Source: Brienomyrus brachyistius (Eukaryota > Chordata > Actinopteri > Osteoglossiformes > Mormyridae). From it: DNA of 64,000 nt. Within the stretch, counting starts at the first letter, position 1, and every line of letters starts with the position of its first letter. Shown here piece by piece: positions 1 to 64,000 of the stretch. The position numbers and the translations under genes were made by a program. The notes beneath the pieces were generated by a model. The model was given only the letters and a program-made list of their open reading frames with translations. It was not told the origin of the DNA and searched no databases. The stretch lies in NCBI RefSeq assembly GCF_023856365.1, contig NC_064548.1:10217642-10281641 (forward strand). The letters run 5' to 3'.

Positions 1-1561
1 TGTGACCTCTAGCACTGACCCCAACCCACCCTTGATGCCTCAAACAGCATTTGTCCTGTGGGAGGAAGTCTGTGTTGTTTTTAGATCCCTTCTTCAGATA
101 ACGCTTACTCCTTCCCACACACTTTGTGAAGGCACCTGATAGGCAGCCTGTCTCTCCCCTGCATGTGATTGGATGGGAGCTTTGGGAGTGCCCCTCCCCC
201 TGATATTTGTCTTTCCCAGTCATTCTCATTGTGTCTCAAAGAAGTAAAAACATCCAGTCCCAATCTTCCCTTAGTTTTCTTTTAATCAGTTTGTTCTCAA
301 AGCGACATTCTCTGAGTCTCCCAGGACTGCAGCCATGTCTCTCCAAAAAAGGTATCCTTTTATTCATGGCAGGAACACAAAAAACCAACTGCAAACACAG
401 GTTCAAGACTAAAAGAGATCTTTAATATGATTTAGTTTTTTTAGACTAAGTTGAAAACAGCCATTTTCTGTGACAGAATTCATGGCTTTCCATCACATCT
501 AAAAGCCCTTTTATCTGATGAATCAGATGTATAGCATTACATGTACTTCTCTTAGGGAGACTTTTGTCCAAAGTAAGGTATAAGTGATGATCAGAAAGCA
601 GAGCTGCCCAGTGTCCCTAGAGCAATCGGGGTGAAGAGCCTTGCTCCAAGGCCCAACAGCGACATCACTCTCCCAGCCATAGGATTAGAACTAGCGACCT
701 TCTGGCACAGAGTCCTAACCCAAAGAGCCACAATCAGAATGTCTGCAGTCATAACCTTTTGGGAAAACTGCAACGTGGCATTGAAGCTTCCTTGTGACAA
801 GACTGACAGCACCAAAGCAGAGCCCCGGTGTGAGATGCTGCAGCCATGCGATAAATAGCCTCACACCCTGGTGAGACAGTTCATCAGACTGGCTGCTTCC
901 TCTGTCTGAACGTCAGTCTGAGGTAGGCTCAGCAGTCTTGCTCTCTTGTTTTCCTGTGTCTTCAGAAAAGATGCATAATTCTGAGGCGTAGGTTTGGTTG
1001 CACCATTGGTAGTGACCAAATTGACCCTGAATGCCACACTCCTGTAAACACACATGATGCAACAAAATATTGGTAAGGATATCTCCCTAGCATCCTTCCT
1101 CAAATATAAACCCTGCATATCTGAAACAAGGGTGTTGCTAGAGATTTTGGTCCCCATGAAATGTGGATATCTGCTCATGTTATGCAATCGAAAAGTTAAG
1201 TTTGCGTTTTCTTCACACAGCAGTGTGTAGCAAGGCCCTGTCAACAAATACCCTGGCAGCGAATATCTAAAGATTCTGTGCTGTGTCCAAGACTGTCATT
1301 CAAAGCACAGCCGAGGAAGAGCTGAAAAGCTGTTTGCTGCTTGAAGAAAAATGCACAGCCTTTGTTTCCCAAACGAGCATGGTAAAATCACTGATGCGGA
1401 AAGTGTCTCACAAAGAGAACGTCAACGCAAGATAATGAGATACTACAACACACAACAGTCCCCAAAAGCAGCTTTAAGTCGAATGAAATTTTCCGAATGC
1501 CATTAATAAATTAAGAAAACCAACTACAATCCCGGCATTGTGGCTGTTTGTACATTTTATA
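1..1561. repeat. Segmental duplication, copy 1, left part
   Basis: Bases 30-430 match 20430-20750, bases 766-965 match about 20975-21150, and bases 1330-1561 match about 24270-24516, all in the same order and orientation. Identity looks about 75-90% with many indels. The copy is cut by the left edge of the window. A SINE fragment (600-740) interrupts it and is absent from the other copy. Bases 966-1330 have no clear partner. No gene is supported here; the open frame on the minus strand at 861-1247 has no recognisable domain. Confidence 0.85.
600..740 (-). mobile_element. tRNA-derived SINE fragment
   Basis: It contains GAGCAATCGGGGTGAAGAGC, CCAAGGCCCAACAGCGAC and a reversed degenerate B box (GGATTAGAACTAGCGACC). 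The same order appears at 32820 and 49640. It is missing from copy 2 of the duplication, so it inserted later. Confidence 0.65.
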
Positions 1562-1848
1562 CAAAATATAAGGATTTCATTGCTGAGCTAATTTTGAAAG
1601 TAAAGGTGTGAACAATGTGTTTTCTTTATGCTTTTCTTGTACTTTGCTTTTCTCTGACTTGTTGAATGTGGTCTTTGTGCTGCATTTTTGTTTATTCTCT
1701 CCTTCAGCGGGAATTTTCTCGTCCCCCTCGCTATTGCGAGCGCCAGACCAGGACACACACGTCGTTCAGCCGTAGGTTCGGCCCAATTTAGGCCCCATGA
1801 TTTTCTCTGCACGCCCGCTTTGTGATGCTGTCCATCACCCCTAACACC
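1562..1848. repeat. Hyper-conserved duplication block 1 (287 bp), copy 1
   Basis: Matches 24517-24803 over 287 bases with no indel and only two mismatches (1581 and 1797), about 99.3%. Flanking parts of the same duplication are far more diverged. The minus strand holds an open frame (1588-1863) rich in Lys and Arg that is also open in the other copy. One of the two mismatches changes its amino acid (Trp to Arg), so coding constraint is not shown. It lies about 2.4-2.7 kb downstream of the pepsinogen stop codon. Confidence 0.9.
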
Positions 1849-1976
1849 ATTTGAGAAAGGCATTCATTGTTGGTGCTTGTGGCGACTCTGAACTTTCATA
1901 TTATTTTTCAGATTTTTCATCAATAGGACAGTCATTAATTGGTAAGGCAGTTTGTGTGAAACAAGAGTACGGTCAT

Positions 1977-2155
1977 GTTTTCATTACTGGGGGAATGTTT
2001 CCCCTGAGGAGGTAATAAAATCCCCCCTTGACATGCCGCATTTGCTCTGAATACACGCAGGGGGAAGAAGCCTTTGTTTCTCTTTCTGTGAGAGAATCAT
2101 GACAGGCCGAGGCAAATCGTCTCAGTTATTGGTATTTCTCTTCCCTTGTTTTTAC
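1977..2155. repeat. Hyper-conserved duplication block 2 (179 bp), copy 1
   Basis: Matches 25041-25219 over 179 bases with no indel and two mismatches. It is separated from block 1 by 128 bases here and by 237 poorly matching bases in the other copy. No protein frame or known RNA fold was recognised. Confidence 0.9.
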
Positions 2156-2366
2156 CTTTTCAAAGCAGTGCAACTCCACCCAGCCCAGAGAGACCCCAGA
2201 CACATTTCACATTTTTGCTCCCTCTCAGCTCCCAGCCTACCTGTACCAGGTATAAAGTTGCAAATTTGAATAGATTTTCTTGATTGACAGTCACTAATGT
2301 TAATGAACAGTTAATCTATCATCGTTTACTGACACCCCCCTCCACCTCCACATACACACACACATG

Positions 2367-2877
2367 ATTATATTCATATCCTTGTAGGGACTCTCCATTC
2401 ATTCCTATGGGCAAAGCCCTAATCCCATCTGTGACACCCTTAACCCCTACCCAGCACTAACCTTAATTATAAGTAACCAAACAAAATACAACACTGTAGA
2501 CATTCTGTTTCCTCCGGGTACTCCGGTTTCCCCCCACATGCTGAGGCTAATTGGAGTTGCTAAATTGCCCGTAGGTGTGCATGTGTGAGTGAATGGTGTG
2601 TGAGTGTGCCCTGCAATGGGCTGGCCCCCCATCCTGGGTTGATCCCTGCCTCATGCCCATTGGTTCTGGGATAGGCTCCGGACCCCCCGCGACCCAGTAG
2701 GATAAGCGGTTTGGAAAATGGATGGATGGATGGATGGATGTAGACATTCTTAGTCTTTTGATTGCAGTTACAGGTTTTTATAAAATAGTCCCCACAACAT
2801 AAAAAGAAACAGTTTTTATCTTATTGTGGGATCATTTGGTCCCCACAATGCAGTATACATATCACCCACAAAATACA
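2367..2877. mobile_element. CA-flanked MITE with nested retroposon
   Basis: The left end reads CATATCCTTGTAGGGACTC and the right end GGTCCCCACAATGCAGTATA, which are imperfect inverted repeats. The internal text (TCCATTCATTCCTATGGG, then AAGTAACCAAACAAAATACA) is shared with the elements at 37016-37268 and 37327-37590. CA-rich tracts lie on both sides. A retroposon at 2507-2738 splits it. Confidence 0.75.
2507..2738 (+). mobile_element. 5'-truncated GGAT-tailed retroposon with 12-bp target duplication
   Basis: Exact duplicates of TGTAGACATTCT flank it (2495-2506 and 2739-2750). The body starts mid-element at TTTCCTCCGGGTACTCC and ends in a (GGAT)n tail, matching the 3' half of the longer copy at 5010-5370. 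Truncation at the 5' end, a simple-repeat tail and a target duplication together indicate LINE-style reverse transcription at the target site. Confidence 0.85.
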
Positions 2878-3062
2878 CGCACACATACACACACACGCAC
2901 GCACAGTCAATATTGACATCAAATACACAAGTAGTACATTCCTCAATAAAGGATTTTATTGAACAAATACCTTTTCCATTCAGCTTTTAAGCATCTTTAA
3001 ACATATTAACAATGATCGCGTTTCTGTCGGTATAGGCATAATTTGTCAATGGCTTTATGTGA

Positions 3063-3271
3063 TACACTCTCAGATAAAAGGGTAACAAAAATGTACCTTT
3101 GCTTGTCACTGGGACTGTACCCTCAATGGTCTGCCACTTGTACCCTTAGCTGTAGGTAATTGTACATTTGGGATGTTCCTCAGAGTCTGTATCTCAAAAG
3201 GTACAATTATAAAGGTATAGCCCCACTGACAAGCAAAGGTACAGAATTTTACCCTTTTTTCTGAGAGTGTA
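3063..3271. mobile_element. Tc1/mariner-type MITE
   Basis: The ends are TACACTCTCAG and CTGAGAGTGTA, followed inward by matching AAAGGGTAA and TTACCCTTT. The inverted repeats are bounded by TA, the target of Tc1/mariner transposases. At 209 bp with no coding capacity it is nonautonomous. Elements with these ends are familiar from many fish genomes. Confidence 0.8.
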
Positions 3272-3413
3272 TTTTGCTTGTGAAGATTAATGTAATTGGC
3301 TGTTTGGGCGCCATACCCATGTTGATATACAGTCAAAACCTAATGGCCATTAAATGAAACAATTGTCTGGACGGTAACTTTCCAAAGCCTCTGCACATAT
3401 CAAGGTAAGCCTA

Positions 3414-3620
3414 CTATTTGTTTTTATTCAAAAAGATCAACATATCTACATGCTCTGGTGTGAGGCGCATTTGCAACTTGTTAGCTGTAAGTCCAGCTGC
3501 TGAAAATACCCATTCAGCTACCAGGTCTCAGGTAGGTAGCCTCGGTAATCTTTCTGTGCTGATATTCCACCAATCGGTGGGACTTGTGTCTAGGGACATC
3601 TCCCCAGAAATGTAAAACCA
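3414..3620 (-). mobile_element. hAT transposase C-terminal fragment
   Basis: The minus strand ends EWVFSAAGLTANKLQMRL, then TPEHVDMLIFLNKNK and stop. This is the signature of the hAT transposase C-terminal dimerisation domain. Upstream, in a shifted frame, TDWWNISTERLPRLPT matches the preceding WW...P part of the same domain. A stop or frameshift separates the two, and the rest of the transposase was not found, so it is a relic. Confidence 0.85.
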
Positions 3621-3977
3621 CACCGATTCAGATGGTTCACACCATCGCACGAGTATAAATGCTCTCAACGGAGCAGGCCACTTGTACAGGCTGTGGTATA
3701 GGCTGCATATTATGACTTATATGGTACATAAATCAGCTTAAATGGTGAAAAGAATAGGCCTACTCGCTTTAATGAAAATGCACAAGACTTTAATCTATTC
3801 ATTTAGTTTGGAACACTTGATCAACTATATTCTTCGCAAATAATCGTTAAATTAATCATTACCAACCCTAGCCAGGTATTTGATGTTCTTGATTCATTGG
3901 TTCAGGTGTGCTGGGAGCTGGGAGGTAGCAGTATGTAGATTTACTGGGGGTCTCCGAGGCTTGGGTTTAGGAACACT

Positions 3978-4050
3978 GGGTTTAAAGGATGGGTTTAAAA
4001 GATGGGTTTAAAGGATGGGTTTAAAGGATGGGTTTAAAGGATGGGTTTCC
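3978..4050. repeat. 13-bp tandem repeat (GGGTTTAAAGGAT)
   Basis: Five head-to-tail units (3978-4042), one with a single change, plus a partial sixth, beginning at the edge where copy 1 of the duplication resumes matching copy 2. Copy 2 has only about one unit (near 25224), so the expansion happened after the duplication. Confidence 0.9.
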
Positions 4051-4179
4051 ACCCTTTCACTTCATCTTCTACAGAGACTGTCACTCCAGGGTTATTTATA
4101 TTTAAGCCAAAGAAATTATATTTGTTAAAAAAAAACAACAGATAAATAAAACTGCAATGGACAGAATTTTGTTTGATGA

Positions 4180-4199
4180 TTTAATCAAGAAGTTTTAAT
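4180..4199 (-). promoter_or_regulatory. Poly(A) signal variants (ATTAAA) of pepsinogen gene
   Basis: Two ATTAAA hexamers on the minus strand (4194-4199 and 4180-4185) lie 32-51 bases past the stop codon. ATTAAA is the commonest variant of AATAAA. No perfect AATAAA was seen on this strand between 4100 and 4230. Confidence 0.5.
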
Positions 4200-4230
4200 G
4201 ATGAAGGACAAGTTTTCACCCTGATGGAGT

Positions 4231-7330
<3,100 letters not shown>

Positions 7331-7375
7331 CGTGGTTCTCTGGAACTATCCTGAGAAATCAGCAGGCTGAAAGCC

Positions 7376-7381
7376 TTTATA
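7376..7381 (-). promoter_or_regulatory. TATA box of pepsinogen gene
   Basis: The minus strand reads GCTATAAAGG here, 46-51 bases before the ATG. This spacing puts transcription start about 20 bases upstream of the start codon, giving the short 5' leader usual for pepsinogen genes. In the duplicated pseudogene the same place reads GATAAA, so the box is lost there. Confidence 0.75.
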
Positions 7382-7439
7382 GCTTTTTGGAATCGCAGAA
7401 CCTGAGGTCTTTGCTTTTTCTCTAAGATAAGATAATATA

Positions 7440-8690
7440 TGAATATAGACATACTTTCTATTAATTCAATTCAGTTGGCCATCTTTAAGCATCTTTTAGG
7501 AAAGGGCACATTTGCACACAATTCCAAGTGTCAAACGAGGGAATATACAATATATTTGATCATACTGAGATATTAATTTTCTATAATTACATTTACAAAG
7601 GTGTTCTGTGAGTCAACACCACCGAGAGTGACGGCCAGAGTAAATAAGAAGCAAAAGAGAGAGCAAACACCCTCACAAGGTGCCTTTCAGTTCCTGCCCT
7701 CTGTTTTTCTATGTTTTTGTTTTCAAGAACAAATCAAGGGGATTGGATTCAGAAGCAGAATATTTTTTATTCACCTAGTACAAGAAGAATTTGGAATTTG
7801 TTTTGGTGCAGATAGTGCCCTTCCATACTGTAGGCAACTAAACATGCAATCAGACTAAAGTACAAAAAAACTGTGAATAAAATAAATGTGAAATGAAAGC
7901 ATAAATAGAAACATAGAAAAAAAAAGTAAATAAACATCCAGACATATAAATAAAGATGCAACAACCAGATATAGGGGACAGACAACTTGGGGTATGTGCA
8001 GATGAGTGTATGAAGTCAATTATAGGATGAAACTCATTCAATGAGTGATTAGATATGAAAGAGGGTGATTATTATGCAGCAGCACACACTAAAAACTAAC
8101 CGTTCTTGTAGATCTTCTTGCATAACATCTCTATTATATATATGTCTTGTTCTTGGAACCATGCGAACCTCACATCATGGTCTTCACTCAGTGCTCCTTA
8201 AGTGCTTTCATCTGAGCAGGGATCTCCTCTAGTACTATCTGATTCTCCTGGAGTTTGGGATCAGTGAGGTTGCATTTGTTTGTTGTTAATAACGCCACTC
8301 CGCCGCAGTCAGATTCATAGCTAGTTTCTGCTTGCATAACTTATTTTTATGATATTCCCTTTCCCACAAATTGTACATTTTTTTCTACTAATACTTGGTC
8401 AAGAACAAGTGACCATCCTGATTTGACATACATGCTCAGATTTGCATTAAATTAGACAACCACAATATACTTAAAAGTAGGGGTACCATAAAAGGGGGGG
8501 TCCCAGAATGACCGGGGCCCCAATTGGAAAATACAGGGGCCCTATTTGGAAAATAGTTGGACTGGTCTGAATTGGGGGTCTAATATAATATGCTTTCATG
8601 GGCCCCAAAATCTCTAGTGCCCCCCATGCAAAATGATTATTATATATGATTGTTATAGTTATGAACTGCAACTCATCATGTATGCATATG
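7440..8690. other. Upstream region of pepsinogen, no gene seen
   Basis: AT-rich DNA with an A-rich stretch at 7859-7960. No exon, transposase frame or tRNA was recognised. Distal control elements of the pepsinogen gene could lie here but cannot be read off by eye. Confidence 0.5.
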
Positions 8691-8693
8691 TTC

Positions 8694-8895
8694 AATTCAA
8701 TTAAATTTCATTTGTATAACGTTTTTTCACAACATTATTTTGTTTGAAAGTGCTTTACAGTATCCCCGCCCCAAACCCCCCAGTGATCAAGCCAGAGGGA
8801 ACAGTGGCAAGGAAAGGCCCCCTTTGAAAGAAGAAACCTTGGGAGGAACCAGACTCAAAGGGGTGAGCCCAACCTCCAGGGGCTGGCATGGAAAG
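8694..8895. repeat. Dispersed fish repeat
   Basis: The string AAGTGCTTTACAGTATC, then GGCAAGGAAAGGCCCC and AACCTTGGGAGGAACCAGAC is a common fish repeat seen near many genes. Its class is not decided here. Confidence 0.55.
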
Positions 8896-9277
8896 TCATG
8901 ATGTTTAGCTGCATGGCAACATGAATGAGACTGCAAGGATGGAAACCATAAAGTTCACATTATGGTCTTCTCAGGATTGGGCGATATTTCAATAAAATAT
9001 CGCATGTTGATTATGGACATTCCTATCATCATCAATTTCATGTAAAATCTGATGCAGCTTGTTTTCTTGTATAACTGACAGCCAAGGTTTTCCCAGGGCA
9101 AAGCACCACAAACCAGGAATGTGATTCCATCTTTCTCCAAGATGTTGCTACATAATCAACACAAAAACGGCTGACAGCTCAACACCTTCCAGGAACAAGA
9201 CAAACAAGACAAGACAGGATAACCTCACTGAGATGGCCGGCTTCAAGCTAAGAAGTAAGCACAGGGTAAAACTGGAC

Positions 9278-9366
9278 TAAATTACCTGTCAGATTACCAT
9301 CTTAAATATGCACCATTTTGGTTGATCAGATCCACATTGTAGGCTCCACCAGTGCTGTACTGCATT
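9278..9366 (-). pseudogene. Pepsinogen exon 2 fragment (third copy)
   Basis: The minus strand encodes QYSTGGAYNVDLINQN, matching QYSAGGAYDVDLINQN from exon 2 of the intact gene. Similarity continues about 25 bases into the following intron. The donor GTAAGT is changed to GCATAT and similarity stops abruptly at 9366. It is on the same strand as the gene and about 2 kb upstream of it, so it looks like a remnant of a further tandem pepsinogen copy. Confidence 0.82.
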
Positions 9367-9369
9367 AAG

Positions 9370-11820
9370 GTTTTCCCATGGCTGGCCATGAATTAATGTC
9401 TTATGTTTACAAAAACAGATTATATATTACCAATCCGTTACCGTGATTAAAATTGGGGCAATATAATGATGTGAATAGTAAGGTCAGAATCCAAGGTTGT
9501 TCCTTTGATTTTTGGAAGTATTAGCTAACTTGCTATTATACAGCAAATTACCTCACATTACCACTTTGTAAAACCCAGCATTTGCTGTACCTGCTACTCA
9601 CATTTAACAATATGTCAGATAAGCAATGGCCACTGTGTACAGTGATATGTGGAGCCCTGAGGGCGAGAGTAACTGGAATGTGCTCTGTCATGTCGGTATG
9701 AAATGCCTCTTGGGAATCTACAGCGGCTAGAGTGGCCCATACAGACATGATCACTCAGCATCTGTGCTTCTCGAAGACCGAGTTCTGTCTTCATAGGTAT
9801 CAGCACAAAGCCCAGGCTCCTCTGCTAGCTCACAGTAGCACACTTTGTGCCCCAGGGGCTCTTTGAGGGGCTTGGCACGGACACCGCCTTGGTATTGGAA
9901 TGGCATTTCGTTCGGGCTCCATCTGATCTCAGATTACAGCAAAGAACCCTGCGGTGGTTGGTGGCACCCAGACACTCTGTGAAATACCGGGGAAGCGGCC
10001 AAAGGGGCCGGCCGGCAGCGGCCCCGGGGACGTGGACGGAGGCTACTTCATGCTTCCTTTGCCTCAGAGCAGACTGAGAGCTTTGCACATGCCTACCACC
10101 CACACTCACAGGCCAATGAAAGGCTCCCTTTATGGCACAGGAAAGAGACTGTGCACTTTGTCACAGACAGGAAGGACAGACCACATACACGGGAGCTCGA
10201 GGGCACATCAGTGTCAGTCACCCAAAACACTTCAGGCTGTCTGGTTTAATGGCCTGGAGTTTGTTGGATGGGGATTCATTTTATTTCATTCATAAAACTT
10301 TTGGATGTTAATAATTGAAAGCCTTCAGAAACATGATCTAAACAGGCTGAAGCAGGGGCATTTAAACAGCTTTTGTAAATTGAAATATTGCATAGTGATA
10401 GGAAAAGGCTCAGTCAACATCTCAATCAATACTAATGTCCAGATTCACAACAAGGCTGGTCTGTGGATCCCAAATAAGCCTCGGAAGACAAATGAAAATA
10501 TATTGTTGTTCCTCTCATCGTTGATGATAATCAGGCTAGAATACCTCATCTAACAAAAGGGTAAATCAAGCCTGTTCTTGATGTAGGATATGGTTATAAG
10601 GTATAACATCAGGAGGATAAGGTATGTTTTTGAGGATATGGTAACATCTCTTCTGATCTATTCAACATCTTTGAGTAAAAAGCTCTTTGTGGTACACCCT
10701 GGTTTGGATGCTGCTAACACTGCAGTAAAAGATTATGCCCTGTCTAAACGAGATCAGGAGAGGATGGACCAATCACATTACTTGTTGAGATACAGTCTCA
10801 AGATTCTGGGAACAAGACTGAGGAAAAAGGCTTTGGGTTTCCAGCTGGTAGGAGCCCTCAGGCACAAACTCAGAGGCCCCTCAACAGATGGCCAGGCCAA
10901 CAATCGAACATTATTGCTGCTCTGTGGACTGTGCTGGTGCTACAAGAAGGAGAAGAAAAACAGGTGGAAGAAAGAAGAAAAGTTCTCATTTCCATACATT
11001 TTCATCCACCCAACCCATTTCTTTAACATTTTATCCAATACTACATCGCAGCACTAAAAACTACAGGCTACCATCTTAACAACTGATCCCTTAACATCAA
11101 GAGCATTTCATGACCATATCAATGAAATCGGGACTTTATCAGTTAATTGTTTTTTTTTTTACTTTGAAATAAATTCAGATCCTGGATTATCGGAAATCGG
11201 GCTTGAAATGTGAAGATAGACGATACTTGGCAGAAGATCCCAAGGTTATTGTGCTAACGCTAACAGCTATCCCAAGACTTATGGCAACAAAGGGCCACTT
11301 ATAAGGCTTACTGAGCACGGCATCACCTCAGGCAATGTACCTGGCATATGAGAAAGTGCCATATACGTAGAAGCAGTCATAGGCTTCAAGGCAGACCTCT
11401 GAAGGTGTTCAGGAACAGGAGCCTGGCTTGCCCTATTAGCTCTGGGTGTCATTGTTGCCAAATGTGGTCTTACCCAGCATACGCAGGGAGGGGAAACATT
11501 ATTATTCTGCATACAATTCTCTGGTGATAGCTTGAACAAGGTTAATGGCCAATAAGTATAAGGATATCGATCCAAATACAATTGTTCTTCATCCACTCAT
11601 CTTCTTGCATGCTGTACCAATTTTAATAATGTCTTTGAACAGTGACAGTTGGTAAGCAGCACTTCCTATAGTGCCCAACGTAATGTGAAATGTAAATAAA
11701 CTTTTTTCTTGTTGCCTTTTTCCCATCCCAGCAGGGACATTCACTTGAACAGATGCCTCAAGACCAGGAAGACCTGTGGGAAATGGCTCATGAGTAAGAC
11801 TTCTGCTCAATAAATTGCAG
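9370..11820. other. Intergenic, no gene supported
   Basis: An open frame of 155 codons (10590-11057, plus) has no recognisable domain, and its Lys-rich end follows low-complexity DNA. A short T run lies at about 11150. Nothing else stands out. Confidence 0.5.
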
Positions 11821-11983
11821 AGGTGGAGATTTCAGGTCTAGAGAGTGCAAATCCAGACCAAGATATTACTTCAACCAACCAGTTGAGTATAAAGAGTCAC
11901 ACACACAGAGTACTCATCTGGTTGGTTGAAACAAAGTCTTGGTCTGGATTTTTACTCTCTGGACCTGAAATTTCAACCTTTGA
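11820..11983. mobile_element. Foldback MITE, copy 1
   Basis: Two long inverted arms (about 11823-11889 and 11911-11980), sharing AAATCCAGACCAAGA and TTCAACCAACCAG, surround a short AAAGAGTCACACACACAGAG loop. RNA or single-stranded DNA would form a near-complete hairpin. A second member is at 40777-40938. Confidence 0.85.
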
Positions 11984-12849
11984 TAAATTGTAACATCAAG
12001 CGGTTCCAGCTGAGTCAGTGACGTTATATGACTACTTTAGTATAACACAGACGTTTGGCCTTTCAGTATTGAGTGATTCTTTGAAGGCACCTGACCACAG
12101 GCACTTTTATCATGATCTGTGGGAAAGGGAGCGAGGAGAACATCTATAGCCTTGAGTGCTATGGCCTCAATAGACATAAGATCCTCTGTATTATTTTGCA
12201 ATAGACACATAATACCTGAGAGTAAGTTCATTAACCCCAACGAATCTGATACAAAAACAAACTGAAATAGAAGCCTGATAACAGAGTTTTTCCCTTAGCA
12301 GAGACGTAGCCTGGCTGGTCCACCCAGTGGTTGGCATTTGGTGTCCAGTGTCAGGTGAATCGGGGCAGGTAGAGGGCTGCACTTTCTCCTCTCACACTAG
12401 AAAACCAAAAGTGTCAACTGTGACCCAGTTTTCTCCCTTGATAAAATGCATCGTAAGAACGCATCATAATGTACAGCTGACAAAAACCGTGAGTCCTGCC
12501 CCCCATCCTCTAACCTCTACGACATGTGTCCGATTTGCAGCCTTGCTCATTCTACTGCACTGCGTGGCTGCTGTCAAACTGGGCATGTTACAGTCACTTA
12601 CACGTTTTCTTATTGTGCGGAGAAAGAAGTCTAGTCATTAATTATTATGTGCACCTGAATGGGAAGACTTTTCATATAGTTTTGTTGTTTGTGACATTAG
12701 TCTTTCCTTTGTGAATAATAAATCAGTTACGCAACAATATTTGTTTATATTACTTTCTAGCTATTCAGTCGTTCTTCCCTGTTTAATTACATTTACAGCA
12801 TTCAGTTTTTGAATGCTGTGAATTTATGGATTTTGAGACATTCCCTTTG

Positions 12850-13830
12850 CAGAACGGTGCCCAGATCAATATGTGATGCAGGAAAACACCCCAAAGTGGC
12901 TCAGTAGTACTCATGTCTAGTTACTGTGTAGGCCATGAGAGATGTTCAACTTCACTTTGATGTTCATGAAACCACTCTGTCATGCTGTCTTGCTGTGTGC
13001 ATTGGAGCATTATCTTCCTACCACACAGCACCACCTTCAGCATACAGTGTTTGAACCACTGGGTGAATATGACCTTCCATAATGGTTCGATAGTCCTTGG
13101 CAGTGATGGAATACGACCACGAGCCTAGTAATGAGCCTAGGGAATAAGCCTAGTAATGAGCCTAGGGAATGAGCCTAGGGAATGAGCCTAGGGAATGAGC
13201 CTAGGGAATGAGCCTAGGGAATGTCATGATATTGCAGCCCAAACCATGACTGATCCAGGCCTGTCCTACACTCTGGGTACGCAGCAGTCCAGGTGGTAAG
13301 CCTCTTTGGGGCTTCTCTACGCCGTAACTCTCCCGGATGTGGGAAAGACAGTGAAGGTGGACTCATCAGAGAACAATGCATGTGTCACATTGTCCAGAAC
13401 CCAAGATTTCTGCTGCTTACACCATTGAAACTGACTTTTTTGGCATTGGCATGAGTGAGCAAAAGTTTGGCTATAGCAGCTCAACCATAAATATTGACCC
13501 TATGGAGCTCCTGATGATCGGTAGAAACAGGAGAGTTGAGGTCTGCATTGAATTCTGCAGTGAGTTGGGCAGTTATGCTTTTATGTTTTTTGGATACAGT
13601 CCAGGTTAGTACCCGGACGTCCCTTTCAGACAACTTCTCACATCCTCTTAAGTCCACAGTTACTCCTGTTGGATGTAGACCATCCTTCAAAGCGATGTGC
13701 CAACTTTACCCTGGATAAATGCTCTTGATACACCACAAAGACTTACTGTCTTGGTCACAGATGCACCAGCAAAATGCACACCAACAGTTTGTCCTCTTTT
13801 GAACTGCATGTCTCTCATTATGTGTGGATT
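12850..13830 (-). mobile_element. Tc1-like transposase relic
   Basis: The minus strand, read across several frameshifts and stops, gives KRGQTVGVHFAGASVTKT and LCGVSRAF (helix-turn-helix), then KHKSITAQLTAEFNADLN and IYGRAAIAK. Further on come FSDESTFTVFPTSGRV (catalytic Asp region), GSVMVWAAIS and a degraded DNAP-H-A region. The order fits Tc1/mariner transposases of fish. Many disruptions and an internal tandem repeat (13121-13222) mean it cannot be active. The ends were not located. Confidence 0.85.
13121..13222. repeat. 13-bp tandem repeat (GAGCCTAGGGAAT)
   Basis: About eight units, two of them 12-bp variants (GAGCCTAGTAAT and AAGCCTAGTAAT). It interrupts the Tc1-like relic inside its catalytic region, so it expanded after the element died. 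Confidence 0.9.
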
Positions 13831-14136
13831 ACAATATTTTATGTACAGCTGTGCTGTTGCTCTGCTAATTCATCCTTCACACTCTAATTTTAGTGATGGA
13901 ATATGCAAGTGAAGACTGGCCCCCAGGCCGTGTATATATATGTGTGAAACTTCAAACACTATTGAGCAGGTGTTTCAGTTTCACGGTCTAACCCCTGTCG
14001 TCTACTGTATATCTACTTCCAGTCTTGTTAACTCTATGCAACTTAATCTATTGTATATCTACTCCCAGTGTTATTAACTTTCTGTTATCTACTCTGCACA
14101 TGGTCAGTTGTTGAAAGTTCTAAATGTGCTCTAATA

Positions 14137-14330
14137 CAGGGGTAGACAATCTTATCCTCAAAAGGTAAGTATATATGTACGTTTTTGTCATAACCTTTAG
14201 GTCACCTGTTCCAACCCTTGTGTGAGCACTCTTCAGCCAGTCAGCTCTATAATTAGTAACCTAATTAAGGAGTTGCAGCAAAAACCCGCACAACACAACG
14301 GCCCTTTCTGGATAAGATTGCCTACTGCTG
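14137..14330. mobile_element. hAT-like MITE
   Basis: The left end CAGGGGTAGACAATCTTATC and right end GATAAGATTGCCTACTGCTG are inverted repeats. The flanking octamers CTCTAATA and CCCTAATG match at 6 of 8 places, as expected for an old hAT 8-bp target duplication. 194 bp, noncoding. Confidence 0.75.
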
Positions 14331-14339
14331 CCCTAATGT

Positions 14340-14903
14340 GACTGGCCTAATGTCATGTGACTCTGTTCTAGGTGACCAGAGAGAAATGTCACTGCTGTTT
14401 GCAAAACAGGTCCATTACGTGTGTATCTGTCTGTGAAAGATGGCCAGGGGCCATAGTTTAGTACAAAGGCAAGCAGGCGTTTCCCATTACTAGAACATTC
14501 TAAATGTCACAGTGAGAAATACTGGAGAGAGAAGCTGTGGGCACTGAGAAAACTCGATGGTTTCAAGATTAGTCGTGTTTTGTTGTTTTTTTCCCCCAAA
14601 ACAATCCATTCATTTGTTCCATTTTTAACTTTGCCAGCTACACCAGTGGAGAAATTCCACTTCATTACCCTTGATTGCACCTTTTTAAAGCTTAGGTCTC
14701 TTTTACTGTAATTGTCCACAGAAAAGCAGCCAGGTCCTTTCCTCTACTTCCTGATCTATGACCTCGAGTTGATGTCCATCTATGAAGAGGAGCAGAGCTA
14801 AGGAAACACAGCCATAGAATTTAACTTTAAGATTATATTTAAAAAACTTCACAAAGGCCTGACTGCTCATTGAATGATTGATTATTCTTAAGATGACATA
14901 ATT

Positions 14904-14934
<31 letters not shown>

Positions 14935-15510
14935 AGCTAGTGGCACCTGTACAACATTAGAGAATTTTTCTCTTAGAAATGAATATACTTTAAGAGGACA
15001 TACCACAATTGTCTTTCTGTATAGCCATGCTGCAATTTAAACTTGGATAAAAATCGGTCTGCCTCTGGGAAAAATAATAAGCTTTAGAAAATTCACTCAG
15101 AGCTACTTAGAAGGCCACACTGTCTGCCATGTCCCCATGACAGATTGCACTATTAATCTCACAGCAGAATCTCCTCCGGCAAACAGGCCACGTTCCTGGG
15201 AAGAAAAGCTTTTTGATAGGTGGTTACAGACCTAATCTGTTTGAGAGAGCAAGGATCCCTCAAACATTTCAGCATGAACACAGTCCTCTTTGGGGAGCAG
15301 AAGAATTGTGCAGCCCCATACTCTTTGAAAGACACCTTACAGAGATGTGACGTGTGATGTGGAAATGTTCCAGTGAACACTGAGCTTTAACAAGGAGTGG
15401 AATTTAGACAAGTAAAGATGACGGGAAGAGGAAGGTTGAAAATGAAAAGAAAGGAAATATATTTTCTGTCAAGTTCAAAATAGATGACGCTTGTTCATTT
15501 TCTATACCTG
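14340..15510. other. Intergenic, simple repeat only
   Basis: It contains a (CT)n tract at about 14904-14934. No exon or mobile element was recognised. Confidence 0.5.
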
Positions 15511-15800
15511 CTTGTTCTATGCTGAGTTTCTGGGTCCGGAACCTATTTACGGGTGGCAGGGAATAACCCAGGATGCATCACCCACCCACTGCAGGGCACG
15601 CATACCTTTCACACACACATTCATGCCTATGGACAATTTGGTAACTCTGGATCACCTTTGCATGTTGTTGGACTGTGGGGGGAAACTGGGGAATCTGGAG
15701 GAAACCCCACAACGACGTCGGGAGAACATGCAAACTCAGAGCCAAGGCCGAGACTCAAACCCCGGTTCCCAGAGGCGTGGGGCCACCATCCTACTCCCAA
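15510..15800 (-). mobile_element. Degenerate retroposon copy (reverse orientation)
   Basis: Reverse-complement relative of the element at 5010-5370: AACCCAGGATGCATCACCC, TGTGGGGGGAAACTGGGG, GAACATGCAAACTC and CCTCTGGGAACCGGGG (reverse). It is old and diverged. Confidence 0.6.
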
Positions 15801-15883
15801 GCATGTCATTGCAAAGAAAGTATTTTGTATCTCAACAAATCGAATACTAAAAAAATGAAATTACTTCCCCCCTTTTCTTAAAC

Positions 15884-16030
15884 ATGTGGCTCTTTTCCAC
15901 TGGCATACGTGAACCAGGGCTCATATGCGACCCGATGCTGGTGACGCGGGTACCAGCTCCATTTGATTTTCCAGTGCAGAAGGGTTGGCTTGCTTGGTAA
16001 AGCCGGTTTGGTTTGGTAAGCAAAAGTGAT
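15884..16030. repeat. Dispersed repeat, class unknown
   Basis: GGCTCTTTTCCACTGGCATA followed by ACCAGGGCTC and GGTACCAGCTCC resembles a common fish repeat, probably a DNA transposon end. Boundaries are not clear. Confidence 0.4.
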
Positions 16031-16052
16031 GCTTGTTTACTGTTCACATGCT

Positions 16053-16055
16053 GTA

Positions 16056-16114
<59 letters not shown>
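16053..16114. repeat. (TA)n microsatellite
   Basis: About 30 TA dinucleotides, then a GTCTGTGTGTG stretch. A long perfect TA run can extrude as a cruciform and is a common assembly trouble spot. Confidence 0.95.
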
Positions 16115-16117
<3 letters not shown>

Positions 16118-17292
16118 TGTGTGTGTCTGTGTCTATATGTATGTGTTTATAGAACATGAACTGAAGATGATGTTCTTGAACATTCTGTGTAGCACATTTA
16201 GATACATCCTTGCCAAATGAGGCCAATGCTGCCCCCTGTCTTTTTTCCTCCTCCTGCTGTGGTTTGCAGAGCTGAAAATACTCCATTACAGGTCTGGAAT
16301 TTCTAATAGATTTAGGCGCCTTAAGCAGGCCTTAAGCATCAGTAATAACAATCCACTCTATCACCCCACTGACTATAACATGCATAAAAAAATCTACCTC
16401 TCATTACTCTAATGACGATTTAAAACATGTGTAGGCCTAATATTTATGTACCCGAGAACGTATATTTTCTTTCTCTCTGATCTCTGGCCCATTGTTATTT
16501 AATTAGAACCTAGAGATGTTTCACAACGTTTCATTACATTATACATAACGTGCATAACGTGTATACGGTATCGGCACTCAAAACAGCCACGGGATAGAAT
16601 ATAAGCTCCCCCTTTAATGAAAAATAACTTTATTAAAAAACATACTTTTGACAGATTAGTCATTAAAAGTGGTGATTTCCACAATCTCTTTTGACAGGTT
16701 TCCGACCACCTGCTGAAATCAATGTCACGCATAAGGAAGTTGTATTGATCACACTCCAAGATTTATTGTTCAGCTATGCTGGGGGAAATCCACGAAACCG
16801 CAGCGCTGCACATAATGTGCGCCTTTCCTAATGGATGCGGAGCGGAGCCAGGTTGAGGGAGGGAGAACTGAGAGGAGTTGAATTACATGCACATCCCAGA
16901 TTTCAAACACGTTTTTTCTACTCTACTCTAAAATCCTGCCTCTTCCTGAACAGCGGGGAGGGGAGCCAAGTCCGAAATTATGCATGTAAATTTGCTGGAA
17001 AAGGGGGAAAAACTTGGCCATGGTCATGGTCAGCAGATCTGAGAGATAGGACACGGAGATTATTTTTAATCCTTAATTCTAAGAGTAATAGGATTTTAAA
17101 TGCAGGTCCGTGTTGAATATCCTCTTCGGGGACTTTGAGAGGGGCTTTTCTGCTCAGCCTTACCTGCGTGTGCGGAGGAGGGGTTGCGCTTTTCATATTG
17201 CGCATCTTTCGTATGGGACACCGAAGGAAACAGGACTTTTCCCCTCCCTGGATCTTGCTATACTGAATGGGTAAACAACACAATCTGCCTGG

Positions 17293-17397
17293 ATGGGATG
17301 TACAGTGAGTTTCATTTGCTGTGAAGACGATCTGCTGCAGATGCCTTACGACCGACATGAGGAGAAAAAGAAAGAGGAAATGAGGCTCCTGCCCAAG
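17293..17397 (+). CDS. Candidate first coding exon A (N-terminal, possibly acylated)
   Basis: An ATG opens 35 codons beginning MGCTVSFICCEDDLLQMPYD and ending EEMRLLPK, followed by AAG|gtaacc, a plausible donor at codon phase 0. Gly2 and Cys3, plus Cys9-Cys10, suit N-myristoylation and palmitoylation (inference). A charged stretch rich in Glu and Lys follows. The surrounding 16.8-17.5 kb is low in repeats and richer in CpG than the DNA around it, as for a promoter. The ATG context is weak (T at -3). I do not recognise the gene. It may be an alternative first exon of the same plus-strand gene as the exons at 45568 and 53650, or of a different one. Confidence 0.45.
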
Positions 17398-17859
17398 GTA
17401 ACCAAAGGGGGTCCGAGACTTCGGCTTCGAAACAGTGTTTGTAAACTTCACAGGACGCGCTGCCGTTTTGACAACCGATTCAAAGGCCAAATCAGGCAAA
17501 TCTTATTCTGTTTACTGGAACGTTTACTAAACCCGACCGCTGTAGATCAAACACGTTTTACCTCAAAGCATTTCCCAAGAAATGTTTTTTTTTCTCACGA
17601 GAGACGTTTGGAGCTGTGTTTCGGTGCCCATGCTGTCATTTGAACATGAATCAAAACGCAAAAATGACTCATTTCACCATTAAACTAAACTCACTTTCCA
17701 CTTTAGACGACCGAAACGCGACGTCTGTGGGATGTTTTACAAGCTACTTGAAATCACTGACATGTCAAAGTAACAGCATGAAAGGAAAGCATGCCAATGC
17801 CAGCTATTGCGACACTAAGACACTAATCCCATCATTTTCAAATTATATTTACTTGTAAT

Positions 17860-19550
17860 GAAAACAGGCTAATGTTATTTTGTATAATTTTATATACATA
17901 TATTACGAGCGATCGCTTCATTTAATTCGGTTAAATCAGTGTATAGAGACAGATTTAACACCATTTGAAAACTCACATCGAAATCTCCGTTAAAGATTGT
18001 TCGTTTTCATGCAACTGAATAATATTCCCCAGAACGTTCCCAAACTCCTGTCTTGCACTTAATTAGGACAGTATTGGATGGATTTGCGTGTTGCCTTTAA
18101 ATCCAGTGGGCGTGTGTTTGTGGCTTCATAGTGGCCGCAGTTTGTCTGAACTTCATTACTCTGAAGCTTGGTAATTCATGCAGTCTGTTGCTTTTTCCTG
18201 GTGCTGTCTCCTCATTAGTCATGTAATCCAATTTTGCACTAATTTCCCGTTAATCCCATATCGTTTAGCCAAACGCTACCAAAGAATTAATGAACCCCCA
18301 AAGCAATCATTTAACTATAACTTCATTACAGATTGTTAAATGTCATCTGTATTAAAACAAACAAACAAACAAACGTAAGCTCTGTTTTAAACTTTACGTT
18401 TAGTTTCTTCAACTGCCAAAGGTGAGCTAAATTGTCCCAAATGAGTAATGAAGCTGGATTAAGTGCATTAAAGGGGAAATGACGAAAAATAAGTGTGCCT
18501 TAAAGTCACGAGTCACTTGGTTATACGTCCCAGTGCCAGGAAAAATGTCTGTTACATCTGGCTTGGAGGAATATTAATTTAAGCCTGGGTGGCTTCTTGT
18601 TAATATAATGCTGTGGTGTGTGGGTTACATTTGGAAAAGCTGGACATACCATTATAGCTATAAATGCAATGCCCTATGGCAGATATTTAAAAGTTGGGAG
18701 GATTGTATTGATGGTCATGTTATTAGTGTGTGCACCCACTCGGTCTGTCTTGCTAAAGTACCTGCTTGTGGTTAGTTTGTGTGTGTGTGTGTGTATGTGT
18801 GTGTGTGTTTGGTTGCTTCAGGGACCCCAATGAGTGATTAAGATGGTCATATAGTCCACCAGAGTGATTAGGACCCTATATTCGCAATACAGATTTGCAG
18901 GGCGTTTAATAGACCGATAGCCCACTTTTCCCGAATGTCTGACAGAGAATGTCCATTTGTGCTTGACAAATGTGAGAGGCAGACGGCTAAGACACAACTT
19001 TTCCCGGGTGTGAGATGGATTATAAAAGAATGTGTTCTGGATTAATGTTTCTATGTTTTGACACCTTTGTGTTCAGAGATTAACTTGAAAGATATACCAC
19101 AACAGAGCCAGTGACTATGCAAACAGTTATATTTAAGGAGAAACTAAGAATTCAGGAGAGGAGAAGGATTTTAGACACAAAATACTTTACGCTTTTCTTC
19201 GAAATGCAAGAATGACATAGAAATGATCTCTTGGTCTAATAACTTGTTTGGATATATACTCGCCGTTCCACAGAAGACATAAAGTCATTCTGGGTTGTTA
19301 CATAAAAGGTGTGATCTGGTCGTTGTTCCGTAATCTGGTGGTCCGTAATCCCTGTTATGTGTTAACGAGTCGTGCCGCAGTGAATGGGCGGGCTGATGCC
19401 CTGTCTATTCACGGATGCTTAGCACGCCCTCATCAGTCAGAGACTCGGGGCACTTTTACCGAGGGCCCCCAAATCTTCTAAGCAAACAGGCATTTCCTTT
19501 CATCTCTTTGATGGGAATAAATCAGGCTGAAGGCACAGTAATGGGAGGGG
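17860..19550. other. Non-repetitive DNA downstream of candidate exon A
   Basis: If the exon at 17293 is real, this is its first intron. It is unusually free of mobile elements. Only small simple repeats were seen: (AAAC)n near 18355 and (TG)n near 18778-18808. Confidence 0.4.
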
Positions 19551-20404
19551 AAAGGTGGGTGGGGGGGGGGGGGGGGGTGAGGAATTCCTGAGATTTAAAA
19601 TCCAGGGACAACTGCTACCTGCTAGATAGCCCACAGGTTTCTTGGGGATTGGTCTTATGTGTGCTTCATGAGCAAGAAAAATGGTGTGGGGTGGGGGTGC
19701 GGGCGGGGGGGGGGTTCCTCCTAAGTACTTAACAGTCCCCCGTGGTATGATGCCGCCCGGCTGCTTGAATGGGACGGAACTTGGCATTCTGTGCACTTCC
19801 GACTCCGAGCTTGCTGAGGCGAAGTCATTAATGACAGTTTCTCAAGTGTTATTATGGTGATTTGTTCTTGCTGGCCCTTCAGTTTACCAGCCCTGGAACA
19901 CATGCATGAGGAGCTTTAGCTGGAGCGATCCAGGTAACGCAAGTGAGCTCGCTGGAGGCCGAACTGGCAAGTCTCTGATGAACGGCCGTTGTTCTAGAGT
20001 CCTGCTAGTGTTTCGTCAATGATCTGTCAGCGATCTTATTCTAAAACCTGAAAAATGTTGAGAATGCTCCTTTGTTTCTCTGAAAACTATTCAGTTGGCG
20101 ACATGCTTATGATTAATATATTAGCATACAGTGACGATTTGGTCAACCTTGTGTTCTCCGTCTGGTTCTAGTTCATAATGCAAGCATTTGAAGAGCACAT
20201 TGCTTTGTTCGGTACTTTGGGGGTCACTTACTTACTTACTTACTGATGCCCATTTACAGAAGCAGACATTCCCAATGTAACATTCTACTCTTCCGCCATT
20301 GAAGTCTTGCACCAGCAGAGAAAGTTCCGTGGTTGATGTCTCAGTGCTGAGGTACAAGGCTGGGCTATAGCATTTCAAGGTGATCTCCTAAGTGCCGTTA
20401 TCGC

Positions 20405-21150
20405 CACCACAGCGCTCACTCCTCATCCCTCCCCCAATGCAGCATTTGTTCTATGGGACGATCGGCCTGTGCTGTTTTTAGATCCCATGGTGAGATAAGA
20501 CTTGCTCCTCCCCGCACTCTTTGTGCAGGCTCATGAAAGGCCGCCAGTCCCTCCGCATGTATGTCAGGGGATGGGATCTCGGGAGTGCCTCTGCTTTTAC
20601 TGCAGCTCGCTCCCAGGGAATGCAAGACAGATTACTGGGCCAGAACAAGGGGGTAACGTCCAGCTCTTAAGCATCTCAACCCTCTTTTAATCTGTGTCTT
20701 TTTACTCATGGTAGGAAAGTAAAAAAACAAATGCATTCACAGATCTTATAGTTTACACGCTTACTGGAATTGTTTAGTTACAAAAACAGAATGCAGCCGT
20801 ATTCTGACTCAAAAATGAAAGCCTGAGCTCATCAGTGATAAGGTTCACGGATTTGCTTGACTCCCTAACATTAACCAGTGTCCTCTTTGAATTGATGGCT
20901 GAGGTGGTAAGTTCTAGAATGTTTGCTGGCGCAGTTCTTTATAGAAGCTGTTGTACAGCAAGCTGTTGCACAACTGCAACGTGGCATTGAAGCTTCCTTG
21001 TGACAAGGCTGACAGCACCACAGCAGAGCCCCGGTGTGAGATGCTGCAACCATGTGATAAATAACCTCACACCCTGGTGAGACAGACTGGCTGCTCCCTC
21101 TGTGTGAACATAAGCACTCTTGCAGTCTTGTTTTCCTGTGTCTGAAAAGG
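20405..21150. repeat. Segmental duplication, copy 2, left part
   Basis: Matches 1-965 in order, most clearly 20977-21060 against 768-851. The segment after it (21150-24265) has no partner in copy 1. It contains the hAT element at 22311 and other repeats, so the duplicate was expanded by insertion. Confidence 0.85.
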
Positions 21151-21904
21151 TGAGACACAGACACTCTCTGTCAGGCAGGATCTATGTAAATATAACAGTG
21201 AAAATAGCAATAATTGACTTCCACGTAGCTTTCACCTGAACAGTATCAAATAGCCAACAAATCATACCAGAATACTAAAACCATATACTGGATGATTAAT
21301 TATTGCGCATATACATTGATAATTTTGATTCCGTTTTATTGTACGTATCGTTGCTGCCCGATGGAAAAACACCGATCCCCAAAAATCTATTTTTCAGGAG
21401 TGTGAAAAAAGCAGTTCTCTCTCAAACTACGTTACAAAATAAACCTAAGACAACTTACTGAGACCTTCTTGGCACTGCAAATAGAGACCTATCTTGACAT
21501 AGCCATCTGAAATAGTTTGTTTTAAATGGACTTGCATGGATCGTTGTCAATGACGCAAATATGTCAGTGTCAAGAAGATGCAGACCGATCTCGCTTTATA
21601 TTCACAGTTAACAATGGTGTTAGCTAGCTAGCTATCAACGTTGAGTTGTACAAATTAGCGATAGAATGTAATCCATGCATACAAATGTTAACCAATACAA
21701 AAACAAATATTACTTAAATAGATCACTTCATAAAACATCTATTCATTGGTCAATAGATGTCAAATGTTATCAGTAGACGGGAGAATACGTGTATTCCTTC
21801 TATAGTAAAAAGTCGCAATCGTCAACCCAGGTTTCATGAGGAATGCATTATATCCTAAACATTAATCAACCTAATGTCCGTTTTATTATTAATTGGTCCT
21901 GTCT

Positions 21905-22140
21905 AGTTGATGTTGATTCCTGGTGACCTCATTGGCTCTAGTTCTCCGGTTTGGCCTGGCTTTTGTCTCAGCTTTCAGGCTTCCCAAAGGCATGTTCATG
22001 TCGTGGTGATTGAGTCCATCCAGTCTGTTGGTGGTCGTCCACTTCCTTTCCTGCCATCAGTGTCTACAAGCATTATTGTCTTTTCCAGTGAACTGTAACT
22101 TCTCATAATATGGCCCAAATTAAATTATACTTTGGATGTT
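21905..22140. repeat. Dispersed repeat with coding-like text
   Basis: GGTGACCTCATTGGCTC, CTTTTGTCTCAGCTTTCAGG and CTTCTCATAATATGGCCC recall a dispersed vertebrate repeat, but I cannot name the family. It lies in the part of copy 2 that copy 1 lacks. Confidence 0.35.
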
Positions 22141-22310
22141 TTTCTCTCATTCATCCTTTTGTATATTGCACATTCCAGCTAGCGATTCTTTGCAGCTTTT
22201 CTTTGCTCTGTTTTTCTTTCCGGCATGGTGACGTCGAGCAGCTGGACAGCCAAAAGGCTTTGGTCCAAGTGCAACATAAACACTAGCTAATTCTGAAGCA
22301 TCTTTTGGCC

Positions 22311-23287
22311 CAGGGGTGTCAATCTCATTTAAGTTAACGGGCCATATTGGACTCATTGAGCAATTTATGTGTAGCAGGCTCATTACACATTAGCCACACC
22401 TTTAGCATTAGCCTTTTCTTCTTTATGTTTGAGGCCGCGATGGACTGGGAACAAAAATGAGCCCCTTTGAATATTCTTCATTGGAATTCATTTCATTTTC
22501 CCCATATGGGCTCCCTTCACAAATTTGTTTTTGAACAAAGTTCCTCAGTTTCGGTTCTGCAGGGTTCTGCAGAATCCAACACAGAATCCAACACAGTTTG
22601 TATATTTCCCTGTTCAGACATACCACTAAACCTGGTAATTAGGTGATTATGATGTTTAAGTGGGGAAATCTGCAAACTGTGCTGGATTCTGGCCTTCCAG
22701 GACTGGAATTTGAGAAATCCTGGTTTAGAATGTCTGCTGCTTATCGAAATGTGATTTCCACTATAATGTCAGATCAAAAATTCAAAAAAAAAAATAAAAA
22801 AAATCTGGTATCATACATAATTGCGTAAGTGAACTAATGCCTGCTGTGTCGGATTAAAGTGGTTCTATAGCCGCCATTTGGTGCAATTTCTATGGTTAAT
22901 CACAGTAAGGTATTCGGCAAGTAGTAATGAATACAGAAAACAGGCGAGAGACGAAACCTTGTCCACACTCGCATTCCTTGTCAGGTTTATGTTGGCAGAC
23001 GCTTGCCATTTGTCACGCCACACGGTTATGCTTTGAGCACGCATGTCTTACCAGAGGAGCTCGGTTTACGGTAGCTGGCTTTCATACGTTGCTGGTCTCC
23101 TGACCGTGATTAAAATGCTGTGGCTGACGCTTCTGTCCCTCCCGTGATTTCCTTGACTTGAGTTGCAAGCCATTGTATTTTTCAGCACTGTCAGTCTGAT
23201 AATGGCACCCAAAAGTGCCCCCCCCCAACACATGTAATGAGACAGTGGCCCATATTTGACCCTTGGGCCTTGAGTTTGACATCAGTG
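22311..23287. mobile_element. hAT-type element, 977 bp, with 8-bp target duplication
   Basis: The ends are CAGGGGTGTCAATCTCA and GAGTTTGACATCAGTG, inverted repeats of the form common in hAT/Charlie elements (CAGxGGTGTCAAACTC). They are bordered by TTTTGGCC and CTTTGGCC, a 7/8 matching target duplication. Near the right end, ATATTTGACCCTTGGGCCTTG matches the usual hAT subterminal text. No transposase frame was seen, so it is nonautonomous. It contains a nested foldback at about 22580-22690. Confidence 0.85.
22580..22690. repeat. Foldback repeat inside the hAT element
   Basis: The left arm AATCCAACACAGTTTGTATA and right arm TGCAAACTGTGCTGGATT are inverted repeats about 60 bases apart, with TTTCCC and GGGGAAA also paired. 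It may be a smaller MITE that inserted within the hAT element. Confidence 0.65.
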
Positions 23288-23889
23288 CTTTGGCCATAAC
23301 TTGGAACCATGTTCTGGTGTGTCCATCCATAAGGGTTTCTTGCTAAAGTATAGCAGTGGTTTACCATCACCTAGTCCTATAGCTCCTCTGTCTGATCTGT
23401 AATAGGATTCAAATGACGTTTTTGCTACTGGTGACCTTGGCAGATGTTCAAAACTCCAGGCATCATAGTTCTTCCCCGACACATGCAGTCCTTGTCACCC
23501 AAACAAGGCACTATATAGTGAGCACTGCAACTGCAGATTTGATCAGATTAAATCTTTCTGAAGAACTACTAAAGGTTTAGGCTTCTTGCGTGTTTTGTAG
23601 ATCTCTCAGTCTGGTCCTGTCTGGAACAGATAAGAACTGCTCAGGACCATTCACCTTAACCGGGCAAATGAATGTAGTTCTACTGGCTGTTCATTTTCTC
23701 AGATGTTACTTTACACTGTACGGTGGTTTCAAACATTTCAAACAATATTCTTTAGATTTCTTCCCTCTTAGGGGATGAGTTTAGCTCTCTGTAGCTCCTC
23801 TGTACCTGCTCCTACCTGACTGTGGGGACTCCTTGTCCAGTGTAGTAAACCCGGCCTTTTCCCTTGCTTCTGTAATGTGTCTCTATAAC

Positions 23890-23948
23890 ATGCCAGGACC
23901 CCCTGCGACCCAGTAGGACAAGCTGTTTGGAAAATGGATGGATGGATG
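23890..23948 (+). mobile_element. 3' end of GGAT-tailed retroposon
   Basis: CCCTGCGACCCAGTAGGACA, then TTTGGAAAATGGATGG, is the last 60 bases of the element seen whole at 5010-5370. Strong 5' truncation. Confidence 0.8.
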
Positions 23949-24516
23949 TTTATGTTGCCCGTGCATACCTGTTGGTAGACGTACAAAGAGCATTTGGTTT
24001 ACACTTTGATGGATTGTGCGTATAGAGATGTATTCAGGGAAGAGATCATTTGACCCATGCATTTGAAACCGTAGTGTGTAAAATCCATAAAGGATTTTGT
24101 AATCTGCTGAACCTTGTGGCCTTGCATTGGGTTGCTTGTGTACATCCACCACTCGTTGGGCACGCGGATAAACCGGTAGCAACTGGCCAAACATTTGTAG
24201 TATGGACAAAAATCATCATTCACAGAGCCAAGGGAGAGCGGAGAAGATCTCAGGGGGGCTAAGGGCTGCTGGAGGAAAATGCACTGATTTTTCTTTCCCA
24301 GAGAAGGAAACAGTGAAAGGAAATCACTGATGCAGAAAGAGTCTCACAAAGAGAATGTCAATACGAGATAATAAGAGTTACAAAAACACACAATAGTCGC
24401 ATAGAACAGCTTTAATTTGGTTGGCACTCTTCTGGATGAAAAATTTTCTGAATGGCATTAATAAATTAACAAAACTAAGTTCAATCCCGGCATTGTGGCT
24501 GTATGTACAAATTATT

Positions 24517-24803
24517 CAAAATATAAGGATTTCATCGCTGAGCTAATTTTGAAAGTAAAGGTGTGAACAATGTGTTTTCTTTATGCTTTTCTTGTACTTT
24601 GCTTTTCTCTGACTTGTTGAATGTGGTCTTTGTGCTGCATTTTTGTTTATTCTCTCCTTCAGCGGGAATTTTCTCGTCCCCCTCGCTATTGCGAGCGCCA
24701 GACCAGGACACACACGTCGTTCAGCCGTAGGTTCGGCCCAATTTAGGCCCCTTGATTTTCTCTGCACGCCCGCTTTGTGATGCTGTCCATCACCCCTAAC
24801 ACC
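24517..24803. repeat. Hyper-conserved duplication block 1 (287 bp), copy 2
   Basis: Partner of 1562-1848, located about 0.6-0.9 kb downstream of the pepsinogen pseudogene stop codon. Similarity drops sharply after CTAACACC at the right end and loosens left of 24517. Confidence 0.9.
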
Positions 24804-25040
24804 TCGTTGTGAGTGTTTGGTGGCTGTCATGTGTGTGCAGAACAACGTAACGCTTGCATAGTGTCCTTTTTCATCGGAGAAAAGCATTCATTATTGTAGC
24901 TTCTGGTTCTCTGTATTTTTAAATTAATTTTGACATTATATTTACTTGTTTTCGAATTAAAGGGGAAGTCAATAATTAGGGGCACAATTTGTGTGGGACA
25001 AGAGCATGGTCGTGTTTTGCTATACAGGGCATGCGATCGT

Positions 25041-25219
25041 GTTTTCATTACTGGGAGAATGTTTCCCCTGAGGAGGTAATAAAATCCCCCCTTGACATGC
25101 CGCATTTGCTCTGAATACACGCAGGGGAAAGAAGCCTTTGTTTCTCTTTCTGTGAGAGAATCATGACAGGCCGAGGCAAATCGTCTCAGTTATTGGTATT
25201 TCTCTTCCCTTGTTTTTAC
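25041..25219. repeat. Hyper-conserved duplication block 2 (179 bp), copy 2
   Basis: Partner of 1977-2155. Here it runs almost directly into the 3' flank of the pseudogene. In copy 1, about 1.87 kb of transposon-rich DNA separates it from the gene, so that DNA was inserted after the duplication or lost here. Confidence 0.9.
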
Positions 25220-26395
25220 TCTTTTAAAGGATGGGTTTCCACACTTCCACTTCATCTTCTGGAGACACTGTCATTCCAGAGGTATTTACACTTGACGGCC
25301 ACGTCTTAACAGACAAAGTCGAAGAAATCGGATTTGTAAAAAAAAAAACAAAACACAAAATTGCAACGGAAGTACGTTTGTTTGATGTTAATGATCAAGA
25401 CATGAGTGCTCATCCTGACAGTGGCTAAGCTGGTATAGCAAAGCCCACCCGGGCATTTCTTTGGTCACACGCAGAGTAGATCTGCCTGAGGAAATCATCT
25501 CCCAGAATCCAGTGGGGCATCCCATTCTTATCTTCAATGCGATTTGTCTCAGTTCCACTTAAGCCATTGCTTTTGAAGTCGTGTTCCCATAAATGCAACC
25601 ACGAGCTGGCAGATTAACCACCAAAAGCTTGAGTCATTGGATTGACGGTAATAACCAAGTGACAAACCACTGGCCCCAAGACAAAATTTGTCCGGGAAGG
25701 TTGGCGTGATTGTTCCTCACTGAACAGTCTTAGTAAGAATAAAAAGCTCCAGGTACAGGTGGAGTATATTTATGACAATGGTCAGGCTGCTCACATGGTG
25801 GTAATTAAAGGAGTTTTGGAAACAGGATCTTCAGTAGTCAAATCGTTATTTAGGATTTGTGCAAAGAACTTTGCATCACCATTCCCATTACTTTGGGCTC
25901 CAAGTATATATTGTACCACTTCTGTGTGTTGTTTGGGGCGAATCAGAAGTGTGGTGCCTATATCCACAATGGCAGGAAAGCCAGGATCAGACCAGTCCGT
26001 AATCTCATGGTCCACCTTAAATGTCCACCTTAAAACTGAAGCATAGCGGCTGAGGAACTTCTTCTCATTCAGGAATAAACAGCATTGCTGTGCAATAGAC
26101 AAATCTGATACAGAATTCTGTCATTATATGTTTAATTGGTTAAATATATACATACAGTACTGTGCCTGTCAAAGTGTGTCAGCTTAGCCGTTTCAGAACC
26201 TCTGCTAAAATCATCCTAGTGTTTGCAGTGACCGTCCAGTGCAGCCATGTATTGTTTGACTTGGCCACTAGCACACCTCATACAGTTGGTCAATCTCTCA
26301 CTGACTTTTTAAACCAATTTATTTCATTATTTAATTGAAATTTTGATGAAATTTAACAAAATCATGGAACGGCTGAGGTGCCCCTGCGGAGAAGT

Positions 26396-26440
26396 ATATA
26401 TATAATAGTATATATATATATATATATTATAATAGTAATA
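26396..26440. repeat. TA-rich simple repeat in pseudogene intron
   Basis: Imperfect (TA)n flanked by ATAATAGTA repeats. Part of the enlarged intron 6 of the pseudogene (about 1.1 kb against 0.6 kb in the intact gene). Confidence 0.85.
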
Positions 26441-27223
26441 TGCTTTAGTATTACTATCCTGTTAATTTATCTTGTGCCAGGAACACATGACAAAGCTACA
26501 AATTGGTAAAGGAAAGCCCACAAAGCCCACAAACCTGTGAGAGTTTCTGACCCTTGGAGCTGCCCTGTTTGAACAAATAGTGAGAAAAGCCTCATTTGTG
26601 GTAACTTAACTTGGTCATGTTTCAAATCACTTACGCTTCCTGTACTTATTCGTTACAGTTTTTTGCTGTATGGTGCATTTAGTGTATTGAGTTTTCTAAC
26701 TGACATGCACATGCTCTGTAATGAGTAAATCCTTTGTTCAGAAACTTTCAAGTGGACCCGTTATTATAAAGTATGAAATAGTTGCACCTATGAACGTTCA
26801 CTTCAAACACACTTCATTTTTACTGTTGTCTTCACTAGTATTTCCCAGTCTGGTCTTCCAAATTTGGACTTACTGGCAGGGAGCAAAAAGCTGTGTCCTC
26901 GAGGAGAGTGATCTTCCCCATTTCCGTGATAATGAGGAGTCAGGGATTTGTAGAGTATTCTTCATTGACACCTTTGTGCTGTACTCCAGAGTATGTGATG
27001 CTTTTACGAGGGACATTTTTAATTCAGAATTTATTGTGCGTGTTTTGTTGAGTGGACGATTCCTTCTGTCAGTCATTCCGCTGCTTCCAGGACTCACTCA
27101 TCAATCACCAGCTCCCAGGGGCTGTCCTCAAGCTCTCCGCTTGCTTAGCTAGCTAGCATACACAGGCCATCCTGGATGATTGTATTCATAATGGTCTATT
27201 TATCGGGCATGACGGTCAATCAG

Positions 27224-27244
27224 CCCCCCCCCCCCCCCCCCCCC
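27224..27244. repeat. Poly-C run at a deletion junction
   Basis: 21 consecutive C exactly where the pseudogene passes from exon 5 sequence to exon 1 sequence. About 1.5 kb present in the intact gene is missing here. Confidence 0.9.
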
Positions 27245-27699
27245 GAGCTACACACGCCAAGCCGAGAATGAGACACCTCCTCACGGTTCTCCAAACCTCA
27301 GAGATCAGCAGACTGATCAGCAACTTTTATCGCTGCTTGGAATCATAAAACCTCTTGGCTACATTAACATGCATTCTACTTCAGCTTTATCATTTTTGAA
27401 TAGATATGTACGACTATGGAAAGTACAGTAATAACCATTGCCCTGCTGCCAAGTAATTGAAAAGCCTTTTTGTACTAGATGCCTTGAGGGTGCTAAAGGC
27501 CTAATCTTTTATAACTTAGCATAAAAGAATGTTACCTGCACTTTTAGATGAGTGACTAATTTAATCACTGCCTTTGCACCTAAAGTTGATATTCATGTGT
27601 ACACCAGAATTCGACGTCAAACTGAAGGAAATCAGTTGCACAGAAATGCTCCATTCAATTCCTGTGGAGTAATACATAAAAAAAGCAGTAGATTAAGGA

Positions 27700-27995
27700 T
27701 GTGGGAAAGTGATTCAGTGAGTGGCACTGTTACTTCACCCCTCCAGGGTTTGGTTTTTGAATTTTTATCTTTGCTGGATGCCTGTGTTTGTGGAGGTTGC
27801 ATGGTCTCCTACTACGCTTTCCTCCTGCAGTCCAAAAGCAAGCAGTCAGGTTAATCTAAACTACCTGTAGTATCCGATTGAACGTATGGGTGTGTGTGTC
27901 CTGCAGTGGTCTGTCATCTCGCTCTATGCGGCATGTGATAGGCTCCAACCCCGCCCCCGCCATGGTCCCGGTCAGCCTCAGCAGTTAGCGGATGG
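27700..27995 (+). mobile_element. Old GGAT-tailed retroposon copy
   Basis: TGGCACTGTTACTTCACCCC, GTTGCATGGTCTCCTACTAC, TCCTGCAGTCCAAAAGCA and ATAGGCTCCAACCCCGCCCC, then AGCGGATGGATG, follow the order of the element at 5010-5370 with strong divergence. Confidence 0.7.
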
Positions 27996-27999
27996 ATGT

Positions 28000-29520
28000 A
28001 CAAGCGGAGGGTTTACAGACCAAAGTGCCTGAGATATGTGCATCACCACAGTAAGGTTGCATGTTGAGAACGGAGTTCGCAGGACAAGGTGTGTCCCATT
28101 AATCTTGCTGGCCATTAGCCAGAGAAAATCCAACAGTGAATAATTTCTAATATCAGCGCCTGGGTGTTTGTGAGCAGCCTGACTTAATAACAGCCAAGAC
28201 AAACATGCACCGTAGTGCAGACTCATTAATATAAAGTGACTCTTCGGCTTCTACATGTGTGGCTGTGAAGCGATTCTCATTTGGCCAAACTACCGATTAC
28301 TATGTCTAAAAATAAAACATTCCCACAAATGTTCGGCCCACATAATATCACAAATCTCATGACTATGGGTCAAACATCCTCTCAGATTTTTCTACATGGA
28401 CCTTTACACCAGCATTTGGGAGGTCTTCAGATTTGTTTTGTAAGCACTAGTTATGTGGAGCTCTTACCTGTTGGGCCACCATCACTGACAGACCCTATCA
28501 GGAGATTATGGATAATTATCCTGTAGGATTTCTGCTGATGCCTAAAGTAATTTGTAAGATGGTTCTACTTATCTTCGGTCTTTGCTCCTTTCCTTGACAT
28601 CCCCCTTCTGTTATGTGGATGATCGTTCATATAATTCTGGATTCGTATACAACCCAAAAAGGCCCACTTCCAGCTGTGAACGTCTACCGAATTGGCTTGT
28701 TTCGAATCATGTCGCGTTAACTCTGAAGCCCTTTTCAGTTCTGCGGTCCTATAACAGAATCTGTGTCCCTGAAATCTCACTGCATCACTGTGACATAGAC
28801 TTTATGCTCCATAGCAGCAGTGGCAAAACAAAGGAAGAAGGATATTTCATGTCTTTTGGGATTCTCCTGCATACCTGGTCAAAATGAAAATGAACTGAGT
28901 TTATTCTTAGTTGGGAAGGTCCATGAAATTACGGGTTTCGGATTTCAAAGTCTTTGTTTTAACTAAGCCTGCAGCTCTACCTCATAGCTTATGCTGGATT
29001 GGCTAAAAGGTGGTCCATCCTATTGCGATGAGTGATTCCCCAATGAGGAGGAAGTGTAAGCATGTGTTGGGGAGGCTTCGCCCTCCCCTTTCATAGTTGC
29101 TTCCTGCGGCCGCAGAACGAGCCTCCTTCTACAATGGCACCTACCCAGAATTCTACTTTGTCGCAGCATCATGTCTGACAGGTCGTGTAACGAGAAAAAT
29201 TTGACGGACTCCGCTGATCCGAGACATTTCTGTAGCTCAGCTCGGGTCCAAGTATGTAAGAGGAGTTTCTCTGTAAAAAGGTTTGGCCCCTTACGTGTAG
29301 TAGCACGCAAAGCTAAGGTATTGTATTGTGCATGAAGAGTATGGTTTTCTGGGACAGATGGTTTTGTATTTCAGGGAAGGCCTTGGCTGCCCCCTAAATA
29401 AATGGGGTTCAAGGGATGGGGCGCTAACATTGTTTCGTTTTTACACATTCAGTATTCATCGAGATTCCCTTCAGGTAATGAGTCAGGGATGACATACACT
29501 CTTTTTCATCTTTCTCATTC
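28000..29520. other. Intergenic, no gene supported
   Basis: Open frames of 80-100 codons exist on both strands but none shows a domain, signal peptide or splice context that I can defend. Confidence 0.45.
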
Positions 29521-29527
29521 AAATGGG

Positions 29528-29800
29528 GTGGGCGGTCAATGGCTTAGTTGGCTGAGTCTGTGTGCCAGTGAGCAGATAATTGCCGATTCGAGTCCCGGCC
29601 TCTGCAGAACAGTCACATGTCCACGGGTCCTTGAGCAAGGCCCTTAACCCCCAGCTCCAGGGCTGCTGTACGTCAGCTGACCCTATGCTGCGACCCCCCC
29701 CCCAATCTATGTATAGTAAGATGGGGTCAGCAAAGAGAAACATTCCATCATACCCGTACTTGTGCAAATGGCAAATAAAGCAAGTTTATTTGTTTAAAAA
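29528..29800 (+). mobile_element. tRNA-derived SINE, near full length
   Basis: A-box-like TGGCTTAGTTGGCTGAGT and B-box GATTCGAGTCCC at tRNA spacing. Then come GGTCCTTGAGCAAGGCCC and the tail GTACTTGTGCAAATGGCA, AATAAAG. It is the best-preserved member of the main SINE family here; others are at 31640, 32820, 34025, 47578, 49640 and 63549. Confidence 0.8.
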
Positions 29801-31639
29801 TTGTTTTGCAATATTAACCAGACTCCATGGCTGGAATATTATTTGCTTATTGGCAAACATTTGATTGAAATGAAATATTTTGGAACTGGACAGTGAAATT
29901 GTTGTATTTCATTATGCCCGTGATGACAGGGTGATTGGCAGCACTTTTCAGTCATAGATTCTTGCTGTCGTTAATGAAACTTTCTATCATTAATGTAAGT
30001 GTCACATTTAGATGTGACTGTGTCACATGATGTGATAGAGTTTAGTAGTACAGGTGTAGCCATTACTTTTGGTGTTTTGTCGTTTACTTAGTCGTACTGC
30101 AAAATAAATATACTTGAAGATCAGATAAAGCAATTTATGTAAGGTGTTATCCCACATAATTTGAGAAATGGGACATGTGGTCAAAACTTTTATGCATAAT
30201 TTGAAATATCCTACAGTCAAGGTGCTATTTGAAGTTTTGGTAATGATAGTACACCATTGCTATAGAAATGTTTAATGTATAATCTTTCTCAAAATGGCTT
30301 TTGCTATAGTAAATTCATTTATTATATGGTGGGATTTTTATTTGCTGTAGTTTTATGGTAATTACCCTTTTTAGAAAGGAAGAAGTCCGATTTCAAGATA
30401 TGGAGGAAAGGCACTATATTTCCATACGTATTTGTGACTGGCGGGGTAGTGTTAGGGTTAGCGTTACCAAAAAAAAAAAAAAACAGTAATGGAAAATGGT
30501 GCAATATAAGGCCTTGGCTGTGTCGGGCCACCAGGGGGCAGTGTTGTTGTAAAGAGGAAGCTTGCGGCTAATCATAGATTCCATGTGAGGATGCAAGATG
30601 CTGTCCTGAGAGTTAGTGGGAGCGCGAGTCACCAAAGTGATTGTGTGCATTGTGCCTTGTCCTGTGCACGTCAGGCTCATTATGCTAAACGCACGGCCCT
30701 CCACGCATGACAGAATGGTGCCGGAGGTTGACACAGAGTTTCTCATTCATGTTGACGGACGTTAGATGTCGGGCATGTGACAGCTACTCTGAAGAACCTT
30801 CATCCAGGGAGCCGACAGAAAGCTTCAATGAAAAGCGAGTTTTTGTGGAATGGGGCTCTGTGGTCGTGGTCATCAAAGCCCCCCCCCCCCCCCAATTAAA
30901 CCATGCTCAAGAGGCTTCACCAGGGGTGGGGGTCGCTTTCAGAGTGACAAGGTGACCTCCATTCACACCTTCCAATGGGCTGGGGGGCACGAGCGGCATC
31001 CTCGTCACTCTGCTCTTTCTCCTCGCCGTATAGTAATTACAGTCCCGTATCGGTGCAGGAGAAGCCATCGTGCCCCCCTGCTAACCCAGGGGGCCCCACA
31101 CACCCAACTGCACACCCCATACCCTAGCTTGCCTAATTGCTGCACAGCTGACGAATCCCCCCACCCCCCCTATCTCATGCGCATTCGCCCTGTCAGGTTC
31201 CTGCGACGTTTCCACCTGTCCGGCGGACAAATGCGATGTCGCAGGGAACAAATGGGGACCTTATGTCCGTCTCACTCGATTAACGTGATTAAACATTTAT
31301 GAGAGCCTGTAGATATTCGGGGGTGGGCGGGGGTGCGGGGGGGGGAGGGAGGGGTTGGTGGTGGGACGTCCTTCTTTAAAGTGCAATTTGCTGATAAGTA
31401 TTGCCGCCTTTATCTGAAGGAAGGGCTGGATGCTTTCATTCGCTGCCTCCCCAGCCTGCTACTTTATAAGTGCCCTGTCTTATCGCCAGCCTTATCAGCC
31501 ATCATGCTTAGATGTCTCCATGGTGCCCAAGGCGGTGGCTTGTGGATTGCATGCGTCGAGAGCTGGATGGAGGCGTGGCGTGTTGCCTTAGGTTTGTTGG
31601 ACCATTGTTTACCTGTGACAAGCGGCATCCCATGCGTGC

Positions 31640-31905
31640 ATGTGAGGGCAGCGGTCAGCGGGTTGGGCTTCTGCGCCAGTAAGCGGAAGGTCACCTCTGC
31701 TTGGCTGAGTGGCCACACCACCGTTGGGCTGTTGAGCGAGGTCCCATGATGCTGGATGGGAGCTGACCCTGTGCTCAGCCCTCAAGCTTTGCTCTATCCT
31801 CCATATAGGTATATGTTTTAAAAAGGAGAGCATGATGGGATATGTGAAAAAACACATTGTGATATACCTGTACTTGTACAAATGAACCAAATGAAGCATA
31901 ATTTC
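31640..31905 (+). mobile_element. tRNA-derived SINE, degraded head
   Basis: The tail TGATGGGATATGTGAAAA, then CCTGTACTTGTACAAATG, matches the family tail. The head retains GCGGTCAGCGGGTTGGGC. A minisatellite begins directly after its 3' end. Confidence 0.65.
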
Positions 31906-31918
31906 GAAGAGCATCCTT

Positions 31919-32265
31919 TGTGTGCAGTGCCATGGCAGGCCTGGCCTGGGGAGTGATGCCGCTCACCATAGGCATCTATGTCCAGTGCCATGGCAAACCC
32001 GACCCAGGGAGCGACAATGCACGTTGTAGGCCCTCTGTATACAGCGCCGTGGCAGGCCTGGCCTGGGGAGTGATGCCGCTCACCATAGGCATCTATGTCC
32101 AGTGCTGTGGCAGGCCTGGCCTGGTAGCGACACCGCTTGCCATAGGCCTCTGAGTCCAGTACTATGGCAGGTCTGGCCTGGGGAGCGACACCACTCACCA
32201 TAGGGCTCTGTGTCCAATGCTGTGGCAGGCCCAGCTTGGGGAGTGACACCGCTCGCTGTAATGAG
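31919..32265. repeat. 58-bp minisatellite, about six units
   Basis: Units of 57-60 bases contain GGCAGGCCTGGCCTGGGGAG, GCGACACCGCTC and CCATAGGCATCTATGTCC with about 10-25% divergence. Because units are not multiples of three, reading frames through it shift from unit to unit. The frames open across it (for example AGLAWGVMPLTIGIYVQC) are by-products, not genes. Confidence 0.92.
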
Positions 32266-32819
32266 CCATTTCAGGCTGCACATTACAGGCACTTCCTGCA
32301 GGGGAGTGCAGTGTTTCCTGTCCACGTCATACTGATGGAAACTCGTGCATTTTCCCATGACGCTGACCAAGCATGGAGAACAGTTTGTACTGAACGAGGG
32401 CTGCTATTTATACCTCCTCTTCACTATAACATGCAAAGCTGCCGCCCCCCACCCCCCTAAGCCCGAAGCGATCCACGCTCTGTGTCATTGTGTTTTTCTG
32501 TGAAGCACCTTCATGGCCACCATCCAAAGTCTGCGGGATCTGGAGAATGGGTGACCCTAGGTCTGCTCTGCGGTGTGAGCGAATGTGCGTCCTGTCCGAG
32601 GCTCACGCCTCCCCATCCCAGGGTGGGACCTGGAATCCTGCCACTCTGATTGGGTAACTGGTTATTGAAAGCAGATCGACATTTTAAAAACAGAAGAAAA
32701 CAGCCTCGGGATTTAGCACCCTGTGAAGTTCTCACAATTTCCTCTTGAAAATGCTTCTGGTGCCCTGCCATGACATTTTATTTTCTTAGAACATGCTTTC
32801 ATTTGAGAAAGCAGGATCC

Positions 32820-32990
32820 AGCAGCCCCCAGAGCAATTGGGTGTTAAGGGCCTCGCCTAAGGCCCAGCAATAAAAATGACTTTGCAGATCACGGGATTTG
32901 AACCTGCAACCTTCTGATCACAGACAGGATTTGAACCTGCAACCTTCTGATCATAGACACAGCATCCTAACCCAACGAACTGTACGCCGC
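32820..32990 (-). mobile_element. SINE with duplicated B-box segment
   Basis: The reversed family text GAGCAATTGGGTGTTAAGG is present. The B-box text GGATTTGAACCTGCAACC occurs twice in tandem, about 37 bases apart. The head of the element was therefore duplicated in place. Confidence 0.75.
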
Positions 32991-34024
32991 TAGTGGGAAT
33001 ATGGTTGCCTGTCTTGATTGATGGAAGACGGATGCTAGCATCCTTTCGAAGGAGGTTAATCGTATGCAAATGGCCTGTCTTTAGGGTCCCGATGTTGCGA
33101 TTCCATTCCATAGTGGAAACACTCCCACGCTGAATAACGATGTTTTGAATGCCTTGGATGTCTTGCTGCACGCTGTAGACTTTCTCGAACCCCCCCTTCC
33201 CCACCAACAGTGAGAGGACAGAGCCTCTTTATTACTCCCCCCCCCTCCCAACCCCCGCAACACTTTTTTTGCCCTGTCACATAGCCTCAAATAAATGTGT
33301 CTAATTCAAATGTTTTCATTTTTGTATTTAGCATGGATACAAAGGGAAGCCAGTGGGGAGAGGCTTGGGGGGATTCATTAAGTTAACCCCCCCACCCTGG
33401 ACCAGACCATTTGGAGGGGGGGGGGAGTGACCCGTCTGGCCCTTCTGTGTCCTCCAGCCCTGCCTGTGTTTTCTCCATCCTCCCCCCATTGTGTCAGAAA
33501 CAGTGGTGAACCAGTATTGCCTCCCGGAACCAATCGATTTGGACTCCCCTTAGTGTTCATCCCCCCACACCCCGGGGGTGTCCGGCCCATGGGTACTTTT
33601 TTTTTTTTTTACGAAACAGCCATTTTCCTCGCCATAGAGTTCCCCCCAACAAACTTTGATTTATGACCATCCGAGTCCACGATCCGGGGCAGCTAGACAC
33701 GCATTTTGTGTGGGAAAAACCACATGAATGCCTGCGTTTGAGCTCGATGCAGAATGTGGGCATGTCTGCAGAATATGGGCGGGGCTTGGGGGGCTTGTTG
33801 TTTTCAATTACCTCCACCCTGGACCCAATTTCAGACCTGGCTATGTTAACTGTGCTGTGAAAGGTAGAAAAATAAGCATAAAATCAGTATAGATGTTAAT
33901 GTTCCTGCATTCAAGCAACAGTTCTATCACAATTATTGATTAATGAGCTTGTTTTATTAAGCTTATGTTTCACTTAAGTGAACTATCATGAATTCATCCT
34001 TTTTAATGAATTTTCCATAGTGCG

Positions 34025-34400
34025 TTAAGTCTGCAAGGCTTTGGCCTGTAATCAAAAGGTTGCAGGTTTGAATCCCATGCTTGGCAAGGTAGCTTCATTG
34101 GGCCCCTGAACAAGGCCTTTAGTTGGATGGACAGCTACGCTTTGCTCTCACCTTTTTAGGTGTGCAGGACTGGACTGGACTGCCCCTGGACCACCCAGGG
34201 GTCCCCCACAATAGGGGTCTGGGGGGAGGGGATGGAGCAAACCCATCGGCTGGGAAAAAACAGGATAAAAGCTGACATGCCGAGTGGCCAGTCCAGTCCT
34301 GTATTTGTGCATGACAGCAAGATGGGATACGTGAAAGAAAAGAAAATGCATTCCTATGTGCTTGTGCAAATGGCAAATTAAGCTTCATTTTATTTCACAA
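34025..34400 (+). mobile_element. tRNA-derived SINE with internal insert
   Basis: B box AGGTTTGAATCCCATG, then CATTGGGCCCCTGAACAAGG, and the tail GATGGGATACGTGAAAGA, then GTGCTTGTGCAAATGGCA. The middle (about 34155-34300) is longer than in other members. Confidence 0.7.
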
Positions 34401-34857
34401 GTTGGAAGGGATCAGAGACCCAGGTGGTCTGAACGATGATGCATTTTAATGTTTATCAAGTTCAGTTTATAAATAGTGTTTGGGGGGAGTCGACGCGGTG
34501 TTTATCCCTGAGATGCCCCCCGGTGTGCCGGTGTGTTTACCTCATGCCGCGATGACAGGCTCATTATTCCCCTCATAACCTGACGGTAAATGGCTGGCAG
34601 CAGCCCAGCCCCCTCTGCTCTTGTCGTGTTTAATAAGGGCGCTGGTCGGGAAGCCGCCTCTACTTTCTTGGCACAGTCGCTGGAAAAGGCTCCCCGTTCT
34701 GTCAATGATCAACGGGGAGGTTATGTATCACGCGGCTGGGCCGGGCCTCCGTGCTGGGCAGCGGTTAACCTTTGACCTTTGCAGATGGGCACCAGGAAAA
34801 AAAAAAAAATGAAAAAAAGGAAAACTGTAGAGGAAAGAGAAACATCCCCTCAGGCAG

Positions 34858-34875
34858 CCCCCCCCCCCCCCCCCC
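34858..34875. repeat. Poly-C run (18)
   Basis: One of at least a dozen C or G runs of 12 or more bases between 19.5 and 62.4 kb. It is followed by an A-rich stretch. Confidence 0.9.
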
Positions 34876-35018
34876 AAAAGAAAAAGAAAAGTCAGGATGA
34901 ATCCCTCAAAGTGAGCACTTTTTTTTGGGCCTTTCCCTTCTAACAATGGGAGTTCAGGAAATATGTCAGAACCAGGCCCCGGTTGCCAGACCCTCCCTCT
35001 TGGAGGGGGTCACTGCAG

Positions 35019-35165
35019 ATCTCCGGGAAGGCGGGGGCCAGACTGGTCCGGACGAGCTCGACGAGCAGGCACCGCATCTTCTGCATTGCCATCAGGCTGT
35101 CTGGGTCAGGAGGGACCGACCTGAACGAGGTGGCTGCCTCAGACTCGGCGATGTCCCTCTGGCTG
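35019..35165 (+). CDS. Possible internal exon, strand uncertain
   Basis: On the plus strand a cactgcag acceptor and a CTG|gtgagt donor bound exactly 49 open codons, phase 0 at both ends (ISGKAGARLVRTSS to SAMSLWL), with very GC-rich third positions. The phase would fit splicing from the ATG exon at 17293. The minus strand is also open and reads as well (RDIAESEAATSF, then DSLMAMQKMRCLLVELVRTS) but has weaker splice sites. The two readings cannot be separated by eye, and neither is a family I recognise. Confidence 0.28.
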
Positions 35166-35199
35166 GTGAGTGCAGCTCTGTGACGCATCAGCGCCGTGC

Positions 35200-36840
35200 G
35201 GAGAAACACGGGTGCGAGGCAGGGGGAGTAGCAGCCCGGGCCAGCCACAGCGGCGCCTCTTATAATCCCCCCAGAAAAGAGTGACCGGACCAGAGTGAAA
35301 GTGATTTGTGAGCGAATGGTGTCACGCGGCTACTTGAAACATTTCGCCTCATTTTTGATGAAACTCCCGATGTACGCAGCTAAATAATTTATCCCATCGC
35401 TGCCATGATATTAAAATATTAAAAAGAAAAAGCATTGCTCAAACTAATTTGTAGAAAATGGCGCTTTTTAAATGTTTCATAAGACAATGTTTATTTTAGA
35501 GTTACACGTTGCAGTTTTAATGAAAGTGCACGTCAGGCTGCATGGTGCTTTGTGCATGCGCGGGCAGCCTTGTGCCGTAACACAGCTTTCTGAGCGATTC
35601 TCACCCCAACATGCTAGCGAGTTTTTTTTTTTTTTTTTTTGTGAAACCGTCAGCAGTAACAGTGTAAGGCCTCAAGCAAATGTTGACTTTCTCGGCAGAA
35701 CATTATATCCGTTGTGTCCTCTGTGTTATGACAATGAAACCTATTTCCACGGAGACACCATCCGTTACTCAGGGTGAAATGTTTCATTGCTGAAGCTTAG
35801 TTAATAAGCTTATTAGAAGCAAGGCTGTCGAGGTAGCCTACAGGGATCTATTTTATGCCAAAAGGAAGGGCATTTTAAGGGGGCCTTCGTCTTGTAAAGA
35901 CAGTTGAACTTGTCTTTTATTGCACCGCCTACGTGTGTAATTATACTTTTCTGCAAGAGCTTAAATGATGCAATTATAGTAATTATAAGACAAAAGTCGT
36001 GTATTTCTGATTTCTGAGAATGTACTTACACATGTCTCAACGATGCAAATTACGTTCATTTAATTGTCACTAATAACATAACTACGGAATTCAAACGTGA
36101 AAGCGGTAGTTACCGCGTTGTATTGCTGTTATTCTCAGTGATTTGCAGGGATATTTGAGGCAAATACTCAGTGACCACAGAATTTTTCTTCGGTAATTCT
36201 GTGCTGCTTGCAGGTGCTGAGTAGCATGACTTAAGACTTTTGTAAACACAAAGGTAGCACAGTGCTGGACATGGATAATTTAAAATATTTATTTAGCAGA
36301 TGAATTTATTGAAAGTGACATACGATTGCGGGGGGCGAGGTCATACAGCCCTCCTGCCGAGCCACACACTGCCCCCAGTTTTATTTATGAGAAGGTTCTG
36401 TGAATTTTAGCACTGAAAAGATGGACATCTTGATATGTCTCTTTAAGCTCTGAGTTGTGGCCTCTGAAGCAGATAACCTGGTTTCTTTACCACCTGAGCC
36501 ATAGACGAAATGGACAAACGGGGTAAAACAACAAACATTTAATGTTTTGGAGGCTTGTTCTTGGTCTTTTCCCCTGTTTCATTTCAGCCTTGAACGTCAA
36601 ATAAATCCATTACCGATGCCTCGTCAGTTTGGGAGGGGCGAAGACACGCATACGATGCCATTCGTGCGTGTTGCGTGTTCGCAGGCCGCTCGAAGGAGAT
36701 CGCCTTTTTGCAGTTCTGCTCCCAGCCGACTGTACTGTGATGAGAGGGACTGGATCCCAGCTGCATGATCCCAGTTCCCTGCTGTGGGATGCACGTTCCT
36801 TTGACTACTCTGCCTTAAATTAGCCAGTGGTAATTCTTGA
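35200..36840. other. Non-coding, no gene seen
   Basis: AT-rich, mostly unique DNA. No exon with matching splice sites and no mobile element family was recognised. Confidence 0.4.
35622..35640. repeat. Poly-T run (19)
   Basis: A perfect T homopolymer. No retroposon body was recognised on either side. Confidence 0.9.
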
Positions 36841-36965
36841 ATGATCATCCATCCAACTTGCATACCATTTATCCAGTACAGGGTCTGGATGAACACAGGT
36901 GAGCCTGGATGAGAGGAGGCCACCCAGAATAGGATACTGTATCACCACTGTGGCGTACACACATG

Positions 36966-37009
<44 letters not shown>

Positions 37010-37015
37010 TGTAGG

Positions 37016-37268
37016 GTATACCTATCCTTATGGGGCCCGCTCATTCACTTATATGGGAAAAATGCTAACGCTAACTATGACAACCTTACCCCCCGCCCTG
37101 CCCTAACCACAACCATACAGTAAGTAACCAAGCAAAATGCAAGTGTTTTTGCATTTCTAGTTTTTTCATAGCAATCACTGATTTTTATAAAATAGAGTTT
37201 CCCATAAGGGAAAAAAACGGATATTTATCACATTATGGGACATAGTGTCCCCATAAGGATAGGTATAC
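37016..37268. mobile_element. MITE with perfect 20-bp inverted ends between CA tracts
   Basis: The left end 37016-37035 (GTATACCTATCCTTATGGGG) is the exact reverse complement of 37249-37268. 253 bp, noncoding. It is bordered by (CA)n on the left (36973-37004) and right (37274-37325). It is a relative of the elements at 2367 and 37327. Confidence 0.9.
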
Positions 37269-37271
37269 CTG

Positions 37272-37273
<2 letters not shown>

Positions 37274-37325
<52 letters not shown>
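37274..37325. repeat. (CA)n microsatellite
   Basis: About 26 CA units separating two related MITEs. Companion CA tracts are at 36973-37004 and 37591-37619. Confidence 0.95.
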
Positions 37326-37326
<1 letters not shown>

Positions 37327-37327
<1 letters not shown>

Positions 37328-37590
37328 ATTGTAGTTATATCTTTGTGGGGACTCTCCATTCATTTCTATGGGGAAAACTCTAATCCCAAAATGACGACCC
37401 TAACCCTACCCAGCCCTAACCTTAGCCATAGGAAACCAGACAAAATCGAGACTTTTGGCATTTTTACTTTTTTGATTGTATTCGCAGATCTTTATGAGGG
37501 CCTGAAAAATGTTCTCCACAACGTGAAAAATCAGGTTTTTATTACATTGTAGGGGATAATTGGTCCCCATGATGTAATATAAACCTAATC
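37327..37590. mobile_element. Second CA-flanked MITE
   Basis: Left TAGTTATATCTTTGTGGGGA and right GGTCCCCATGATGTAATATA are imperfect inverted repeats. The interior (TCCATTCATTTCTATGGGG) matches the copy at 2367 better than its neighbour. It lies between two CA tracts. Confidence 0.8.
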
Positions 37591-37621
<31 letters not shown>

Positions 37622-37869
37622 TACAGATACTGGTGCTGTGAAACACATATTTTTGAACCGTGGGAGTCCCATGCAGATGCAAGGTGAACGTGGTAACTCC
37701 TGGAACATGGAACCGCGACTGAGATTTAAACCCCCTCCCCAGAGGTGTGACACACCGTTTGTTACTGAGCCAAAATACCGGCCCGTTTGGTGAACGTTCA
37801 GTGCTCATTAATTCCAACTCGCCTTCACACAACCCCCTCTGAAATCCTATCCCACCCCTGTTGGACACA

Positions 37870-40800
37870 ATATTTATTTTTCAAACTTCACTCTAAAAGC
37901 CTTTTTTGGTAATTTGGTTAATATTGCTGGGAAAATATTTGATCTGCATCCCATTTGAAGAGGAACCAGATGGATTAGGGTAAAATAATATAGATTAAAG
38001 ATCCATATCTTCACTGTCTGCTTCTTCTCATCTTCCCGATAAGGCTTTAAGCTGTAAAATAGCTGGAAATTGAGGATGAGGTAGCTACAATGGCCAAACA
38101 GGGCCTCGGAGCTGGTTTGTTGGTCTGTGACTCCCTGGGTTGGCTTTTTGTTACCGGGTTTCCAGAACATTCTTGGTCACGGTGTCTGCTGAGCTCTCTG
38201 GGTGTCCATTTAGCCTGCTTTAGGCAATCGGGCGTGCCTTCAAATCCTCATCCCTCCAGAGGTTTAACCGCTGATACAGGCATGCTGAGAGGGGTCCACC
38301 GTCGTCCACTTTGGAAGCCGGACATCCAGGACACAAAAATGCACAAAAATCAGTAGGTGAAGATTTTTAGGTGAACTGACCAGATTCATGTATAGTGACC
38401 TTCTCCGTGCTTGAATGAATGTTCCAGGATGGTAATAAGACTCATTTTAATTGAGTTATTTCTGAGAATGTATTTAAAAAAAAGGTTATTTTTTATTACA
38501 AAATAAAGGACAGGACAGAAATGTAATGAAGCAATTACTGTATTGGTGTTTTCGGCAGCTCCTGGCTGATGGAGAGTTCATGTGCCTGACAGGACAATCA
38601 CGGCTTGTTGTGTTTTTTTTCTCCTTCTCCCTGTGGCACGCGATGCGTGTTTTGTGAGCACTGAGGCGGATAATACATTTCAGAGATGGATGCGGTGCTG
38701 ATGACCTTGCGAGGAGGCCCGTAGCTGAAGTGCGGAGTGACTTTAGTGCCAAGGGAGTGTAATAAACTAAATGGGGAGGAAGACGGCAAGGTCTGCACGG
38801 CATTTCGGGGCGGGAGGCAGCCCCCAGCTCCTCTCCCCCCTGCCGCTATGTCCGTCTGACTCTCCCACTCCTCACCTCTATGTCCCAGGTAGGAGATTCC
38901 TGTCAACTTCCAGAGAAACAGTGGCAGTAGGGTCACGTTAAATCATCCAGCGAGCTTTCTCCTGAGTCCGCTTTGCTCGTATTCTGTGTATTTATGCATT
39001 TATTTAAAAAAGACCTTTGTTAAGCAGACAGGTCAATGTCATGTGGCAGCACGTGACTCCAGGGCCCCAGAAGAGCGCCCCCCGCCCACCATATCGCGTA
39101 GTGCGTTTCTCTTTTTGGAGTCGGCCTCGGTGGCCGATTTCGAGTCGTTTCTCAGTGCGCTGCGGCACCTTAAAATAGTTCAAAGTGACTCTAGGAGGTA
39201 AGTAGGGGGGGGGGGGGGGGGGCTGGATTCCTTGAGTCCCTCCAAGGTGATTGCCCCTCCCCCCACCTCTGCAGCTGACTTCGGTGAAAGGGGGAGGGGA
39301 TTCGCCAGGCCGCAGAGGCCCCTCCAGGCCTGGCCTCCAGGCCTGGCAGCGAGTGGCTGCGTCACCACTATAAACTTAATGGGATTAGCTATCTCTGAAG
39401 GCTTGAAGTGCTCCCCTGGCAGCGGCACCCTGGCGCCATGTTCCATGGCAGATACGAGCCCCCCCCCCTGCATGGATGTGTTGCACTGTCCAGGGGGCAT
39501 TAGAGGGACTTTTCTGTAAACACTGGAGAGACAGAGACAGTGGGAACGTGTTTACATTCCAGCGTGCAGGAACAGCACGCACCCCCCCCCATACCTCGCT
39601 CTGCCGCGACTTGCCGTGTTGGCATGCCATGGGTTTATCATGCGTCCCTCACCCCCCCTTCCCCCCCTCCGACGGGCTGGGGCGTCCCCGTGATGACGGT
39701 CAGCTGTCAGTAGCTCTCTGTGCCTTCAAACACGTCCCCCACCCAGCCTCCCCCAGAGCTGCTGTGACAATGCTGCCTGTTGAGTGACGGACAGCGGGAG
39801 CTTACCGGTCCTCTCATTCAGGAGGCCGAACCCCATTCTCCCAGCCAGGGGATTGAGTCCGAGGGTGTTCATCAAGCGGCAGAGGTTAGCCATGGAGTCA
39901 CAGAGCGGAGACCTCTTGACCCCCCCCTGTCCCCCCCCACCCTGAAGGACTGAAAGCAGAGATGAAGCCAGCATGCTTGGCTCATTCATTAAGACCACCT
40001 TTAAAGTGCCACGTATGAGCTTTTAAAGACTCCTTTTACCAGTGACACTGCTGGGTCCAAGGTGATCATGGGTCTTGCCATCAAGTGACAATCATGATAC
40101 TGATGCAGGTTGACAGGACCGTTCCCCGATGAAGCCTGCTGTTCTGCGACCAATCAGGTTTTTGTCGGCCAGTTTTCAGGTAGAACGGTACGTGAGGAGA
40201 CAGTCCCCCTAATGCTTTGATGACCCCCCCATACACCCAGGGTCCCAGATGGGAGGAAGCGGCCTGGACACTTCGTGCTTTTGTTTGGCCTGCTGCCTTT
40301 GTTGGGCCCTTTCAGCCCCGACTCTGAAGTCCTCAATTTGGGAACAAAAGGCACCCAATTACACTGCACTGAGTAGAGAGCGCATCTAACCCCACCCCGG
40401 CTAATCCTCCTCCACCAGCCTGGGCCTTTCTGCTGCGCCCTCCTCTGCACTGGAAGCCTTTCAATGATTTCTAAAGGGGGGGGGGTTTAAGAAACCTTTA
40501 ATATGCATTTGTTTGTGCAAGGTGACCCTGTCCAGGAATTCTTGTCCTGCTCACATATCGATAACTAGCTCCTAACCTTTATTTTTTAAGTGCTTTGGTG
40601 CAGTCAGATATTCCTCGCTACTATGACCTCACGTCCCTGTAGTCTGTATTACTCCACTGTGTCCGTCATTCAGAGCAGTGTCCTCTGATGAAGAGTTTGG
40701 GTTTTTCCGCTTTCCTAAGATCCCTTCTGAGGCTGGAAAATGCTCCAGCTCAGCCTGCCCAGGAAAACCATCTGACGGAGATGGAAAGTTCAGGCCCGGA

Positions 40801-43800
40801 AAGTACAAATCCAGACCAAGATTTTGTTCCAACCAGCCAGTTAAGTATAAAGAGTCACAGCCACAGAGTACTCAACTGGTTGTTTGAAACAAAACCTTGG
40901 TCTGGATTTGTACTTTCTGGATCTTAACTTTCCTCCTCTGCCATCTGACTCTCTGAATCTAAGGGGTGGCATTCCAGCCCCCTCTGCATCTCTGAGCTGC
41001 ATTTTCCCTCCTGTTTTTGCTGGTCAGCTGCGCTGTTTAATTCAATTTCTGGTACAGTATGCCTGCTCCCAGAAGTGGCGCATTTCGCTCCCTTCCCTGG
41101 CCTACCTACCTCCGCTTATCCTGTTCCAGTCCAGCTCAGGAAGGAGCTTCAGGAAACAGCTGCTCTTCCTCCCGCTTGAAATGGCCATTCAAGCACCGGC
41201 ACAATTTCCCCGCCCGGAGACACGCAGAAATGGGAGCTGTCCCTGAGCTGCACGGCTGCCTGTGACGCTTACGCATTTTCAGACCTCCCAGTCCCCTAAG
41301 GTGAACGTTATACAATACAGAATCTCGTTCCAGAAAATAGCATTATGAATCACGGACATCACGATTGGGACTCTGATGTGAGACTGTCACATGAATGCAG
41401 CTGGTTCTGAACGTCTCCCTGTTTTCTTTTGGCAGAATCGTGCATTCTCTGGCTCCCTGTTCCCTCTCCTCTCGTGTGAAATAATCAAAAGAAGGGATTC
41501 ATCTACCCTTTTAGGACAGCGATTTGTGAACACAGTCTAGTAGGGCTCATCTAGAAACCGTTCTCCATAGCAGCTCTATAACATATGTTTGTTGGGAACA
41601 CGTGGGAGTTGTTAACATCATCAGAATTCTGCAATGTATGGTGGGGGGGGGGGGGTAGTCAGCTGACTGGGCTACTTCATGATCCATGTTAGAGGAGGAG
41701 AAGACCTGCCAGAATGCAGAGGGCCGCGGTGACGCCTGGAGTGGAGCCCTAATGCAGAAACAGAATTCTTATGGCTATATCTACAACTACGATAATGTAA
41801 TTACTATGGAATCTGGCTATGATTTGAAAGGAATTGACTTGCTTTGCTTGAAATAGCATAAGTTCTCTGCTGTTGGGCACTGGGGGGGGACACTGAGAGT
41901 CCTGCCCACCTGGCCTGGTGGGTGGGGGGGGGGGGAGAGAGAGACCTGAATCTGACTCCAGCATTCCTTCCTACTGCCTACATATGAGGGAAAGCAACGT
42001 GAACTCTCTTACCCATTAGCAAATGCTATTCTGTACTAGCAACTGTATGTTTGGAGGTTAATTATCAAGCAGAACGGGCTATTGTGATTACATGCAGTGA
42101 TAATTAAATGGCCGATTCCGGTTGGTCCCGACGGATTGTAGCATGGGCTCCGTGGATCATGAACCGCTGTCCTGAAGCTGAGCGTTCTTCATGCCTGACA
42201 GGAGTCTGGCTGAGACTGCCTTTACATATGTGCCCTTGAGAGGTAAAGTGGGCTATCCCACATTTCTGACCCCTACCCCCTTTTAATTGAATATTTTCAA
42301 TTAGATAAGTTGTTATTATGTAAGTCATACCTCTGTGCTACCTATGATATATATCAATTGTAGGGTATAGGCACACAGATTTTAAAAAAAAAATCAACTT
42401 TGAAGCTCATTTTTTCAAAACTTTGTTTTTGTGGGATAGCCCACTTTACCTCTCAATGGCACATGTATTCTTATATCCCCAAATTATCTCTCTCTCACCA
42501 TATTACACACTGATTTTTGTCCCTCTCTCTATTGCTGGTCTTACTTACCAGCAGATTTCACTGGAATATTCCACCAAGAGCTGTAGAAGGCATATTGGCT
42601 CTAAGTCAGAACTTCTTGCTCAAACAAGTTTTGTGCATGCAAAAGAAAGTATACAGACAAGGATACAGATGTGAGATGTTTAAATGCAGAACACACCTTC
42701 CGCATTGTTATTTGGAAATTACTGGCATGATCATCACCAGGTCTGTATCTCTGTTCTCCAAACTGAAGAGAATTAAATCTAGTGTGACGGTCTTAGGCCC
42801 CACCCAGTTTGATAGACCCACCCAACAACCAATCAGATCCATGCATCCCAAGCTCTGGCCCTGCTTCTGGTGCTCACATAGAGCCAGTGAGCACAGCATG
42901 TTTCCCCTACAGCCACTGCCCCCATTTCCGTGAACAGTTGGGGAAGATGTTTCTTTTGTTACCGAGAGTGGGGAGTGCTTGCCTTCCTCACTCAGTTCTG
43001 TTGGCGTCGCACTACTGTCTGGGACTTCATCAGACGCTCGCTGGCCCCCTGCATGCCGCTTCCAGACTGTCTGATCTCCTTCTGTTGGATCTGGGCTGTA
43101 TTTTTTTACATTCTCGGCATTTTTCTGACAGCTGTACAGTGTGTATAGTGCTGTGTGGTAAAACAAATAGAATGCATTTGCATTCAGTTCCTGTATGCTA
43201 ACTCGTGGGGGCTTGGTTAGGTTTTTATTTGTGTGTGTGTGTGTGTATGTGTGTGTGTGTGTTTTTATATTAATTTTTTGGCAGAACCTTCCGGGTTTTT
43301 TCCTGAAAACGGCTGACAGGATGGGGAAGCGGTCCACCCATGCCATTATCTGCTGAAAAGTTTACACACCGTATGCCCGCCCCCCCCCCCATTTCCTTCT
43401 AACGTGGAAAACAATGTGGTTTTTGGCAGCTGTGGGTGGGGGGGAACCAGGAGGGGGAGGGGGGGGTGTGCTCCGTGACCAGGTTACATCTCCAGGTGTT
43501 CGGGTTTGGCACTGGTTTTGTTTACGCTCGGGGGGGTTGTAGCAGATTGAGATTCAGATGGAGATCACTTTGCCCTGAGCGGGTAGGACATGAAAGCTGT
43601 CCTCAATGCACAGATGAGGCGTCACATAAACACACGTGTGGTTCTGATCCATAGTCCTGCTGTTTCTGAACCTATTTGTTCTGAAGGACCTTGAATTGTT
43701 GACAAGTCATCTTCTGCTTGGGATGATCGGGAGTGAAGTGGACTGTCTCCTGAGCAGACTTCCTCTGCAGTGAGGTCTCTCTACAGTTTTCTGCCTCGTG

Positions 43801-44030
43801 CCCCTAACCTCTCCTTTCTTCCAGAGCTGGGAATTTGGCGATGGAACAAATCTTACTGGAGGTGGGCCACAATAGCGGCCACTCTCCCGTCCTTCAATCT
43901 GTGCCGCATCCCACAGAAAATCATAAGAGTTAAGTGCAGTTCCGCAGGCTTAAAAATCATCCTTCTGGCAATTTCTCCAGTACCGCTGAGCATGCTGGCA
44001 TGTCATTCTTATCTTTTATCCATCTGATAT
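37870..44030. other. Long non-coding stretch with G/C runs
   Basis: It contains the foldback element at 40777, G runs at 39205-39222 and 41643-41655, and a (TG)n tract at about 43230-43262. The longest open frame (212 codons, minus, 42708-43346) runs through the TG repeat and is not supported. A GAG|gtaagt site at 39197 lacks a convincing exon. Confidence 0.45.
40777..40938. mobile_element. Foldback MITE, copy 2
   Basis: Same arms (ACAAATCCAGACCAAG), centre (AAGAGTCACAGCCACAGAG) and overall length as the element at 11820, with roughly 85% identity. Two dispersed copies show it is a transposed family and not a chance palindrome. Confidence 0.85.
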
Positions 44031-44039
44031 TCTAGATTG

Positions 44040-44690
44040 AGATTAAGTGTGAGACATTTGAGCGTCTCCCCGAGGAGAAGCGGCCGTGAATAACAGTGTT
44101 TGGAGGCTCTGACATACAGCTGTACAAGCCATTGTTTTCATTGCTTGAAATATTAGCCTGTTGCATTGTGAACGTGATTTTCAGCGACTCCCGTAGGTGC
44201 TATTAACCTGAGCATTTGAACCGTCATAAAGAACATCACCGAGAGAAGAATGTAAGAATGCTGTAAGCTTTGATTAATTTGGGGGTTTGTTTCGCGCATC
44301 TGTAACTGGCTGAACTCTGCATCAACAACATATAATAATAGGCGGCCATTACTGAGACCCATTAAGGGAAGACACTGCGCCGTCTCTTTTTTTTTTCCTT
44401 TTAGGTCAATATAAACATTAAGCTAATTTTCATTACAGCTCGGGTCGATGTGTGTGACAGCTCTGATTAAAGATGTCTCATGTCTCTGTGAAGTGATTTC
44501 CAGCACGACTAATCGCCACATGCCGCAGAGATTTGGTATTTCGAGCACCGCTCGGTTTGCATTTGCTATTCAGCTTGCGGGAGAACATAATGATTTGGTC
44601 AATATCTGTCTACATTGACCGCAGGGACCATTATTCTTAATGTGTGCTCGGTTCAGTGCTCTCCGGGGAAGGGGAGCAATCGGCCATTGG
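44040..44690. other. Repeat-free segment before CpG island
   Basis: Complex, balanced-composition DNA with no repeats or long frames, directly upstream of the CpG island. This is the sort of sequence in which conserved non-coding enhancers are found, but conservation cannot be judged from one genome. Confidence 0.3.
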
Positions 44691-44739
44691 ATGCTACGTT
44701 ACGATTGTCTGACAGTCTCTATTAGATTCCCTCCATCTC

Positions 44740-45860
44740 CGTGTGGAGCGCGCGCCGTCTCGGGTAATTAGCATTCCGCAGCGTGAGCGCGTCCCCCCCC
44801 CCCCCTTTTTTTTTATAGTCCCGTTCTGTGAGAGGCGCGGGATGCGCGCTCGCCGGCAGCGCGGACGAGACTCCCGCTGAAGCGTGGCGAGTCTGCAGCA
44901 AGTGCCGCGCGGTAATTGCGTTGGCACAGGGGTGCCGATCCGGGCTGCGGATGCGTCCCGCGCTGCCGGCGACCCAGTTACGCGCGGTATGATCGCGGCG
45001 CGGAGCCGGCGGCACTCACCTGGCACCCGCCTGCAGAGGCTCCTGCCGATTCTGCGGTCTGAAACCGCTTTGTCCCCCCCCCCCCCCGTTACCCCCTCCC
45101 GCCCTGCATGCTCTCTACCCCGAGTGGCTATCGTACTGTTCCTCCCATTCTGACTTCCCCCACACCCCCTCCTCTTCATCGCACGCGCCAGCCCCCCCCC
45201 CTCCTCATACACACACACACACACACACGCAGCTCCCGCTCCACCTCCTCTGGTACTGCAGCATCCAGCTTCCGAGCAGCGAGCAGCAAGGAGGCGTAGG
45301 ATTGCGAGCCGCCGGACGGCCAGCGGGCTGACCGGCGCTTAGCCACGTGTCGGGGGATCCCGGCGGCGGCAGCAGAGGCGCTCCAAGGGATGATTGACGC
45401 CCCGAGTGAGAAGAACGCTTCTCTGTGAAAAAAAGCCGGGGGGGTGGAGGGGTGGGGGGGTCCAGTTTCGGACGCTGTGCCGCATGCCTCAGGGGGAGGG
45501 GACATTAGCTACTGCTCCGTAGGACAGATCCGGTGGCCTTTGGTGCCGGTCCGGCGGGGAGGTTGCGATGGCCAGGCTCACCTGGTGTCTCGCTGCTGTC
45601 GTCAGCTGGGGCAAGTTCTTCTTCTCCTGCTTCTTCCCGCTGAGGGCCACCAGGAGGGACCAGGTAGGTGCCGTGTCCAAGCCGTCTCCCACGCGTGTCC
45701 GCACCGGGTCACCTTGCGTGTCCGCGGTAGTTCGGCTAAGCCCCCCTCTTTCCCACAAGCTTCCCCAGCTTGCTGATTTCCCCCCTGCCCCTTGCCCGTC
45801 CTCATGCTTTTCGCAGGTGTGTGTTAAAGGTCAGTCACATGACCTTGCTCAACCTCCCGC
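44740..45860. promoter_or_regulatory. CpG island around candidate first exon B
   Basis: Dense CpG dinucleotides and very high GC stand out from the surrounding AT-rich DNA (examples around 44880-45060 and 45300-45400). This is the classic signature of a vertebrate housekeeping or developmental promoter. It includes C runs at 44793-44805 and 45074-45087 and a short CA tract near 45208-45230. Transcription from the plus strand would supply the leader of the exon starting at 45568. Confidence 0.7.
45568..45663 (+). CDS. Candidate first coding exon B in CpG island
   Basis: 32 codons beginning MARLTWCLAAVVSWGKFFFS and ending PLRATRRDQ, then CAG|gtaggt, a strong donor at phase 0. The ATG has G at -3 and +4, a good vertebrate context. 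A hydrophobic core with cysteines precedes basic residues, fitting a signal peptide, signal anchor or palmitoylated N-terminus. It lies in a CpG island with a GC-rich leader. Two short upstream frames (45390-45428, MIDAPSEKNASL; 45484-45522, MPQGEGTLATAP) could dampen translation. No downstream exon is visible in the window, so the first intron would exceed 18 kb. Gene not recognised. Confidence 0.55.
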
Positions 45861-45999
45861 CTCCGTGCTTCACGTACTCGGGATCGGTGCGGTTTCGAGA
45901 TTCGCGCTGCGTTTCGCTTGTGAGCCGACTTGCGCCCAGCCCGTAACTCTGTCCGGCACATTATTATAAATCGGTTTTCAATGCCTCTTCGGTGTCCAA

Positions 46000-47570
46000 A
46001 TGCAATCTTTTTATTACTGATGGGGATGGTGTTTGTGGGGTCAGATATGCCCCCCTTAGGGGGCTGAGAGATTTTTGCACGCTGGACGATTTCCAGGGGG
46101 CCTGATGGTCTATATTGTGCAGGACTCACCTGAGCAAACAACCAGAAGCTGTCAAGCTGCCCGTTCGTAACATCACCAGTTCTGAGGGTTTGTCCATTAA
46201 CCTGGACAGTTATTAGGTACCTTGCGACTCCTGGGACTCAATTTGTGCTCGTTTGAGCCATTAGCGTACATTTAGGAGGCGACGGGTGCAGGCTGTGTCT
46301 GTTTGAATGTTCTATGCCCATGGCTCTCCCGCTCACGGCACCAGTGCAGCAGCCCCAGCGTTGCGGCAGCAGGACGACGCACTGTGAAATTGGAATGGAT
46401 TTTCCCTCTTTGCAGTCCCTGCCGCAGCCCCTTATCTCTTCTCCACAGCTCTCTGCCATCCCGCTCTGCCGTAGTCACCCCCCCGTGTCCCCGCTCTGCT
46501 TTCTCCTCCCTCATTTGCCTCTTCATCCTGTCACTCCAGGCCCCCCTACCCTCCCCCCATTTCCCCCAAACCTCGCCTCCTTTTGCCCTCCGAACCTGCC
46601 CCTAACCCTCCACTTCACACCCTGTCCCACCCCACAACTTAAATGCGTGACCCATTCTCTCCTATACCTCACACCTCCGCCCCCCTTTCAGAAATCCTTC
46701 CTCGTCTTATTTTACCAGCCGAACACATGCAGGTGGGCACGGTCCCCTCCGCACGCCCATGGTCACCATGGAGATGCCATGTCCAGGACCCGGCAGATGG
46801 TCAGCTTTGGTTAATTTCTCTTCAGTCATACTGGCCTGCATTTGATCCCCCGGACTCTGGAGTTATTCTCCAGATTAACACCCCTCTCCCCCCTCCTAGA
46901 CCCAGTCGCCCTTCTGCATCCCCAAATAAGACCAGTTTTAGAGTCTAGCAACTCTACTAATTGTTTTTTGTAATTACCTCTTCTTTAGGTTGTACTTATT
47001 TTTTTTTCTCCAACAAATTTTGTCTTCAGTCACCTTAACAACTATGCCCCCTGCTGGTAGAGTTTTCTCTATCTGGGCCCTGTCAAGGTGCCTCCTGCTT
47101 TCGGCTAGCTGAAGGACAGGCCGGCTGCGGTGCAACTCCGATGATAGGAGATCCCAAAGTGCCTCAGTCTGGAGACCCCCCCCCCCCACTTAGGTGCAGT
47201 GGAGTGCAGGTTCTCCATCCCCATGGCCTAACCGAGACAGCCATGCTCATTCCCATCAGAGGGGCAGACCTAATTTGAGAACCAGGACCTGAATCTGATT
47301 TCACCTTTTCCTTGCTGGAAAAAAGCTAACATTCAGCCCAGTTAGCAGATGTCATTCCAGTGCCTGGCAGGGCCTGGAATCAAGTTCCCTTCAAAATACC
47401 ACTGAGCACACAGACCTATTATACCATCTAACCACAGACGCCATGCTGGTCAGAAGCACAGCCTGACTCACCTGCAGGAGTCAGCTCCTACTGTGTAAAC
47501 TTCCAGTGAAATTACGGTACCGCAGAGAATGTGGTATCTGTGCAACTTGAGGTTTGGTTTCAGCAGCTTT
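46000..47570. other. C-rich DNA downstream of candidate exon B
   Basis: Pyrimidine-rich plus strand (46400-46920) gives open frames rich in Pro, Ser and Leu on the plus strand. These reflect composition. A C run is at about 47177-47187. Confidence 0.4.
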
Positions 47571-47577
47571 TGGGGGG

Positions 47578-47860
47578 TTGGGTTGTGTGTGGCTCAGTGG
47601 GTTAAACCTCTGTGGCAGTGTTTGAGGGATCGTCGGTTCAAATCCCATCATTGGCAACTTAGTCACATCTCCATTGGGCCCTTGAGCAGGGCCCTTAATA
47701 ATGCCCCAGGAGTACTGAATGGGCAACCAACCCTGCACTCACATCCTAAGCTTCAATATCACCTGTTTGTGCATGTGTGTCTTCAAGAGATGTGTAATAA
47801 CAGCATCATTTGTATGTACTGGTACATTCTGTCAAGGTGAATGATGCTTCATTTCAAGTT
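47578..47860 (+). mobile_element. tRNA-derived SINE
   Basis: A-box-like TGTGGCTCAGTGGGTTAAAC, B box GGTTCAAATCCC, then CATTGGGCCCTTGAGCAGGG and the end AATGATGCTTCATTTC. Head and core match the family; the tail region differs. Confidence 0.78.
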
Positions 47861-49639
47861 CTCAGCACAAATATGCCGACTTGGTGGGAACTTCTGTTGG
47901 ACTGTGAGCTGGAGAAATGTTGACAAGAGAACCTAAGCAACTTAGTCGCTGGCTTTTGGGTGACATCAAGTGGATGGATTAGTCCCGTTGAGGGGGGTGG
48001 GTGGGCTCTGCTGATTGTCAGTCACTGGTTTGAGGCTTGCAGAGGAGATAAGGTGGCCAGACAAATGGAGTGAAATAACCAGGATATTGCCTGCCACTTA
48101 TATCCACCTGAACGCATACCCCGCCCCCCCCAGAGGGGGAGTTTTGCCAAGCCGCACCAAGTGCAGTCATTAGCCTTTGAGGTCCCTAGAAACACCCCCC
48201 CCCCTTTAATTAAGGGAGAAAGCAGCAGTCTGTCCGGGGCTGGCCGCTCACACATGCAGGAGGATTGTGGGTAGGATGAAAGCTTAGCCAGTCGTTCTCA
48301 TCCTCTGGCATTAATCTCACTCTATTGGCACTTTAATAGCCCTCCTTGCAGCCTGACTCCGTTCTTTGTATTGAAGAGGACTAAGCACTTTTCCTCTTAT
48401 TTAACTAATGTCATCATGAGTCATAAATTTGGAGCTTTACGCCCGGGACCCCCAGTGGGGGTAGGGAAGTGTGATATGCGAGCAGTTGTGACGAATGTCC
48501 TTTTTCGTTCCCCGTCCTCGTTTAGAGATCCCGGCGCTGCTTGCCGGTGTTATTCGGGATTTCGGTCATCGGAGGGCTCGGTATAAGCCGGGCTGGGAAC
48601 GCGGCCTCTATAAAAGAGACAGTGTCTTGTCAGAGCTGCTCGGAGGGTCTCTGCTAGTTTTCATTAGCGCTCCCAAAGTAAATGAAATATTGATCCGGTC
48701 CACGGGTAAGGGAGACAACAGCATTACTGTGATTAGATTAAAAGAGCCTGCCTTCATTGTGCACTAGTCAGGCAAAGTCTGACAGGCTCTGTCTCTGCCA
48801 CAGGAGGACCTCTGCCTTTATTGTGTTTCCAGACAGCTTCAGCGAGTCAGCAATACAATTAACGGACGGAATCGTAGCTCTCGTTTTTCATTACCCTGTC
48901 TGTTGGCGAGGAACATTTCTGGTGATGTTAATTTCCATGGGACCGGTGCATGTATATCTATTTTTACTTTATATATTGGGCCGCTTTGCGCGGTCTTTGA
49001 TTCCTCGTGGCACTCGCTTGGGCTTTGAATTAAAGCTGGTGCAATTCACATGACCGATGATGAGAACCAGGAATGGGGCTCCGCTACGTGTCTCAGGTCT
49101 CCGACGTGAAGCAGAGGGGCGACCGGGAGATTAAATGGGAGTCGATTTTTAAACTCTGTGCTCACGGTCGAGGCATGTAAGTGATTAAAGTGAGCCTGAA
49201 ACATGGGGGCGAGGCTTTGAAGTCCGGGGAAGGCTTTCGTTAGCAGTGGGGGCTGGGGATTGCCAGGATGCAATGGGGGGGACCAGGAGGCCTCTTTGCA
49301 GAGATGCTGGAAAACGTGTACGTGCACGTGGGACGTTGGTGGGAGTGCCCCTGTTGCCTGGGGGGGGGGGGGGGGACTTGGCTTCCTACATCCATCAAGA
49401 AGTGAGGTCATTCTTCTACTTGAACGCCAACGGAGCACTATGCCGAGCAGCGGAGGAACGAATCAGCAGTCGGCTTTGCACGTGCAGAGAGGATAGTCAG
49501 TCCAGAGACCTCAGTTTCCCTGAGAGGACATCCTAGCGGCCCCACAAGGGGGGCAGAGCCTCTGTTACTCAAGAACAGGTTGCAGCAGTGGTCCTCATCA
49601 ACAACCTGCTTTTGCATCTTTATTTATGTTTGGATGCTT

Positions 49640-49800
49640 TTATCGAAAAAAAAAGAGGCAGCAGTCTCAGACAGTCTGGGAAATTGGGGGCTAAGGGCCT
49701 TTGCTCGAGGCCCCAGTGCTGAAAGCACCGTGCCAACTCTGGGCTTAGAGCTGGCAACCTTCTGATCTCAGACACTGTCCCAAACCCACACAACGCTCTC
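49640..49800 (-). mobile_element. tRNA-derived SINE fragment
   Basis: AAATTGGGGGCTAAGGGCC, CTCGAGGCCCCAGTGCTG and AGAGCTGGCAACCTTCTGAT follow the family order on the reverse strand. The B box is degenerate. Confidence 0.65.
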
Positions 49801-49809
49801 ATCTGAAAC

Positions 49810-52800
49810 GCAACAGCTGAGCTCTGTCCACAAACAGAGCTTCTTCATAATTTTGATAAAGTAGGTAACTATGAGTGCTGTACTGATTTTTGCATTGACT
49901 ACGGAGGTGCAGACCAGCCTATCATTCTACCGTGGCACAGATAAGCACTTTAGGTAATTAGTCATTAAAGTAAAAACAGTCCATGCAAGCAAAAAATGCT
50001 TACATACTTTTCTGTGAAAATTGCTTTCAGAATGGTACTGTGGAACCAGCCCATTTCGTACTGGATCTTAGTCAATTACGGCGTCTCACAGATTATCTTT
50101 ACAGGGCAGAGGTGATGGCTGCAAGAAGCCTGATGTAAAGCTGTGATGGATCACGCTGCAAAGTACGGGCTTTTCAGTTTCTCTTTGAAGTGTTGGAAAT
50201 CCATGCTTTTCTCCATTGTGTGTCATGCTGCTGATGGATTCCTGACGCTGTGCCAGCACAGTATGCAGTTTCCTTCCTGTAAAGGCTACACTTTTGTATA
50301 TGACTTGTACCCGTCCGTATTCCACAACGGAAGTTTCTGCTAATTTCACCTCCTCTTGTAGGGTTTATGCTTTTTTTTTTTTAATGATCAGTAATGTGTG
50401 TGTGCGTGTGTGCATGTGTGTGTGTGTGTGTGGGGGGGGGGGGCGGGGGGGGGGGGGGTCCCATTTCAGGTCGTCTAGAAATGGCACGGGGGCATGGAGT
50501 GTTTTCGATGTCGGTTGCCTAGCAACAGAGGTCCACCTTTGGGCAGAGTGACTGTGGCACTGTCAGGGAGGTAACCCATGTTAGGCAGAAAGCAAAACTA
50601 CTCATCATGATTCTTGTTCTAGACCATACTAGGTGCATGAGAGTAATAGAAAGCTTATCTGAAAGTGAACTAACCGCATATTTTCTTTTTATCTTTCGAG
50701 ATGGACAGTGAATGATTAAGAGTTTCTGTTTCCTACCAGTTGAAATTCCCAGGCTTCATTTCCACCTTTTTTCTTTTTCTTTGATCGTGTCACATCATGT
50801 GTTTATAGTAAATCCCAGTATTCAGAAGGTGTCACCTTAGTCCCCACTAGGGGGTGCTCCGGAGTCCTTTGATCTGCCTAAGGAGAATATAAATGATTCC
50901 TGCGGTGAAGGACTCCCGGTGTGTGGCATGTGGCTGTGTGAGGAAGCCAGCCGGTGGGCTGTGGTCGCCCAGAGGAAATGCAGTGGCGTTGTCTGGCAGC
51001 CCTCACACGAACGAAAGCTTCCGGAAGCGTTCGTGCCCCTGCGGACGCTGTGTTTCCTTGATGCTCAATGAACATCTCAGTTACTTAGATTACCAGGTTA
51101 AATCGCAGCATGACAGATTTATGGCCATCAGAGTAGGAGTGTGTTTCACTCTTTTCCTTTTCAATGTGGCTGATGTGTCGTAATGGCATCTGGGGTAGGA
51201 TCGTGCTGTTTTCCCAATCCCGCCCCCCCCCCACACACACACACACACCCCACAGTGAGGGAGAGGTTACCGCTCAACCTTGAAACTTGAAGCTGTGCCT
51301 CTATTTCCTTGTATCTCTGGTCTTGCCCCCTGCTGATCTTTATACTTGACCCCTGCACCCACCACCCCAGCGTGTAAATGTGTTTGGCTCTGCCAGTGGG
51401 GAGGCCGTAGCCTCCTTACAACAGTGCGTTGTGGGATACCTGGGCTACCATCCCTGCACTGCCCCCCATGGCTCCCCTTCTCACAGGTTTTGTCTGGTAC
51501 GTTAATGGATGGAGGGGTGGATGGATGGATGGATAGATAAATACTTATGAATAGATGGATAAATAGATATTTTATTAATCGTGGGATTACAGCACTACAG
51601 CACAAACCCATTTCGACAATATAAAGACATTTAGGCATTAATAGACAATAACAATAAATTATGCAAAACAATAAATGTTAACAATGCAAAGAATGACAGG
51701 GGAAGTATTGCATGGAATTCCATCGTAACGGCACAGTAAATTGTGTTAAATAGTATTGCACAGTGGATTGTACAGTGAACGAATGAATGATGTGTAAATG
51801 TACAGCCAGTGAGTCATTGCAGAGGTGCTGTCGTCCGGAGTGTGTTTGAATCACCATGTGTGTTATGATAGCTGGAGGTGAGTGTAATCGTGGCCCACAT
51901 GGACCTGACACAGAGGCCCTGGTGTTTTGGGAAGCCCTTGAGTAAACAGATAGATGAAACTGCGTGTCAGTATAAATCATGGTGACTGGAGATGACAGAG
52001 AGGAGCTCCAGTTTCGTTTTGAGGACAAACATCTGTGCTGGCGGGGTCTAGCTCTCCTGCTTCCTGTGCATTAAGGGCCAAAAGCAAAATGGCAGACATG
52101 TAACAGTTGCTTTTGGAGTTCATCTCCTGTTTTTGGCAATAAATGCACCAGGTGAAGGACAAATCATTTTCAGGAGGTCTTGAGCAGGAGACTGAATTGC
52201 CAGAGCAAAATACTCCTTAACCTTCCAAATCTTATGCCTGCATTGTTTTGGGCAAAGTAATCGCGTAAGCTGTTTAGCACAGTTTAGTAACCTTATTCTT
52301 AGCCTAAAATAACTTATAGGCCTTTAGGTTTTCATGTGATACCTTGTGAATTATTGTTCTATTGTGCCTTATTTATTAGGTCTGCTGGACCTCGGCTGTG
52401 GCAGCAGAATGAGGATGTGGCAGTTTCAGCCTGAGCAGATAAATGTCTCTCGCTTTACCTTCCTCCCTTGGGGGACAAAAGAGGCTGAATAAAGAGGCCA
52501 AGCCGTGTTTATCGATGCTGTGCCCGTGGGTCCCCCTGGGGACGTCTGGCCCCGAAAGCTAAGCCCCTAGCAAAGCTGAACAGGGGCCCCGGCCACCCCA
52601 ACCCGCTGGCTGGACGCCTCTCGCTGTGCACCAGCCAAAACCCACCTGACTGGCGCGGCAGCTGCTGACGCGAGCGACAACCTCTGGAGGGAGCCCTAAA
52701 AATAAAACAAACAAATAAATAAATCGGGCAGCAAGCGATAGGAACCGGCAGAGCCGGGCAGGAACTGGAGCACGTGGGAGCGGGCGAGCTTTCCCCTCCG

Positions 52801-53100
52801 CAGCCTGAGGGAGGAATCTGGCTTAGCGGCTGTAATCTCCAGATGCAGGGATGCGCTGGAAAATGCATCCCCGAGTGTGCAGACAAGACAGTTATGGGGA
52901 AGAAGCGGCGAAGCGGCTAATCTCTGACACGAAGGTGAGGACGTCTGAGAGGAGATGCTTTCCTCTCCTGTCATGCTGTGTGTCTTAGGCTTAAAAGTTC
53001 AGGGGTTGTTCTGGGGATTAGACACTGGACATTTTTCCTGTTTTTGGAAAAATCACTAATTGAGGTTTATGGGGAAGAGCCTCAGTATTGATGCTTGCTT
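49810..53100. other. Non-coding, no gene seen
   Basis: It contains a GGAT/GATA microsatellite near 51508-51570, followed by an A/T-rich segment (to about 51690) that may be the end of an old retroposon. A GC-richer patch lies at 52500-52970. No exon is supported. Confidence 0.4.
50432..50458. repeat. G run (12 + 14) after TG repeat
   Basis: (TG)n passes into two G runs split by one C. It is a strong quadruplex candidate on the plus strand. Confidence 0.9.
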
Positions 53101-53427
53101 CTTGGATCGGCTCTGCCATGCAGGAGTAGAAAACATAAGGCAAAGAGAAAGGAGCGAGTGAGTCAATAAAAAATTAAAACGGCATTACACAGATGTGAAC
53201 GAGCGGGGCTCAGACATGGGGGAGATGGGGGGACGAGGGGGAACATGAAGGGGGGGGAAAGGGAGCAGGGGAGAGAGGAGGGACTATGAGGCTGGAAGTG
53301 GGGAGGAGGCAGAGAGTAGGGGGATTTTTTTTTTAAGATAAATAAAGCCCCACCGAGACACCTCCCCCCTCTCTCCTGTAGAGTCGAGTAGCCTGACCCC
53401 AAAAGCTTTGTGAGTCTCTTGGAAGAG

Positions 53428-53540
53428 GGAGAGAGAGAGAGCGAGTGAGAGAGAGAGAGAGCGAGAGGAGCGATCGAGAGAGGGAGGAAGAGGGGGAAGG
53501 AGTGAGAGACAGAAAGAGAGGCAACGAGGCGGAGAGGAGT
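53428..53540 (+). repeat. GA-rich tract upstream of candidate first exon C
   Basis: Imperfect (GA)n run broken by GC and GT, ending about 110 bases before the ATG at 53650. GA tracts are common simple repeats, and in promoters they can also bind GAGA-type factors. Here it could be leader or core promoter. Confidence 0.75.
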
Positions 53541-53649
53541 TCCAGTGCTCCAGCGTGTCATGGATTTGCGGTGTCGGGGGACAGCGCTGTGTGGAGTAGC
53601 TGGGAGCCCCGCTGCAGGTCTACAGGAGAGCTAAGCACCCAGTGGCAAG

Positions 53650-53730
53650 ATGCCCTCCGTGTCCCTGAGCCTGCCCTCGGCACTGGCGGGCCGGGCCCGC
53701 ACCTGGGTCTGCCTCTCCTGCATGTTCTGG
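53650..53730 (+). CDS. Candidate first coding exon C
   Basis: 27 codons beginning MPSVSLSLPSALAGRARTWV and ending CLSCMFW, then TGG|gtgagt, a near-perfect donor at phase 0. The ATG has A at -3. The hydrophobic end with two cysteines resembles a signal-peptide core or membrane-targeting N-terminus. The leader just upstream is purine-rich (GA repeats, 53428-53540). It has the same strand, size class and exit phase as the candidate exons at 17293 and 45568, as expected for alternative first exons spliced to one common exon 2 right of the window. Gene not recognised. Confidence 0.5.
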
Positions 53731-54059
53731 GTGAGTAGGGGTGCATGCGTCTGGGACATGGGTATGGGCAGGAATACCAGCAGGCGTGAATGTGGGATGT
53801 CGAGGCTGTGGCAGAGTGGGGTTTGGGTATCGCCACCACCGCTGTCTGTGTGACCGTGAGCCCGGAACCACTGGGGCTCCAGCTGGGCCCAGAAGGAAAC
53901 TATTTCTGTCCTTTTTTGTATAATTTAATGTGCAAACTCTTGACAGCCATGCATCCCACCACTGCCATGTTGCTGTCTATCCCCTCCCTTCCCCCATCTC
54001 ATGCCAAGCTGATAGGTTGGTGGTGCAGTTTAGAGGGAGGGGCTCCCCTCTGACCCTAC

Positions 54060-57000
54060 TCTTCACGTAATTAGCGTTCTGCTCAATTCCCAGCTCAACT
54101 CGATCAGATGTATAGGAATCCACCCCCCTTCACCTCCCTGAATGGGGGAGCCGGCACTCATATCCCAATGGGGGCCAGAGGCTAGGCTCCGGGTCAGCCT
54201 AGAACGCCACAGAATCCGGCACACAGCTGCCCGACTAATCATAACCGGGACGAGATGTAGGAAACAGGCGAGCGGGTCACCGCCGAGGCAGACGCGACCC
54301 ACTGGATAACTGGGCAGCATGAATAAATTAAGTCACTGAGACGATCTATGCACACTAGATGCTTCTGCAGCACGCTGGGATTTCTGTGAAATTTATTTTC
54401 CATTCCTGTGTGACACGTGTGAATACGGAGCTTTGGATGTAAAAGATGTAAGCAGGGCAACCGAAATAGAGTGCTCCCACATTCACCTAAATATCTATCT
54501 GAAATGTGCTAGTTGTTTTTTGTGCTGATATGTGTTGTGTTTGCAAGCAGCAGTGACTAAAATCCAAGAAAATAAGCACCGAAATCTGGAAGGGAACTAT
54601 AGTTGAGTGACCTCGTGTTGCTAATGGGCCAATAATTGAGGACTTAGGAGTAATTATTTACTGTGTGGCTGGGGATTAAATCTTTAAGAAGGCAACGCTG
54701 CACAAGACCTGAGAGGGTTCAGGACTTACAAAGGAGCAACTTGAGAAGATGCAGCGTTACTGTCCAGCAGATGTCAGGCTGAATCGCACATCGATCCCTT
54801 TCCACAGGCCCTGAAGCCGGCCACCTCACTGAATTTTCAATGTCCATTAGGCTGATAAATCAATTAGTGAGAGAAAACACAGATTTCAGACGAATCCGAC
54901 TTCAGTTGTTCCAGCTCTTGGTTGTTGGGGCAGGGGGGAGGGGCTTGCATCTTATAGCGGTTAAGGTCCTGTTCACGAAGCCTGCAGGGGTCAAGGCCCC
55001 GGGACTATCCTGCAGTTACAATAAATTTTGTATCTGGTAATGTGTCCTGGGATAATCCGCATTGGTTTCTAAAGATGCCATTAGCATAGCAGCTAAATGC
55101 TATTTGTCACGTTCATACATGACTCCTATAACCTAAAGCAGCCAGCAGCTGGCCTTAATGCAAGGGGCGGGGCATCCCTCAGCGGAAAAGTACTTTCCCT
55201 GCCGCGTTCGGATTGGGTGTAGATGAGGAACGGTGGAGAGTTTGGGGACAAAGAGGTGGACTGAACATCTGAAGCGTCCTCCTTCCTGTATTTGGTTGCT
55301 CGAAAGTCGCACGTAGAATAAAAAAAAAAACACATGAAAAAACATCTTGACACGTTTCCAGCACTGGACAGAAATAGGATAATGGTGATGGATATTATTT
55401 AAGCAGAAATCCTACTATTTACGTGATCCAGTGTGCAGGAATAGAGGCCTCTCTTCCTAGCGTAGCATCTGGCTCTGCATGGTCCAGGCAAGAGCAAGCG
55501 AGCGTGTGTCCCAGCTGAAGGACAAGAGCCAGTAAAGGGGGAGAGGGGGTAAATGGCGGTCCCCGGAGAACGCGAAAAGGCCCCATGTGGCTGGCGGCGG
55601 CCCCCCTGAATAAAAAGGCGTTTAACCCTGCCTCGGTGATTTATTGCCAGAGTGGGATGAGCGGAGCCTTGCACCCCCGCTGCTGCTTGAGGGGGGCTGT
55701 TCCCGTGCACGCTTCAATGGCCACCGGCGTGCCCCCCCCCTCCGGAACGGTGCTCTGGAATGTCTCTTGCCTAAGTCCATTCCCCCGTTTCTCCCCTGGC
55801 ACCCCGGTCTCACTCCCCTTTCCTCACCCCATCCCTCTCTCGCTGTAACCCATAAAATTTCATCTTTGGGACACAAGAGCAGCAATTTGGACTGAAAAAA
55901 AAAAATAATAATTCCACGCTGCAGAGTTATTGCTTTCTGATTTAAAGTGTTTCTTCATTTTAATGTGCATTGTCTTTATGTGTGTGGCTGAGACGTCATG
56001 TCTCACATCTAAACCTGCGGGTGTTCTCTCTCTGGGGATGCGCGATGCTTTCAAGACCATCCCGGTGCCAAATACGGAGCAGACGCATGTCGAAGCGGCG
56101 GGTTTGAGGCGGCCCAGCTGCGTAGCCGGGGATGAGATGCGTCGGATTTAGGAGGAACCAGTGGTGTGTGCCTCGCTTCTCAGAGCCATTCATCATGTGA
56201 TATGAATCATGTATGGATCCTGGCCGGAGTCGCGGAACTCAAGGGCTTCTGGGAAGACTTTTGTTGGTGGTTTTTTAGTGGCATGATGCTAAGCCTGACC
56301 CGCCTCTAAAGAGGGTTCAAAACACTCACCCTATTGTTGTGTGTAAATAAGTAACATATAATAAACGTCCCCCGCAGGGTAACTAACCCATAAGTTTAGC
56401 TCTGTCTTCCATGTTGCTTCAAGCAGAGCTTTCTTTTCACTGTCCCGGTTTTGACCCCGAATGATAGTAATTGCGTCTGATTTGAATTTCATGTTGCCTC
56501 GTAAAGGTCCCAGCAGGTGAGAAGGACCTGCTGCGCTTTAAAAACTCGGAGCGGCTGGCGGTAGGGTAGTGACTGGGGTTTGTTTGCATACTTGTTGACC
56601 TGCTAATGATGCAGAAGGCATTTTGTTGTTCTAAATTACTTCTCTCTTTATTATCCAGTATGTTTCTGGAGTGGAATGGGCACTTAATGTACTCATGCAG
56701 TTGACCACAATCCAGCATGAGTTGATTAAGTTGCAGGGCATGCATATAAACCTCAGCGGAGTCGGGGGAGGGGGGTGGGGTGTTGTGATGGGCATTAGCT
56801 GGCCCCATCCTGAGAGGGAAGGGATTTATTGGTGTGGGGGTGATTGGTACAAGCCTCAGACCACAGAGCCCGGGAGGTGTGGACGGGGAGCAGCTGGGTT
56901 CATTTCAAACCTAACGCCTGTTTGTAATTAGGCTTTGAGAACCAAGGAGCTCGGAGTGGGCCCCGCCGGCTCTGCAAGACGGGGGTCTGCTGCAGATTAT

Positions 57001-60000
57001 GGAGGGGTGACTCTGCTGGACTTTTTGCGCGGTTACCGGTTTCCCACTGCCCGCCTACCTTAGTTCTACCATCCAATCATTAGCCTTGTGTAGTGTACAG
57101 TGCTGCTGTGATTCGCTTACGTATCTGTGTGTGTCGGTTCTATATCCGAGCTTGTGTGTCTGTTTGTTTGCTTTCTTCCTCCGTGTTTTAGCATGCTTTG
57201 GTGTATTTACTTTTCCATCGTCAACAATAGCTTTGCATCTCTGTGTTGTGTTTCGTTTTTTTTGGAAGCTCGGTTGCTGCCATGCTTGGATTTTGGAGGG
57301 AACATGGCTGATCACCAAACTCGATTTCAGTGTGAAGGTTTTGTTCTACTTGAGCCCCAAAGAGCAGGGAGGCAGGGGTTAAAGTCAACTCACCCCACTG
57401 TGTCCTCTCCAGCTCTTATTGATTACAGACTTGCCTCCCCGCCTTTGATAATTAGTGGCTTTTGTCCGCTGACGGCCAGCGATCCCGTGCCACGATAACA
57501 CGGTTTAGGCACGGCTCCCATCACCGAATCCCTCCTGATGACAGCCTCCTTCGCTGGTGGGGTCGTGGAAATCGATGGCTTGCTAACCTTCGCTTTTATT
57601 CTTCATTTTCCACGCTGGAAACACTCAAGGAGACTCCATTCCTGCATATACAAGAAAAAAAAAAAACGGATCTACAAAAGCAGCCATTGTTCTTGACAGC
57701 ATTCCGGTCGGCCCAAATTAAAAGCAGGTGTTCGGATTCTTGCTTTTCATTGATGATTTTTTCCTCCCTTCCCCGTAACATTTTTAGAAGCGTTCTTCTG
57801 ACTTTCCAGTATCTCGTTTTAAATTTAGATGTGGCCGGCTGTCAGGATAATAGTCTTTGAGCAGCTTTGAATCGTCGCTCCGCTGTAAATCACCCGCCGC
57901 TTGTGCCTTGACGGGGCGCCACGCTTTCTGCCTCCCTGATCTTTGGCGGGTCGGGCCATTGGCGACTGGCTGTGTGTCGCCACTGTACCCCCTGAGGAGA
58001 GCGGGGCTTGGCAAGGGGGGGGGGGGCTGGTTCTTGTCGCCAGGCCAAATCATGCACCAGAGTGCTCAGCTCGACAAATGGCAGCAAGTCATGACTTTGC
58101 GTCTTCCAAATTCAGAGTCTGCTTCAGGGGTGGGGGCGACTGGGGGGGGGGGGGGGGGGGGTTACTTGTAGCTGTGGCTTGAGCCCGGATTCAACTGTCA
58201 GCATGATGGCAGAGTGCCCATGTTATCTGAGAGCGCAGCCTTGCTGGTCAGCCATCAGGGACTCAGCCGACGCTGAGAACAGCCTGTTTGTTAAACGCTG
58301 CGTTTTTAATAATCTGTGCTAGGAAATCGGATGGCTTGCTCTGTTATCTCCGGCTCCGAGAGAGACGCTGTCCTCCCGGGATGCTCTTGCGAAACTCAAG
58401 CTTGGCTCTAAGCCATGTGGGCTTTAGAGATACTTCTTCATTATTCAGAGCCTTTTGGACTTTAATAAACTCCCTGGGATGGTTATTATTAAGTCTCTTG
58501 GTTATGCTTTGACGATGCAGCTCGGTGCAAACTGCTGTATTTAATCTTGCCCTCGGCATCACGGATTTTCATTTTGGAGCCGTGTGTCTGTTTTTAATGC
58601 GACATATTGCGTGCATTGAGTCGTGCCCTCGGATTGGTCAGCTCCCAGGGTGAGGATTTCCTTTCCTTGCCTTGCGTGTCCTTCAGAGAGATGCTGTTCG
58701 TGCAGGTGCTGAGAGCGGGGTTCTCAATAAAGTCTGGAATCTTTGTGGCCTCGCAGGTTAAATGGACTCCGAGGGCAGACTGAGATCAGCACCATCTGTT
58801 ACTGTCCATTTTTGTTCTGTTGTCCGGTACATTTATTTTCATCCTTGCACAGATAGCTGTGCTCCATGTAATGGGCCTCAGGGTTGCATCTGAGTGATAA
58901 ATGTACCTTCACCCAAATTCATCTCGAAGATCTGTAGTATATGGAAAAGTTGGGGCGGATAATCTGTGGGTTCCTAGGAGAAGGGGACTGCAGGCAGTGA
59001 GGAAATTAGAAGAACAGGCTCATAACCTAGAGACTTCTGGTTCAGGAATCTTCAGAAGGCAGCTGTTGTACCTTTGTGTGGTCTAGAGGGTGAAATCACG
59101 GGAGGTTCGGGATGAAAGTGAATGATGTCTCGGTGATGATAATGATTAAAGGCTTTGATGTCGGCATGCATCAGAGGTGCGGGGACCCATGCATGCGGCC
59201 CTTACAAGCTGGAGATGTTTGTTCTCCCTCTGAAGGCGATAGCCTTCAACTCCTTCCTCCTACTGAAAAGACCCAGCTTTCTCATCCCACTTCTGGATGA
59301 CTGATTCATTTCCTCCTGGGGAGATCAGCACCCCCCTCCCTGAAATGAAATGCTTGTTGTGGGGGATGGGGGGGGGGGTGTGGTGGTGGAGTGGAGAATG
59401 GGCCCCCAGAGAGACAGAGAGAGAAAACCTGGAATGCTTTAGGTACACTGCGGGCCAAATGAAAAGCAGGTGACCGGCCCACATGAGCAGAAAAGATGGA
59501 GGGGTCACATTCCAACCCCCCGGGCAAGAAGGAAGTGATGACGGGACCCTCTTTCTTCCACTCTGCTGCCTTAATTACAAGCCCCCCCCCCCCCCCACCC
59601 GCCCCTCACCTCCAAACCTATTCCCACATCCCTGTGTTGTGGACCAATCTCACACCTGAGTGCTGGTGCCCTGTTCACACCAAGGACCTCTCAACACTTC
59701 CTGGAAGAGGACATCAGTGGGACCTCTGTTCACCCTTCACTCAGCAGATAAACAAGCAAACATACAGAAGATTGGGCTGCGTTTGCAGCTCATTATCTGT
59801 AAGACTCCCAAGTAGCAGTCATGTGTATCTTCCACGCTGCATTTCTACCAGTCATGTGACCGAAACTTTCTTGCTGACGTCCCAGAAGAGAAATTTGTTG
59901 TGCCTGTTGAATGCTTCCAATAACATAATTAAAGCTTGTGGCATATTCAGAAGCTAAAATTAAGCAAATAAGTAACAAGTTGTCCGAAAACCTCCCTGGG

Positions 60001-63000
60001 GTGATGCTGTGGTACATTTTAATTTCATTGCTGTAATAAAAAGCCAGGATACTCTCTCCACAGGTAATTCTACACCCCAAAATAACAGTTCCTGAAGGTC
60101 CCCATTGGTGGCCTGTGCAATGACTGCTCTTACACTTTGAACTCCTTTCCTATATAGGAACTCTTCTAGACCTGCTCAGTGTTTTAACAGATGCTTCAGA
60201 CACATTTACAGTCTTTTACTAAATGCCACCAGAGTAGACTTGCTTTGCATTCTGGGTAAGTTCTGCTAACGGCAGGAATTTAGCGACTAAAGTCTAACCA
60301 AGGAGCTAACTAGAGTCAGTGCTGATCAATCCTTTGGACAACATAGGCAGCTGCCTAATTTACTGATGACTTTGCAAGCCAATTTCATTTTATCTCAGAC
60401 AGGGGGTGCTGGCAGTGAAGCTTACCTCAGGTGCCACATGGGTTTCAACTGGTACTGACTGGCATGCACCTGAAATGCTGGGCTCCAGACTGGATAGCAC
60501 CTTAGACTGCTGATACTGCAGCATCAGAGCTAGGCTTAGATACCCCAAGAACTTCTACACCACCGTTGATGGAGGAGAAGAGGACAATAAGAGATGCCCT
60601 TTCAGCTACACACTGCATACATGGCTTGGATGGAAGTCCGTGCAAGCGATGCAGAGCAGGATGGAGAAAACAAGCCGGCAGTGAATCCCGGGGGCTGGCT
60701 ACGCCACCCATCTGCTGCTAATCTAAATGTTTAGACAGTGCTGATTTCTCACGTTGTTTGGAGTTTGCCGATAGCGGCTAATTAGATTCAGATGCTGACG
60801 GCAGACTTGCTTTTAACTTGATGTCACGCCGATGCCAAATGCTTCTCTGGTGGCTCACACCTGTGCAGATATCAGGCCGGCCGTGGTCTGACGAAATCCG
60901 GCGTAGGTTGTGATCATCAGCGTGGACGTCTACCTGGTTCAACTGGGTGTGGTTTCAAGGAGCTCCCAAGTAGGAGTCTACTCTCAACACACTCTACAAG
61001 GCTAACTAATGAGCTGACAGAATGTGGGTCAGAGGGTCAATGCATGTGACAAGGCTATGGATCTGTGTGCATTTCTTACCCTCTCTGAGTTCCCCAGAAG
61101 ATTAAAGGGGAAACGGAAATTTGAGACGGAATACCTTTGACAATTATGCCGGCTACCAGACTAGAGTTGACCCAGAGAGGTCTCTGGTATTCCAGGTCTG
61201 TCAAGGTAAAGTGGCCTGAGGTTTGCACCTTGAATGTAGTTGGTTAGTTGAGTAATTGGTTGGCTGATTCATGCTCGGCACACAGCTGGTTCTAACCGGT
61301 ACTTCGTTCAGGTTGAGCTCAAATCCTGTAGGATGAGCAAGTTGCCGAATGCATATAGTTGTATGCTGTTTGGCATTTCATCTTCCAACAGAGTTCACGT
61401 TGAAAACACAATCCCTGGTGTGCTCACTTCACATATCGTGTTCGGGCCTGTTTCTGCTTCCTCAAGGACAGCAGGAGTGGCTGATGTTTCGGTCCAGACT
61501 GCAGGAGTACCTGGAGCGGGTCTGGTCATGTGAATTTGTGACATGCCCTACCACTGGTGTCCATCGCAGGACAAAGGATGTGTCAAGATGGTGGAAGAGA
61601 GTCTTCAACAACCCCCTCAATATGTTCATCCTTCTGCAATTTATTCTTCTTGTTTTACGTGATTAAAATTAGTACCAGCTTTGGTGGATAAGTTTCAGCT
61701 CTGTTAGCTTGAAGGACATTTGTGTATTTTATCATTCCTGCTGGTTTCTCTCTGCAGCTTCGAGGGAATATTCCTCGGTTTTGAGGCAGATGCTCCTTCA
61801 TTTCCAGACCTGGATGTCCCACACATGTAACTTTATTGCATTTATTTGTGGATCTAATGGTTTAGATATTCTGGCTCTGTAGTTATAGGACATCCTTTTA
61901 CACCCCATAACTGCAGTCAGACAGTTCCTGGCTGTTTCTAAGACAGCCCATCTAGGTTGGGCCTCATATGTAAATTGATTCCAGACCTCTTCCAGCTTTT
62001 CTCTGTTGTTCGCTCACACAGCGTTGTTCGTTTTGGCTTATGATTATTAATACATTTGTCTTTGTTATCTTTTTCCCAATTGTCTTTCCTAGACCAGAAT
62101 TTCCCCCCCCAGTGATGATGCCATGCTTTTGCCCTATTCCCAAAGGGGGGGGGGGTGAAATCCCACGTGGGAGCTCAAGCAGCCTGATCCGTAGAGTGCC
62201 CGGGGATGCAGTGAAAGAGGAAGATTAAGGGTGGTTGTGAGGGAGTTGACGGGGTCGAAGGTCAGCAACCCCGTTTGTGTGCTGGAGAATAGCAACCTTG
62301 TGCAGGAAGGCATGAGTGGGAGAGCTGGCGGATGTCCCGAAGGCCTGCCCTTTTCAGATGGGGGTGCGGCCATTTGGCAAAGGGTGGGGGGGGGGGGGGG
62401 GGGCAGGTAGCTGTAAGAAGGGCACCGTTCACCCTCCATGTTGCAGATGTGACCCCTTGTTGTGAAAGCACGAAATGTACTTCCTCCGCCTCAGACACAT
62501 GGCCCATGTGTGGAGCACAAACGAAAGAAAAAAACAGCCTGTTATGTCAGCTGCCTGATGCACAGCGTGTTCCTGGTGCTTAGAGAGGCTCCAATCAGGC
62601 AGAACATCTCTCTTTCTCTGTCTCTCAGAGAGCTGAAGTTAGAGCCGGAAGATGCTGCTCAGCAAAGGCGGTTATGAAACGGGAGCAGGGGGGTGGGGGG
62701 ATGGGGGGTGGGGGGTGGGGGGATGGCAGACGGGGATGTGAAGCGGTTTCGCTGCAGCTGAAATTGTGGTGGGAAAGTCAGTGAATAATCGTGATACTTA
62801 AAAACCGTTTATTTGTTTCAAGCTCAGTTGCAGAGGGGTTTTATGTCTGATCTAGAGTCAAAAAGATTGAAATAGAAGAAAATATCATTTCACCTGTCAG
62901 TGTACCCAGAACCATAGACAAGTCTTACAGCATGCCTTCCACTGACAGGATATTAACCGAAAATGTTTCATTAAGGCAGTTATAAAATGTCTGGAGTATC

Positions 63001-63540
63001 TTGCATCCTGCAGGCGAAAGGCCCGCCCCTAAGATTTCAGCCAATCAGGACTTGCTGCTTGTGAGCCTGTTTGTGTACCAGTATCTGTGAGCCCGTTTAT
63101 AAATTCTGGCTCTGTTCACTTGTCACTGTGTGTTTGTGTGTGTTTGAGTGCGTACACGTGCGTCACAGACGGGAAGGTAAATGACTGGGGATGGGATGTG
63201 GTGCCGGGGGGGCACGGAAAGGCTGTGTGCCTCAGGGGAAGCTCCTTTTGCTTCTCGGGAGGAAAACAATCTCTCTGGGTGACCTTATCCTGCAGGAATG
63301 TCTCCCGTAGCTAGTGAGAGCCGGGCCTGTTTGGGCTGAGTGCTTCCGCCATTACGGCCCTCTTTAACACGCAGGACTATGCCTCAGTGCGTTTTAAATG
63401 CCCACTGTTACGCGGTTTTTGGCTCTATGGGCTCAAAGGGATCCAGGTTTTAAAGGCAGGGATGCCTCCCAGACTCTGCTGCTTGTAAATATTTCTAGAG
63501 AAAAGACAGCAAGGGTATTTTAACCTAATAAGCTGTCTAG
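54060..63540. other. Presumed intron or intergenic DNA after candidate exon C
   Basis: If the exon at 53650 is used, this is its first intron. No acceptor-bounded exon was recognised. Simple tracts include G 58142-58161, C 59582-59596 and G 62386-62403. Segments 57060-57500 and 58290-58870 are repeat-free. Confidence 0.4.
62684..62727. repeat. G-rich tandem tract, quadruplex-prone
   Basis: Six G runs of five to eight bases separated by single T or AT (GGGGGGTGGGGGGATGGGG pattern). It meets the G3+ N1-7 rule for a G-quadruplex several times over. Confidence 0.85.
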
Positions 63541-63548
63541 GAGGGTGG

Positions 63549-63725
63549 TGTATCGCGCGGCGGCTTAGAACACTTTGCCTGTGATCAGAAGGTCAGCAGT
63601 TCAGATCCCATGGTCACCAGAGTGATTTCAGTATTGGGCCCCTGAGCAAGGTCCTTAACCCCCAATTGCTTGAGGCATTGGCTGACCCAGCTTTCTCAAA
63701 AAATCCATAAAAGCATCCCCTAAGT
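63549..63725 (+). mobile_element. tRNA-derived SINE
   Basis: CGGCGGCTTAGAACACTTTG (head), AGCAGTTCAGATCCCATGG (B box), then TATTGGGCCCCTGAGCAAGG and an A-rich end. It has the same order as the member at 29528 but a different tail. Confidence 0.72.
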
Positions 63726-64000
63726 AATATGATCGGTTTTTTGCATATAGGAAAACGTTATTCACATTTTAGACTTAAGATTTCACACTAAACAGATTTA
63801 GCAGCACCTGACGTTTTCAGTGTCACAGGGCAGTGATGGTGACAGTGGGTAGCGCTGGAATCAGCTGGACGTTCTGGTGTTCGCCGAGCTCACGTGGTTC
63901 GGAGGCACCGTCACGTGGGATAAACGGTCCGGCGTCATGGACGTCCTGTGGGCAAACATTTCCCCCCAAAAATATGCCATTTTCCAAGCAAATATACAAA

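Follow-up and report, generated by a model that had tools for sequence, protein, structure and literature searches.

The 64-kb stretch of DNA analysed here (the window) contains a colinear duplication in the same orientation, which can be traced piecewise from position 2 to 7403 (copy A) and from 20397 to 27353 (copy B). Each copy carries a gastricsin-like protease gene or its remains, and on one side of it lie two noncoding blocks that are nearly identical between the copies, together with further segments of intermediate conservation (Table 1). The offset from A to B varies from about 20 to 23 kb because each copy has gained or lost DNA: copy B is longer by about 2.7 kb between the third conserved island and the left flank of block 1, and copy A is longer by about 1.9 kb between block 2 and the gene, dispersed repeats included.

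Table 1. Features of copies A and B of the duplication (positions in the window)
Feature	Position	Strand	Details
Block 1, copy A	1562-1848		2 mismatches in 287 against 24517-24803, no indels
Block 1, copy B	24517-24803		Partner of 1562-1848
Block 2, copy A	1977-2155		2 mismatches in 179 against 25041-25219, no indels
Block 2, copy B	25041-25219		Partner of 1977-2155
Third conserved island, copy A	753-973		15 differences in 193 aligned sites, 6 indel events, against 20960-21152
Third conserved island, copy B	20960-21152		Partner of 753-973
Left flank of block 1, intermediate conservation	1248-1561		80%; 62 differences in 310 sites, 17 indel events
Diverged spacer between the blocks	1849-1976		76%; 30 differences in 127 sites, 8 indel events
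Intact gastricsin-like protease gene, copy A	4231-7330	-	Coding span, exons read by eye; Asp domain
Decayed relative of the protease gene, copy B	25223-27353	-	Alignment pieces; partial Asp match; DIG for DTG

The spliced product of the copy A gene has 378 aa and is 100% identical to 'gastricsin-like [Brienomyrus brachyistius]' (P0001), a match that points to this mormyrid, most likely a weakly electric fish, as the source of the DNA. Its relatives were taken from the best 120 of 6667 matches. The Paramormyrops record differs from it at 14 of 309 aligned residues, counted from MSYFG on, with 11 gap columns, and the start of that record looks like a faulty gene model. The other close relatives among the matches listed are, by name, from tarpon, gar, herring-like fishes, characins and catfishes, and at least two different proteins of the gastricsin-like kind (P0008, P0031) occur in Scleropages. 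The original prediction that the linked pepsinogen copy has decayed heavily holds for copy B, of which fragments are left with a single partial Asp match (34.1 bits, cut-off 19.9, profile positions 193-313 of 315) and in which the second catalytic DTG has become DIG; copy A is intact. Two copy B fragments, when compared, were about equidistant from most of nine relatives. A 77 bp segment at 9289-9365, which is 83% identical to 6981-7057, where the second protease exon ends, is probably what is left of an additional protease copy.

Realignment confirmed the presence of two near-identical noncoding blocks in a diverged duplication, and the positions, lengths and mismatch counts given for them originally were all exact, as was the statement that they contain no indels. 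Block 1 differs between A and B at 1581 (T/C) and 1797 (A/T), an identity of 99.3%, and block 2 at 1992 and 2064 (both G/A), an identity of 98.9%. The longest run identical in both copies is the 215 bp between these two sites of block 1 (1582-1796), where about 15 bp would be expected for 2100 sites at 65% identity. The residual divergence of the two blocks is compatible (P = 0.64, although the small number of differences makes the test weak). Most block edges are abrupt, and two of the four lie at or near length differences; the right edge of block 1 coincides with an A/B length difference of one gap event.

The rest of the duplication was compared by a chained alignment, with identities per segment computed without gap columns and with exon limits placed by hand. 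Three of the nine local matches (2631-2772, 5119-5266 and 5280-5384) were left out of the chain because of a position away from the main diagonal or a match to dispersed repeats. The identity profile so obtained excludes uniformly high identity over the duplication: the blocks differ at 4 of 466 sites and the rest of the chained alignment at 562 of 2115 (Fisher, 6e-49), with 94 indel events outside the blocks. The introns and 3′ flank of the gene, used as the baseline, are 65% identical (198 differences in 567 sites, JC distance 0.47), and the gene region as a whole (4033-7403) is 70% identical, its exonic part 73%. Segment 2-299 has an identity of 69%, not different from the baseline (P = 0.32), and the 29 sites to the right of block 2 have 62%. 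Two segments depart from the 65% baseline: the third island, with 92% identity and identical runs of 36 and 27 bp (Fisher, 6e-15), and the left flank of block 1, with an identical run of 21 bp (Fisher, 3e-06). Conservation is thus graded, from 99.3% and 98.9% through 92% to 80%, with 76% in the spacer and 65% in the introns and 3′ flank. The surrounding identity of 75-90% proposed earlier fits the near flanks; elsewhere it is too high, and the 92% island had gone unmentioned. At a neutral rate of 3-5e-9 substitutions per site per year, the JC distance of 0.47 puts the duplication very roughly at 45-80 million years ago; the neutral distance is probably larger than 0.47 because local alignment retains alignable DNA only. 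In the interval that separates the copy A gene from block 2, an inverted repeat at 3062-3272, with arms of about 60 bp that are 87% alike, is probably a small transposon.

None of the eight reading frames of the blocks that were searched (those of at least 45 codons) matched a Pfam family. Most of block 1 is covered by a 91-codon frame on the minus strand, which is open in A and also in B, where it runs to 114 codons. A search for protein relatives of this frame gave two candidates, neither of them at E up to 10, and the only A/B difference within the frame alters an amino acid (W/R). By these Pfam and protein searches the blocks are not protein coding, as is required of conserved noncoding elements. 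Rfam gave no family at gathering score anywhere in the 64-kb window. A relaxed scan of 1380-2170 returned two weak matches, both far below threshold: snoR25 at 1863-1928 (19.3 bits, gathering 50) and NPPA-AS1_3 at 2131-2164 (15.1 bits, gathering 55), the latter overlapping block 2. The fold z-scores for both strands of both blocks (-0.24, 0.37, -0.79 and -0.45) are ordinary. A structured RNA was therefore rejected, the blocks having neither a known family nor an unusually stable fold, and the suggestion that they might be an unrecognised RNA found no support (no Rfam family at gathering score, z from -0.79 to +0.37). That the blocks encode a structured RNA or a small protein is extremely improbable: an open frame over most of block 1 in both A and B would suit the latter, but it has no Pfam domain, no protein relative and a W/R change, and the folds and Rfam results speak against the former.

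Dispersed repeats are common in the window, which would suit a transposable or other repeat inserted twice. This origin is nevertheless very unlikely, since no third block copy was found in the 64-kb window at E 1e-10 and the two that exist occupy colinear positions inside a duplication with alignable flanks. An exact 25-base pattern from block 1 had no match in prokaryotic and viral contigs, where none would be expected, and four strings of 21-23 bases (one per block, both strands) had no occurrence in the literature. Nineteen motif patterns were counted in the blocks against their rate in 8-20 kb, the KLF pattern being miswritten so that it could not match. SOX occurred 4 times (0.66 expected), CDX/HOX13 twice (0.19) and TBX once (0.04), and most of the patterns had zero occurrences; with so many short patterns, nothing is concluded from these counts.

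The original prediction offered strong constraint or local gene conversion as explanations. These were the right alternatives, and the evidence leans to constrained cis-regulatory DNA: the blocks are probably duplicated cis-regulatory conserved noncoding elements, both copies of which would be held mainly by purifying selection. An old local duplication would have carried them together with the gastricsin-like protease gene, and purifying selection would then have held them nearly unchanged in both A and B while their surroundings and the B protease decayed. We infer that selection and not conversion holds the blocks, that regulatory proteins bind them and that both copies are functional. Judged from the alignment, the graded islands lean towards constraint over conversion, and so does the diverged spacer that separates the blocks, whose residual divergence is about equal. 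Several points count against constraint: redundant duplicates are expected to relax; abrupt edges, two of them at or near length differences, are given by conversion as well; the scanned part of the window has no target gene or developmental regulator; and the weak Rfam match at 2131-2164, below gathering score, overlaps block 2. Moreover, the slow change relative to nearby DNA holds between the A and B copies, where conversion would look alike. The earlier argument that such identity is unusual next to a dead gene is weaker than it seems, because long-range elements do not necessarily act on the adjacent gene and because copy A adjoins an intact gene; what would be unusual is the retention of both duplicates.

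Recent conversion alone, by which two A/B tracts would have homogenised otherwise neutral DNA, would account for near-identical and mostly abrupt-edged stretches in a diverged duplication and for their compatible residual divergence (2/287 and 2/179). However, the near-identity does not form one continuous tract. A single tract does not fit because the diverged spacer separates the two blocks; two tracts are possible, and at least two separate events would then have skipped the 127 aligned sites of the spacer. The 92% island and the 80% flank would also be left unexplained, the island not having been homogenised recently since it has substitutions and indels of its own. A background identity of about 65% is moreover low for initiating gene conversion, which speaks against conversion alone, and we consider this explanation unlikely. 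Constraint and conversion may also have acted together, selection keeping the similarity high enough for recurrent conversion to erase the last differences. Both blocks are about 99% identical, an extreme value for redundant copies, and this and the mostly abrupt edges, two at length differences, would fit such a combination; yet the pattern can be explained without it, and in the 92% island similarity alone brought no homogenisation. This combination is a tentative alternative, with the odds against it. A bolder form, in which an ultraconserved-class pair was locally duplicated within one regulatory landscape and is kept near letter-perfect by selection plus copy-to-copy repair, is conceivable but doubtful.

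To our knowledge, there is no agreed explanation for extremely conserved noncoding DNA. An ultraconserved element is one of at least 200 bp identical in human, mouse and rat; the 215-bp run found here is an identity between paralogues and not between species. In the portions consulted, PMC3826495 describes such elements as generally unrelated to each other except for whole-genome duplicates and as absent from segmental duplications, PMC4207606 reports them as depleted from segmental duplications, and PMC4008492 presents a model in which most duplicated elements are lost. The blocks resemble the vertebrate conserved noncoding and ultraconserved elements of the consulted part of PMC3826495 in being long static noncoding stretches among clustered, graded islands, but differ from them in lying in a local duplication and in that their conservation is known here between paralogues alone. 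As far as PMC1896008 was consulted, fish noncoding elements beside developmental gene pairs survived a genome duplication in duplicate, and 17-26% of element pairs per gene region evolved at unequal rates. Both duplicates of a noncoding element are likewise kept in the present case; unlike those whole-genome duplicates, the copies here belong to a single local duplication, in which about 23 kb separates them, and are about 99% identical. They also resemble a conversion tract between tandem duplicates, as near-identical, mostly abrupt-edged stretches in a diverged duplication, but differ from it in consisting of two stretches with a diverged spacer and in being accompanied by intermediate islands not recently homogenised. 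No comparable case was found among the listed titles and opening lines of abstracts on duplicated or homogenised noncoding elements.

If the constrained reading is true, the retention of a near-identical pair would be unusual, as the portions consulted of the papers cited above report that segmental duplications are depleted of such elements. Two local duplicates, both of them frozen, amid DNA that is mostly 65-80% identical would be an exception to the statement in the consulted part of PMC3826495, and an unusual variant of such elements if cross-species data confirm it. In the bolder form described above, the pair would lend itself to testing whether function alone maintains extreme conservation or copy comparison does so as well. 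Because both copies share one chromosome, a comparison of a few related fishes would separate constraint from conversion directly.

Of the known genes, the protease lies closest to the copy A blocks, at a distance of 2.1-2.7 kb, and it is possible that they control it; the copy B blocks have no working protease alongside. The target gene of the blocks may also lie outside the window. Six-frame Pfam scans of 29-64 kb found no family in any of 42 translations at E up to 0.1, a method that misses exons without a domain; it did find the protease in all three minus-strand frames of 4-9 kb and in one of three of 25-30 kb, and the Pfam scans of this kind covered both strands of 29-64 kb and the minus strand of 4-9 and 25-30 kb. 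Sequence pieces of FOXP, TFEB, FRS3, RAB7B, LAMTOR5, PROK1, KCNC, KCNA, SLC6 and ALX3 had no credible match, and the consulted portions of two pepsinogen synteny papers (PMC13389413 and PMC10991444) do not name the genes beside the present copy.

A codon-usage scan was not discriminating, as noncoding-looking stretches outscored the protease exons. Its best score fell at 34949-35257, in a CpG-rich kilobase (0.84) with no Pfam domain. Between the two copies, the kilobase at 17001-18000 has a CpG observed/expected ratio of 0.89 at a GC content of 0.42, with no gene recognised by eye. At 31915-32254 there is a tandem array of about six copies of a 58-bp unit (72% matches), which is open on the minus strand. 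The stretch at 44001-46000 is CpG-rich, with observed/expected ratios per kb of 1.13 and 0.78 and GC contents of 0.50 and 0.64, and has no Pfam domain around it; it may be the promoter of some gene.
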